Shown: positions 1-64,000 of the stretch, one piece after another
Layout of the letters: every line of letters begins with the position of its first letter
How positions within the stretch are numbered: the stretch's first letter is position 1
From: Tribonema minus
Taxonomy: Eukaryota > Sar > Xanthophyceae > Tribonematales > Tribonemataceae
Length of the DNA stretch: 64,000 nucleotides
Direction: 5' to 3'
Assembly (NCBI GenBank): GCA_017506865.1
Contig: JAFCMP010000027.1
Location: 401,001-465,000, forward strand
Notes under the pieces: model-generated
What the model saw: the letters and a program-made list of their open reading frames with translations, nothing else
What the model was told of the DNA's origin: nothing
Databases searched by the model: none
Position numbers and translations under genes: made by a program

Positions 1-2890
1 TCGCGTCGATATTGCTGCTGACTTGGCTGCCGCTACCGCTGCTGCTGCCGCCGTTGCCATCGCCGCTGCGGCTGCTGGCAAGAGCTGCCTGAACTCTTCT
101 TCGGACAGCAAGGGCAGCGCTCTGCGCCAGCTGCAGCGCGATGCGTGCATCGCCGCTGTACGTCGCCGTCCTCTTGACGCACAATTCTGTGGCGCGTGGC
201 TGGAACACACTGCCGGCGCGCGTCGCCACTATCTCCTCGAGCTGCTTAGCCGTGTACGTGGGGAACACTACGCTCTTCACAGCGTCGCTAGGAACGCCGA
301 GGTCCGCTTTCTCGGTGAAGTTGATGCCGTTGGCGACGCCAATGAGAATGAGGCGAGAGTTGGGCGCGCATGCCCAGCCAAACAGGGCCTGCAGCACGGA
401 ATCGCTGCGGCCTCGCAGGTAGTAGATCTCGTCGACCGTCAGCACCAGCATCGTCTTCGTTGTGCCGCCGGCTCTGCTGCTGTTACTGCTGCCGCCACCA
501 TTGTCCGGGGGCGCGAGCATGGCCTCCAGCTGCGCACGCGCATCGCCGCCGCCGCTGCTGCCGCCGCCGCTGCCGCCGCGCCCTGCTCGGAGACTGCGCT
601 GCAAATTCCCGGGAATCTTCTCCAGAATGCGCTGGTACACCTCCATCGGCGACGTCTGGAATGCGGCGTCCACGTACACAAACGTGGGCGCTGCTGCTGC
701 TGCTGCGGCGCCGGCATCGGCGCTGCTGCTGCTGCCTCCGGCGAGCCGCGCGCGCACGTCAGCCTCCAGCAGCTGCAGCGTGCACGTCTTGCCTGTCCCC
801 GGCGCGCCGCACACGTAGATGGCGGTGCCGCAGCGCTCAGCAAGGGCGTCTGTCACGTAGCGCGTCAGGACCGCCAGATGCTGCGCGCGCTGCGGGACCG
901 CCTCGGGGCAGTTGTAGTAGTTGAGCGCCGCCACAGCAGCGCTCAGCCGTCGCAGCACTGCCGCGGGGCTGGCGTCCTCAGGCGGCGGCAACGCCTCTGC
1001 TGCCGCCGCCACCGGCGCCACCGCCACAGTCGCCGCCGCTGCATGCTGCTTGATATCTGGCGGCACAATCTCATTGCGCCCCAATAGCGCCGGCTTCAAC
1101 GCGGGCCTCTTGCCGCTGCCCTTGACCGCGCTCTGCGGCGCGGCGCGCTTCCGCACCTGCTGCGGATCCTGCAGCGCGCCTCCGTCCGCGCTGCTGCCGT
1201 CACCGCTGCTGCTGCGCCGCCTGAGCTCCTTCTCCGGCTCCTGCAGCAGCGGCGGCGGCGCCTCGCCGCGCAGCAGTGCGCACGCGCACGCCACCACGTC
1301 ACGCTTCTGCGGAAAGGCATTGACGCCTAGCGTCCTTACGGCAGCGGCGACGCCAGGTGCGCAGAAGAGGCGGGCGTGGCTGCTCCTGATCCACCGCCAC
1401 CCGCACTCCGTCAGCGCGGTCAGGACGGCGGCGTCGGTGGCATGGTCGGTCGTGGTGATGCCGGCCTGCGCCATGACACGCGCAATGTCGTCGTGAGGGT
1501 GAGCCTCCGCCTCAGGCTCCATCACGCATGCTCCGTCTGATGCCGCCGCGTCCACAACGTCCGCCATCTTCGCGGCGCCGTCAGAGGCGTCGCTGCTGCT
1601 GCTGCGCACTGCGTCATCGCCGCCGCCGCCGCTGCCGTAGCCGCCGTCCACGTCCATGGCATCGCCTGCCGCATCGAGGTTGAGGTCGTCGCGGTTCGCG
1701 CCGTCCACCTGCGCGTCGGATGGCGACGGCGGCGCAGCAGCGCTCACTGGCCCCGCCGCTGCGGCATGCGCATCGCCGCCGCTGCGGGGCAACGCCCCCG
1801 CCCCCAGCTGCTGCACGGACGTCACGGACCGCGAGGCGGCAGCGGCAGCGGGAGGTGAGCGCGCCACTGCAGCCGATGACGCCGCTGCGCTGCTGCTGCT
1901 GGAGGCGCCGCCGACCGCAGCGCCGCGCTCAGCATCGCCGTTGCTTGGGAAGCCCTCGATGGCGCGTGGCTCCGCCGCTGCTGCCGCTGCCGCCACCGGC
2001 GCGGCGGCAGTGGCTGGGCGCTTGCCGCTGCGGTCACGCGTGGCCGCCGCCGCAATAGGCGGCACCGCCGGCAGCAGCTGCAGCTCGCACGGGCTGCGGC
2101 GGCGAGGCGCTGGTGCGTCAGCGGCGCTCGCTTGCGCGCCTGCGCCAGCGGCGGCTGCGGCGCGCTTCTGCTTGGCGCCAGCCGCCGCCATCGCCGCCTT
2201 GGCGCCAGTGGCAGCAGCCCGGTGGCAGTTCCGCAGTGTGGGGTCCGCGAAGACGGTGCTGAGGTGGCGAACGCCGCGGTTCTGGCGCTTGCCACGTTTG
2301 GCTGGCACCGGCGCCTCCAGAGCACAGTCGCCGAGCGCTGTGCCCACGGGGTGCTGCCACGCGCCGCTGTCCCAGTTCTCGCGCGCGAACGCCAGGACCT
2401 GCTCCTCAGAGTCGAAGTAGTGGATGTTGAGCGTGTAATGTTCGCCGGGGAACGTCACCCCCTTCTGCTGCCAGTTTGGCAGCCCCGGGCGGCAGTAGTA
2501 TATGCTGTTGCCGAGCTTGCTGGCGGAGGCATACTTGGTGAACCAGCCGTGCGGCTTGAGGTCTTGCCACAGCGCCGCAAAGCGCTCCGGCGGGCCCGCT
2601 GCTGCCGCGGCCGCCGGCAACGCTGCGTTGCTGTCAGCGCTGCTGCCAGCATCAGCGCTCTGCGCAGGGGTCTCGCGCTTGCGCACCGCAGCCAGCGCCG
2701 CTGCCCCCGCCGCAGGGCTCGTGGCTCGCCTGTACTTCCGCTTCTTCCCGACCGCCGCTGCCGCTGCCGCCGTGCCACCACTGCCAGCGCCTGCCGCCGC
2801 CTTCCGCTTGGCGGCGCTGCGGCGCGGCTTGTGCGCCGACGGCGCTTTCTCCTCGGGCGGCGGTGCGTACTTCCCCACCCAGCCATCCGC
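1..2890 (-). CDS. ORC1: ORC1/CDC6-type AAA+ replication initiator, 3' exon (runs off left edge)
   Basis: The minus strand stays open for 963 codons from an acceptor (ctctag, 2894-2891) to the window edge. Near the edge is an AAA+ core typical of ORC1/CDC6: Walker A GAPGTGKT (about 785-808), Walker B LVLTVDEI (425-448), a sensor-1-like LIGVANGIN (about 320-343), then a VVFPTYTAKQLEEIV segment and SGDARIALQLAQSAA near sensor 2. Such proteins load the MCM helicase at replication origins in the nucleus. Upstream are a Lys/Ala-rich stretch, a domain with HGWFTKYAS and YYCRPGLPNWQQ (about 2390-2590), a low-complexity linker, and a second similar segment with CGWRW and APG (about 1270-1430). The plus-strand poly-Ala frames here are shadows. 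ORC1 is preferred over CDC6 because of the very long N-terminal part. The gene looks intact. Confidence 0.8.
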
Positions 2891-4060
2891 CTAGAGATTT
2901 GAAACGGAACGGAACCGAAACGAAAGAAACGGAATAAAAATTCCGTTTGACATAGGACACGGACACCTCTGAAGGTCCACTAGCATACTCACATGACATA
3001 TTCACAATATCACTCTGAAACCGAAGTTTACGTATTGGAAAAAAGCAACAGAGGAATTTCAGGGAAAACCGTGTTTGAACCATGTTTTTGAAGACAACAT
3101 AGACCCTGCAATATTATGCATTTTCTTAGCCCTATCATGGGTTTCATTGTGTGCTGCCCGAGTGCCTATTAAAGGTCATTTTATGTGTTGCATAAGTATG
3201 GATTTTGCGCCCCTGGAGTTGATTTAGTGCACCACATCAGCCAGGAGGGCGCATTGACATGCTGACATGTACTCCGGGGATCGCACTGATGCTCACATGA
3301 AGTCTGAGCTATAGTTCATGCAAACCATTCCCTAACCCTAAGCTAACCCTAACTGCAAGCCCTAACCCTACCTCCAACTGCTGTCGCAACTAGGGCTAGG
3401 TTTAGCCGTGCTGCCACCCTAAGGTGGCAGTGCTCACCTGTAACTCTGCACCATGACCCGCAACAACTGTGAAAACATGTGCAAATGACAGCTCTTGGTG
3501 CAGGCAAGCCAGCGCTGGCTGACAGGCAGCAAGCAACGAACCTTTCAAAAGCAAGATATGGTCTAATAACATAGTATGTTTTCCTGCAAAAAATGGGCCT
3601 ATTGTGGGCTATATAGCCCACAATAGCGTTGTGGGCTACATAGCCCACAATAGCGTGGGCTAAAAAACCTTTCCGTCAAGTGTACGTTATTCTGGCCTTT
3701 CTGACACGTGTATTTTGCACTGCAATGTTAGGGATGCTGCTCCACACATCATGTGTCATGGTGTTTGTGCAAAGAGCCTCAATATCATAACATGCCATCT
3801 CGATGCAACATCATGATGTTTCTCTGCCGGCCAATGAGCTCTTGCAGCGCCATAGTGATTGACACTACTCCTGCAGCACTTTTGCATGTTGTGGTGGCCA
3901 ATGGCATGGCTGCAAAGGCTCAAAACACCACCAAAACGGAACGAACACGATTTCGGCTTTCCGTGTTCCGTTCAACATGGAAAACGAAACAGGAATGGAA
4001 TGCTCGTGGTGCCAAAACACGGAACACAAAATGCAGGCCCCTGAACGTTCCGTTTCCAAC
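2891..4060 (-). other. intron of the ORC1-like gene with inverted-repeat ends
   Basis: The donor CAG|GTTGGA (exon end 4061) and the acceptor CTCTAG|GCG (exon start 2890) join DVQ to ADGW in phase 0. The intron ends carry a perfect 11-bp inverted match, GAAACGGAACG at 2901-2911 against its complement at 4046-4056. The interior is less GC-rich than the exons. It holds CCCTAA-like tracts (3329-3375) and a tandem pair of palindromes (3601-3650). No coding sequence is seen. Confidence 0.7.
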
Positions 4061-4980
4061 CTGTACGTCCGCCTCGTCAGCGTTGCGCGCCTCCGCCGCC
4101 TCCGCTGCCGCCGCCGCCGCTGCCGCCGCCGCCGCTGCCAGGCTCCGCGGCACCGGCGGCGCGGCGCTCGCACCAGTGCTCAGCGCTTGGTCGTCATGAC
4201 CGTCAGGGAGCGTCACTTCCTCGCGCCACGTGCCGGACTGCCACCTGTCGCCCTCGCGCAGCCACGCCATGAGCGCGTCCTCGTCAAGGAAGTAATGCTC
4301 ATCGAGCCTGTATCCAGCGCGCGCATAGCGCGACTTGGCATCCCGCACCCCCGGCCGGATAAACGGCTTGCCCGCCGCCCAGCTGAATCCCGCGCGGCGG
4401 AGCAGGAACTGGATCTGCTGCAGCGCGCAGGCGAAAATGTCGAACTTCCGCCAGTCGCAGGCGCCCGTCCACTGCCCCTCCTCGCAGTCGCTGCCGCTGC
4501 CGTCGCCGTTGCTGCTGCCGCCGCTGCCGCCATCGTCGCTGCTGGTGCTGCGGTCGTGGCAGCGGCGCCGGCCGTCGCCATTACCGCCGCGGTTTCTGCT
4601 GGCAGCGCGCGCCGAGCCCTGGACGCTGTTGCTGGCCTCCTCCTCCGAGACTGACTGGATGTCGCACTCATTGTCATCAGCATTGTCAGCGGCAGCAGCA
4701 GCAGCAGCAGCAGCAGTTGGGCTGCTCGGCATTGGCGTCACCTCGCGTGCCACCGGTGCCGCTGTCGCGTGCGGCACCGGCAATTTGAACTGCGCTGCCG
4801 CTGCCGCCGCTGGCGCAGCGCTGCTGCCGTCCTTGCGACGCCGCATGCTCTCGCCGCCCGCGACTCCTGCGCGCAGACGGATGTCGCCAGATGCCGCTGC
4901 CGCCGCCGCATCTGCCGCTGCCGTCTCCCCGCTGCTGCCCCTCGGACTGCCCACCGCGCCAGGGTCCCCCACAGGCACGA

Positions 4981-5020
<40 letters not shown>

Positions 5021-5266
5021 AAGTGGAGCTGACGCCGTCAGCGCCGCTGCGGCTCTCTGGACCTCCATCGCCAGCACAATCGCCGCGGCAAACACTTTGT
5101 GCGTGTCGCTGTTCATCTTCTGCTTCTTGTTGAGCTCCGCACAGAACGTTGCGTATTCGCGCACGTGCGCGGCGCTGCGGAGCGATGTGACGAGGTCATA
5201 GTCGTGCAGCGGCAGGACGACGGGCGCGTCCGGCGCAATGCGCTTCGCGTACCGCATCATGATCTT
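4061..5266 (-). CDS. ORC1: ORC1-like gene, middle exon: PWWP C-terminal part, poly-Gln, W/RPG domain
   Basis: 402 codons, open between an acceptor (C-rich tract then gcgcag, 5267-5270) and the donor at 4060. The start of the exon (VVLPLHDYDLV, then AHVREYATFCAELNK) fits the second half of a PWWP domain begun in the preceding exon. PWWP domains bind methylated histone tails and DNA. Then come a 13-Gln run (CTG repeat, 4982-5020), an Ala/Asp/Ser/Gly-rich acidic linker, and a domain with IQFLLRRAGFSW, KPFIRPG and DEHYFLDEDALMAWL (about 4240-4440) related to the two in the next exon. The repeated domain looks like one I associate with stramenopile nuclear proteins, which is memory only. An ATG lies further upstream (5383), but the pyrimidine tract and frame favour an acceptor at 5267. 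Confidence 0.7.
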
Positions 5267-5883
5267 CTGCGCGAATGGGGTAGGGTGGGGAAGGGGGGGG
5301 GGGGGGCATTGTTCAGTTGAAGGTGCGACGTTGCTCGCGTCGTGTCTGCTGTCGAACAAGTCGCTGCAGACAGTGGAGAGCACAGTGCTTTGTTGTGGTC
5401 AATGAGGTCAACTGTCTGCAGAGGAACAGAGATGGCACGGGCGCGTTATTCACGGGTTGCAAGCTGTCGCAGTGTGAAGCTCCGGCAGCTGATGAAGAGG
5501 GCATCAGGGTAGTGGAAGAAGTGCACTTTGCATGCAACACTTCAGATTGATGGTCATCTGCAAAGATCGTCAGCTGTTTGACAGCAGAATCTGCACTGGT
5601 GCTGCAGACTTGCCAAATGATGACAGTCACGTCAATCGCCTCGCATGCCGCTGAAGCTGTCGGAAGTGATGGTGCAGGTGGCGTGCAGTAAAGGCAGGCC
5701 AGCACGCAATTACACTTACGGGCTGACTCTTCTTACAGCCCAAACAGCTTGCCCTTGCACATGGTGGCAGAGAAAGTGAACATGCGCGCTTTGGCAGTTG
5801 GTCGAAAGTGCAGCGGCGCAAGCGCACATCCGGAGGCAATGGCCAGCCATCAAGAAGTCATTGCTACAGCATCGTTAACTCAC
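5267..5883 (-). other. intron of the ORC1-like gene
   Basis: 617 bp between a consensus donor GTGAGT (5883-5878) and the acceptor at 5267. Its 3' end on the minus strand is a C homopolymer (the plus-strand G run near 5290-5307) that serves as the pyrimidine tract. Joining here restores a continuous PWWP domain in phase 0. An extra exon inside (for example in the open frame 5313-5705) cannot be excluded but is not needed. Confidence 0.6.
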
Positions 5884-6105
5884 CACGTGGTAAAGGCGAG
5901 CCTCGTTGGGCGATGCATACAGCAGTGCCGGCCACCAGAGGTCAGGCTCAGAAGAGCTGAACGCCACCCCCTTCAGCCAGACCAGCTGCCATCCCAGCGA
6001 CATCGTGCAAGTCGCCAGGCTCCTCGGTGTTTGCTTCTTCTCTCTCCAGGCTCGTCGACAACCCTGCGCTATGTATGTCCTCTCGAGAACGCGAATGCGC
6101 GCCAA
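5884..6105 (-). CDS. ORC1: ORC1-like gene, exon with PWWP N-terminal half
   Basis: 74 codons ending at a perfect GTGAGT donor. The peptide contains GWQLVWLKGVAF and EPDLWWPALLYAS, which match the first strands and the P/W-W-W-P core of a PWWP domain. The 5' end is set at 6105 because an in-frame TGA lies just upstream and gtggcag at 6112-6106 can act as an acceptor. Earlier exons and the start codon should lie above 6105 on the minus strand but were not identified. Confidence 0.65.
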
Positions 6106-6870
6106 CTGCCACTTTCAAAAGCTGAACCTCAACTCTTGGGCAGAATTCGGCGGGACACGCCATTACTGTAGGAGAAAGTGTGTGGGTGCACGTGGCACCG
6201 CACACGGTTCGTGTAAGGCGCCGAGCTGCGCCGAGGCAATGGCATCAGCGGCCCCGAACGATGAGTGTGGACTCGCAGGACTTCATTCAGCTGAAAGCCT
6301 ACAAGGGGTGCAAGCTACCTGAGGAGCAGTAGCTGCTGAAGTGGCTGGGCGTTCGGTGCCACTCGTAGGCTAAATGGAGATGGCGATTAAATGGAGGCAG
6401 TTGGCGACGTTGATCAAAAAGGTGTCTTCAACCTTGGAGCATGGTCTGCACTTGCAACGCAATGCTTGGATACTGCCACACGTTCTGCTGCCAGCATTGT
6501 CTGAGAGCATCTAATTTTTAGCGAGTTGGTGCAAGAAACCATACACTCAAGTCCGTAGCACCTTGACTGGACGGAGGCGAAATTGAAGTGCATAGCCATG
6601 CCGTGAAAAATGCATGTGCTTAGTGCTCTGTTGGTACTGGTATCACTGATGATGTGATGCACATAGATTTACCCAGATCATACAGCGACATACATGTCTG
6701 CAGGATGCTATCATTGCAGCAGAGTCATTGGCTGCACTTTCCAATAGCATTTGTGACTTGCAAGCGCCTTCACCAACTTGTGCAATCTGGTCCCCTACAA
6801 TGGTCCAATCATCCATCTCGGCAAGAGTTCCAGACGCACCCTCAAGATCTGCGATTTTGAGCTATGCACA
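6106..6870. other. no gene identified
   Basis: Less GC-rich sequence with only short, unconvincing frames on both strands. It probably holds the intron and 5' exon or promoter side of the minus-strand ORC1-like gene, but no start codon or promoter could be supported. Confidence 0.3.
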
Positions 6871-6879
6871 TGAGCCACG

Positions 6880-7110
6880 CCTGCAGCTGCGCATTGCCGC
6901 CGCTGCCGCCGCCATCAAGCAGCGCTGTGGTCAATAGGTCCCGAAAATGGCGTCCCTGTTCTTTACGCCCCCCCTGTCAGCTACATGCAAACCGTCATTG
7001 ACGAGTTCGAGGTGGCAGAAATGACTCCAGAGACGTGGCCATCGTCGCCGCGGTGGCAGAGGGAAGAGTGCTGCAGGCGGCGCCCCCCGCTGCACAGATG
7101 CATTTTTAAA
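6880..7110 (+). pseudogene. protein-like block with frame changes, unrecognised
   Basis: Protein-like text appears in succession in different frames: an Ala-rich helix ending AAAIKQRCG, then PENGVPVLYAPPVSYMQTVIDEFEVAEM (about 6940-7030), then RDVAIVAAVAEGRVLQAAPPAAQ (to about 7098). Codon composition is exon-like, but no single frame covers it, so it is a decayed gene or carries one-base assembly errors. No family recognised. Confidence 0.35.
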
Positions 7111-7331
7111 AACTGTGCATGAATTCAGTCAGATAACTTCTGCTGCCGGTCACCAACTGATTCGCTTGCCCGCTCATTTGAAGTTTCACGCTTGTATTTA
7201 TTCATCCACGCATTCTTGCAGGCTGTCTGCACACGCTCTGAGCACTGCTCTCATGCTCTGTGCCTTGCAGACTCGCGCTGTCGAGGAGTCCACCGCCGTT
7301 CAAGCCGACCTGCACAGGTGCGCCGTCACAG

Positions 7332-7618
7332 GTGCTGCGCAGCCAGCTCGAGGGCCGCGGCACCTTTGCCCTTCTTGTGCATGACGAGCTAGCGGTGGCA
7401 TGCACAGATGCACAGGAGGCACGCACCGCTTCCGCCGCCGCCGCCGCCATCGCGGCGGCAGTCAGGGAGGCGCAGGCGGAGGCGTGCGCGGAGTTGCGCT
7501 TTGTGCGGCGGAAGTGGCGGCAAGCGAGCTGCGGATGCAGCGCGCGGCGCAGTTGCCTGCACTTTACCCGTCGAGCCGTGCGGAGGTGCGCGCGGTGTCG
7601 ATCGAGCTTCTTTGCTAG
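7332..7618 (+). pseudogene. Ala-rich helical block with a frame change, unrecognised
   Basis: After a possible acceptor (tcacag) the frame reads GRGTFALLVHDELAVACTDAQ and a long Ala/Glu helix. It then continues sensibly only in another frame (AAEVAASELRMQRAAQLPALYPSSR, ending IELLC then TAG before GTGGGC). The shift near 7500-7515 needs a one-base indel. Probably the same decayed plus-strand gene as the block at 6880. Confidence 0.35.
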
Positions 7619-8146
7619 GTGGGCTGCCTGACGGCAAGTCTGGTGTGTGCAGCAGTTGACCTGTCTCGGAGTGGAAGCCAGTAGCTCGACGCCGAACTTG
7701 GATTGCGACAGATGCAGGAGCACTGCTCAACAGAAGCGGCAGTGCTTTATGGAGGCATGCACGCTGTACGACGCGTTGCATCAGATGGCGCCAGCGAAGC
7801 ATATGTACTGTGGTTGTGCAGGCTGCAGCTTTGCGTTTGCTGATGCTCAGCTGGCCCGCTGCGAAGATGGGAGAGCACACTGCTAGTGCTGAGCTTTTGA
7901 TTTTACAAAAACCAACCAAGTACCGTAAAACGGTTGCTTTTAGTGCTTCTCCTTGTCTGGAAATGCATCAGTGTGGCCACATAGCACTTGGTGTTGTGTG
8001 CAGCAGCGGTGTTGCTTTTGCAACCATTCCCAGGACAGAATTGTGTGTTTGACAAAGTTGTTGAAATCCAGCAGCCAGTGCTTGCTTCACCATGTTTCAG
8101 TTTATTCATCCTCATGATGTCATCAATTTGGTCTGTCTGCCTACAG

Positions 8147-8321
8147 CTGACTGAGCTCTTGGGAGGCCCAGAGAATCTGGCGCGGCAGCTTGCAGAGGTG
8201 GAGATGCACGGAGGAGCCGAGCCCAAACTTCAACGGATGACACGCCGCTTTGAAGCTCATTGCTCTTAAAAGTGCGCTGAGCAGGGAGGCTGATCTACAG
8301 GCGTGGCTTACTGAGCCTCAG
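8147..8321 (+). pseudogene. helical exon-like block, unrecognised
   Basis: Bounded by a good acceptor (gcctacag) and donor (cag|gtgagg). The first frame reads TELLGGPENLARQLAEVEMHG and on to RMTRRFE. Then KLIALKSALSREADLQAWL follows in another frame, which a single missing A near 8250 would explain. The helical, charged composition is that of a coiled-coil or HEAT-like protein. No family call. Confidence 0.35.
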
Positions 8322-9367
8322 GTGAGGGGGGAGGCGCGACTGTTGATTCTTCAAAGGGAGCTGCCACTGGCAGCTGAAGCTGAAGTTCAGGGTGTCTTGA
8401 CTTGTGGCAAAAGCTCATATGCCAGCTTGCTTCGCGCAAGCGCGCCGGAGAGGGTGCTGTGAGCACAGCATGATGTGCCAAAACTTCAACACGCGACGCC
8501 CCTCATTGGCTTGTGTGTGCATTGCACCCTTGCTCACTGATGGCGCAAGTCATGTAGGTTGAAGGGGTCAAGTTTGTAGCGTTCAAGTGCTCCTTCAACA
8601 CCAATGCAGACAAGGTCTACCAGCAGCAGCAAACACTGCACTCATGACTTCGCTGCCGCTTCGTGCACTGACTGAGCTCATGAGTTGCGGTTGACTGTCA
8701 CACAAATCTGCTGCTGATGTAGTTACTGTAGTGCTACGAGCCGGTCCACCAAAGTGTCTTGATGGCAGCTGGGGTGGCCTGCTGTCTCTCCTGGCCGCCT
8801 GAAACGGATGTTGGCAGGTGCGACCTTCTCCTCTGTCTTGGTCCGCCTGGCCGGTCAGCGCCTGTGTCCTCTCACGCATTGTACGTTGCCGCTTGACCTG
8901 CTTTACAAAACACGCTGACGAGCACCACTCGACACCGAACAGCATGTGTCCTTGTGGTTGCCGTGATGTCGCGTCTGTTGCTACACTTGTGTACGACGGT
9001 GCGCTTCTCAGATCCAGACCAGCGAGCTCATCATAATACGTCATTGAGGTGCACATTATGGTGGCACTGCCGTGCTGTCGCATTCTGCCGCATTCCGCAG
9101 CCGCCTGCCATGTATAAACGTAGCCATCACCTGCAATGACCGTTTTTGGCCGTCGGCCGTGATGCTTGCACGGAGCTGTGCTTCGCTGGCTGTGTCGCAG
9201 AGCAGAGTCACAATGTCCTTCTTATCGTGCATGCCTGGACCCTATGCCGCCTGCAGCAACTGCGCGCTGCTGACGCTCAAGCACACAGCCAACGACAACA
9301 ACAGCAGCTGGAAGCAGCATAACAGTAGAGTGCCGACGCCGCCGACGCGATTCGCGTGAAGGCACAG
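8322..9367. other. no supported gene (probable intronic DNA)
   Basis: Mixed composition with scattered short frames on both strands and none with clear splice signals plus sensible protein. The 162-codon minus frame at 8595-9083 has no recognisable motif and ordinary intron-like base composition. Confidence 0.25.
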
Positions 9368-9660
9368 GTCCGTGTGGCAGTGCTCGGCCGCTGCCATCTA
9401 CAGCGCTGCCAGCATGCATGGCGCGCGCTCACGGCGGCGGCGGTACAGGCGGCGGCTGCTGCTGTTGGGAGGACCGAGCACAGGCGCATGCGCGTGCGAC
9501 GCTGGCGGCGTGGCGCAGCGCTGCCACCGCGGAGCCGCGCAGCAGGTTGGCTGCTGCCAAAGGCGCGCTTGCTCACAATTTTGACATGCGTCAAGGTCTA
9601 CAGATGTTTCAAGCAAGGGTGCAGTGCATGCCTACCAAGCATGTTCTGTCAGCGACTTGG
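9368..9660 (+). pseudogene. Ala/Arg-rich exon-like block with shifted frames
   Basis: Following ggcacag the sequence is strongly GC-rich. Two frames alternate: one with LQRCQHAWRALTAAAVQ, the other with ARATLAAWRSAATAEPRSRLAAAKGALAHNFDMRQGLQMFQ. The spaced Trp/Arg helices recall IQ- or Sfi1-like repeats, but the match is weak. Confidence 0.25.
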
Positions 9661-10497
9661 TTGTGCAGACCCCTAGTCTAGCGCCAGCAGCATGCCCAGG
9701 GTTTGACTGTTGCATGTACGCGGCTGCAGGCCTAGCACATGTCTGGCAGCCAAAGCGCTCTGCCGTGCAGAGATGAGCTAGCTGAGTCCCCCAGAGTATC
9801 ATTCAGTTGCGCTGTACGCAACTGCGTCACCGCTTGCTCGCCTGACCATGTCAGGCGCGCGAGGCGCAGCCGCAAGCCACACAACAAGCCCTGCACGATG
9901 TCGAACCTTTACCAGGGCACACTAATTCAACAAATGAGGGAGGCAGTGCAATCAAGACACCCACACACAACTACTGCTTTGTACTAACGTGTATCATCGG
10001 GGCTGCTACTCTTGTCTGCAAACAATCATTGTGCGAACAAACAAAGTTGTAACTGCCATGTGCACAGTTCGCTGTAAACTGCCGTTGTGACTCATTGGAT
10101 GCTCAATACTTCAGCTCAATCCTTCAGATTCAGCTTTATGGCTTGTACGCAGCTCTTTAAGCACAGGTGGCAGCTCAGCAAGCCCTATCTGACGGCGATG
10201 CTTGAAGAACAGCGTCGCGTTGGTCATGCTGTTAGGCACTGCATTGAAAATAGTCTTGAACTTGCTAAGCTGTCACTTGAAGATCACATGACTGTGCTCG
10301 CTATATATGCTACCCCAAGAAAACCTGATGGCTGAACAATGTATTCCTGGGGTGGGGGGGGGGAGAAGGGGGGTAGGGAAGCGCGCAGGTAGACTGGTGT
10401 TTAATACATCGCAGGCTCCAGCGCCGCTTAGCCTCATGGCCTTCATGTCATCAATAAGAGCAGTGGGTTGCTCACATGCTGTGGAATATCATACATG
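9661..10497. other. no supported gene
   Basis: Intron-like sequence containing a G-rich stretch (10349-10380). Only short frames are seen. Confidence 0.25.
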
Positions 10498-10949
10498 AAT
10501 GGTTGTTGTAATATTGAAATGCTGGCCATGCAGACATGCACACCATTGTCAATGCACAACTGAGGAACTGCAGTTGCAGTGCTCCATGGAGCGGCATGTG
10601 TGTGTACACAAGATCTAGAGAGGTATAACACACGTACAATGCTTTGGGAAAAGGTGGTTGCGGAATGACGTCCAACGTGGCGCTGCATTGTCCCAGGAGC
10701 ATACGACGCTAATCCTCACGGCAATTCGTGTAATCATTGAGCATCGGGCTTTTGCTCACACAGTGTAGAAACTTCACATCAATGGTTGTTGTAATGTTGA
10801 AAACTGGGTTGTGGGCATGCGGACAGGCACACCGTTGCCAATGCACAGCAGCCGAGGAAGCAGGGCACTGGTCCAGGAGGCGGCATGTGTGTGGGCAAGA
10901 GAGAAGTATAACATTCACACTTGCAAATGCCTAAAAGGTGGTTGCGGAT
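10498..10949. repeat. two related 165-bp copies of a dispersed repeat
   Basis: Copy A (10498-10663) and copy B (10781-10949) share the start GGTTGTTGTAAT, a central GCGGCATGTGTGTG and the end AAAAGGTGGTTGCGGA, with moderate divergence. Part of copy B (about 10835-10880) also matches the LTRs of the outer element at 33462 and 56738 (CCAATGCA.AGCAG.. then GAGGAAGCAG). These are probably old LTR-derived fragments. Confidence 0.5.
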
Positions 10950-11035
10950 CGAATTCCAATATGTACGTCCTGTAAGCATAAGCTTCCACAAAACTTGACA
11001 GATTCTGACCCTGCCACAACTTGCAAAGCGACTAT

Positions 11036-11064
11036 TATGTGCGCCCAGGTATCGTTGATACACG
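11036..11064 (+). repeat. isolated arm of the 28.8-kb hairpin repeat
   Basis: TTATGTGCGCCCAGG followed by TTGATACAC matches the inverted-repeat arms at 28837-28904 with a few differences. Only one arm is present here. It indicates a dispersed MITE-like family. Confidence 0.4.
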
Positions 11065-11644
11065 GCATCTTGGTACCTGTAGAGCTGCGTTGCATCGACG
11101 GCACCTAGGTTAGGTGCACATGAGAGCAAGCTGTGCTTTCAAGAGCACTATGTGCGATGTGTTCTTAAGAGCAACCGAAGATAGCCAAGAGTAAGTTGTG
11201 CTTCCAGAGCAAACCAAGAAAGTTTTGAACCCTCCTGCTGTCTACCATGACACCAAGAATGCGCCATATTTATCTATGTACTGCAGTCATGCACGGCCCG
11301 CATCTCACTGGCTCATCACGGTGCAGTGACTGAATGGATGTGGTGGTAGATGTCATCCAATAGTGTGCTTCCCACTTGACCTATCATGTACTGATGATTT
11401 TATATACCCTTGCTCTCTGGCCCCCTACACGCTCAGTCTGTATGGCATACTAGTAGTGGCCATATCCCCCATGCACTCAATGAAACTTAGGCACACCTTC
11501 ACTTTAGCACTGATTCTACTCTTCGCCCCTGCAGACGCTATGGACGATGTCGCTGGGCTCAGGCTTGTCACTCGCCAGGAGAGTCCCTATTTTCAAGGTA
11601 ACATTGGAAGAAAGGAGACTCTAAAAAGAGTATTCTAAGGTCAT

Positions 11645-11945
11645 GTTGAAACGTCGTTGTGCGCATTACGCAAGATGTGGACTTGAATTCCTGTGGCAAC
11701 ACCAAGCGTGTTGGCCGCCCGCCGCCTGCCATCAACTGCGGCGGTCTCTGCTGTGTCGCAATGCGCAAGCACGCCGTCACTGTTGAAGTTGAACTTGGCC
11801 GGTTCCTCGTGTGCGTGCAACTGACGATACCCTCATCGCGCGCATCAGTGGTGCTGAGCAGGCACCGAATGATGTGGCCAAGACACTCGCGAGCTCGTCT
11901 GTCCCCTGCTTCTCCTGCAGCAGCTACGGCGACATGGGGCTGTAA
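11645..11945 (+). pseudogene. protein-like block with frame change, unrecognised
   Basis: One frame reads VVRITQDVDLNSCGN, then KHAVTVEVELGRFLVCVQL. From about 11820 a different frame reads TDDTLIARISGAEQAPNDVAKTLASSSVPCFSCSSYGDMGL and stops at TAA. The sensible text on both sides of the shift suggests a broken exon. Function unknown. Confidence 0.3.
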
Positions 11946-11984
11946 ACAACATGCAGTATTGTGCTTGCAGACTGCCTGCCGTGG

Positions 11985-12280
11985 CGCTGCCGCCGTGCGC
12001 TGTTTGTGCGTGCGGCGCTGCCATCGCTGAGCTACGGCGCCGCTGCGGCACCGCCATTGCGCGCTGCGCATGCGCTGCTGCCCTTGCCGTGCTGCGGCAC
12101 CGCCGCGGCGCTGCCGCAGCACGCCGTGCAAGTGCCGCCGTAATTGCCCAGCTGCGGTGCCACCATGGCACTGCCGTTGCGCACCGCGCGTGCGCTGCTG
12201 CCCTTGCTCAGCTGCGGCGCCGCCGCGGCGCCCACTGCATCAGTGCCGCCGCCATTGCCAAGCTGCGTGCAGTTGCTGTT
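11985..12280. repeat. degenerate 60-63-bp minisatellite, block 1
   Basis: Successive GC-rich units containing CTGCTGCCCTTGC and AGCTGCGGC recur about every 60-63 bp, close to a 20-21-codon periodicity on either strand. A second block of the same type lies at 13030-13290. The open frames through it are a by-product of the repeat. Confidence 0.45.
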
Positions 12281-12288
12281 GCCCCCCG

Positions 12289-12312
12289 CCCCCCCCCCCC
12301 CCCCCCCCCCCC
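12289..12312 (+). repeat. 24-base poly(C) tract
   Basis: Uninterrupted C run followed by CTG repeats. Similar homopolymers recur before 3' splice sites in this window. Length is likely to be uncertain in an assembly. Confidence 0.7.
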
Positions 12313-12529
12313 GCTGCTGCTGCTGTACGACGGGAGTAAGGGTCACTGTGTCAGTGTAAATGCCTTCTGCGCGAGCTGGCGCGCAGACCTACTTCTAAAC
12401 GGTCGCGCACAAAGTCGCTCAATGGCTCCAGGTGACATGCGGCATAGCATGCGCGTCATGACGAGCAGTACGACGCTGGCGGCCACATTGCTTTGCAGCG
12501 TGCGCGTATTGTCTGGCGGCAGGTGCATG

Positions 12530-12777
12530 GGCTGCAGACCTTGCACCTGAGGTATTTAAAGCTTTGTACCAGCGCATCTTGCGCGCTGCTTACGTCGTCA
12601 CGCCGCTGCTCATAGTGCGGCGGCGGATGCTGGCTGATGCGGCTGACAAACATCGGGACCTTTTTCTGTGGACAGCACTGATGGTGTTCGAGGTTCTAGC
12701 CGCGTACCAGAACCCTGGCTGCTCACAGCGCAACTCCTTGCGTACGTTGCTGGACGTTGCTGCTGCGCATTGGTCAG
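12530..12777 (+). pseudogene. exon-like block, possibly part of the USP gene
   Basis: One open frame reads ADLAPEVFKALYQRILRAAY, then MLADAADKHRDLFLWTALMVFEVL and AAYQNPGCSQRNSLRTLLDV, and ends at a donor (tggtcag|gtactg). The helical, well-formed text is better than its surroundings. The large ubiquitin proteases have long helical regions outside the catalytic domain, and a USP domain lies 3 kb downstream on the same strand, so it may belong there; this is inference. Whether it is still functional is unclear. Confidence 0.4.
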
Positions 12778-13029
12778 GTACTGTCCTGAAAGCAGCAGCC
12801 GCGTGCTGCTGTGCTCCTGCCACAACCCAAATGCAGCTGCGCGTAGTGGCGCCGCCGAGCCGGTCCGCGCGCAGCGTGTGGACGCCGATGTCGTTGCCGG
12901 CGTCGAGCCGCAGATTGCAATAGTCTCAAAAGCAGAGCTGCTGAACAGAGGAAGGTTCTCCAGTATAGCCAGCATCACATATGCTGCCGCCAGCCCCCAC
13001 CGCAGCACCAAGCTGTTCAGCTGTTCGGC

Positions 13030-13290
13030 CTCCACATTGTGTGCAGCGTGTGTGCCGCCGCTGCGACGCTGCTGCCACGCCCCGCGCGTACGCCGCTGCC
13101 CTTGCCAAGGGGCAGCGCCGCCGCAGCACTGCTTCCACGCGCCACGCTTTCGCCGCTGCCCTCGCTAAGCGGCAACGCTGCTGCGGCGCTGCCACCGCAC
13201 GCCTCGTATGGCCTCGCCGAGCGGCGGCGCGCGGCAGCGCAGCTGCCGCCGTGCATCTCGCATACGCCACTGCCCATGCCGAGCTGCAAC
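13030..13290. repeat. degenerate 60-63-bp minisatellite, block 2
   Basis: Four or so units containing CGCCGCTGCCC and AGCGGCAACGC-type segments about 60 bp apart, related to the block at 11985-12280. On the minus strand the units read roughly LPLSEGSGESVARGSSAAAA, and on the plus strand Pro/Ala-rich text. Confidence 0.45.
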
Positions 13291-13310
13291 GTCGCCTCAG
13301 TGCTATCGTC

Positions 13311-14134
13311 CTATGCGCGCCTGCAACGTCCTTCGTTGCCACGCCCGCGGCCGCCGCCTTCGCGCGCATCGCCACCGCCGCTCGCGCCACCGCCATTGCT
13401 GCCGCCGCTGCCGCTGCTGCGGTCACCGCCGTCGCGGACGTGGAAACCGCTGCCACGGAACGGGGGCGGACGCCCGCCATATGACTGTTCCTTCATGGCT
13501 TGCCAGAGCGCGTCGCGCTCCGGGCCTGCAGAATGTCTGCGCCTGCCGCGGATCTGCTGTATGTGGGGTCACCAGCGCCAGAAGGCCGCGCTTTTCCCAT
13601 TGCCGCGGTGTGCCCCACGCTGTCGAGCAGAGAGTGCATTCCCTTTAGGGCAAACTGCGGCACTTGCGTAGGCGCTATTGCTGTTTGAAACACGGCGCCA
13701 GGCCGCGCTCTAGCCGCGTGATGGCGACTCACTCAAACAGGTCCGACCGGCACCTTCCGCCCCTTTTTGCGTGCCTGTGTCACCGCCTCTCAGTACAGCA
13801 TCTCCATGTCCTGTACATGCAGGCAGGCGCGCACTTGATAGGTGCCAATGTCCTCCTTTGGTTGCTGCTGGAACTCGACGAGCGCTTGCAGCGCAGTGTC
13901 GAAGCTGGTTGTGGGTGTAAAGTGGGTAGTGATCTTCATCTGATTTGCCGCCTCAGCGAAGTCCTGCGGCCATGTGTTGTTGTCGAATGTCGCGGCGCAT
14001 GACTGTGATGACATTCGCCGCTTTGCCCTCAACAACACATTCTTTGTGCCCTTGGCACCCCAGAGCTTAGGTGCTTGTGCGAGCCTATTCGTGTCTAGCA
14101 CGCAGTTCACTAAGTGACTTTGCGATGTAATCAA
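13311..14134 (-). pseudogene. gag-like retrotransposon remnant
   Basis: Minus frame 14134-13790 includes DNNTWPQDFAEAANQMKITT and ALQALVEFQQQPKEDIGTYQ, the layout of an LTR-retrotransposon Gag capsid region (W..F, AL..L...QQ..., Y..R...). Downstream on the same strand, in other frames, are QVPQFALKGMHSLLDSVG and DALWQAMKEQSYGGRPPPFR followed by an RGG-rich tail, as in a nucleocapsid. Frame breaks mean it is defunct. No pol region or LTRs were found next to it. Confidence 0.35.
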
Positions 14135-15623
14135 TAAGCAACCCTAACCCTAGGACATGCAGGACACGCGACGAGGTCCTCAACGCTTGCACTATGGATG
14201 AGCTGCACATCATGTTGGTGCATGGTTTTCAACCCTCACCCTTCAGCCTAATTTAACTCTAACTTTTACCCTAGCTCTGGGGTACATAGTGTCAGGCGTC
14301 GTGCAAAGTCTTAATGCCCGGTCGCTGCGCGCTCATGTGCCTCAAGCCATTGGTGTCCTAACTGTAACCCTAGTAGGTATGTATGCACCTGTGCCCTGCA
14401 GAACCGCCCATGGCGTCACGCGTGCTGCACCCTCTGTTGTTGACTCTAAGCGCCCACTGGCCATAGCAGCAGTGCCGCCGCCGGTGCTGCAACAGCCGCC
14501 GGAGCAGCAGCAGTAGCAGCAAGCAGCAGAGTCTCTTCACAAGCACTGTCGCTGCATCATTGCCGCTGCCCTGATGCACATCTCCGCCCCCCCTCCCCCT
14601 CCCCCCCCCTCCCCCTTGTCAGATGCAAGAGGCGCACATGAACGTGCGCAACTGCGCCAGCACGGCCATCAATGCCGCAGAGGATTTGAGCGCTGCCGCC
14701 GCCGTGCTGCCACCATTGCCGTCAGCAGCAGCAGTAACGCTCAGCTCCACTGCCAGCACCAGCGGTGCCGCCGCCGCCCTCAGCTCAAGCCACCGCAGCA
14801 GCGTGTCGCGGTGGCCGGGCTGTCATCGCGCGTGTTCATGGCCGCACTGCTGGTCTCCCTAGGGGGAGGAAAGGGGGAGGGGGGCGTTCCACCACCGCCT
14901 GCACCCGCCCGACCACAATCAGGTGCGACGACGCACTGCAGTCGACGTCGTGTGCGCACGCTCATGCTTCTGTCGTGGCTGCCGTAAAGTTAGGTTTAGC
15001 ACTAGAGTTAGGGTTAGAGTTGGTTAACGTGAGTGTATGCACTTGACTTGTGCCTCAGCGCACTTCAACTGGTGGTGTGCACCTGGTGATGTGGACCTGG
15101 TGCGCGCGCTGAGCGGCTTGCGCAGCTACATGTGCATGCTAGGATGCTTGAATGCACTTGAAGTTGGTTTCAACTATGCGTCATTGTGAGGTACCGAACA
15201 GAGCAAGTTGAGGCCAAGTCGTCAAAGAACACAATCCAACTGCTCATCACGCATACAAACCTTCAGCGAACACACTGCTTGTCTCTGCACTGCAGTTTCA
15301 CGTTTACGACGTCGTGGCGCACATTGGCAATTTAGGGTACTCAGGCTGTTAGGTTTAGCACCAGTAAGGGTGAGGGCTAGGGGCCCCGTCCCTCATATTT
15401 GCAAGCAATTGTAATCGACACACCATCTGTGCTATCGCTATTTCTTCAATTGCACATGCCTTGTAGGACTGTTATCTATGCTAGCCTGCCAGGTAATGAG
15501 TATACTGCTGCAGCTGTGAGCCTAGTGTTGCTGGTCGCTGCTGACCAGTGCTGCATACAGACTCTTTGCAGAAACTTCACACTCTTCAATGCCTGTTTTC
15601 CATTTGTCTCTGCGTTAATACAG
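14135..15623. other. no clear gene; telomere-like tracts and a C/T-rich run
   Basis: Contains CCCTAACCCTAGG (14143-14154), TTAGGTTTAG and TTAGGGTTAG tracts (about 14990-15018) and a C-rich run (14585-14612) followed by GC-rich frames (14620-14900) that may be decayed exon. Since the USP catalytic Cys box should lie upstream of 15624, an exon may be hidden here, but I could not find it. Confidence 0.3.
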
Positions 15624-15786
15624 TATCATCTCAAGGGTGTCGTCGCGCACATGGGCACCGCCAACGTGGCCTTTCCTACAGCTTCATCTGCGTCGCAAAC
15701 GGGTCGTGGCTCGAGTTCAATGATTGCGTGGTCACGCCGTTCAACGAGGTGCTCACCCAAGGAGTGCTTCGGCGGGCCCGATCCAG
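15624..15786 (+). pseudogene. ubiquitin-specific protease (peptidase C19) exon, inactivated
   Basis: Acceptor taatacag, then YHLKGVVAHMGTAN in one frame, YSFICVANGSWLEFND and VVTPFN in a second, and ECFGGPDP back in the first, ending at cag|gtgcgg. This is the USP signature (Y.L.GVVVHxGtAxxGHYYSFI ... G.W.EFND..V.PF ... ECFGG) of the large USP9X/USP24/USP34 type. Two compensating frameshifts lie near 15665 and 15765, and the catalytic His of the GHYYS motif is not visible (LSYSF stands there). Known USPs remove ubiquitin from proteins; this copy should not. Confidence 0.65.
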
Positions 15787-16474
15787 GTGCGGAAACATTG
15801 CTTTTTGATACGTTCAGATATACGCTTTGATATATTTCAAGATACATGGCTTCATAAGGGGAGGAAGTTCAGGGGCACCGCAGTTCACTCGTGAATTGGC
15901 TTGGAGCAGTCGTGTACCAGTCGTGTATTGCCCTGCAAGTTGCCATGCCTTTTGCAAGTTCTCAGATGCCTGATGCAGGTGTGCATCGGTATGTTTGAAG
16001 CTTCATATCCCAACACGCTGCACCTACAGCGTTTTTTCATGGCCGCCACTAGCACTTAACCTAACGCGTGCACAGCATGCACACGCCAGTGCTCGCGGTG
16101 CAGCACCTCCGCGCCCCCTCCTCCCCAGGTAAATGCCACCGCCGCGGCAGCGCACGACCACAATGTGGGGAACTAGTTGAGTTTACTGATGCGTTCCTGC
16201 TGTTGCATCTCCCCGTTCAATAGGGTTCGGGTTTAGAGTTAGGGTTAGCGTATTTTTGGCAACGCCATTTCTGCGGCAGCAAACGAGCACAACACAGGGC
16301 ACCAGTACAGTCCAGCGATTCCGTTGCGCTACCAGCTCCCCTCTCTTCCCCCGGAGGCGAATTTGCCATCCCCGGCACTGCCACCCCTGCGGCAGCGCAC
16401 ACGCACAACAGCATGGCGGTTGCCCAATCACGCACATGTCCGTCCCGCTGCCTCATGCACCCCCGTGCGCGCAG
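15787..16474. other. probable intron between USP exons
   Basis: No protein-like frame. Contains a TTAGGGTTAG-type tract (about 16216-16250). It separates the ECFGG exon from the exon with the YMLFYER motif. Confidence 0.4.
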
Positions 16475-16686
16475 GCGCCACCCTGTCGGCGACGCCCCCC
16501 CGCGCCTCCGCACCAACAGCGTGTACATGCTCTTCTACGAGCGAATGGCAGCGGCAGCGGCGGCGGCGGCGGCAGCGGCGGCGGCCGCATGTCGCGCTGC
16601 GCGGCCTCAACCCCGCCCCCTGGAGCGTCGCGCCAAAGCGGCCGTCGTAGCTGCGCGGCTCCGTGGCAGTGCCCAGCGGCGCTGAT
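16475..16686 (+). pseudogene. USP exon with catalytic-domain C-terminus
   Basis: After the acceptor gcgcgcag the frame reads TNSVYMLFYERM, the well-known end of the USP catalytic domain (NAYMLFYER), then a 13-residue Ala run and an Arg/Ala-rich tail to a TGA. Same strand and order as the exon at 15624, so they belong to one gene. Because the upstream exon is broken I class it as part of a pseudogene, although this piece itself is open. Confidence 0.6.
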
Positions 16687-16725
16687 GGTGATGGCAGCGG
16701 TGGCGGCGAGCTGACGGCGGAGGTT

Positions 16726-16732
<7 letters not shown>

Positions 16733-16754
<22 letters not shown>
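16733..16754 (+). repeat. (AGC)n microsatellite
   Basis: Short run of CAG/AGC triplets. A similar run lies at 17009-17034. Confidence 0.7.
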
Positions 16755-16758
<4 letters not shown>

Positions 16759-16832
16759 CTGTACGCCCTGGATGCAGAACCATAGGACGGAGGGTGCGTG
16801 CACTGTAGCCGCGCTCAGCGCCGCCTGCCGGC

Positions 16833-16928
16833 AGGCACACATTAGTAGCTTGCCACACGGTTCTGTTGTACTCTATGTCGAGGCACACATTAGTAGCTTG
16901 CCATACGGCTCTGTTGCGCTCCATGCGG
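16833..16928 (+). repeat. 48-bp tandem duplication
   Basis: Two units, each starting AGGCACACATTAGTAGCTTG, at 16833 and 16881 with a handful of differences. They lie between GC-rich exon-like blocks. Confidence 0.7.
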
Positions 16929-18689
16929 GTGCAACTCCTTGTGGCAGATCATGAGCGCGCAGGCGAGCCACCGCGCTATGCGTATTGCCATGGTGTCAGT
17001 GCTCAGCCGCAGCAGCAGCAGCAGCAGCAGCAGCAGGCCCCGCACGCCGCATCTAGGCGAGCTATATGTCATCGCTGCAACGAAAGACTGCTTTGAACTA
17101 CCATGATGCAATGCGCGCTGCCCTGTATGGTGTTACAGTAGACGGTGGCCTTGGCGAGCTGCAGCACTCGCTGCCGTCAGGAGAACCTGCAGCTAGAGGA
17201 GCCCCGCGCAACGCCCTCTTTCTGTCAGCACTTGCTGAGCTGCTGTGATTCGGCGCGCTCATGGCTGCAGCGGCACATCACTGCCGCAGCGCTGCAACCA
17301 CCTTGAAGACTTGCACAACACAGCAGCCGCGCACACACTGCGGCCTGGCACCTCCTGAAGTATAACAGGGCAGCCACCGGCACGCGGCCCGATGACGCTG
17401 CCTCTTGATCAAGGCCCCATCCGCAGCAGTGACGTCACTGCCACGCTGCTGCCGCCACCGCCTCCGCACAGGTAGTGGAAGAGAGCGTGCAGCGCAACAC
17501 GGCGGCCACCAGCGCGCTGCGCGAGACAGCACTCGGCGCTGCTGAACCGCTGCCTCGTGCCCCGCAGTGCGGGCGCAGCAATTCCTTCTTTGAGGGCGGC
17601 GCCGGCGGCGCTGGCGCCAGCGCCTCCGCTGCCAGTGGCGCCGCAGCACTGTTACAGTTCGCATCTGGCGCTGCTCACCCGGCGCCGCTGGCCACGGCGC
17701 TGCCGCAGTCCACACCTGGCGCCGCTCACAGGTGAGCTTGTTGGAAATCAGCCAAGGCTCCAGCTGGGGAGGGGGGGAGGGAAGGGTGCACGTGGTCTAT
17801 GACATGTACCCGTCTATCTGCTGCAGCACTTGTTGCGTACTGCTCACACGCTGCTCACAGCCTTGAAGCAGTGCTCGTCGGTCTAATATGGAGTGTCGGG
17901 GAGCGATGCCGCTTTGGGCCGCGTTATTCCTTAGCCTCCGCAAGTCAGTACACCGCGCCGCCTGCCGCGCATGGTTAATGTTACCTGCAGCGAATTGCAG
18001 TGCACCAGCAGCGTGGAGCGGGCGGCCAAGGGCGCTGTGCTCAGCATGCCAATCTACAAAGAAGACCCACTTTTTGCGTCACTTTGACGCGAATTGCTAT
18101 ACACTTGCCACAGCGGCATTTGGTGCCTTTGGTGTGATTGGCGATGAAGCCGGTGCCCTCATTACTGCCATGGCTGAGGAGTATGCAGCGCGCGCATGCT
18201 GCAATGTCGCACACTCTTTCCACTAACACACCCCTCGCGCGGCCTTGTATGCGCGCCGCCGCGTACCTCTGCCCGCAGCAGCAGCAGCAGCTGCTGCGGT
18301 GCGGCGGCGGCGGCGCTGCGCACTCGATGCAGCGGCGCAGGCGCTGCGGTACTGCAGCGAGATTGAGTGGCCTGAGGAGGTTGGCCACGAGCATCAATAG
18401 ATATAGTTATCCTGAATGTTTGCATGGCGTGCCGTAGGGCGCAGTGGCACGCCCCTCACGCGGCGGCCGCGCACATGCGCCCCCACCACTCTGCATGGCA
18501 GCAGCGGCGTCGACAGCGGCAGTGCCGCCCCAAGACACTGCGGCACAACGAGTCATGGCGCCCCAAATAGTCAAGGGGCCTTTAGGAAGGGCACCTTCGC
18601 AATGACTATGCATGGCAGTATACTGCATTTTGTCGTCGAGTGCCATGCCGCGCACTTGACCGGCTCACACACGCTCCGCCATGTCTCTC
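16929..18689. other. no recognised gene; GC-rich blocks with broken frames
   Basis: Stretches at about 17140-17250, 17470-17735 and 17890-18420 have exon-like GC and Ala-rich text, but no frame carries recognisable motifs and stops are frequent. They may be further decayed exons of the USP gene. A CAG run lies at 17009-17034. Confidence 0.25.

Positions 18690-18763
<74 letters not shown>
18690..18763 (+). repeat. (CAG)24 microsatellite
   Basis: About 24 uninterrupted CAG units. They encode poly-Ala, poly-Gln or poly-Ser depending on frame. They begin directly after ctctcg, so the first CAG could act as a 3' splice site. Confidence 0.8.
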
Positions 18764-18765
<2 letters not shown>

Positions 18766-19889
18766 CGACGGCAGCAGCGCCGCACCGCTCAATGCGGGCG
18801 CGCAGGCGCTGCGGCGCAGCGAGAAAGCCTGAGGGAGGCCGGAGGAAGGGGGCCCGCGCCCTGCGGCGTATGCCTGCTGGCAAGCGCTGCAACAGCCTGT
18901 GCGCACCGTCGGATTGGGCACTGCTGGCAGCGCGCCTGAGGTCCACGTTGTCATTTCTGGAGGTGCGCAATACGCTGAGAGAGGCACTTGAGTTAAAAAG
19001 TACTTCTATAATGACCGTAATTGAGAGCGGACATGACCCAAATGCGCAACCTCGACTTTGAAGCTGCTGCTTTCAGCCGAACTATTGCTTTCAGCTGACA
19101 CTTGAACATGGGAGGCCACGCAATCTCCCTTCAAGACCTGGAGGTGTGCGACCTGTGGTGTAGCCCTAACCCGAGGTTAACCCTTACCCTTTCCCTTACC
19201 CTCACTCTTACCCTGTCCTCATAGTCTCCGGCGAGCAGTTCTTCTTACAGCACGGGCGAGTAACTCCGTACCTCATCCATCTCAACCCATTCTTAACGGA
19301 CCTCATGAATTTCTTCATCACAGTTCAGAATCTGTCAGGTCACGGTACTTTGAAGAAGATGGAGTGTCTTACACCGCTGTCCCAGCTACTCATCAAGTGT
19401 CCACAAGGCTCAGCGCCTGACCTGATCAAGCTTAGGTGGTGCACATCGCACCTCTGAGCTGCTATGAAGTCATGGCCTCCATGGGGCAGCCTCAGCAACC
19501 ATCTTGGCATCACGATAGCATAGATGTGCATTCGTTGGTGACGTGGTCAGTGCGCACGATGACCTGGAATCCACGTTGTGGCTGAGCACTGAGGCACTGC
19601 AGATGATGTACATCGTTCGGCGGCATGGTGCTACACTGTTGAGCAGTATACACGGACGCCTGTCACTCTGCGGAGCGCTGCTGCACCAGATTACTCCACC
19701 ACATGGCACGCTCACCGCATGCAGTTGCTGCACCAGAAAGCGCGCCTCAAGCGCAGCCCACGCAACGTCACTGCTGTGCTCAGGGGTCATTGCCTGATGA
19801 TTGGTGACCGCCTGTGACACTCTGCGGAGCGCTGCTACACCAACCGCTTGAGCCTCGCGCTGCGTGCGCGCGCCGCACTGCAGGCACCC
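18764..19889. other. no recognised gene
   Basis: GC-rich start (to about 18960), then intron-like sequence with a CCCTAA/CCCTTACC tract at about 19162-19217. A 25-bp segment with CACTCTGCGGAGCGCTGCT occurs twice (19664 and 19818). Confidence 0.25.
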
Positions 19890-20040
19890 CATGTTGTGCG
19901 GCGCAGCCAGGAGCTGCTTTGAGACTGGACCTACGCGTTCAGCTGCCCGGCGCGCAACGACGTGGTGAAGATGCAGGGAGAGGTCTACTCCAAGCAGTAC
20001 GGCATTGCGCTCAACAAGTTCACTGGGCAGGCACATATGC
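19890..20040 (+). pseudogene. exon-like fragment, unrecognised
   Basis: Frame reads LVRRSQELL, TGA, DWTYAFSCPARNDVVKMQGE, then VYSKQYGIALNKFTGQ. The text is protein-like but interrupted by a TGA near 19920. No family recognised. Confidence 0.3.
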
Positions 20041-20542
20041 TGTGGACTGAACTGGGTAGTATGATCTGCTCTCGTTTTGTTCAATGCTACTCTGAATTGA
20101 GCGGATGTACACATCAAGAGGCGGCCTTGCGTAGTGAGTACCGTGTGGTGAGTAGCAGCGTGTACATGCACTGGTGAGGCCCCGCACGTACCCAGGTATG
20201 TATGCGGTGGACTGAGCTGGGTATATTATTCTAAGTTTTCTTCCGCTCAACCCGTCCAGATGGTGACTCTACATTGGAGGCTCGCAGAGTGAGCAAGTGA
20301 GTTGCAGTGCAAGTGCACTGTTCAAGAGGCCGCTTCTGTTCACTGACTCAGGAGACGCTACACAGTAGCTCAGGAGGCGCTACCGCACGCGCTTCTGCTT
20401 GTGCGCACCGCCGCCAGTGCAACGTCATATTGCACAGAGGCATTCATGTACCTGGAACCCCCCTGACCTAAATCGTCAAACATGCAACATCAAGCGGCAA
20501 GCGGCTTCATCACATCTTGCGCCAAATGCGAACCTCGGGATG

Positions 20543-20780
20543 CCCCCCCCCCCCCCCCCCCCCCTCCCCCTCCCCACCAGTTCCAGGTGAATCTGCCGCT
20601 AGACCTGGGCGAGGAGCGCGCCATTACCAACTGTTGGTTCGTGATCCAGGAGGGCCCTGGAGGGGGACGCGAGCAAGCGGCGCGGCGCGGGGGGGGGGGG
20701 GGGGGGCAGGCCCTGTGGCGCTCATTCCGCTGCCACTTTAGTCAAGATTTACATTGGCTTTGGAGAGGTGAGCGTGCATG
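20543..20780 (+). pseudogene. exon-like fragment after a poly(C) 3' splice site
   Basis: A 22-base C run (20543-20564) and ccaccag precede an open frame: FQVNLPLDLGEERAITNCWF, then VIQEGPGGGREQAA. It is interrupted by an 18-base G run (20689-20706), after which ALWRSFRCHFSQDLHWLW follows before GTGAGC. The acceptor is convincing. The G run may be an expansion or an assembly artefact. No family assigned. Confidence 0.35.
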
Positions 20781-21989
20781 GCAAGTGCGGTCAGTTGCAA
20801 AGTGGCGAGTGATGTGTTCATGGTTGTAAGCAGCTGTATGTATATCTGATGTCAATCATTGCCGAAAAGGCTGGACTGCGAGCCGTGAACGCGCGGCGGC
20901 GCAGTCATTCTGCTTGCTGTAGTGAGGGCGCTGGCCTGGCAAAAAAGGTGATGCGGCTACGGCAAGCGGTGCTAGGATTGACGTCATGCACGGACAGGGG
21001 GGGCTTCAGGGTATGGCCAGAAGAATGGGGCCAGCGTGTGCAACTGCAAGCTGTGACGCTCCAGAGCTGTTGATTTGCAGGACGGTTACGATGCATGATA
21101 TTTCATGCCAAATGAAAGTCGGAATAGAATTTGCACTTCAAATCACCAGACGCAGAGTGCTGAACAACGCCGTTAGCAACGTTGTGCGTCAAGCATGAAT
21201 TGTGTCCCTTTTGCAGCACATGATGCCTCTTTGACCACCTACCTACATGGCGTCTAATGCGGCGTGAGGCTGGCGCCTTTTCTTTCAAATACTGTTTACC
21301 TCTCGATACTGCAACAATGTGTGCATGGAGCTCATGTAGATCATGGCGCTGCGAACTCCGAAGGTGGGAGGTGTAGGCGAAGGTGGTGGATCTGAGTAGG
21401 CTCAACAGTGATCTCAAGAGCCGCAGCAGCACCATTTTCCACATGGAACAGGCAAGACTGCGCAATGCTCAGAAGCCCAAGTGCCATATGTGCTGCTGTG
21501 CCAGGCATGCCAAATTATTGCCTGAACCACTGTTCCAGTCTGGAAAGCTGCCAGCAAAGGTTAACAGCTGGTAGCATGCTTGCTCAACTGCTTCCATATC
21601 TTGCGCCCATCATGCCCCTGTTGTCGTGTATCAGAGCACAAGTTGCACTTGTTTTTGTGGGCAAGTGGCAAGCGGCAAATTGTGCCGTGCCGCAGCGGCA
21701 CGGGCAAGTGGGCGCAGCCGTGGCAGCAGCGCTAACTGCTGCAGGCGGCGTCTGCTTCAAATGCATGCTCTCATCGCGTACACGTATGCGCAGATTACCG
21801 CTGCCTTACATCACGCATCCGACAACAAACAGAGCTCAGCAAGTACTTTTAGTAGACGCGCAGCAGGCGACTGCAACGCTATGCAAACGCGGGTGCAGTC
21901 CGGGCTGCTGTACATCACGCAGCAAACACCCGACATAGCTCAGTGACACACACATGTGACCTGATGATGATTGTAACAATGGCTGCTGC
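20781..21989. other. no supported gene
   Basis: Intron-like sequence with short frames on both strands, none with motifs. Confidence 0.25.
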
Positions 21990-22616
21990 CGCCGCGCGCG
22001 CAGACGCTGGGCGGCAGCGGAGTAGGCGTGCGCAATGGCAGCGGCAGAGGCGAAACAGCTGCGCGAGCGTGCCATGGCGGACCTCGACGTGCTGCGCGCT
22101 GGATGACGCTGGATGCTGAGCAGCACGCCTGGCGCGCCACCGAGCACCGCTGCTACCGTGCAGGCGGCGGCGGCAATGCGAGAGTCGACGGCGGCGTGGG
22201 CGGCGACGAAGGCGCGGCGCGGCAGCGGCACTCAGCGAGTGTAACCTGAAATGTGTGGCGGACGTCGTGACGGCGCACAACGCGGCGGACGCCGCACTCG
22301 AGGACTTCAAGTTGAAGCGTGAGGCGGACGCCGCGGCGCTGCGCACTGAATGGGCCGCCGTGCTCATGCGCGCCGGCGGCGAATCGACGCAGCTGCGCGC
22401 GTAGGCGGCGGCGGTGGTGACGCGGGCGCCGGTGCAGGCGGCTGTGGTGGTGGAGGAGCTGCGTGCAGCGCTGAGTGCTGAGGCGGACCAGCTGCGGGTG
22501 GTGGTGGAGGCGGGGGCTGCGGGGCCGCGGCACTGCGGCAGAGGCGACAGCGGAGGTGGCAGCGCTCAGGGCGGTGCTGAGCGCTGTGGAGCGGTGCGCG
22601 GAGCGTGAGCAGGTGA
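21990..22616 (+). pseudogene. coiled-coil-like coding block with stops and shifts
   Basis: GC-rich block whose best frames read EAKQLRERAMADLDVLRA, then (from about 22240) VADVVTAHNAADAALEDFKL, KREADAAALRTEWAAVLMRA and VVVEELRAALSAEADQLRVV, ending near a donor (gagcag|gtgagg). The heptad-like, Glu/Ala/Leu-rich text suggests coiled coil. An in-frame TAG (22402-22404) and several frame changes break it. Confidence 0.4.
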
Positions 22617-22717
22617 GGTTGGTGGGGGGGTAATAGGGATGTTAGGGTGCTACTGTATGTGGCTTATGTGCCAGGTGTGTGCCACAGTGTGTGTTGAGCG
22701 TACACGCGTGCGCGTAC

Positions 22718-22748
<31 letters not shown>

Positions 22749-23689
22749 GGCGTGCATGTTACCCTGCAATCAGCGTATTTCAAAGGTGTCGAGCAATGCT
22801 GCTCTTTGTGGGTGCTTGGTGCTTGTGCAGGTTACTATAGAGTGTTCACTGGACTGCCGCTCTGTGTGTACGCGTTGTCTTGTCAAATCATCGATCAATC
22901 GTTTACTCTGTCTAGTATGCTTGACGGTTGCATGTCAACAACACTCTTCCCTTGAGTTGAGAAATGTCGAAAGAAGCTTAGCCACTTGTACTGCCTGCTC
23001 GTGCGACAGCTACTGTCAACAGTACTGTTCATGCTCAACACACGCCAGCAACGGCATATCCAGTTTCCTGTCAGAGCAATTAAGTGCTGAGCTTTTTCCA
23101 TGTCTTATATGTGTGTGTGCGCTACCGCAGGCTGATGCAAGGCGGAGGGTTGCTGAAGGCAGTTGAAATGAGCATCAGTCACTTCAAATTCAACTTGCAG
23201 TTACAGCTGGCGCTGACAGTCACTGAACGCCAACTTGATTCCCGCTGCGTCCCACCCCCATGCTCATCATTGTGATTGATCTGGAAAGCTCATGGCACAG
23301 TCTTGAATGCTGCATATAAATAAAGAGCCGGCCTTGACATCGCATCGCCTGTTGTCAGGGTGCGTGTGAACAATTCACATGAGCCTACTTTTCAAAATGT
23401 ATCCCTGACCCTAGTCCTAATCCTGACCCTAAGAAAGCGTGTCGCATTTTCCATGTGGCAGCATAGTCGGTGCCTTGGTATCCTCACTGCGCTGCGGTCG
23501 TTGCATGATCACCAGAACGTGGCATCGCAGTCGATGGCTGACAGCAGTTGCATTCCCGTCGCGCCCCTGCTGCGCTACATAGATGCAGCCCTGTGCATAC
23601 TGTACCCCCTTCGGGGCAGCACGCGCGCGCCAGAGCCGGCAAGCTTGGCGAGGCATGGCATATATGGAGCACTGCCGTAGCTGCCGCAG
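22617..23689. other. no supported gene; G homopolymer and GT repeat
   Basis: Contains a GT-rich run followed by 19 G (22732-22750) and degenerate CCCTGA/CCCTAA tracts at about 23400-23432. No sensible protein. Confidence 0.3.
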
Positions 23690-24189
23690 CAACAGCAGCG
23701 GGCAAAAACGCAGCAGCAGCAGCGACGGCGGCGACGGCGGCGGCGGCGGCGGCGGCGGCGGCAAGGACGCTCCGCGTAACATCAGCACCTCCACGCAGCT
23801 CTCCGTGGACATCAGTGTTGTGGACGACGACAGCATCTTTAGCAGCACCAGCGCCAGAGACGATGACTCTGGCAGCACTGCCGCTGCCGCGGCGCACACC
23901 GGCCTGGCAAGCACCATGCTCGGCGGCGGCGGCGGCAGCGACGGCGGCGGCGGCGGCAGCGACGGCGGCGGCAGCGGCGGCGGCAGCAGCAGTGGCGGCG
24001 GCAGTGGCGGCGGTGCTGCGCGGCGTTGCGTGAGCGGGCTGCCGCCGCCGCGCAAGTCTCTGGGCGCGCCGCCAAATCCATCAAGCGCACTAGCGTCGCC
24101 GCGCCAGGGGTTGTGCTTCAGCGCGCACGTGCGGCAGAGCGTAGACGGTGCAGGGGCGCCAACGTCGCCGCGGTTGTACGCCCTCGCTG
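23690..24189 (+). CDS. Gly/Ser-rich exon of unknown plus-strand gene
   Basis: One frame stays open from an acceptor-like gctgccgcag to a donor GTGAGC at 24190. It encodes poly-Ser/Gly stretches, an acidic segment (SVDISVVDDDSIFSSTSARD), long GGGSDGGG runs and SGLPPPRKSLGAPPNPSSAL. This is low-complexity linker, so no function can be read. It precedes the kinesin exons on the same strand and may be the N-terminal region of that gene. Confidence 0.4.
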
Positions 24190-25757
24190 GTGAGCCTTGC
24201 AGTACTGAAGGACTTGAGGAGTATACCTTGCGGACATATCTACTTCAAGAAGTATACTAACCCTTTGCTACTGCTCAACGTATTTGCAGTACAGAACATA
24301 TTTGCAGCATCACGCCTCACCGCTTACATATAGTTCATAAAATGCCACCCTGCAGCATCACAGCGTGGCAGGAGAGAGGCCACACAGTGCTGCTGCGCGG
24401 CGCGCAGCCGTGCACTGTTTTACGTGCAATCATGCCAGGGCTGGCAGTGCATGAAGGGATTGCTTGCGCGTTCCGTCACGGTGATGCTGGCACCGCCTGC
24501 GCGTGCGTGCCTGCCATGCGTACGTGACTTGATCAAACAGGGCTTCGCAGGCCGCCAAGTGCATTCAGTCATTCGCTTGAAGCAAGCGACCTCAGTCACT
24601 TGAGTCAACGCAACTCCATAATCAGTGCATCAACTACTGCCCTGACCTGCCAGCACTCCGCCGTTCCTCTCGCGCAGCGGCAGCGGCGGCGGCGGCGGCA
24701 GCGGCGGCAGCGAGCGCCCTCCCAAGGGCCTCGCCGCGCGGCACGAGCGCCAGGCCAGGCGACTTGCGCGCACACAAGCCCTTCGGCAACGGCGGCGTCC
24801 TTGCCGGCACGGCATCGAACCATAGCAGGTCCTGATTGCTGGGGCCCTCGTTACGGGCAGTGCCGGTGGCGGCAGATGATAGCAGCAGCGGCAGCAGCGG
24901 CGGCGGCGGTGGTGGCGGCAGCCACGGCGGGTCGTACGGCGCGTATCACGACCCAACGTCGACGATGGGCTCAGCTGACGGCGGCGGCGGCCGTGACGGT
25001 GGTGTCAGTGGCAGCGCGGTAGCGGCGGCGGCGGTGGAAGCGGACCTGCCGGCGGGGCGCGAGGTGAGGACGATAGCAAACTGCTGCACAGAGGCTTGCA
25101 TCTGAGCAGGGCTTGCACTAGTGGCCACTCTCCTCGCTGCACGTGGCAGGTGTCACGGCGGTAAGGGTTCACTGCGTTTCAATGGAGATCAGCAAGTGCA
25201 GTTCTCCATGGCGATTGCAGCGGGTGAGATTGTGTTGGCGGCAGCGCCGTGGGACCACCACGAAGGCGGCTGCATATGCACGAGTCTAGAGATGGATCGA
25301 CGCGGCGCTGTTGAGCACTGCGAGGTCAGGGAGAGGCTGCTGGTTGCGGTCAGCTTGCAGATAACCCCTGCAGTAGACTGCAATCAGTATTGAGGCACTG
25401 GCCGCAGCACGCGGCGTCTGTACGCACATGCAGTCTTGCATGGGCTGTGACTGCGCGGTGTTCCTGTGAGTAGCATGTCACCTGCGTGTGTGGATGCGCT
25501 TGGTGTGAGCGCTGCACCAGAGCGCACAGCTGCCAGGAAAGTGGCAGTAGCTTACTTACCCCAATCCTAATTGTGATCCCCCTCTCACAGACACACACAC
25601 ACGCCTGTATCTGCGGTGAGGCTGTTGCAGATGTATGCATCGCGGTGGGAGCCACTGCAGAAGCAGGTTTGTTTTCATTGATTCAACTTCCTCAACTACT
25701 GAGACGTCTCTGCCGCTCTGCGACACTCCCCCCCCCCCCCCTGTCCCCTTCTTTGAG
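24190..25757. other. mostly unassigned; Gly-rich exon-like block at 24670-25060
   Basis: 24670-25060 is GC-rich and encodes SGSGGGGGSGGS- and SSSGSSGGGG-type text in shifting frames, probably decayed linker exon. The rest is intron-like. Confidence 0.25.
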
Positions 25758-26045
25758 GCGTGCTGGGAGCAGGTCAAGCGCTTCTGCCGGTTCAACACCT
25801 CCCGTGCTGCCGGCGCCGACGCAGGTGGCGAGTCCATGTCCATCGTGGTCACCGTGCGCATGCACCCACCAGCAGGCGCAGCCACTGTGGCGGCCCTCTC
25901 AGACGCTGCTGCTGTGGAGGCTGAGCCGTCAATTGCACAGCTCGAGAGCGGCAGTCAGGTGACCATTGTGAGGCCGCCGTCTGCGCCGCACGCCGCGAAG
26001 GCGGCGGCGGCAGCCGCAGCCGTGACGGCGGAGCGGCGCACGTAC
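25758..26045 (+). pseudogene. kinesin exon: N-terminal strand
   Basis: 96 codons after a C-run acceptor (ccccttctttgag) and before a consensus GTGAGT. ESMSIVVTVRMHPPAG matches the first strand VVVRVRP of kinesins, although the Arg after VTV is followed by MHP instead of P. SGSQVTIV and the terminal RRTY fit the next strands. This exon itself is open. Confidence 0.55.
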
Positions 26046-26595
26046 GTGAGTTGCGGTGAGCACGTGCGTGATGGCGGCTGACAGGTATACTGAAACGCAT
26101 GCAAGAACCGCGAGTGTCCGTTCGGGGCCTTGTGACAACACTGAGCGCTGCCTTGCTGTTTAGAAGCGTTCCTACATTCCTGTTCGTCTCGCAAGCCATA
26201 ATTTGCCTGCATTCATTAATGCTTCCTGTCGTGGCTGTTGTGCAGCTTGCTTCTGCCTGCACGCTGCGCAGGCACAGGTGTCTTCAACTGATTTCGCTAG
26301 TCTGTCCTCAGTCAGCCATCCCGACATGACTGCTACTCAGAGCATGAACTCGTGCAGGCCAAGGTGTTCGCCTCACCCGATTGCATTCTGCGGTGGTGTT
26401 CGCCACAGTGCAGCATGCTTTGCCCTGCCTGTAATGTAAGCAGGGCCAGGGTTAGCACTTGACCCTAACCCTAGCCCTAAGTGAGGGTTAGATTCACCCT
26501 AGCTACACCCTGGCCCTAATTCTCCCCACTGGATTCCTCTACAATGCCGCATGGTGCCGCCGCTTTGCGGACCTCGGCGTGTCGATACTGCTACT

Positions 26596-26678
26596 ATAGC
26601 GTGGCGCGGCTACCGGTAGTACAATGTGTGCCTCTTTGCGTACAATTAGACGGGCAGTGGCAAGTCGAACGTCATGAT
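26596..26678 (+). pseudogene. kinesin P-loop exon with in-frame TAG
   Basis: The frame reads YNVCLFAYN, TAG (26647-26649), TGSGKSNVMM and ends at GTGAGT. Consensus is YN.C.FAYGQTGSGKSYTMM. The stop replaces the conserved Gln (CAG to TAG) and the preceding Gly is Asn. Another TAG precedes YN. Confidence 0.65.
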
Positions 26679-27328
26679 GTGAGTGCGTGAAGGGAGCGAT
26701 GATTGCGGTTTGCGAGTACCTTTAGTGTACACAGTGCGGTTTTGTGTAGAACTGAGCGCACTTGCACTATACGTGTGTACCTTTCAAGTGTACAAGTAAC
26801 GATCCACTTGTATTGCGACTTAAGCCAGCATGCATACTTTCACGCTTCTGACCGAGGCGCCGCTGCAGGACTGCAGAGTGTGTCTTCGTGAGATTGTTCA
26901 ACACGCTTCTGTGCGCTTCCAATATAGCAACGATGCCTCGCTATCTCTTACTTGTTGAGTGCAGATGCAATTGCGCGCGGGAAGGTGACTGTGTGTCCGC
27001 ATTCATCATACGTAGTGTACTTTACAATTGAAGTACATGAGAAGGACACACGTACATTTTTGACATAGGTGAGCACGCAGCCAGTGCGCCACTCGGGCAA
27101 CCCCGCCATCACGACGCCGCTCCAGATTGCCTCTACTGAGGTCTACAGCAGCAGCACATGCAAGAGTTCAGAGGAGGACAAGGCGGGACAACTGGCGTGC
27201 TCGACTGCGGCAGCCTCTCAAACACTTGAGGAGCCACCTACGTTGAACGTGCAGCAGCTCTAAAAGCGTGCATGCACAGCCCCTTGCAGATCCCCCCCCC
27301 CCCCCCCATCTCTGTGCCATGTGCCCAG

Positions 27329-27392
27329 GCGTCCTGCTACGAGATCTACTACGAGCATGTGACCTCACCAGAGGGCAAGCAACAACAACACA
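27329..27392 (+). pseudogene. duplicate first part of kinesin EIY exon
   Basis: After a C-run acceptor (gtgcccag) the frame reads ASCYEIYYEHV, matching kinesin VSY.EIYNE.V. It loses similarity after about 35 bp. The same start recurs at 27508. Confidence 0.5.
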
Positions 27393-27507
27393 TTGAAGTA
27401 TTGCAGTTCTCGTTGTTCTGTGGCTGTAATGAATCTGTAACCTTCACTCTCTGAAACCCCGTGTAACCCCCACTCCGCCCCATCCCCCCCCCGTCTCCAC
27501 GCCATAG

Positions 27508-27707
27508 GTATCCTGCTACGAGATCTACAAACTTTGAGAGCACGTGTGCGGCCTCATCGGCCGCGGCGCGGCGAGCGCGGGAAGTGGCGCCGCACCGCGC
27601 ATGCGCTGGAGACCCAGCGAGGGCGTCTTCGTGGAGGGGCTGCAGCGCCTGCCCGTGAATGACATGTGGGAGATGGCGGTGATCATCACCAGCGCCATTG
27701 AGAGCAG
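27508..27707 (+). pseudogene. kinesin exon with EIY and YVEGL segments
   Basis: Acceptor gccatag, then VSCYEIYKL, TGA, EHVCGLIG, followed by MRWRPSEGVFVEGLQRLPVN and EMAVIITSAIESR before GTAAAG. Kinesins have EIYNE.V.DLL, then LRVRE....G.YVEGL......V.....V..L...G...R here, so alignment is clear. A TGA (in a 9-bp insertion after EIY) interrupts it. Confidence 0.6.
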
Positions 27708-27866
27708 GTAAAGTTGACATTTGTTAGCAGGTGACGGGCGGTGCATGCAGTGCGTTTTGGGTCCTTCACCAGCGCCGCGGAAAGCAGGTGAACTTGAAGT
27801 GTTTGACTTGGTGAATGTTAGGGACCTGGTGCATTTTGGGTCATCACCAGCGCCATCAAGAGCAGG
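27683..27866 (+). repeat. exon 3' end and splice donor present three times
   Basis: CATCACCAGCGCC....AGAGCAG followed by GT(A/G) occurs at the true exon end (to 27707), again ending at 27787 and again at 27866, in units of about 80 bp. Only the first is attached to the full exon. Confidence 0.65.
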
Positions 27867-28550
27867 TACATTTGCACAACGTAGTTGCAACTCTGCCAAG
27901 TGCGGCGCATGTGCTTTGCGCATTGCGCGTTTGCATGGCGGCAAGGATTACCCAATCCTAACCCTAACCCAACCCCTGTTCTGTGAATGTGACTGCAGTC
28001 GTAAGCGCCGCGGCCGCCTTGCAAGCTGTGCAACATATGCAGCCAGCGCATGTGCTGCGTACGGCGTGTGGTTGTATGGCATCATGGGTTAGGGGTAGAA
28101 TTAGGGTTAGAATCAGAGTAAGTCAGTGCGGTCAACTTGAAATGCTAGAGGGACTCCAGACTGCCAGTGGGCTGTCAAGTCTGCTGATGTACCCGCCAAC
28201 ACATGAAGAGAGTGAGTTTGCGCAGCAGCCTGAGGGTTAGGGTGAAAGTTAGGGTTCAACTAAGTCAGGGCGCGCAGCATCTTGTCTTGAGAAAGGGGGG
28301 GGGGGCGGCTCAGGAGCAATGGGTGCAGTTACCATGCAGACCCGCCTGTGGGCACCAAGTCACCGTGTGACACATCCGATTACTGATGCCTGCAGCTGCT
28401 AGCACACCTGAACTGAGCGTATCTTGGGACAAAGCGCGTTGCCTCCTCCGAAGCCTTCTTGAGCCGTATGGCACGCAAGAGCGCAAATTCTTCATGCCTC
28501 AAATAATGTTTACATCAACCCTAACCCTAACCCTAATCTTGTCCTCGCAG

Positions 28551-28657
28551 GGACGTCGGCGCAAAGGCGCTCATTGCGGTCAGCTCGCGCAGCCACTGCA
28601 TCTTCACAATCGTCTGCATGCAGGGCATCCCGCACGCCGGCGGCGGCAGCAAATTTG
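28551..28657 (+). pseudogene. kinesin switch I exon
   Basis: Acceptor gtcctcgcag (directly after a CCCTAA tract) and donor GTGAGA. KALIAVSSRSHCIFTIVCMQ matches kinesin N..SSRSH.IFTI...Q. The conserved Asn before SSRSH is missing. Confidence 0.7.
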
Positions 28658-28836
28658 GTGAGACAGTGCTGACTGCTTTCTCGTTCCATGAAAGTATAGT
28701 GTGTCACGCATTTGCAACTGCACACTGGCCGGTTGATGCGCGCATGAGTCTCCACCTCAGGCTTTCTCGGTGCTCATAACCTTTGTAGCGCTGTCACATG
28801 ATGTGTCAAGTAGTGCTCTTGTAGGTCTTTCATCAC

Positions 28837-28904
28837 TGTGCGCCCAGGTGTTGTCGATACACAGGTGTACCATTAGCGTTGTATCGATAACACCTGGGCA
28901 CACA
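28837..28904. mobile_element. MITE-like hairpin with 25-bp inverted repeats
   Basis: TGTGCGCCCAGGTGTTGTCG... (28837-28861) and its inverse at 28880-28904 match at 23 of 25 positions around an 18-base loop. A lone arm occurs at 11038-11063. No transposase. Confidence 0.55.
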
Positions 28905-29552
28905 TAACTGTCACAGTGCACCGGGATGTTGCACTTGTTGTCACCAGTGTATTGTGCCTGCTGCTGCAACGATGCGTCAGCGGGGACACATGAGGCATGA
29001 CGGGGCCGCTGTGGGCTGTATAACCTGCCGAGCCTCAATGTCCTGACTGCCGTCAAGTGCTTGCGCTGCTGCTCTTCGTTGTTCACAAGCGCTTGCGCTG
29101 CGGATCTCGATCCAATGAGCCCTCGCTCTGCCCATTGCTGCTTGGCGTGCTTGCAACAGGCGGCGCCGCCAACTGTTTGTAGCGTTGTGATACTGCCAGT
29201 AATGCCACTGCTCTCGATGCCTCCTGATGTGCCAGTTGCTCCATGTGCTTGCGGTGATACCCTCTGGTGCTATCAAAGGCTCCTCATGCTGCTGATCACT
29301 GCTGCTGGTCATGCCATGCATGCGTGCGGGTGATATTCCCTGATAAGTTGCATCACCTACTGATGCGCATGTTAATGCGCATCGACACATGCTCTGCAGG
29401 TGAGAATTGACTTCCTTTGCACGTGTTGCTGGAGAGCTGCTTCACCAAATGATATGCGTTGTCATCATTGCCAAGCGCTCGTGCTGCTGCTCTCAATCCG
29501 CTAAGGCCTTACTCTGCTCGCTGCTACTTGCCCGCATGCATGCTTGCGACAG
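28905..29552. other. intron-like, no gene seen
   Basis: Lies between the kinesin switch I and switch II exons. No sensible frames. Confidence 0.35.
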
Positions 29553-29618
29553 GCAGCGGCATGATGGAGCGCAAGAGCAAGGTCAACCTCATCGACATCG
29601 CCAGTAGCGGCCGCGCAG
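29553..29618 (+). pseudogene. kinesin switch II exon, degenerate
   Basis: 66 bp between acceptor ttgcgacag and donor GTGACG, encoding SGMMERKSKVNLIDIASSGR. Kinesin consensus is SKLNLVDLAGSER. The switch-II Gly and Glu needed for nucleotide hydrolysis are replaced. Confidence 0.65.
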
Positions 29619-30280
29619 GTGACGGGGACCAAGGGCAAGGCATTCACCGAGGTTGGCATGTATGAATTCACACACCTGGGAGAGCCAACTTGAATATTTT
29701 GTTGCCTGCACAGCTGCGTGCTGTGTGTGTTTCGTGAAGCCACCAGACGGTCTTCAGGCGCTGCACTCTGTGGGATGTCAAATGTTGCAGTGCTCAGTAC
29801 CACGAATGTAACACTTTTACTGGAAGCGCTGCACCTTTAAAATGGCAATTCTCTTGACAACTGCAAGCCCACCAGGATTCAACATCATGATCATGATCAG
29901 TCATGTTGCTCACCACGCTCGGCCGCCTGCAATGTGCTCTCCATGTACCCAATGATGCACATAAAGATATACACACGCCCCAGGTACAATGACACAGACC
30001 CTATGCACACGCCCGCAGCAGTGCAACATCAACAATTGCGAACCACGATACGAATATGCTACCATTAGTGCTCGACACGCATGCGACGCTCAGAAGCGGA
30101 TGCGCCTTATTAGAGCGATGATAGGCCGACACAAGCACCAATCGATATGAAAGCTCAATTCATGCAGCACCGGGTCCAGGCAATTACACAGTGTGTATAC
30201 GCCAGTTTCTGTCCCTGCATCTCAGACACCCTTCCAATTTCAACTCATTACACTTCAAGTCGTGCAACTTCTCACAGGTG
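29619..30280. other. intron-like, no gene seen
   Basis: No coding text. Ends at the duplicated exon start at 30281. Confidence 0.35.
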
Positions 30281-30434
30281 GCGGAGCACGACGACACCCT
30301 GCCGCGACTGGTGCGCATCCCGCCCCATGACTCTAACCCTCACCCTTCCCACTTCAACTTTGCGCACTTCAACTTGTTGTCACAGAGTAGCGGAGCACGA
30401 CGACACCCTGCCGCGACTGGTGCGCATCCCGCCG
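30281..30434 (+). repeat. 45-bp exon start duplicated at 109-bp spacing
   Basis: GCGGAGCACGACGACACCCT and the following 25 bases occur at 30281-30325 and 30390-30434. Each copy is preceded by a possible acceptor (ctcacag, gtcacag). Only the second continues into a long open frame. Confidence 0.75.
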
Positions 30435-30589
30435 ATGCCATCAGTGACCCCGCTGCAGCTGCCCGTGTCAGAGCTGGCAGCGCTGTTGCCTGCGCTGCTG
30501 GCGTGGGCTGCTGAGCAGCGGAGAACACGGGTACCGTACGCAGCAACAGGCGCCGTGCAGTGCGTTGTGCGAGGGTGTCTGGCTCAAAG
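30387..30589 (+). pseudogene. exon ending in an IQ motif
   Basis: Frame reads AEHDDTLPRLVRIPPMPSV, then LQLPVSELAALLPALLAWAA and AVQCVVRGCLAQR, ending at AAG|GTATGT. The last part fits an IQ calmodulin-binding motif (IQ...RG...R). No in-frame stop, but it belongs to a gene broken elsewhere. Confidence 0.45.
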
Positions 30590-31045
30590 GTATGTAGGGT
30601 ATGGTTGGGCGGTATGTACAGGGGTATTTATATGACGTGGGTACCGTACGCGGCCGCGCGCGCCTAGCGCTTTGTCCAAAGGTTTCTGGTCCGAAGGTAT
30701 GTAGGTCATGGTTGGGCGGTATGTACATTGAGTATGCAAGCATGTATATGACGTGGGTCCCGTACACAGCCGCGCGCGTCGTTCGAGGGTTTTCTGCTCA
30801 AGGTTATGTAGGGTATGGTCGGGCGGTATGTATACATGGTATGTATACGACGTGGGTACTGTAACCCAAACCCAGCACCCGCTGTGCAGCGCATCGTTCG
30901 AGGGTTCCTGGCTCGAAGGTATGAAGGGGTTGGGCGGTATGTACATGGGCATGTATGTATATGGCGTAGGTCCCGTACGCCTCCGCGCGTGTTGTGCAGC
31001 GCGTCGTCCGAGGCTTCCTGGCTTGAAGGCATGTAGGGTGCTGGA
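30550..31045 (+). repeat. five tandem copies of an IQ-motif exon end with its donor
   Basis: Units of 106-116 bp, each containing a CGTCGTTCGAGGGTTTCTGG-like stretch (I/V-V-R-G-F-L-A-R) followed by AAGGTATGTAGGGT and GGTTGGGCGGTATGTAC. Splice-junction-like AAG|GTATG positions lie near 30590, 30695, 30800, 30916 and 31026. Copies 2 and 3 have diverged coding parts; copies 4 and 5 still read VQRIVRGFLARR and VQRVVRGFLA. Confidence 0.65.
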
Positions 31046-31079
31046 GAAGCAAGTGTATAGGGTGTACTCTAGGCACAAG

Positions 31080-32383
31080 GGGCATGTATGGCATGGTTCA
31101 GGAGGTGCTTAGTCAGCTGCTGGCGCGGTCCAGAGGCGCTCAAGCCGTGGTGGCAAAGGTCTTCACGGCAGCAGTGGCGCAGCGGCAGAGTTGTCGGTGG
31201 CAGCAAAAAAGCAGGCATTCAGCTGTGTAGATTGTGTGCAGTTAGAGTCAAGATTACATAGCATCAACCCATCAGCTGCCCTCGCCACGGCCCTCCAACA
31301 ACATCAGTTCACCAGCATACACCACATCAGTTCACACAGAGTACACGACATGATGAACTCTAAACTCGGCCCTACCCCGCAGGCTCACCAGCAGTGGAAC
31401 CGCCTGCACCAGCGGTGCACTGAGCGCTGCCACATACCCTGCCATCCGCATGCTCATCATAGCGCACGCCACCCCGCCGCGCGTGGCGCCTGTGGCGGTG
31501 CCGGTGCCGCCTAAGGTACGCTCCTGACTGCACATATGTTTTTTCGGTTGCGTACTTGAGTAGGTTGCTCTGCGATGATCACTGCCAGTTGCACTTGAGA
31601 TGCGTGGTGACACTGTACCATACCTACCTCAGCGTAAAGCTTAAATACCCTGGTGCACGCGTGCCACCCAGCTCTCCTGCTAAATGGCGCAGTGTCTGGT
31701 GATGGTGCTCGACTCACCCGGGCAGCGCTGTGCACCTCGCCATTTGCGCGCACACCATGGGGATTCGCGCACTTGTTTGTACGCGAGCCATCAAACGCCA
31801 TTTTGCCCGTGACACTCGCATTATCGCCACGTGCATACCAACATATTGAAAGTTGTGTGCGACATGATGTGTGAGGATGGTGTTAAAGTAACGAGCTCAG
31901 CGTTGGTCCGCACCCAAGAAACTAGCAAAGTGCCACAGCGCTTGTAACACAACTGATAAGATATCCTTTCCTTACGAGCATGCTGCTCTCTGACACGCAT
32001 GAAAGATCCAAATCATATGCAATCCGCCGCCACGCTTTGCGCTCAACGGGATAGGCAGTCACTGCAGGTAGCACTACCGTCACCCCCACGGGGTACCCCT
32101 AACCCCAACCCCAACCCTACAGTAGTCCTGGCTCTAGGCACCTGGTATCTCCTCTCAGAATCTCACCCCCAAAGTACCCCAGCCCTTCTGAAACGGCCAC
32201 TCCTTCCGCACAAACCGTGCACCAGTCAACTCGATGCTGCACGAGTTGACTCATCACCGTCCGCCGCCAGCGCTTCCGAAACGGAAACTCCTTCCGCACG
32301 AGCGTGCACGAGTCGACTCGCTGCTGCACAAGCCAACTTGTTGAACGCGTCCCCTTTCGCCTCCGCACTTCAACTTCACGCAG
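31080..32383. other. mostly intron-like with two short exon-like blocks
   Basis: 31080-31200 encodes MVQEVLSQLLARSRGAQAVV and AKVFTAAVAQRQ in one frame. 31390-31515 encodes YPAIRMLIIAHATPPRVAPV before a GTACGC donor. Both may be pieces of the IQ/C2 gene. The rest shows nothing, apart from a CCCTAACCCC tract at 32096-32118. Confidence 0.3.
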
Positions 32384-33199
32384 GTCCGCCCGCGCCTCCG
32401 CCGCAGGGCGCTGGACCGCCGCCAGCGCCGCATCCTCGATCGCGAGCTGCGCCGCCGGCTGCGCGCGCGGCGCACCAATGCAGCAGTTGCCCAATTTGAC
32501 CCCGATCCCACGTGCCCCCTGCTAGCACCGGCCCCCCTGTACCGGCCCTACACGGCGCTCGACGCCGCCGCCGCGGGCGTGTGCGCAGGGGCTGCAGCAG
32601 CGCTCAGGCGCGCCCGCCTCAGCGCTCCACGCGTCGCCTCCCCTGCCGACGACAGCTACTACTACGACGACAGTTACGACGACGACAGTCATGACAGTTA
32701 CAGCGACAGTGAGGATGGCGGTTACGCAGGACTCGGAGGTCACGAGGCTTTGGTGGCGGCGGTGGACCGGCGCCTTGTATTCACGCGCGGTTTCCGCTTT
32801 GCGGCGCTCGCGCCCGCACGTGCGTGCCGACGGCCACGCCCTGTACCACGGCGAGTAGACCACGGATGGCAGCGCTCTGCACGGCGCGGGGTGCGCGGAA
32901 TTCCTCAATGGCTGAGGCTTCAGCACCGAGGAGAGGACACTGCGCATGCATGCCGTGAGCGCGCGTGATCTGCCGGCGATGGACGCGACGATGTTCGCCA
33001 GCGGCAGCGACCCATTCCTTGTGCTGCGCTGCAACGGCGCGGTGCGGCGCACGGCGACGGTGCGCTCGTTGCTGCAGCCGGTGTTCGATGAGCACTTCGA
33101 CACTGACATGACAGACCCTGCTGCGCAGCTCGTGGTGGAGTGCTGGGACGAGAACAGCTTCGGCAGCGACTTCATTGGCGTCGCGACCGTGCACTTGAG
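32384..33199 (+). pseudogene. Arg-rich, Tyr/Asp-rich, MORN-like and C2-domain exon
   Basis: After the acceptor caacttcacgcag come Arg-rich helices, then an acidic run (DDSYYYDDSYDDDSHDSYSD). In another frame a MORN-like unit follows (DGHALYHGE ... HGAGCAEFLNG), containing TAG at 32856-32858 and TGA at 32913-32915. The exon ends with a good C2 N-terminal half, MHAVSARDLPAMDATMF, GSDPFLVL, PVFDEHFDT and VECWDENSFGSDFIGV, and a GTGAGC donor. C2 domains bind membranes, often with calcium. The C2 domain resumes at 57319, so the retrotransposon nest sits in this gene's intron. Confidence 0.6.
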
Positions 33200-33461
33200 G
33201 TGAGCGCGCTGCTGTCATGCCCTCGCATTAGGGTTAGGGAGCTCAGCATGAAGTACTTCGAATTATGTGATATGCAATGGCAACAGGCGATCGAGAAATG
33301 AGTGGGCGGGTGCAGTGAGGTGCCATGCCCTGGGAATTAGGAGCAGGGTTTGATGTTGCCCTGTGTGCTACGAGAGGGGAGGACAAGAATAGGGACAGCA
33401 GGGCGTCGACACACTGCGGGGGTGAATGTGGGTTGACCGTTGCTTTAACTGCTTGAAGTTG

Positions 33462-33741
33462 GTTGGAAAATTACGCTGGCAGGGCACTACCGTTACCAAT
33501 GCATAGCAGCAGAGGAAGCAGAGGCGCTGGAGGCGGCTAGCGCGAAGTAGGGAAGTGATCATTTGCAGAATGTACAAATCGTGTCGGCGGAGAAACTTCC
33601 CCAGTGACGGGGGCATAACCTTCCTAGAACTAGCCAGAACGTGGCAGAAACTTCCAAGAGCAACCTGTGAAGGTTCCAAGGGCAACCTGTAAAGGTTCCA
33701 GAATACTTCCTAATGTACCAGGAATGCTCCATATTACAACA
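33462..33741 (-). repeat. LTR of outer element (3' LTR in minus sense)
   Basis: 280 bp, about 94 % identical by eye to the copy at 56738. Right end CAACA. It is followed to the right by ctcccccc, the complement of its polypurine tract. Confidence 0.75.
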
Positions 33742-33839
33742 CTCCCCCCCATTGCGACTGTGGAAGGGAGCAATGTTCAAATCAAAGTGTGTGACCTCAT
33801 CGAAACGAGCCTGGCGCGTTATCCTCTGCGCAAACAGGT

Positions 33840-34100
33840 GTGACTGAAAACTACCTGTTGGAGCATGTGGCAGTACTGTACGAGGACAACACGGCGGCGA
33901 AGCTGCTGGCGGAGGACCCGGCGTCACAGCAGCGGACCAAGCACATTGCGGTGCGGTACCACTGGCTGCGGGCTCTGGTGGAGAATGGGGCAGTGCGCAT
34001 TGAGATGATTCGCACCTTTGATCAGCATGCAGATATGCTCACTAAGCCACTTGGGCGGGTGTTGCATGAGAAGCTCATGGTAGTTGTGCTGGGGCTCTGA
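33840..34100 (+). pseudogene. copia RNase H C-terminal fragment
   Basis: The frame reads VLYEDNTAAKLLAEDPASQQ, RTKHIAVRYHWLRALVENGA and HADMLTKPLGRVLHEKL. These are hallmarks of the copia RNase H end (EDN..A..L......RTKHI..RYH..R..V..G and Q.AD.LTKPL). It ends at a natural TGA (34098-34100). The apparent start at 33840 lies in flanking and LTR-tip DNA, so it is a truncated gene. Confidence 0.8.
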
Positions 34101-34447
34101 GCACTGAGCTTGCACAGATTGCACACCGTTTGCGTAGCGGAAGCGCACCCGGCTCATACCTGCAGATTGGTATTGAGTTTCTGTCATTTGAGGGGTTGTT
34201 TGCACAGCAGTCATCTTGCAGCCACTGCTTCAATGACTGAGGGAGGGTGTTGGAGCATGTGGCAGTTACATGTTCACTACTAGGATTAGGGTTAGCCCTA
34301 GGTACGTACTTCTAGACAGACTACAATACATTCACTTCTAGCAGCACACGACTGGCGTCGGTCTTCTGTTGCATTGGTCACCTTGATGTCTGCCTCTGCC
34401 GGTGTGGTGCAACAGGGCAGTGAGCAACAGCTCTCTACGTTGCCACA
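33856..34447 (+). mobile_element. deletion derivative of a Ty1/copia element
   Basis: Flanked by CTACC on both sides (33851-33855, 34448-34452). It consists of only the first 19 bp of an LTR (33856-33874), the C-terminal part of copia RNase H, a short untranslated part with the purine tract GACTGAGGGAGGG, and a complete 200-bp LTR (34248-34447) that begins with the same 19 bp and ends in CA. Everything from LTR base 20 through most of pol is deleted. It is inserted in the outer element. Confidence 0.75.
34248..34447 (+). repeat. 3' LTR of the copia deletion derivative
   Basis: 200 bp, TGTTGGAGCATGTGGCAGT... to ...GTTGCCACA. It follows a purine tract and is bordered by the target duplication CTACC. 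Confidence 0.7.
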
Positions 34448-34724
34448 CTACCAAATGGTTGCTGAACACAAGTTGGCTTCATGCTAATGCTGCTGTGCGT
34501 GTGTGCAGCTTGTGGGCTCTCCCCCATTCTAAGCTTCTGATGAATAGCTTGAAGATGTTCTGGTCACCATGCCTATGGTGCCGCTCCGATGATGCGCGGC
34601 TGCGCGCCAATTGCTGATGTCGTGAATGCTGGCTGCGCCGTGCTGCGCCTAGCCGTGTGCCTGACTCCTCCGTCGCTGTCATGTCGGACTCCTCCGGTGC
34701 GTCCCGGGGTTTTTGTGTTGCTGT

Positions 34725-35009
34725 CATGGCTGATTTTGCTGCCGTATGTCGTCGTAGAAACTTGAGGTGCGTTGCGTGCACCTGTCCGCCTTGTAAGGTA
34801 TGGCCGTCGGTCGTCGATATAAGCGATGCTGTGAAGATTTAGAAACCGAGGGACGCTGTCGACGGATGTATCCCATCTTTGGTCGCCAAGACAAACTCCC
34901 TTTGATTGCAGGCGCTCTTTTCGGAATGCGAGAGATAGGCCTCGACGATATCTCAGATGGAGGTCGCCAACAAACTCTTCTCTTGTCGATGTCGATGTTG
35001 AAGTTCTGG
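34725..35009 (-). pseudogene. part of an outer-element reading frame, split by the Ty3 insertion
   Basis: Open minus frame NFNIDIDKRRVCWRPPSEIS and onward, rich in Arg/Lys/Ser, ending at TGA near 34725. Its upstream half is at 56517-56338 (DKLIYPKNRINCINAAQSGQ). Removing the insertion and one CTGG copy joins them in frame. Product unknown, possibly gag. Confidence 0.5.
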
Positions 35010-35307
35010 TGTTACGGATTGTACATTGTGGTATCCGTGTCTGATGATGCCATTATTAGGGCATACCCCTGGTATGTCGGGTGATGATGCAGGGTTTCAT
35101 ACATGTTACTCCTGAGTCAGATCCCCTGGATTGTGCCGAGGATCCAATTGCAACTTGCCAAAAAGGCAGCTGCACACTCACTTCTTTCTCTACCTCCGGT
35201 CTCGGCACAAGACAGCTATAGCTGAGGACACCCCCACCTCCACAGGCCTCCACCGACAACAAGGTAAGTTAGCATGCTGTAGCACACCGCTGCGCTCTCA
35301 TAAAACA
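35010..35307 (+). repeat. 5' LTR of the plus-strand Ty3 element
   Basis: 298 bp, TG...CA. Differs from the 3' LTR at four sites (two transitions, two transversions). The ORFs inside it are incidental. Confidence 0.85.
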
Positions 35308-35308
35308 G

Positions 35309-35324
35309 TGGCACTCGAAGCAGG
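35309..35324 (+). promoter_or_regulatory. primer-binding site
   Basis: TGGCACTCGAAGCAGG begins one base after the LTR, as expected for priming by a tRNA ending in CCA. The priming tRNA was not identified. The nested element's site also begins TGGCAC. Confidence 0.55.
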
Positions 35325-36151
35325 CGCTTGTGCGTGTCCTCCGCCTTAGCTGCGAGGCCTCGCAACGGTTCACAGCGTTGTGCACGGTCGTCTGCCTCAA
35401 TGGCGGAGCCACGCTAAGCTCGACCGCCCTCCGTAGGCTTCCAGGGTAGCACAGCGTAGTGTAGCACAGCGTAGTGTAGCACCGCTTGAACGTACACATC
35501 GTGGCCGCCTCTCGTGGCCAGCTAACGACAATTAACCCTTACACATCGTGGCCGCCTGCCGTGGCCAGCTAACCTCAAGTGGGACGCTCCGCCTTCGAAG
35601 CGAAGAGGCACTAGTTTATATGTGTGTGTGTGTTTGCGCGAAGCAGCCGGCATTCACTGGCTCGTGCAGTCTCCCGCGGCTGCTCTCCTGTGTTGCTCAA
35701 GCAGGCATGCGCACATGTGTGTCCCGACAGCACCCAGGTGCTCGCACATTGCCATGATCGACCATCGAGCCTTGAATGTTGACGTGATGTAGTCAGTAGG
35801 GCAGCCCTGACAGAGACTGTCTGCCGCGCCAGCTGCCGTCGGACGCTGGCACTGCCCTCTCCACGCTCAAGATGCGAGGCGTACAGGTGGCCACCCGTGT
35901 TGCATGTCATGACGCCGCCACGGCTTTGGTGGTAGGGCCGTGGACTTCACATGCACCATTCCTCTCGCAGCGACCCCAGCATCATATCGCAATGGGGGGA
36001 GGAGTGGTTTACTGGCAGCATAGTGCACATGTGATGCTGTGCCCGCTGCTCCTTTTGGTTCATGACCACACGCATGAGCATAAAAACCACCACTGACTAC
36101 ATGCACCAAAGTCTTGGAGCTCACCCTCTCCCTACTTTCTCGTCTCAGCAG
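35325..36151 (+). other. leader of the plus-strand Ty3 element
   Basis: About 830 bp of untranslated leader. It holds a 15-bp tandem repeat (GTAGCACAGCGTAGT, about 35456-35480) and a 30-bp segment, CACATCGTGGCCGCCT.. to GGCCAGCTAAC, present twice (from 35497 and 35542). A second in-frame ATG at 36062 could extend Gag by 30 residues. Confidence 0.5.
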
Positions 36152-39100
36152 ATGGCAAACAATGAGAGTGGTAACGCGGCTGGGAACCAGGGAGCTGAGC
36201 GCAGGGGCAATGGCAAGCGTGCCGCTGCCGCCAGAGCCGCAGCCCCTGCAACTACTCCGCGTTCGTCCACTGCCGCTGCTGCTGCTGAAGCTGCTGCCAA
36301 GCAGGCGGAGGAAGCCGCTGGCCATCCCCGTGCACGCTCTGGCGCGGACAACTCCGCCTCGGAGGGTGATGGACGCAGCGAGCGCGCCGCGCAAAACCCG
36401 GTGAGCCGCAGCCAAGACGCACTTTCTAGCACTCCTCCCGCTCCTGGTCGCGCACAGGACACCACCGTCAGGGAGCTTGTTCGCGCATCCAAGGCCATAG
36501 CTCTCATCCCTGACCCCCCGACAGACGCTCCGGTGGCAGTCAAAGAGCTATTTGTGTCATTGCGCGCTGAGCACACCTCCCTCGCAGAGGAGTCGCGCCA
36601 AGCCTCTGACGCCGTTAACCGGCTCAAGGTTGCTCTGATGTCCGTGGACGCCGACATCCAACGCGCTCAGAAGTCTCTTGTCAAGGTCGCCACTGACGCT
36701 GAGCGCGCCGATATCCGCGAGCAGCTCACTGCTCTCTCCGCCGACAAGTCAGAGCTCGACGCTGCGCTGATCTCTTACAGGGCACCCCGCGAGGCCAGCA
36801 GCGCTCAGCTGGTCATCCTACGCGAGCTAGCTACTCACGCCCTAAACCTCCTCAACGGTGGCGCTACCGCTGAAGAGGTCGTAAACGCCATCGCCGCCAA
36901 GCGCAACGCTCGCGCAGGTATTGCTAACCCCTTGCCTGCCCACGACGCTCCTCGCGACGCACCCTCCCGCGATCCTGACAGGGAGCGCGTTGCACAGCTG
37001 AACATCATCGCCAAACTCCCCTCCACATTATGCCTTGAACCGCTGCAGCTGACATCTGCGCTTTCCTCACGTGAACGCATGTGGCAGCAGTGGGGCGTGA
37101 AGAGGGAGTATTGGTCTGTTGCTCTTGATGCTGCCATCCCTGCAGACAAGCGTGCTGAGGTGTCTGGGCTATCTGCCACCATTGGCGGGGTTACCACGGG
37201 CTGGGACACCCTCACCTATGACCAGCGCGTAGCTGCCCTCACAACCAAATATGATGACTGGACTGCACGCCATACTGCGCGCAATGAGTGGTCTCGCCTC
37301 GTATACGACTGGCATGCTGAGTCCCCGCGTGACTTTGCCAACAGGCTTGACACTTATGGCCGGCGTGTAGAGGGGGGCTCTAACGAGGCCACTCGCCGTG
37401 AGAAGTTTTACAGCTGCATGCCTGACTTTGTTAAGGTTCAGCTGGACAGGCGTGACAACTTCTGGCAGGACCCCCTCACAGTCAGCGTGAACCACGCCGC
37501 CGCCGTCTGGCGCACTCACTTGCAAGAGCATGGGATCCCGCTCCCAGACAGCGTTGGCGCTCACGACACTCCCGCTGTCGTCGCCACTGTCACCCCCCCT
37601 AAAGGCACCCCTACGCAGGCGCCTGACGCTGCAAGCCTTCCCCGGCGCAAGGCGTCCAAGGAGGCTAAGCGGCAAGAGTGTGTCCAAGCAGCCCGGTCTG
37701 CACTAGAGGCGGATAACACGGAGTTGGCGTTTGCGCAGCTTGCGGTGCTCCATGGCAAGGGCGCCCCTGCTGCTGCGCCGCCTTCCACGCCTCTCAATTC
37801 CGGCAAGCGCAAAGCAGCGCAGGACGGCCAGCCGGCCTCTAACCCTAAGCCCGGCTTGACCTACAAGCCGTTCAACAACTGGACATGTAAGCGCTGTGGT
37901 GTGATGGTTACCACTGGCGAACGGTATGCCGATCATCACGCAAGCTCTGAGTGTCGGGACAACCGCCGCGCCCCGTCGCGCAGTCGCAGCCGCGACCTTG
38001 CGCCGCCTGCCTCTGCCGCGCCTGTCTTCGCGATGCAGGGAGCACCCATCTATGCCATGCCGCCGCAAGTGGTCCCGCAGCTGGCTGCCATGCACGGTGC
38101 CGGCCCCGCACCCTCCTGGCCCACCGTGTACCAGGCACCTGCTGCCGCGGCGCCGGCACCAGCCCCAGCCCCCACTGCGGCCGCTGCCGCAGTGCAGCCG
38201 TGGACGGCCGACATCCAGGCAGCCATCGCCGCCGCCATGGCCACCAAACACAGTGAGTCAGTGCTCGACAGCCGCTTAAGCGTTCACGCACCCCGCTGCG
38301 CGACCGCAATGCTTGCTGCGCTGGGCGTCATGTCGTCTGCTGTAGCTCAGCCTGCCAATGTGTCTGCACCCACGCCTGTTGCAAGTACCCCTGCTGCACC
38401 TGCGACATTGCACGCTGCGCGCGCTGCATCAGCATCTACGCCTGGTGCGAGTGCCCCTGCGGCACCGGTGATACCTCATGCTGCGCATGCCTCTGCTGCA
38501 TCTGCGCCTACTGACGCTGGCATGACTGCACCGCCGGCACCCTTCCATGCACGCCCTCACGTGGCTGTTCCACCTCCCCCTGCTGCTGCGACCCCTGCCG
38601 CGTCTCAGATAAGTGAGCGTGCTAGGGAGCAGGCGATGGAGCGCCATCTCACGCACGCGTCGCTGTGCTGCGGGATAGGCGGTTGGGAGGAAGGGTTTGC
38701 GCAGGCAAGTAAACTTGACTTGCATGTCAACACAGTGCTCGCTGTTGACAACTGCGCGAAGACGTGTGACGCGTATAGGGAGACACACCCTACGTCTGCC
38801 GCACCCCAGTGCATGTCATTTGATGATCCCCGCATCATCCACCAACTGCGCGAGCTGCGCCCTCACCTCACTACGTCCTCTACCCCTTGCACAGATTTTG
38901 CAAACGGGGAGGGAGTGGAGGGAGAGGCGGCGGAGCTGACATACAAGCTGGCCAAGGTGGTTACGGAGGCAGAGCTTGAGTTGGTGTTGTCAGAGAACGT
39001 CCCGCAGCTGCTCAAGTGGCAAGCATGGGGTAGGGGGAAGGCCCACCTGTTGGCCAATGGGTACGCAGTGTTAGAGACAGTCATCAAGGCATCGGAGCTT

Positions 39101-41274
39101 GACACCTGCTGCAGGCGTATGCGCGCGCTCGTCCTCATTGTGCGCAACCGCCTTGGTGTCAAGGCCGCGCTCCAGCGCCTTTGCGCAGTCCTCAATGCCA
39201 TGTGCAATAATGGAATTCCACTTTCCATGAGACATGTCCTGAAGGTTCCACGCCGTGTTCGCGGTTGCTTCTTGCGCCCTCGCGTGCGTTCCTCCAAAGG
39301 CGTGCATGACCTTGATGGACTGTTTGGCAGCCCCACGCGTCGCTGGCCTGGCTTGCCTCCTGTGAACCCTGCTCACTACATCCCATCCCCCGATGACGCA
39401 TGTGATGTACGTGATGCTATGACTGTCACCCCCCGCGACATGGCGCTCATGCTGACATACAGGTCTGACTTGCCAACTGGCAGCCAAGAGCAGTTGCAGC
39501 TGTGGCTGGCCAACCTTGTTATGCCTGATGTCGCCCACGCATTCTTGCTTGCTGCATGGTGCAGTGGCATCTTTGACATGCAAGAGTCCAGCCCCTCTGA
39601 TGATGGCTTTGCAATGTCATTGGATCGCAACTCGCCCACACCTGAGTGGCTCGCTGACAGCACTGCCGCGCTTGAACACACAGACGGCACGGCCTCACGA
39701 GAGACGCAACACACGCTCGTGCAACGCTGCATCAACGCTGTCCAACGCATCTCCCGCGACAGCGAAAGCACAGCACGTGCCAAGCTGTCTGCAGTCGACT
39801 TAGTGCCAGACAACACTGGTGAGCAGGAGAGCGACACAGACGCGGTCGCGCCCAGCTTTCTCAGAGATGCAGCACCTGACCCAGTCTCTGCAGACGCTGA
39901 CTCTGACACTGAGCCCATGGACTGCTCAGAAGAAGGGGGAGAACTCCAACAACCCCAACTTCAACTTCAACAACAGCCCCTTGCGAACCTCGCAGCGCTT
40001 AGCTTTTCTCACGTGCCTGTGCAGCCAGGCGAGAAGGTGGCCTACGCCACAGGCAGCCCCAGCGCACAACGGTTCATCAACCTCATCACACGCATGCCCC
40101 ACCAGCGAGACATCAAAGAGCTGAACATGGAGTGCATGCTGGACAACGGAGCCACGGCGAGCCTGCTGAGCATACAGCAGAGCAGACGGCTCCCAGAGGG
40201 TAGCGTACAACCGTTGCGACAGGGTGACTTCACCACCATCGAACTTGCAGACAGTAAAACGCGCATCCCTATCACCGGCGCGGTGCAGATGACTCTGCGG
40301 TTCAGGAAGACCCTCGTTCGTCATCGGTTTTATGTGACCGACATACCCATGCCTGCCATCATCGGCGGCGACTTCTTTGGGAGCTTTGGCAGTAGCCTGT
40401 CGTACTCTACCATGGAGTTCTTCCCCACGCCAGACTCCAGCGTTGCCATCCCCATGCGGCACAAGCGAGACGACAAGGCATCGAGGTTGTGCAACTTCAA
40501 GGGCCTCGTGGACAGAGTTGTCGCAGCCCCTGCTTCCCCGCCCACTGCCAAACGCAGTGCGCGCCTCCTAGAAGAGGTTGTGATGTCACCATTCTCAGAA
40601 CAAGTGGTCGAACTCGCACTGTTCCCGCCTCCTAAGGACACGCCAGAGCACACTGCGTTGATTCATGCGAGCCATGACCAGGTGATGGAGAGCCTAGCTG
40701 CGCAGGGCCTTCGCGTAGCCTTCACTGCGGTCACAGTCGCACCCAACAACCCTGTCATGGTCAAGCTTGTCAACACTGGCTCCTTGCCTGTCCTCATCCG
40801 CAAGAACACCTTTGTGGGCACAGCCATTCCTGCCACAGAGGCGGACATCCTTGAGCTTGATGAGCGGACCAGTCAGAACACAGAGCAGCTCAAACGTGAG
40901 TTGCAGAAGCGCGTGCTGGAATATGCAGTCAGACACCACCAGTCGAAGGCGTTCAGGCAGGCCGCAGACGCTGCACTCAAAGCCCTAGCCTCCGAACCAC
41001 CCATACAGGAGTCAGACTCCCCCAGCACTGTGCCAGGCACACACAGTCCGCAGCGCTCACTTGGCTCCGCCGCCCAAGTGAACGCATACAGCTCCGTCTC
41101 AGACGTTTGTGGGGATGAGGAGCTGCGCACCATGCTCATGACCGATGGTCAACTCAACCCCATACTCAAGGAGAAGGACTCGAAGGGGCAAGTATGGGCA
41201 GACCGAGTCTTTGACGTCTTGAAGCGGCATCGCGCCTGCTTCCCGGCTCACCCAAAAAACCCGCACGTCACAGA
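36152..41274 (+). CDS. gag-pol: Gag - C5 DNA methyltransferase - protease part of Ty3 polyprotein
   Basis: The frame runs from ATG 36152 to the insertion point. Residues 130-208 are a coiled coil. About 350-460 is a Gag capsid-like helical region (WDTLTYDQRV, RNEWSRLVYDWH). CKRCG...HH...C at 579 is a zinc-knuckle-like cluster, followed by a Pro/Ala linker. From 838 comes a cytosine-C5 methyltransferase: LCCGIGGW (motif I), STPCTDF with the catalytic Cys at 913 (IV), SENV at 948 (VI), CRRMRALVLIV (VIII-like), PRDMALML (IX-like) and a closing NLVMPDVAHAFLLAAW helix. It would transfer methyl groups from SAM to cytosine. DNGA at 1331 marks an aspartic protease. Motif VIII is weaker than usual. 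No stop or frameshift separates Gag from Pol. Confidence 0.85.
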
Positions 41275-41669
41275 TCTAACAAGCAACTATGTAGGTGTGT
41301 GGTTGTAAAGATCTGTGGCATGCATGGCTTACTTGTCTCTGCAGCCTGGGCTGCTGCTGATGCTGATGATGATGCTGCTGCTGGGGGAGCCATAGTGGAT
41401 GTTGTTGGGTGGCTTCAGTCACTGTGCCTCTACTTGGTCTTGTTGCTCCAGCTCTCAGGTTGTGTGCTTATGCAGAGATCTCATAGCCATCAATACTTGC
41501 AGACCCCCAAACAAGGGGCAAGTCTTAATAGTCATGAAGATCCACTACAGTGCAGCAGTCTCACTTCCTATGCTCTGAGTGTATGTACACAAGACTGAAC
41601 ATGAGGGCACTGACACATCATAAGCCTATTGATAATAAGTACTTCAATTATATACATCAAACCGTGTCA
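41275..41669 (-). repeat. 3' LTR of nested element
   Basis: 395 bp, same sequence as 51178-51572. On the minus strand it begins TGACACGGTTTG and ends GTTAGA. The 99-codon plus-strand frame inside it is incidental. Confidence 0.85.
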
Positions 41670-41683
41670 ACTCCCCCTTCTTG
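41670..41683 (-). promoter_or_regulatory. polypurine tract of nested element
   Basis: Minus strand reads CAAGAAGGGGGAGT directly before the LTR TGACACGG. The host element has the very similar GACGAAGGGGGAGC before TGTTACGG. It primes plus-strand DNA synthesis. Confidence 0.7.
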
Positions 41684-41937
41684 ACCTTTCTCTGTCCCCA
41701 GAGAAACGACTGAGACCAAAATGGGATCAGCGCTGCCAACGTACGTACCACTGTTAGATGTATCATCATAGCTACACTTATTATCTCTGCCCTCAACCAG
41801 TAGTGCTCTCATATGGACTGTCCTGTCCGAGGTTACACGTTGGTACCATGCAGCGTCATGTTCATCGTTCACACTGCATAGCCACAGCTCTACCACAACC
41901 GCAAGTTGTGTTTGTGCTTCGCTCTTGAACTTCTGAA

Positions 41938-43386
41938 TCAGCTCTCAAAATTCTTTTCGTCGTCGCTAACTTCCATCGCTTCACATTCGTTGGACGAGTC
42001 TGAGTCTGGGTCGCGCTCATCCCGGGCGGTGCTCTGCTCTTGCGCCGTGAGAAGCAGCAAGTTCCAGCTCGTCATGGGGCACGCCTCAGCCTCAGCGGTC
42101 GTTGCGGCAGTCGTGTAGTACTCAGGCCGAAGCTTGACGGTGACCAGCTGTGAAGCCGGCTGGCCATTGTACCACACCCGAAACGTGTACTTGCCGGACC
42201 GGGGCAGATACTCTTTCAGCACTCCGCGGCTCCAGCCAGTCACATGCTTCACGCGCACAGTCTGACCTAAGTAGGTCTCGCCAAAATCGGCAGGGATGCC
42301 AGGGCACATTTTCTGCACAACTTGGGGGTTTGCAGTGGTGACCCCTACATCTTTAGCCTGCTGCTGGGTGGCCTCAGCAAGAGCAATGGCTAACTGCATC
42401 TGCCTCTTGGTGAAGTCCTCCCACTCGCCGTCTTCGTAGCGTACGCGCCAGTACGGGGCTAGGTAGCCGACAACGGTCCCCCACACGTACTTGACTCGTT
42501 GCTTGAGTGAGTCTCTGTGCTCTCGCGCTACTTTTGTACCTCTGGGGAAGAGCGCCAGCGCCGCCTCTTTCGTGGCAACGCGCACGTCTCCCTTGGGCAC
42601 GCGCATCGCGTAGTCTGGCATACCGTTCTCATGCTTGAGCTCATAGAGTGCGTGGAAGGTGTCAAGCGTCCAAGGCATGGCAACCTCGAGCGCCTCGTGC
42701 TCCGTCTTCCAGCCACTTGTTGAACCATCGCGCAGGAGCCAGCGGTAGTCCCAGGAACCATTGGGGTTGTACCGGCGGTCCACCAAGCGCTCCATCATCT
42801 CGTCAGGTGCCAACATTTTTAAATCGTCGGCATTGAGCAGGGCGTATGGCCGGTCAGTCTCTAGGACTTCGGGCCTCAGGTGAAAGGGCTTCATGTTAGT
42901 CACATGCTGGCGTGTGCGGCGTATGTGACGCCCCATCATGCGGCATGAAAATGACAACCCTGAACCACCTGCCTGCTCAACAATCACCCAAGGGCCTCCA
43001 AACTTCGGGCCCAACTTCTTCGATCGGCCCTTGGCAGGCGCCTGGCGTATCATGACCAGATCGCCGACCTTGACATGCATTGCGCGCTTCACAGCCTCAT
43101 TGGCTTTGTCAATCCTGCGCACTTTGATGCCATAGGCGTCATCAATCACTTTCTGGGCCAGCTTGAGGTTGTCAATCCTGCGCTCAACCTCTGCGTGCAG
43201 GTCACCACCATGGGTTTCGTCAACAAAGGTCTCAAAAGGCAGGGTAGGCTCGCGACCATACACGCAGAAGAAGGGGCTCAAGCCCGTCTCTTCCCTGGGT
43301 GTGGCGCGTAGTGCAAACTGCACCGCTTCTAGGCCCTCATGCCAATTCTTCTGTGTCTTGTTGACCCACGCGGCTAGGACTGCCAT
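41938..43386 (-). pseudogene. gag-pol: nested element: integrase end, chromodomain-like and two SH3/Tudor-like segments
   Basis: Continues integrase after the 32-bp duplication (WHEGLEAVQFALRATPREET, GLSPFFCVYGREPTLPF), then the C-terminal GPWVIVEQAG.SGLSF and HVTNMKPFHLRP. A chromodomain-like segment follows (RLVDRRYNPNGSWDYRWLLR ... GWKTEHEAL), then a Tudor-like barrel (YLAPYWRVRYEDGEWEDF) and a second SH3-like unit (GWSRGVLKEYLPRSGKYTFR ... VKLRPEYY). It ends with an acidic tail and TGA. In chromoviruses such domains tether integration to chromatin. The ORF is open, but it has lost its upstream frame. Confidence 0.75.
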
Positions 43387-46300
43387 AATTCGCTCATTCT
43401 GTCTCTCTGCAATGCCATAATTCGCTCATTCTGTCTCTCTGCAATGCCATTCGCTTGGGGGTGGTATGCAGCGGTGTCAATTTTCCTGATCTGGAAAATT
43501 CTGCACAGGTCATGCACCACCTGGTTCAAGAACTCCTTGCCCTGATCAGACACAAGCTCTTTGAACATGGCCCCCGCTTCCAAAATCACCTTGTACAGCA
43601 AGGTGGCAATGGTGAACTTGTCCTTGTTCTTGATTGGCATGAGCCAGCAAAAACCAGAGCGAGCTTCAATCACTGTCAAAATGGCAACATGGCCGTCAGT
43701 GGAGGTCATGGACGTCGCAGTGATGTCTGTGTGCGCTCGCTGGAACATGCGAGTTGGCAGCGTCAACATCAGCTGGGCTTTACCAGTGGTAGCTTTCTTG
43801 CGCTGCAAGCAAGCGGTACAAGTAGTGACGTAGGCCCGCACATCAGTGCTCATCTGAGGCCAGTAAAAGCGCTCAAAGATTCGCAAGTGGGTAGCGCTGA
43901 CGCCTGCATGCCCGGCCGTGGCGTCATCGTGTCCAAGTCTCAGCACTAGGGCTCTCAGAGCTGTGGGTACCAGCCATTGGCGCAGCACCATCCCGCGTTT
44001 GGGGTGACTAGTGGCCAGGTGTACCAACAGTCCATCGTCTTCAATGCAGTACCAATCCTGGTTCATCATCAGGTGTAAGGCCAGCTCACTGTCCTGGGGA
44101 AGGATCCCCTCTCTCAGTGTGCGGGCTATGGCCTGGCTGTGGGGGTCTCGCTGCTGGAACTCTACAAAGTCTTCTCTGCTGAGCATCGCTGGAGTGGGGT
44201 TAGGTCCTGCAGCAGGTTGCTGGGGGACCAGTCCACGGCTGGGCTCGCTGATCGTGCGTTTGCGGCGTCGTTCCGACACGTCGTCTGCGCGCTGAGGAGG
44301 GATGGCGCCCCCACTTTGCGGTGCAGTAGTGCTTGCAGCTACTTTCCGTCTCTTCTCTGCTCTCTCCGTGGCTCTGCTAGAGGTGTGGACGCCCCCATCG
44401 GGCGCCGCTGCCTCGTCCATGCATGCATTCGCATACATGTGAAGCGTAGCTGGGCTGAAAGACAGTGCGGTGGTCTCTCCATCCGTCCACGTACAGTCCT
44501 CTTCCTCCAGTTCATCTAACATTTCGTTCACTTGCGTAACTGTAAGTGCTGACAGCTTGGCAACTAAACTACCGTCGCATGCGTCGTTCATGGCCAGCTC
44601 GTTGAGGCTGAAGGGGTTGCCCCATTCTGAGCTTACGAGTCTGCCTCTGAAGTTCGCAATACGCACAGCCTGCGGCGGTGCTAGTGGCTCAGACTCATGG
44701 TTTACCCTTGCCGCCGCAAACTTCACCCCTGACGGTGGCGCTGCGAAGCACGGTATGGAGTCTGACCACTGCTCATCTGCATGATCGTATTCTCTCGGCG
44801 CGTCTAACTCTCTCTGCATCGGCAGTCTTGAGGGCCCATCAGCGTTTGAGTTGACCAAGCCTGGTCGGTGTTGTACTGTGATGTCGTACTCCAGCAACCT
44901 CATGGCCCATCGCATCAACTTGCCGTTATGATCTTGCAACGTCAACAGCCAGCGCAGGGCTGCTGCGTCTGAGACCACAGTGATTGGGTTCCCCCATACG
45001 TACGGTCGGTAGTGGTTGAGTGAAAGCACAACGGCTAAGCATTCAAGTGCGGTAGCGCCCATCTTGGCGTCTTGTGTGGAGTTGATTCTTGAAAAATAAC
45101 CCACTACCACTTCCATTTCCTCCCTCCCATTTACTGTGCGTCTGCGGCCTGCCGCGGGGGCAGCTTCTTGGCCACTGAGTGCTTGTACCGGCTTGAATTG
45201 CGTCAGTATGCCACTGCAGGCAGTTTGAGAGGCATCGGTGTATAGCACAAACGGCAGTGAGAAGTCCGGGTGTGACACCAACTTTGCTGTGCACATGGCC
45301 TGCTTGAGTCGTTCAAAGGCGTCACGCCTTCGTCGGTCCCATTCCATGTTGGCATCAGTTTTAGTCAGCTCCACCAGCGGCGCAGCCAGTTCTGCAAAGT
45401 GGTCAACGTATCTTCGGTAGTAGTTGAAGCAACCCAGTACCGTACGCACCAGCTTCAAATCAGCTCTTCCCTTTGCATTCAATGGCGCACTCATGTCAGC
45501 CATGGCCTGGACCTTTTCAGGGTCGGGGCGTATGCCTCCAGCGCCCACAATGTGACCAAGAAATTTGATCTCACTTTGGAACCACTGGCACTTGTGTCTA
45601 GCCACACCGAGGCCAGCGTTCTGGATTCGTGACAAGACTTCTCGAATGTGAGTCAAGTGCGCTTCCATTGAGTCATCATATATCAGCACATCGTCAACGT
45701 ACACCATGGCGTAGGCCCCTAGGGCTGAACCTAGTGTGTTGTGCATCAGGCGGGTGAACTGCGCCGGCAGGTTCACTAGTCCAAACGGGGCAACTGTATA
45801 CTGCCACAGCCCGCCATCTGGCGTGCGGAAAGCAGTTTTGGGCTTATCACTTTCTCTCAATGGTATCTGATGGTAGCCGGCGGCCATGTCAATGGATGAC
45901 ACGAACTTGGCGCCTTTCATCTGATGTACCATGTCATCAATGTTGCCCAGACCTCTGCTGTCGCGCTTTGTCACAGCGTTGAGACGGCGGAAGTCCACGC
46001 AAAATCTGATCTTGTCCCCCTGTCGCGCAAGCACAGGGTTACAGGCCCATGGTCCATTGCTAGGCTCTACCTGCTTTCGCAGTTGCATCGCCTTGACATG
46101 TTCCATGATGTACTCTGCTTCTTTTTGCGCCCATCGTCTGGCTTTCTCAGCAATTGGCATTGCATCACCAGTGTCAATCTCAAACTCCATGAGGTTGGTC
46201 ACTGTAGGGTTTTTGGGGTCCTTGGCAAATACACTCGAGAACTCATTGAAAATGTCCATGAGGTGCTCAGCATACAGTCTGCCATCTGGAGCCTTCATCT

Positions 46301-48488
46301 CATACAGGTCGCCATCCTTTGGCAACATCTCGCGAAGCTCTTCGGTGGTGCATGGTTCTTGCGACGTGCGCGTGCGCGCGTCGCCGGCGGCGGCGGCCGA
46401 CGCCTTCGCCGTGGCACCATACATACCTGCACTCTTCTCGTTGTCTATGGCGGCCAGCGCTTGCATTGCTGCCGCGCGAAACGCCACATCAGGGTTGTGC
46501 GCAGCGGCTACTCGAAAGAGCTTTTGCTCCAGCTGGAGTGCGCTTGCGGCTTCCAGCTCAATGATCTCATCTGGCCGTACGGGGCGCGCATCGCCAATGT
46601 AGGTGTTCCTAGTCACCAACACTGGTTGATCCGAGAAGTTCACCAATCGGGCCCGGACAGGGTTTTGCGCGCTCACTACATCTATTGACATCGCGGCTTT
46701 CACGCCTCTTTCTTGCAACTTCAACATCGTTTGGGACACTGAAGGCTCTATGGTCGCCGTGTAGGGGGTGAGCCCTTGCACCGGCGGGTTAAGTGCAACT
46801 TCAACTGTCATCTCTGTGTGCGCGGGGATGAGTATGTCCTCCACCAGGCACACAGCACGATGCGCCGGTGGTGCGCAGGTTTCTGGGCTCGTTTGCACGA
46901 CACCTGCAACCTTGGCATCGCGCAGCACCGAGCTTGCCGCTCGTACTTTCGTATTGTCTAGCATTCTCAAGGTGGGGCCCTCGGCTCCCAGCGGTTTGTA
47001 TGTCAGGTCCTTGTAATCAAACAAGGTGCTGTACAAGCCAAAGAAATCACTGCCCAGGATGGTGGTGATGGGCAGGTTCACCACATAGAACTTGTGCCGC
47101 ACCAGCTTATTGCCAAACCGCAGTGTGAGGTATACCACACCCTGTATCTTCACCAGAGTGTGATTGTCTGCTAGTTCAATAACTGAATGGTCCCCCTTCT
47201 CTAGGGGGCAAATTCCCCCAGGAGAAAGCTTCCGGGCCTCTTCTTCTGACATCATGCCAGCTTCAGCACCAGGGTCCAGCAAGGCAATAAAGTCTTGCTC
47301 TTTGAACCTGCGCTGACGCTGTACTCGTGCTACCATCCGGCCAAAGCATTGTTTGCTAGGGGCGCCGGTTGGTTGCACTACCGTCTCACCAGGTCTAACC
47401 AAGGCAGGGTCCACGATTGAGTGTAGTGGCTTCCCAATCTCCTCATTAAGCCTAGCTGCGACCGCGCTGGCACGTGGGTTGCCACGCCCTTGTCTGCGCA
47501 GAACTTCATGGGGGTCATTGTCAAACGAGGGCTCATCATTGTCATCACAGCCTGTAGGGTGGCAGTGTGACGAATCACCGTCACTGACTGAGCTCTGCAT
47601 GAGCGGTTCTTCTTCATCACTGTCACCTTCAAGTTCAACTGTCTCATCTTCAACTGTCTCATCCTGGTACGCGTCAATGGAGGACCAAGGGCCCGTGTTG
47701 AGGCCCTCGGCACTAATCATGTCAGGTGTAATACGGTGCTGCCAACTGCAGTGAGCAGCAGTAATGGCAGCAACCCTAACCTGCGCACGCGCTTGCTCTT
47801 CACGGGTCTCTGCCACATGCACAATGCCTTCCAAATCCGACTGCATCCATTCAGGGCGGGGTGCAGACGGATCATGGTCCAAGCGAACGCCTCGAGAGCA
47901 CGAGACGCTAGCGGGAAGGTCCAGTATGCCAGAGCCTGCAAGGGCAACTGCTAGGTGAAACGCCATGCGGGGCATGACAAGATTCACTAGCCATAACTTC
48001 ACGTCTTCGATGGTGGCACTTGTTGGCAGGTCACGTGTAAATGTGAGCAACACAGCCATCTCGCGCAATGACAGCACTCTAGCTTCATGCACAGTACCAG
48101 CATCGTTGACTGCATCAGGCACATAGTCAGCAAGGTCCACCGGCGGTTTGCCAGGGTTCCTCCGAACAGGGCTTGGCATGCAATCAGTGGCAGCATACAC
48201 GCTTTTGCAACCCTTGGTGCGTGATTTCCAAAAGAAACAACGCTCAGGGCAGCGAAGAACACGGCGGACCGAGACTGGTAATGATGAACGCTGAATAGCA
48301 TTAAGCAAAGCCCCAAACCGCGCCGCAGCGGCGGTAACCCCCGGTCCTGCCTTGACGGCGAGTATGTAAACTCGGCGCCTGTGGCAGGCAATGCTAAACT
48401 CCGAGCCCTTGAGCTTGCTCACGTACAGCAAGTAGCCCGCCTCCAGCAGTATAGCCTCCGCCCGTGCCCAAGCCCTCGAGCTCAGCAT
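43374..48488 (-). pseudogene. gag-pol: nested element pol: methyltransferase C-terminal half, protease, RT, RNase H, integrase
   Basis: Open frame from 48488. It starts in the methyltransferase after motif VI: CHRRRVYILAV (motif VIII), SLREMAVLLTF (IX) and VNLVMPRMAFHLAVAL. LLDPGAEAG is the protease active-site region. RT has FCVDFRRLNAVTKRD, DMAAGYHQIPL and YVDD (45690-45701). RNase H has LYTDASQTACSG, ALECLAVVLSLNHYRPYVWG and DGPSRLP. Integrase has HDDATAGHAGVSATHL ... CTACLQRKK and the catalytic D (HTDI), D (VSDQGKEF) and E (NGIAERQNE). It ends early at a TGA created by the 32-bp duplication at 43382-43445. The methyltransferase N-terminal half lies upstream in other frames. Confidence 0.85.
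43382..43445 (-). repeat. 32-bp tandem duplication disrupting integrase
   Basis: GCCATAATTCGCTCATTCTG plus 12 bases is present twice, at 43382 and 43414. With one copy the integrase frame runs straight from AERQNERIMA into VLAAWVNKTQ. With two, the frame ends at TGA within 12 residues. Confidence 0.9.
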
Positions 48489-48840
48489 GATACCACGTTC
48501 TCAATCAAACAGCAACGCAGCCCCGCCCTCACGATGAGCTGCGCGGCCTTCTCTGTCACTTCGGCGGCCTCGTCCTCGATGCCCAGTCCATTGGCATAGT
48601 CTGTGCACGGGGGGGAGATCGTGGTGAGATCAGGGTCAAGTTCAACCAGTGCTTTGGTAACTTCAACGCTGCTCAAACATGCATTCAGCACTTGTGGGGT
48701 GCGAGGGTGCAATTCATGGTAGGCCTTACACACGCGGGGACACATGTCAACGGCAGTTGAGTGTTCACCGCAAAGCCAACCACGCTTGCCTGGGCAAGCC
48801 CCTCGTCCCACTCTCCAATGCCACAGCAAAGGAGGCATGA
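48482..48840 (-). pseudogene. gag-pol: nested element: DNA methyltransferase N-terminal half, frameshifted
   Basis: In one frame (about 48840-48750) HSCLLCCGIGEWDEGLAQAS gives motif I. In the next, AVDMCPRVCKAYHELHP, SPPCTDYANGLG (motif IV, catalytic Cys) and CLIENVV (motif VI) follow, down to 48482. A one-base loss near 48482-48487 then leads into the long frame at 48488. All motifs match the host element's enzyme at corresponding positions, so the enzyme was once complete. Two frameshifts make this copy inactive as read. Confidence 0.75.
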
Positions 48841-48887
48841 GTGATGCGCTGCGCTGCCCCTGTCACTGTTCTGTCAGTGTCAAGGTC

Positions 48888-49740
48888 CTATGTGGCAGCA
48901 GCAGCAGCACACACAGATGTAGAGTTGCCGTCAGGTGCTGAACCTGACGGCAACGGCTCTGAACGTGGTGTACATCTATCATTGTCAACTTCAACTTCAA
49001 CGTCAACTGCAGCCACGGGTGCCACCTGCATGGGGGCACCGGTGAGCAGTGACGGTGCGAGCAGTGCACACAGCAACCCAGCGGCGCTGACCGCGCACTG
49101 CGTTACGCATGAGCGCGTCAAATAGGTGCCGCACGTCTGTCAGTGCCAGCAAGCGTTCGACGCGGCTCAGAGGCAGCAGCATCTTGGCTGGGTACGCGCG
49201 CACGCGAGCGTGACTCACCAATGTGCGCGACTCCGTAGTCCGCAAGCTGCTCCATGATTGCACTCCGCTGCGCGACGCTGGCGCTGGGCGCGCGCGTCAT
49301 GGCGGCAGCAACGGCCAGCAAGCCATCATAGCTTTCCCTGCCCTGGTCCAAGCCATGCTCAGCCTGGTGCAGCGCGGTAGCCTGCAAGGCGCCGCAAACA
49401 TAGCACGGGGGGGGCACGCCCGGCGCGCCAGCAGGGGCGGCGTAATTGACGCCGGGGCTGCGCGGCTGACGCGACCGCAGTGGCGGCGGCGACCTGCAAC
49501 TGGAGCGCGGTGACTGCGGCAGCATGTGTGCTCGACTCTCTCTGTTCATACTTCTGGTCACGTGTCGAGCGCGACAGCGACTTAACGCTACAGGTCTTTG
49601 TATCCTGCGACACGCTCGATCCAGCACCACCGCCGTCCTCCAAGGAGGGTTCGTCGTGGACACCGCTGCCTGCCTCTTTCGAGGGTGAAGCAGACGACAC
49701 CGAGCGGGTGGCAGCGACTGCAAATTGCACAGTCACCGCA
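48888..49740 (-). pseudogene. gag-pol: nested element: degenerate gag region
   Basis: Protein-like text is spread over several frames: SVSQDTKTCSVKSLSRSTRD (49600s), PPCYVCGALQATALHQAEH (a Cys/His cluster as in the host's zinc region), MEQLADYGVAHIGES, LLPLSRVERLLALTDVRHLF (about 49150) and an acidic linker, AVDVEVEVDNDRCTPRSE (about 49000). At least three frame changes occur. It is shorter than the host gag, and capsid-like helices were not found. Confidence 0.55.
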
Positions 49741-51159
49741 CAGCCCGCTGCAGATGGCTCACCATCTCTCTCTCTCTCTTCGTGCCGATCAGGGCGCGCA
49801 GTCGCTCGGCGTCAGTGACCTGGATATCCATCATGGAATCCAGTTCATCGTCAACCGTGACCGCGCTGTCAGCCCTGACCCGTGTGCGCGGAGGACAGTG
49901 TCAGACTGCTTCACAGCTGCTGAAAGCCGCGTGAAGTTGAGTCTGACCCCGTGCACCTCCTCAACACATGCGGTATGCACCGTGCGCCGCACGTGGCTTC
50001 GATGCAGGCTGCATTCTCTTCTAAAATTCTGAGTCTGTCCATGACAAGGAACATGTGTTTGACCCCATTCACACCACGCTATTCCTCTTCGTTCAGTCAT
50101 CATCTTTGATTATGCGCTGTGAGCATGGTAATGCAATTGCCAGACATCCCCCTGCTCACAGCACATCAGCAACTGGAATCCGTGTGTATTCTGCCCATAC
50201 ATATGCCAGCATGGGTCAGCACATCATGACAAGTAACACTTCCACAAGATGTTAAATGCCTGCTTATCTCGCCTTTACCATTTGTGCTGCGCGCAGTGCT
50301 CGAATCTGCAGGTAGCACCGGTTAGAGCGCGCTTGAAACAAGCGAGCCTGCCCGCGCCGAGCAGCAAGCTTGATCAAATTCCATCTTTAACGTCATGAGT
50401 TAGCGCTGCTGTCTTTGCTGAAATGTGGTTCTCTCCCTCTCGCATGTACGCACGTACGCATCATGCATCTATCTGACAACATAGCTACTGCATTGGACGT
50501 GCAGTACTACCGGCAGGCCGCGACAGAACCTGGCGGACGAATTGCGGCCGCAAGTCGGTTACACGCAACGGTGCTAGGAAACAAAGGGTGGGGGGTCTGT
50601 AATCTGTTAACCTCTGATCCCACTTAGGCGTATGCAAGGCAGTGCGCTACACTGTGCATTGATGGCCATCAACCTCATCATCCCGTATTTCAGCGCTAAC
50701 AACAGACGTCGTACACAGCGGGTGTGCACCGCCGCGCACGAGCAAACTTATGCGGGCACTCAGGCGGAGGGCTGCCTACACAGCCAAAGCACGGCTGTTG
50801 AGTGTTTGCGACTGCGATGACAGCTAACATCGTGTAGCAAAGTGGCGGCAGAGCGTGTCTCGAAGCTGCTACTGCCAGCCATTTCCCCAAGTTTCCTGAA
50901 CTTTCTCTGGCCTTCCATGAACGACAATTAGTACGAATAGCTACCAACCACGCCGCGCGTCCGCTAGCGCGAAGGTGCCTACTATTCAATGGAGTGTTAA
51001 GAGCCTAACGTGACGAGATAAGCTTTAATGCGCGTAAGAAGAATTAGCCTCCGCAGCGGTCAGGACGAGCTAGAATGGTTAGCTAGTCGGCTAACGAGTA
51101 CGGTGCGTTAGCACGAGTAGCCTACTGAGCTATCTGCGGAGCGGAGGGAAAGGTAAAGC
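49741..51159 (-). other. leader of nested element
   Basis: About 1.4 kb between the primer site and the first gag-like text. Short frames only, for example 49831-50103 minus, with no motif. A CTCTCTCT run lies at about 49768-49780. Confidence 0.4.
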
Positions 51160-51176
51160 CTGTCTGTAGGGTGCCA
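51160..51176 (-). promoter_or_regulatory. primer-binding site of nested element
   Basis: Minus strand reads TGGCACCCTACAGACAG one base inside the LTR end GTTAGA. It shares TGGCAC with the host element's site but then differs, implying a different priming tRNA or divergence. Confidence 0.55.
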
Positions 51177-51177
51177 T

Positions 51178-51572
51178 TCTAACAAGCAACTATGTAGGTG
51201 TGTGGTTGTAAAGATCTGTGGCATGCATGGCTTACTTGTCTCTGCAGCCTGGGCTGCTGCTGATGCTGATGATGATGCTGCTGCTGGGGGAGCCATAGTG
51301 GATGTTGTTGGGTGGCTTCAGTCACTGTGCCTCTACTTGGTCTTGTTGCTCCAGCTCTCAGGTTGTGTGCTTATGCAGAGATCTCATAGCCATCAATACT
51401 TGCAGACCCCCAAACAAGGGGCAAGTCTTAATAGTCATGAAGATCCACTACAGTGCAGCAGTCTCACTTCCTATGCTCTGAGTGTATGTACACAAGACTG
51501 AACATGAGGGCACTGACACATCATAAGCCTATTGATAATAAGTACTTCAATTATATACATCAAACCGTGTCA
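51178..51572 (-). repeat. 5' LTR of nested element
   Basis: 395 bp, no difference seen against 41275-41669 when read side by side. Confidence 0.85.
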
Positions 51573-54500
51573 CAGACACCACCGAGTTCGACATTGACAC
51601 CGGTGATGCATTGCCCATGGCGGACAGAGCCAGACGTTGGGCCCGCGCAGAGGCTGAGTACATCATGCAACAGGTAGCCCAGATGCACGCACGCAAGCAG
51701 ATTGAGCCCTCCAATAGCCCCTGGGCTTGCAACCCCGTTCTCGCACGACAGGGTGACAAGATTCGCTTCTGCATCGACTTCCGCAAGCTGAACTCTGTCA
51801 CCAAGCGAGACAGCCACGGGCTGGGCAACATAGATGACATGCTGCACAAAGTGCAAGGCACCAAGGTGATCAGCACGCTGGACATGGCTGCTGGCTACCA
51901 CCAGGTGCCCCTCACCACGTCCGCAAAGCCCAATAAGGCGTTCCGCACGCCTGATGGTGGACTCTGGCAGTACACTGTGGCCCCTTTTGGCCTGGTGAAC
52001 TTGCCTGCACAATTTACGCGACTCATGCACGGTGTGCTGGGCGAGGAAGCCCTGAAGGACTACGCAACCGTGTACGTGGATGATGTGCTCGTCTATGACA
52101 CCGACATGGAGGCCCACCTCCAGCACCTTGACGCAGTTCTCACGCGCATAGAGGCTGCAGGCATGAGTGTGGCCTGGAAGAAGTGCCAACTCTTCCGCTC
52201 TGAGGTCAAGTTCCTTGGACATATCATTGGTGCAGGTGGCATTCGCCCTGACCCTGAGAAGGTGAAGGCAATGGCAGACATGAGCGCACCCCTCAACGCT
52301 AGGGGCCTCGCAGACAAGCGGCTCGTACAAGTCGCTCTAGGCGTGTTCAACTATTACCGCCGCTACGTGCGCAACTTTAGCGCCATCGCAGCCCCGCTTG
52401 TCGAGCTCACCAAGGATGGCGCGTGCATGGAGTGGAACGCACGCCGCACAGACGCTTTTGAGCGGCTGAAGCAGGAGATGTGTAGCGCTTCCATAGTGAT
52501 GCACCCCGACTTCTCACTGCCCTTCGTGCTCTACACGGACGCCTCCAAGGTCGCCACTGCCGGTGTTCTCACGCAGTTCCGGCCGGTCACGGAGCTTGAC
52601 AGCCCGCTCATGAAAGCCAAGCCACCAACCTGCACTGGGCGCACTAGCCTGGTTGAAGGGACCTTGCAGCGTGAGGTCGTTGTGGGCTACTTTTCAAAGA
52701 TGAACTCTGTTCAGGACGCCAAGATGGGAGCCACAGCTCTCGAGTGTCTTGCAGTAGTCTTGTCAATGAACCACTTTCGGCCTTACGTCTGGGGCAGGCC
52801 ATGCACTGTCGTCACCGACGCAGCTGCCCTCCGCTGGCTCCTCACACTTCAATCGAATGACGGCAAGCTGCTCCGCTGGGCAATGCGCCTACAAGAGTAC
52901 GACATCACCGTCCAGCACCGACCTGGCAAGGTCAACTCCAACGCCGATGGACCCTCTCGGCTGCCTCAGCAGGCAGAGCTAGACGCGCCCCGCCGTGTCG
53001 ACCATGCCGATGAGGAGTGGCCCGACTCCATTGCCACTTTTGATGCGCCGCCGTCAGGTGTGCAGTTCGCAGACGACCCAGTCACCACACACGCAGTGGA
53101 GCGAGCCGACACCACGGAGCCCGGCCAGCGCCCCTCTGACGAGCGCGTCGCCACCCTGGCCTCATACAAAGGCTGCGTCGTGCAGCACTCTATGGGCACG
53201 CCTTTCCGCCTTACCGAGCTTGCAGCCTGCCTGGCCAGCTTTGGAGGCATCGCGCAGTCCCGCAGCGAGGTGACCCCAGAGCAAGCAAAGCAGCTGCTCC
53301 ACATGCACGCAGATGAGTCCCCATGTGAGGTCGCACTAGGTGAAGCCGCCACACTGCTCACCCCGGCCACCATGGATATGCACATGAACGCTCTCCTTGA
53401 CGAACACTTCAAAGGGGACAGGGACAGCCTCGGCATGGGCAACTTCGAGCCCTGGCGTCAAAGCAAGAAGCGTCGCAGCAACGCAGGAAAGGCCGTCCAG
53501 GTGGCCACCACCACTGCCACCACTGTGACAATCGACGCGGACCCCGCTGACGCCGCCGTTGCACGTACCAACTGTGACGGTGAGCGCCCCCGTAAGCGCA
53601 CTCTGCCGCGGCCTGAGCCCACGCCTCTTGCTGCGCAGCCAGAGCCTGCCAGTGCTGGACCGCCGCCTACACCTGCCATGCTGAGTCGTGAGGCTTTCAT
53701 CGAATTTCAGCGCCGCGACCCCTTCTGCTGTGCAGTGACTTGCCTGCTGGCTGACAAGGAGCTGCCCACGGACAAAGACCTTGCCGTGCACTTGATGGTG
53801 GCACGCGAGTGCTACAATCTTGAGCATGACGGTCTCATCATACACTTCGCAAGCAGTCATCCCAAACGCGGACAAGTGCTGTGTCAATGGGTCGTCCCTG
53901 CCGCGCTACGCACCCTGGTGCTTCGTCTGTGCCACGACGACGCCAGCGCGGGCCACTCCGGCGTCAGCGCCACCCACATTCGTGTGTTTGAGCGCTACTA
54001 CTGGACTGGCATGGCCCATGACATCCGCACCTATGTGACCAGCTGCATGGCGTGCCAGCTGAACAAGAAGGCCAACACATCCCGGTACAGGACACGCCTC
54101 TTTCCCCCCACTCGCATGTTCCAACGGCTCAACGCAGACCTAGTCTCGCCGGGCTTGAGGGCAGGAGGGTTTGAGTACATTCTTACTGTGGTTGAGGCCA
54201 GGTCTGGCTTTGTGTGGCTCTTCCCACTCAAGTCTAAAGACTCCAAAGAGGTGTCAGCGCACCTCTACACTGTCATCTTAGAGGCAGGCGCCCTCGTGGA
54301 AGAGATAGTCACTGATCAGGGTGGAGAGTTCATTGCTGGGGTCGTGCATGACTTGTGCACCAGCATGGGCGTGAAGAAGATCCAAACCAGTGGCTACCAC
54401 CCCCAGACTAACGGCGTCGCCGAACGCATGAACGCTCGCGTCTTGCAATCACTCCGCCTGTGGGTGAACGACCGCCAAGACAACTGGCACGAAGGCCTCG

Positions 54501-55908
54501 AGACACTACAGTTTCAACTGCGAGCAACTCCTCGCGACGAAACGGGCCTGTCACCGTTCTTCTGCGTCTACGGACGTGAAGCCACCCTGCCGCACGACGC
54601 GTTTCACCACGCAGACCGTCCCATGGACCTACACATGGAGGTCGAAAAGCGCGCTGAGTCACGGCTGTTGGCTGAAAAGGTCATCAGTGAAGCCTTCGGC
54701 AAGCGTGCTGCCAAAGTGGCAAAGCAAAACGACATTATCAAACGCTCCGTCAACGTCGCCATCGGAGATTGGGTCCTCGTCAGACGAGAGCCAGTCGAAG
54801 AGCGCGCACGCAAGATGGACGAGAAGTACACTGGGCCCTGGCAAGTGATGGAAAAAGCAGGTAACTCAGGACTCTCCTTCACATGTCGAATGATGGGCAG
54901 CCACATCAAACAGAAATCTGTGCACGTCACGCACATGAAGCCCTTCCGGCTCCGCCCCAGCCACTTTGAGCACACATCTCCACACGTGCAACTCACAGCA
55001 GCGCAACTGCAAGACCTTCCCCATGAGGAATGGCTCGAACGCATAGTCGACAGACGCGTCGGCCCCAACGGCAAGTGGCAGTACCGCTACATCGACAGAA
55101 CGGGCCAGCAGAGCGACTTCACCAGCGAAGCTGCCATGCTTGAAATGACGCAGCCGTGGGTACTTGACACGTTCCACGCCATGTATGAGCTGCGTCATGG
55201 CGACTGCATACCCCTGTACGCGCGCCGCCCCGAGCCTCCAGCCACGCGACGGCTCTCGGTTGAGGAGGCCCTACAGCGGTTTTCACGCGGCACGACAGTG
55301 GTGCGCGAGGTGACCACCCCTCTGGCTCACGCGAGTACATCTGGGGTGCCATCAGCGGTTACCTCCACCCCTACTGGCGCGCTCGCTACGACGATGGCGA
55401 ATGGGAGGAGCTCAACGCAACTGAGGTCAAGGCTGCCATCGCCCTGGCTGAAGCAGCGAAGAGCAAAGCCCAGAGACGCGGCATCACCGCCAGCAAGCCG
55501 CAGATCACTCTTGTCACCAGCCCTCTGCTACCTCGCAACTTCGGTGCAGACAACGTCGGTGATGTGATCCGGTACTACAGCAGCTGCACTGGTTGGTCTC
55601 GCGGCCGCCTTGTAGCGTACCACCCTCGCCATTCACGGCACACCTTCGATGTGCTGTTCACAGGCGAAGCACGGCCACGGCGCCTGCGTTTGCGTGAGGG
55701 GTACTACAAAGTCAACGAGCAAGACGCCAACGCTCCGCTGACGGATCCCCCCCATAGCACTTGGAATCTCATTGTCGACCAAGCCGACATACCCGTGTCC
55801 ATTGAGAGTTCCTTGGCTTACATCCGTGCTGTGCTTCAGCCGCCCCCGGATTCACCCTGTGGGGCTCGCCATCCCTCCTACCGCTCTGACTCGAACAGCT
55901 TTACTTGA
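51573..55908 (+). CDS. gag-pol: host Ty3 element: RT, RNase H, integrase, chromodomain-like and SH3-like tail (one frameshift)
   Basis: Continues the host polyprotein after the insertion (TTEFDIDTGDALPMADRARR). RT: FCIDFRKLNSVTKRDS, DMAAGYHQVPL and YVDD (52073-52084). RNase H: LYTDASKVATAG, ALECLAVVLSMNHFRPYVWG, DGPSRLP. Integrase: HDDASAGHSG ... CMACQLNKK, catalytic D (NADL), D (VTDQGGEF), E (NGVAERMN). Then GPWQVMEKAGNSGLSF, a chromodomain-like IVDRRVGPNGKWQYRYID, and SH3/Tudor-like YLHPYWRARYDDGEWEEL and GWSRGRLVAYHPRHSRHTFD. The first frame runs to a TGA at 55565-55567. The homologous tail is in the next frame from about 55320 to TGA 55906-55908, because CCCC at 55317-55320 is one base short. 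Confidence 0.85.
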
Positions 55909-56021
55909 CACCAGCCGCTCATGTGTCAACATAGAGTCTTAGCGTGCGAGTCCTGTGGGCTCAATGTGCCTCTGTTTGCAGCGCTGATCCCTGAGACCGC
56001 CGTCGAGGACGACGACGAATC

Positions 56022-56035
56022 GACGAAGGGGGAGC
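56022..56035 (+). promoter_or_regulatory. polypurine tract of plus-strand Ty3 element
   Basis: GACGAAGGGGGAGC directly before the 3' LTR start TGTTACGG. Confidence 0.7.
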
Positions 56036-56333
56036 TGTTACGGATTGTACATTGTGGTATCCGTGTCTGACGATGCCATTATTAGGGCATACCCCTGATA
56101 TGTCGGGTGATGATGCAGGGTTTCATACATGTTACTCCTGAGTCAGATCCCCTGGATTGTGCCGAGGATCCAATTGCAACTTGCCAAAAAGGCAGCTGCA
56201 CACTCACTTCTTTCTCTACCTCCGGTCTCGGCACAAGACAGCTATAGCAGAGGACACCCCCACCTCCACAGGCCTCCACCGACAACAAGGTAAGTTAGCA
56301 TGCTGTAGCACACCGCTGAGCTCTCATAAAACA
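56036..56333 (+). repeat. 3' LTR of plus-strand Ty3 element
   Basis: 298 bp, four differences from the 5' LTR, followed by the target duplication CTGG. Confidence 0.85.
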
Positions 56334-56337
56334 CTGG

Positions 56338-56517
56338 CCGCTCTGGGCCGCGTTGATGCAGTTGATACGGTTCTTCGGGTAGATCAGCTTGTCCTTTATG
56401 CCCGGCTTGCTGTCGTTGTAGGAGCTGAGCGAGAGTGCTTGCTGCTGTGCCTTCAGCCTCCTCCTCGTGAATGTGTGATGTGTACTGTAATGTCCTCGAC
56501 GCTGTGCCTGGCGCCGG
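56338..56517 (-). pseudogene. upstream half of the outer-element frame split by the Ty3 insertion
   Basis: 60 open codons on the minus strand, including RRRLKAQQQALSLSSYND and DKLIYPKNRINCINAAQSGQ. It continues at 35009 once the insertion is removed. It lies just inside the 5' LTR (minus sense), where gag would be. Confidence 0.45.
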
Positions 56518-56737
56518 CTGAATTATTGTTGCTTCAGCTACTAGACTAAGTACTGCTGCCCTCAGCGGATGACCATCGCCGGACAATCCTGTGGTGGCAA
56601 GGCCCTGATAACTACCTACGCTCTGTAGCAGATCACCTGCTGCCAGCAGCGTGGCTATCGCTCCGTAGCAGAAACCCCTGCTCCCGGCAACGGGACTTCT
56701 ACTCACCTACCAGCCCTTGCACATGAGGCTCATAGCC

Positions 56738-57017
56738 GTTGGAAAGCTACGCTGGCAGGGCACTACCGTTACCTATGCATAGCAGCAGAGGAAGCAGAGG
56801 CGCTGGAGGCGGCTAGCGCGCAGTAGAGAAGTGATCATTTGCAGAATGTACAAATCGTGTCGGCGGAGAAACTTCCCCAGGGGCGGGGGCATAACCTTCC
56901 TGGAACTTGCCAGAACGTGGCAGAAACTTCCAGGAGCAACCTGTGAAGGTTCCAAGGGCAACCTGTGAAGGTTCGAGAATACTTCTTACTGTACCAGGAA
57001 TGCTCCATATTCCAACA
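56738..57017 (-). repeat. LTR of outer element (5' LTR in minus sense)
   Basis: 280 bp paired with 33462-33741. Right end TTCCAACA, followed by the target duplication AGTTG. Confidence 0.75.
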
Positions 57018-57318
57018 AGTTGCATCAGTATGTGCACCCAAGACATGCGTGGTGACGCTTGTTGACACATGGTAATGCATCGCGCGTGCTGGTCTCGTAC
57101 TGCAAAACTTCTGAAGCAGTAGGTTGAAGTTCTGCGCGATGATCACACGCAATAGTATGCGAGGTATAAGATGTAGCATTGTTGCCAAAACCATGTCAGG
57201 GTCATTGCGATCCCTTGATCGTTGTCACTGTCAATAGGTCTAAAATAATTGTACATAAATGTGTTTGCACGAAGACCCAGCGTCCACCGCTCTCGTTCTG
57301 CGCCGCGCCGCGCCGCCG

Positions 57319-57593
57319 CAGCGACGTGGCACACGGCCGCGGTGAGCCTGCCCCTCTGCGGCAGCCGCCACCATGAGGTCCTGTACTCGTCGCTCAAGGG
57401 CCAGCTGCGCGGCGTCGTCAACCTCGAGCTGCAGTGGGCGCCGCGTATGACGGACGAAGATGTAGTGCGCCGCCTGCAGGACGACGCGGCGGCGACAATG
57501 CTCAGCTGCCACATCGCGCGCCGCCGCGCCGCCGCCGCACGGGCCGAGCACGCCGCGCTGCGCGCCGCCTGGCGCGCGCGCCGTGTGCGATGA
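57319..57593 (+). pseudogene. second half of the C2 domain exon
   Basis: After gccgccgcag the frame reads VSLPLCGSRHHEVLYSSLKG and QLRGVVNLELQWAP, the last strands of a C2 domain whose first half ends at 33199. Then come MTDEDVVRRLQDDAAATML and Arg/Ala-rich helix to TGA. The intron phase implied by the two exon ends does not match exactly, in keeping with decay of this gene. Confidence 0.5.
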
Positions 57594-58221
57594 GGCTGCG
57601 CGCCCAGCAGCTGAGCTTTGTCGCCGCAACGCCACCGTCATCCAGTGCGCGGTGCGGCGGCGCGCAGCGCGGCGCGAGCTGGCGCGGCAGCGGCGGCGCG
57701 TGCGCGCGGCGGCGGTGGCGCTGCAGGCAGTGGCGCGGCGCAGGCTTGCACGGCAGGAGGCGGCGCGGCGGCGGCGCGCGCGGCGCGAGCTGGAGCGGCG
57801 CAGCACGTCGGCGGTGCAGCGCGCGGCGCGCGGGCTGCTGGCGCGCCGCGAGGCAGCGCGGCGCGGCGCGGCGCCGCGCCACGCGCGCCGCGCCGTGGCG
57901 CGACGCCGCGGTGCCGGAGGGTTGCCAACGTTCGGGCGCGATGCGCTGGTGGGCACCAAACGGCTGCAGCGCATCCTCGACGGCACGTTTGCGCGCTGCG
58001 CGGCGACCGCCGGCTCACCCCTCATGGTGTGCGGCCTCGGTATCGTGGAGGCACGCGCAAGGCGGCGCTCAGGGCGGAGGCGCTACGCACGCATAAGGCG
58101 ACGTGGATCGCTGCCGCACAGATTCATCCGTTCGTGTGTGTGCAAGGCGCCGGAAGTGCTTCATCACAGGCACGGCGCCTATGAAGGAGAGCGCTCGAGT
58201 TGCAGCGGGTGGGCGCCTTGA
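57594..58221 (+). pseudogene. IQ-motif repeats (calmodulin-binding)
   Basis: Frame reads ATVIQCAVRRRAARRELARQ, AAVALQAVARRRLARQEAAR and SAVQRAARGLLARREAARRG: at least three IQ motifs of the form A...IQ...R....R, spaced about 24-30 residues. It is in a different frame from the preceding C2 end, so a frameshift lies near 57590. Then KRLQRILDGTFARCAATAG and a weak tail to TGA. Confidence 0.55.
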
Positions 58222-59340
58222 TCTTATTCATGGTGTGTGGTTGTGAGGTAGCGTGTACCAGCGCCGTGCTGCACAACGGTGACTAGACACGCAGCAGCAG
58301 ACATAAATGGCGGCTGCGCTCATCAAAAGAACATGTAGGTATGAGGTGGACCGCGCAAGGAATCCGTTGACCGCGCGCTGCACCCCCCAACCATACACAT
58401 GTACCGCACACATACATGCACACGCACTAACCCCGAATGTGCGCGCCGCCGCCGCCGCCCTCGTCGCCGCGACCCCGCCTGCCGCAGGCACCTGGGCGAT
58501 ACGCTGCGGCGCGCGCGCGGCGGCGGCGCGCACGGCGCGCGAGGCGGCGGCGGCGCTGGCGCTGCAGTGCGCGCGGCGCGCCTCCCGCGTGTGCGGCGCC
58601 TGTCGAGATATTATGCTCAGATGCAGTCCTTCAGAGGTCTGGTCACCTATCGAGACTTGCAGCCTGAAGCAGACATCCGTAGTGTATGCGCAAGAGTGGT
58701 GAAATGCCCCCATTCCCAGGAGAGTCATGACTGGGTGCGCTTTCCTATGCGTTCAGTAGAACAGCATTGTTCTGCAGTACTATACTGCCATAGTTGAAGT
58801 TGACACTCCTACTTCAACTTCACAGTTGAACTTGAAGTTGGGCATCGGCCACATGTTGATTAGGGTTCGGCCCATTTGGGCTAGGTCTCGGCCCTTCGGG
58901 ACATCGGCCCATTATATCAGGCCGGTTCTATGGAGTTCGGCTTCTCTGGAGTTCGGCACCAAGCAAGGTTGCCTCACTCTCACCAATTCACTTCCTTCAA
59001 AACACGGCATAGCCAGAGTCTCTTCTTCTGCCACGTGTTGCCACTGCACAAGGCCTGCCAACACAAGACTGAAGCACTTCCAGCCTAGCTCCACAGAGAG
59101 GTACGTTAGGGCACATAGAGCACGCAAGCCACGCAAGGACTGGTACTGGGGCATACGCCTGACATAGTCCTCCTTGGTGCGATACTGTTGCTGCTCTCCC
59201 CTACTCACCTCGTTCGTGTGAGTGTGCGCCTTTGCGCGAACGGCTAGGAACTTGCCAAGTCTGAGGCAATCGCAACCTGCAGAGAGGCATCCGCGCTCTT
59301 GATTCTGCAACGCTTCCGACAGCGCCGCCGACGCGCGGCG
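58222..59340. other. mostly unassigned; one IQ-like remnant
   Basis: 58430-58610 is GC-rich and encodes AREAAAALALQCARRASRVC, one more IQ-like motif in a broken context. 58790-58840 has ACTTCAACTTC/GAAGTTGAA dyads like the right-end satellite. 58860-58960 repeats short TCGGCCC/GTTCGGC units. No intact gene. Confidence 0.35.
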
Positions 59341-59376
59341 CGTGATCCGCGGCGCCGGCGTGCGCGCGCTCGCGTC

Positions 59377-60322
59377 CTCAGGCTCAGCGGACGCCGCCTT
59401 CACCGCCGCCAACACGCTGCGCGACGATGACGACGGCGGCGGCGGCGGCGACGGCGGCGGCGGCGGCGCGCTGTGGACGACGCTGTACGGCGCCGCCGCG
59501 AACCAGTGGGTGATCTATGATCTCGGCACGCCGCGTGCGGTGGGGTAGCTGCGCATCCGCGGCCTGAGCAATGCCACGTGTCTGTCGCACTTGATGCGTG
59601 CACGAGCGGCGAAGAGCGCGACGTACGCGGCAGCGAGGCGTGGGTGCCGTGCCTCGACACTGGCAGGCGTTTGACGTGCCGCTGTGCGCCGACGACGGGG
59701 CAACGCGTGCGCGCTACTTGTGCCTCACCATTCTCGTCAACCACGGCTCCGCGGCGAGGATAGCACTGCGTGGCGTGCAGCTGCTGGTCGCGCATGAGAC
59801 GCCGCCGCGCACAACAGCCGCCTCGCCCGCGGCCTTCGTGACCCTGCCGCTCAGGCTCAGCGGACGCCGCCTTCACCGCCGCCAACACGCTGCGCGACGA
59901 TGACGACAGCGGCGGTGGCGGCGACGGCGGCGGCGGCGGCGCGCTGTGGACGACGCTGTACGGCGCCGCCGCGAACCAGTGGGTGATCTATGATCTCGGC
60001 GCGCCGCGTGCGGTGGGGTAGCTGCGCATCCGCGGCGTGAGCAATGCCACGTGTCCGTCGCACTTGATGCGTGCACGAGCGGCGAAGAGCGCGACGCACG
60101 CGGCAGCGAGGCGTGGGTGCCGTGCCTCGACACTGGCAGGCGTTTGACGTGCCGCCGCGCGCCGACGACGGGGCGACGCGTGCGCGCTACTGGTGCCTCA
60201 CCATTCTCGTCAACCACAGCTCCGCGGCGAGGATAGCACTGCGTGGCGTGCAGCTGCTGCTCGCGCACGAGACGCCGCCGCGCGTAACAGCCGCCTCGCC
60301 CGCGGCCTTCGTGACCCCGCCG
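59377..60322 (+). repeat. 473-bp tandem duplication of a discoidin-like exon
   Basis: CTCAGGCTCAGCGGACGCCG starts both units (59377 and 59850), which are about 97 % identical by eye. The period is not a multiple of three. Confidence 0.85.
59382..60300 (+). pseudogene. discoidin (F5/8 type C)-like domain, two broken copies
   Basis: Each copy encodes AANTLRDDD ... GALWTTLYGAAANQWVIYDL, then TAG (59546-59548 and 60019-60021), LRIRG.SNATC, and in other frames SGEERD.RGSEAWVPCLDT, WQAFDVP.CADDGATRARY and IALRGVQLL. This is the strand order of galactose-binding-like F5/8C domains, which bind sugars or lipids outside the cell or at membranes. Stops and frame changes at the same places in both copies show the domain was already broken before duplication. 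Confidence 0.5.
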
Positions 60323-60445
60323 CCTCTGGCCGCGCTGCCGGAGACCCTGGCGCTGTCGGTTGCGGCGACAGGCTAGCCGACGCCGTCGTACCAGTGGTAC
60401 AAGGACGGGCGCGCTCTCGCGGGGGAGACGCGTGCGCAACTTCAA
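60323..60445 (+). pseudogene. Ig-like domain fragment with TAG
   Basis: LAALPETLALSVAATG, TAG (60374-60376), PTPSYQWYKDGRALAGET. QWYKDG is the C-strand motif of immunoglobulin-like domains. A neighbouring position normally carries Gln, Ser or Thr where TAG stands. Confidence 0.5.
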
Positions 60446-61540
60446 GTGAAGATCTGGAGCGAATGGAGCTGGAGGGCGCCACGAAACGGTGCCTGCACTG
60501 TCAGTGTTGTGTGTGTGTTGGGGGGGGGGGAGGGGTGAAGTTGAAGTTTGTGTCAGCGCTCGCTTTTGAGTGTGTGTGAGGGGGGTAGAAGTATGCGTTT
60601 GCTGCACTGCAGAGCATGGTATGCAAGGGATGATAACAGTGCAGGATCTTGGGCCAGTGCTGCTCAGCTGCTCAACTCAGCCGATTGTTGGCACCACGAC
60701 AGGTGGCACGCCACCTTTGGCAAAGCGGTTTGTGGTAGTGGAGTCCTCAAAATGTGCAATCAGACTGCCCTGCTCATGCTGGCAAGTAGGCACCCGCATC
60801 AGTACGCCTGACCATGGCACCCAATCAATACTACGCCACTCACTACACAACATACACTCACCTCCCGCAAACGCGACAAACCCGCGCACGCCCCCTCCCC
60901 GCAGGCAAACAGGCGGCCTTCGGGCCGCGCAACGCGTGGCGCGTTGTCTACGGCAACTGCGGCACGCGCGTCAGCTGGGTGCACCCCCTGCGGTGTATGC
61001 CGGCCAGCGGGCAGGCGCCTGCACCAGGACCACGGTGGGGACTCCACCGCAGAGGGGGGGAGGGGGTCCACATCGCCATCCAAAGAGCATCGGAATCTGC
61101 AACAGCAGCCTGAGGGCTAGCACTGCAGGTCACAGCGGGGGGCCCGTGAAGTGCAGCGGTGAGCAAGTCGGGCAAGGTCGGCATGCCCTGGGAAGGTCGG
61201 CATGCCCTGGGAAGGAGATGTGTTCTGAACAGCCCACACCACAGAGTTTTGAATGGTCACCTTCTGCCAGAATCCATCATCTCCTCCACCAGCTTCACTG
61301 CGTTGAATCAAGAACAGCTTCACTGCGTTGAATCAAGAAAACAAAGGTAGAGTTCAGCTTCGCGTTCGAACTTCAAGTAGATTAGACAGTTGAAGTACGC
61401 ATTCATGTGGTTGAAGTTGAATGTTTAGTTTAAGGTTGAATTTTTAGTTTAAGGTATGTGTTTGTGTGGTTGAGGTTGAAGTTTTGTTGTGGACTTGTCT
61501 AATTCAAGGTGAAGTTCGCTGCGTGGATGTAGATTGAAGT
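60446..61540. other. unassigned; one exon-like block and small duplications
   Basis: 60906-61040, after cctccccgcag, reads KQAAFGPRNAWRVVYGNCGT and RVSWVHPLRC, plausible but unrecognised exon. Two small tandem duplications follow: 20 bp (AAGGTCGGCATGCCCTGGG) near 61190 and 24 bp (CTTCACTGCGTTGAATCAAG..) near 61290-61340. The rest is A/T-richer. Confidence 0.3.
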
Positions 61541-64000
61541 TGCATACATTTTACTTCAACTTTAAAAATACCGTATGCAACTGAACTTCGCCTTCTGAAC
61601 TTCAAGTTTATGATGAACTGTCAACACACCTCCTACTTCAATGTGAAGTTGAAGTCCTTGAGGAAAAGTGAAGTTTCATACATCACACTTCACCTGTGCG
61701 AAGACTGCATGCACCCTAACTTCACCTCCACAACTTCAATTTCATGGTGAACTGTTGAAACACATCTACTTCAAGGTGAAGTTGAAGTCATGAAGGTAAA
61801 GTGGAGTTGCACATGGCAAACCTTAACTGGGGGCAGTCGATGTGCACCGTAACTTCACCTCCCCGACCTCAACTTCATGTTGAACTAAGCCTGCAAATGG
61901 TTTTTGATGTACTTCAAGGTGAAGTTGAAGTTGTGGCGGGGAAGTTAAGTTGCACATGGCAAACTTCAACTGGGGGCTGTCGATGTGCACCTCGACTTCT
62001 CCTCCATGACTTCAACTTCATGTTGAACTAGGCCTGTGAACGGTTTTTGCTGTACTTCAAGGTGAAGTTGAAGTTGTGGCGGGGAAGTCAAGGTGCATGC
62101 GGCACGCTTGAAGTAGTAGCAGTCGATGTGCAGCCTGACTTCTCCTCCAAAACTTCAACTTCGTGTTGAACTAAGCCTGTGAACGGTTTTAGCTGTACTT
62201 CAACATGAATTTGAAGTTGGGGCGGGGAAGTCAAAGTGCATGCGGCACACTTGAAATAGGAGCAGTCGATGTGAAGCCTGACTTCTCCTCCAACACTTCA
62301 AATTCATGTTGAACTAAGCCTATGAACGGTTTTAGCTGTACTTCAACATGAAGTTGAAGTTGGGGCGGGGAAGTCAGGTTGCGTCCGGCATGGTTTCACC
62401 CGGACCGTTCTATATGCACCGCGACTTCCCCGTCACGACTTCAAATTCATGACGAACTGAGCCTATCAAGGGGTTCCGAAGGGGACCCCCCCAACTTCAA
62501 GGTGAAGTTGAAGTCGTGGACATGAAGTGAAGCTGCGTACGGCTCCCTCTCACTCAGGGCTGCATGCTAGCTACAGACCATATGGAACCACGACCTCATC
62601 TTCACCTCCAACCCCAGGAACCTGGCTTTCTCACAGTGGTGAACCAGGATGGTGGGTCATGGGAACGCTCAAGTCGGTTCAGGGATCAGCTCCGGTGGTA
62701 GGTACAGACCACCGGGGAGTCAGAAACCCGGAAAAAAAGCGGTAGGCACCTTACTTGAAGTATGGTTGTATGATAGGCAACTTCACTTTACGTACCCAAC
62801 TTCAACTTCGCCGCGAGACGGGCCTGGGAAGGGTTTTTCGAGAACTTCAACCTGAAGTTGAAGTTAGGTAGGCAAAGTCAAGGTGCGTGCGGCTTCCTCT
62901 AACTCAGGGCAGTCGATATGTCACTCGACTTCCCCGCCCCGACTTCAACTTCTTGTTGAAGTGGGCCCTTGAAGGGATCAGCACGCGGACCCCCCCTAAC
63001 TTCAAGGTGAAGTTGAAGTCGTAGTCGAAAACGAAACCTGCTTCCGGCATACTGCTACTCGGGGCAGTCGATGTGCAGCTCGACTTCCCCGCCACAACTT
63101 CAACTTCATGTCGAACTGGGCCTGTCAACGGTTTGATCCGTACTTCAATATGAATTTGAAGTTTTGATGGGGAAGTCGAGTTCTATATGACAAACTCAAA
63201 CTCGGGGCAGTCGATGTGCAGCCTGACTTCTCATCCAAAACTTCAATTTCATGTTGAACTTGGCCTGTATACGGTTTTACCTGTACTTCAAGGTGAAGTT
63301 GAAGTTTTGAAGGGGAAGTCAAGGTGCATGCGGCACACTTGAAGTAGGATCAATCGATGTGCAGCCTTACTTCCCCGCCATAACTTCAAATTCATGTTGA
63401 ACTAGGCCTAACTAGGCCTGTGAACGGTTTTTGCCATACTTGAAGGTGAAGTTGAAGTTGTGACGGGGAAGTCGAGGTGCATGCGGCACAATTGAACTTA
63501 GAGCAGTCGATGTGCAGCCTGACTTCCCCTCCACAACCTCAACTTCATGTTGAAGTAGGCCTATGAACGGTTTTAGCTGTACTTCAACATGAAGTTGAAG
63601 TTGGGGCGGGGAAGTCAGGTTGCGTCCGGCATGATTTCACCTGGACCGTTCTATATGCACCGCGACTTCCCCGTCACGACTTCAAAGTCATGACGAACTG
63701 AGCCTATCAAGGGGTTCCAAAGGGGACCCCCCCAACTTCAAGGTGAAGTTGAAGTCGTGGACATGAAGTGAAGCTGCGTATGGCTTCCTCTCACTCTGGG
63801 GTGCATGCTAGCTACAGACCATATGGAACCAGGACCTCATCTTCACCACAGACCTCAGGAACCTGGGCTTCCCGGCAGTGGTGAACCAGGATGGTGGGTC
63901 ATGGGAACGCTCAAGTCGGTTCAGGGATCAGCTCCAGTGGTAGGTACAGACCACCGGGGAGTCAGAAACCCGGAAAAAAAGCGGTAGGCTCCTTACTCGA
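61541..64000. repeat. 143-bp satellite with 1.24-kb higher-order repeat (continues off right edge)
   Basis: ACTTCAA..TGAAGTTGAAGT recurs at about 61635, 61768, 61911, 62054, 62197, 62340, 62493, 62844, 62999, 63142, 63285, 63438, 63581 and 63735, mostly 143 bp apart. Shared unit text includes GAACGGTTTT, GGCGGGGAAGTCA and CAGTCGATGTGCA. The stretch from 62340 repeats from 63581, including a roughly 200-bp non-satellite segment (62540-62740 and 63781-63982), giving a 1241-1242-bp higher-order period. Short ORFs inside are incidental. Confidence 0.85.

Follow-up and report, generated by a model that had tools for sequence, protein, structure and literature searches.

C5 cytosine methyltransferase domains in the Gag-Pol frame of Ty3/gypsy retrotransposons of a red-plastid alga

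Results

The window, i.e., the whole 64,000-nucleotide stretch of algal DNA analysed here, contains a Ty3/gypsy retrotransposon (element A) that almost certainly carries a genuine C5 cytosine methyltransferase domain. The domain shares one open frame with a Gag-like part upstream and a protease-like part downstream (Table 1), related domains lie beside most of the reverse transcriptase (RT) rows examined in the genome, and the domain is under purifying selection in five of the six pairs tested.

Positions 36152-41274 constitute the front half of element A on the forward strand, not a whole element: position 41274, with which the original prediction had closed the element, is the last base before the nested insertion of element B. 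The open frame starts at an ATG at 36062 and extends past 41274; an alternative ATG at 36152 is a start consistent with copy L073. The predicted assignment to Ty3/gypsy (Metaviridae) held, as element A possesses LTRs, a target-site duplication (CTGG immediately before the 5′ LTR and immediately after the 3′ LTR), the order RT-RNase H-integrase and an RT of the Ty3 kind, and the Ty3-G Gag-Pol chain was the best match of its RT-to-integrase part (E 7.6e-88). The proposed location of the enzyme between Gag and protease is supported in terms of a Gag-like and a protease-like part, neither of which gave a match in Pfam searches of element A. The Gag label derives from position and from a C-x2-C...H...C pattern. 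For the protease-like segment, weak Pfam matches below the cut-off were obtained in the relatives B (E 0.038), L029 and L074, no protease was recognised in the relative L075, and the active site among the elements reads D-N/P/C-G.

Element B is of A's kind, also methyltransferase-bearing but on the opposite strand, with LTRs that are identical across 395 bp and with CAGA on both sides. Its methyltransferase is frame-broken, and the frame 43374-48488 ends at a 32-nt duplication (43381-43444). Because B interrupts it, the window copy of A cannot work as it stands.

Table 1 Features of elements A and B (positions in the window)
Feature	Position	Strand	Basis and details
A 5′ LTR	35010-35307	+	ends by eye; 303-bp block 98.35% identical to 56036-56338, 5 mismatches
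A Gag-like part	36152-38590	+	open frame and position; C-x2-C...H...C pattern at 37880-37954
A C5 cytosine methyltransferase domain	38633-39583	+	PF00145, fold search, motifs: I 38663-38695; IV (Pro-Cys) 38879-38899; VI 38981-39007; VIII 39107-39142; IX-like 39419-39460; X-like 39503-39544
A protease-like segment	40130-40378	+	motifs by eye; D-N-G at active site
A continued: RT, RNase H, integrase	51573-55564	+	translation; YVDD 52073-52099; Ty3-G Gag-Pol match
A 3′ LTR	56036-56333	+	ends by eye
Element B	41275-51572	-	LTRs 41275-41669 and 51178-51572; inserted in RT region of A
B methyltransferase C-terminal part, protease-like, RT, RNase H, integrase	43374-48488	-	Pfam
B methyltransferase domain over three frames	47955-48834	-	motif I 48790-48834; IV 48587-48622; VI 48488-48511; VIII 48360-48389; X 47955-47993
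B stretch past integrase core	41938-43386	-	weak SH3/Tudor-like matches, below Pfam cut-offs

The predicted methyltransferase motifs I, IV, VI, VIII-like and IX/X-like were recovered in order and in one open frame (38663-39544), numbered as in the C5 methyltransferases. Within residues 830-1150, the part singled out in the original prediction, PF00145 matched significantly at residues 865-1033 (E 6.3e-13; score 49.3 bits, cut-off 22), and TIGR00675 matched below its own cut-off (44.9 against 100.65). An AlphaFold model of the domain had a mean pLDDT of 69. Of its first 15 ten-residue blocks, 13 have values of at least 77, and confidence is low around the catalytic loop (88-95) and in the target-recognition part. 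In the fold search, which gave 122 PDB matches at E 0.001, the best 50 were all C5-methyltransferase chains (best E 7.7e-10). The Pro-Cys motif, ENV and R-x-R are conserved in all eight aligned subfamilies. The A-group enzyme is predicted, with fair confidence, to be catalytically active.

None of the 54 and 53 PDB sequences that the profiles matched, nor any of the best 50 of the 122 fold matches, is a chain named DNMT3. Judged by these PDB chains, the element enzyme does not appear to be nearer to DNMT3 than to the remaining C5 methyltransferases. DNMT2 chains were the best profile and fold matches, with HhaI and DNMT1 scoring nearby in the profile searches; DNMT2 is a tRNA methyltransferase, and HhaI and DNMT1 are DNA enzymes. 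The element enzyme differs from DNMT2, however, in its distant sequence (15% for the top fold match) and in the DNMT2 signature, a motif IV of its own type plus CFT: motif IV of the window domain reads PCTDF, and by eye the domain has no CFT triplet. Membership in DNMT2 was rejected on motif IV and CFT as read in the window domain.

Methyltransferase domains occur at at least about 280 places in the 158-Mb genome, plus at least 72 divergent ones belonging to a third RT group. The first count (282) results from merging pieces within 300 bp, and a few of its places (L001-L004) do not belong to elements; since only such close pieces are joined, broken copies may be counted twice. The 72 places were merged by hand out of 140 rows, with three 25% matches excluded. 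The A subfamily retains the complete domain, still open, at 13 of 17 places, so the domain is not a peculiarity of the window copy. Across the three RT groups, a domain was found upstream in 118/150, 56/62 and 49/55 of the RT matches listed and kept, leaving 32, 6 and 6 without a listed domain. Rows of the L group were kept at ≥60% identity and 200 aa (n = 62); those of the third group (n = 55) were at 37-39%, and C6:108683 (40%), C223:142838 (49%, part length) and C21 (RT of the A type) were excluded. As pairing distance we chose 1.5-4.5 kb from the domain start or 0.8-3.5 kb from the domain end. Copies L073, L074 and L075 have whole-length open frames with methyltransferase, RT, RNase H and integrase. 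The domain is thus in frame with element proteins and present in many copies, as in a retrotransposon-borne DNMT. A 97% relative was present in another record, and an alignment of five domains matched 9 proteins among 8000 candidates scored. Used as a frame of its length with its methyltransferase region, the window ORF had no match at E 1e-5 among 4828 candidates, and none of 31 pattern matches in the viral contigs scanned was confirmed.

One subfamily of the third RT group seemingly kept the domain after loss of the active site. The 25-residue catalytic loop is missing in 27 matches, which align unbroken across the gap; 22 have, or are listed with, 99-100% identity, near-identical copies are many, and some frames reach 3455 aa. 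L076, an open stretch with a match to the methyltransferase profile at 99.1% probability, is without the Pro-Cys loop and has ENA in place of ENV. It also led us to abandon the view that the domain is absent from the third RT group (0/55 paired), as the domain there is divergent. Copies at about 65-69% identity have 25 extra residues at the gap in all ten places computed, with R-C where P-C is expected in the one sister loop read. Decay is possible in the loop-less subfamily, as the frame changes at motif I in 14 of the 27 places, stops occur in three, and the letters come from one copy, like those of the sister loop.

In the domain tree, ten element-type domains all fall on one side of a branch (support 80/73), and the inner groups agree with the RT groups wherever the RT is known. 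This agreement makes a single old capture likely; the branch for a single origin carries no star, and that of el_T3 is long. The five pairs under purifying selection, which come from subfamilies F, N, M and B-like, had dN/dS values of 0.11-0.19, with Fisher p between 0.0017 and 3e-25. Higher values, from few changes, were obtained for pair O (0.50), a close M pair (0.55) and A versus L073 (0.63), and the latter comparison had too few changes for a domain-wise estimate. As a possible methylation scar, CpG-context transitions were elevated by factors of 1.2-2.2 between copies, against a factor of 2.0 for the control pair; CpG decay is thus not specific to the elements.

Discussion

Cytosine methylation is a standard means by which hosts silence such elements, and elements with an enzyme of their own therefore reverse the usual picture. 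As the best explanation, to which we give about an even chance, the Ty3 retrotransposons of a red-plastid alga captured a C5 methyltransferase probably once, before the three RT groups split, would have inherited it with the element ever since, and would use it mainly on their own cDNA. The enzyme would be translated within the Gag-Pol frame, upstream of Pol, and should therefore enter the particle in which reverse transcription occurs. There it could methylate the cDNA before integration, and new copies would arrive marked; marked copies could escape a host response to naked DNA or stay quiet enough to persist. Self-methylation of cDNA as the main use is unproven, and we favour it only tentatively, as the likeliest of the roles considered. 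Against this explanation stand a subfamily that multiplied despite its missing catalytic loop, the 32, 6 and 6 RT rows without a listed domain together with dN/dS of 0.50-0.63 in some pairs, and the lack of element-specific CpG decay together with the lack of methylation by the published Gypsy enzyme in yeast, a result judged inconclusive (PMC5890265).

The domain might instead be retained chiefly for a function other than catalysis, either binding nucleic acids in the particle or forming part of its structure, with methylation secondary or already lost in some lineages. This is a less probable reading, to which the open but loop-less L076, the near-identical copies aligning across the gap and the R-C of the sister loop lend weight; the catalytic motifs are intact in the other eight aligned subfamilies, however, and the frame changes and stops, with letters from one copy each, are also compatible with decay. 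A related and doubtful proposal is that the domain is a core part of these Ty3 lineages, acquired once before their split from a non-DNMT3 family, and that one amplified subfamily carries a pseudo-methyltransferase; the domain would then also have a particle job that needs no catalysis.

Methylation of RNA inside the particle, e.g., of the element's RNA genome or its tRNA primer, would fit the DNMT2 chains as best matches, and the authors of PMC5890265 brought it up for their LINE case. It is improbable here, with DNA enzymes scoring close behind and with a motif IV and lack of CFT that are not of the DNMT2 type. Still less probable is an enzyme that mainly alters the host methylome, as discussed for Symbiodinium: hundreds of places within one genome would suit such a role, but the sequence gives no sign of a host-directed function. 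A chance match, contamination or an assembly artefact is a negligible prospect, with nothing found in its favour; it is contradicted by the E-values, the fold, the spread over many contigs of as much as about 2 Mb and the 97% relative in another record.

Within this one host, hundreds of places, three RT groups and both loop-bearing and loop-less subfamilies form a natural comparison of methylation, age and copy number. Light-harvesting proteins gave matches of the red lineage. The rbcL pieces read as the red type of the red/green distinction, and the host therefore seems to be of another lineage than the dinoflagellate and Klebsormidium cases, as had been predicted. Those cases are real: retrotransposons with DNMTs were described in 2018, among them one of the Gypsy type (de Mendoza et al., PMC5890265), and our find is less new for this precedent. 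The elements described here would extend the known captures by an algal lineage and by an enzyme outside DNMT3. Beyond PMC5890265 and its correction, we found no report of DNMTs in Ty3 elements in the literature text available; the paper cites two works for DNMTs linked to RT domains, one of them a 2011 review by Iyer and colleagues, which may hold an earlier mention.

According to PMC5890265, which leaves open whether the enzyme benefits the element, KnitGypsy-Dnmt3 of Klebsormidium nitens is likewise Gypsy-type, carries a C5 methyltransferase within its Pol polyprotein and is under purifying selection, but it has a DNMT3 enzyme, which showed no methylation in yeast (judged inconclusive), a charophyte host and a DIRS-like repeat layout. 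The elements described here differ in that their LTRs are ordinary, their enzyme profiles match no DNMT3, their places are far more numerous and one subfamily lacks the loop. SymbioDIRS-Dnmt3 of Symbiodinium, too, has its C5 methyltransferase in the Pol frame and a high copy number, but is a DIRS element with a tyrosine recombinase and a DNMT3 enzyme; two SymbioDIRS enzymes yielded CG methylation in yeast (PMC5890265). DNMT3 is also described from LTR Copia and DIRS elements of streptophytes and dinoflagellates (PMC12344493). SymbioLINE-Dnmt of Symbiodinium shares the hundreds of copies and an enzyme outside the DNMT1/3 families, but is a LINE with the enzyme in ORF1 and is CG-depleted (PMC5890265). 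Sola1 of Ectocarpus (PMC12477816) is another algal mobile element that brings a DNA methyltransferase of its own, here a DNA transposon with an N4C/N6A methyltransferase that has a ParB domain and is encoded by a separate gene on the other strand.

A C5-methyltransferase domain within a Ty3 element

Contig C27 of the 158-Mb genome (554 contigs) contains the window, in which a plus-strand Ty3 element, A, is interrupted by a minus-strand relative, B. From reverse transcriptase (RT) to integrase, A was matched best by the Ty3-G Gag-Pol chain (E 7.6e-88). Its frame could start at 36062 or 36152, the latter being more likely because it is consistent with L073, another copy in the genome.

Features of elements A and B (window positions)
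Feature	Position	Strand	Remarks
LTR retrotransposon A	about 35010 to 56333	+	LTR block 98.35% identical over 303 bp; CTGG flanks both ends
Gag-like part	A frame, ahead of methyltransferase	+	
C5 methyltransferase domain	38633-39583	+	in A frame
Protease-like segment of A	near 40130-40378	+	
RT, RNase H, integrase of A	51573-55564	+	second half of A, beyond B
Element B	41275-51572	-	separates the two halves of A; 395-bp LTRs without difference; CAGA flanks both sides

The original prediction that the element carries a C5 methyltransferase was borne out by profile and by fold. PF00145 matched the domain with E 6.3e-13, and TIGR00675 with E 1.2e-11, below the cut-off of that profile. The predicted structure (mean pLDDT 69) was mostly confident in the catalytic half and of low confidence in the catalytic-Cys loop and the target-recognition part; in a fold search against the PDB, the best 50 of 122 matches were all C5-methyltransferase chains, led by S. 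pombe DNMT2 (E 7.7e-10). As a single sequence the domain had no match at E 0.01 among PDB sequences. Those matched by its profiles included DNMT2, HhaI, DNMT1 and HaeIII but none under the name DNMT3.

The predicted position, here between a Gag-like and a protease-like part, is shown for the A-clade elements only, because L075, a copy from the L group of Ty3 elements, has no recognised protease but an alanine-rich stretch at that place. The protease-like segments have the active-site triplet D-N-G in A (40130-40171), D-P-G in B and D-C-G in the loci L074 and L029, versus D-T/S-G. Three long open frames were scanned for domains (L073, L074 and L075), and each carries methyltransferase, RT, RNase H and integrase in a single frame, with an additional weak protease match in L074 and a chromodomain in L075 (PF00385, E 1.1e-6).

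Since its LTRs are identical and CAGA stands at both sides, B is by its sequence a young insertion. Its methyltransferase is split over three frames and its integrase frame is ended by a 32-nt duplication; young LTRs together with broken frames suggest that intact relatives helped to copy it. The CpG ratio is 0.05 in the LTRs of B (0.047; 41275-41669 and 51178-51572) and 0.46 in those of A; outside, 1-kb tiles average 0.90 (sd 0.21). This depletion, seen in two LTRs only, may reflect methylation or its avoidance. Direct repeats of 280 bp (33462-33741 and 56738-57017, 94.6% identical, AGTTG at both outer sides) mark a third, older LTR element that seems to hold A, which in turn holds B. The window also has a tandem array of five copies of an about 107-bp unit (30559-31059) and a 473-bp tandem duplication (59377-60149, 98%).

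Spread, retention and origin of the domain

The domain recurs in further copies of the A subfamily: with the window domain as query it was whole and stop-free in 13 of 17 places (96-100% identity) and partial or in pieces in the other four. Merged match lists gave at least 282 methyltransferase places, a few of them outside elements, and the third group gave at least 72 further places. One A-type domain (C311:3862-5052) lies inside a 6208-aa open frame. Standalone methyltransferase frames of 367-390 aa occur outside elements at L001, L002 and L003 (contigs C223 and C181); L001 has phage families as close relatives (phrog_363, E 1.5e-48).

By RT queries, the Ty3 elements fell into three sets, here called the A group, the L group and the third group. 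Among the RT matches listed, a domain lay upstream in 118 of 150, 56 of 62 and 49 of 55, respectively, the unpaired ones including A itself (split by B) and B (broken frames). Domain dN/dS was 0.11 to 0.19 in five of six pairs tested (Fisher p 0.0017 to 3e-25), namely F, N twice with one sequence shared, M5/18, where synonymous change was saturated, and the C-terminal half of B against L051; in the sixth pair, O, the ratio was 0.50 (p 0.025). It was 0.55 on 11 changes in a close M pair, and 0.63 on nine for A versus L073.

In a tree of 18 domains (nine element sequences, the metagenomic relative P0003, three other sequences of the genome and five metagenomic ones), one branch set the element sequences and P0003 apart from the other eight with support of 80/73, below the starred level. 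T3 and the DNMT2-like sequences sit on long branches. Inner groups joined A, B, O, F and G with P0003 (99/97), N with T3 (95/89) and L with M (94/93). RT identity to A was 74% for B, about 70% for the F and O copies, 55% for a G copy and 36% for L075, and three M-type places are paired with RTs that share 66-67% identity with the L075 RT; an RT of N type was absent from the RT matches listed. Domain grouping thus agrees with RT relations where both are known. One old capture is the simplest reading, and several captures are possible.

A subfamily apparently without the catalytic loop

L076, of the third group, is a 1151-base stretch with one frame open throughout. The methyltransferase profile aligned to it over 260 columns at 99.1% probability, and PF00145 matched with E 2.4e-4, one bit below the cut-off; the Pro-Cys loop of motif IV is missing and ENA replaces ENV. 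Among the matches listed, 27 places align to L076 across the missing loop without a break, 13 spanning the query in full or almost in full (two with stops) and 14 beginning at residue 57 (one with a stop), the latter with a frame change near motif I. Sister copies (about 65-69% identity) have 25 extra residues at the loop in 10 of 10 places computed. Individual residues at the loop were read in just two copies, one loop-less and one sister; the sister, in C54, has R-C where P-C was expected. This subfamily seems to have lost the catalytic loop and multiplied nonetheless.

A frame change near motif I is common to at least 14 loop-less copies (among them C511:1660493-1661640 and C538:560308-561455) and leaves two frames, about 1496 and 1972 aa long, that overlap; some other loop-less copies read through 3455 aa. 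The change is possibly a programmed frameshift.

Possible function and comparison with known cases

Lying in the polyprotein upstream of Pol, the methyltransferase would be carried into the particle, the site of cDNA synthesis, where it could methylate the element's own cDNA. Such self-methylation was proposed in 2018 for retrotransposon DNMTs in a paper that demonstrates CG methylation in yeast for two SymbioDIRS enzymes and none for the Gypsy enzyme, a result its authors call inconclusive (PMC5890265). We rank self-methylation as the likeliest use of the present enzyme too. The domain might instead serve a role outside catalysis, which the loop-less subfamily of the third group favours. No deamination scar was found among copies, in which CpG-context transitions were up 1.2 to 2.2 fold, versus 2.0 fold in the control, one pair of loci outside elements.

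The genome contains at least 92 light-harvesting matches and two short rbcL pieces, each with a stop, in nuclear contigs C334 and C112, which we take to be of red type. Both speak for a host with a red-type plastid rather than a charophyte, in keeping with the expectation that the host differs from earlier ones. Those earlier cases, named in the original prediction, are indeed on record: DNMT-bearing retrotransposons were published in 2018 from dinoflagellates (LINE, DIRS) and Klebsormidium (Gypsy) (PMC5890265). Compared with them, the host here seems to belong to another lineage, the profiles of the enzyme match no DNMT3, the enzyme stands ahead of a protease-like part in A-clade elements, and its carriers span three RT groups, a loop-less subfamily among them.
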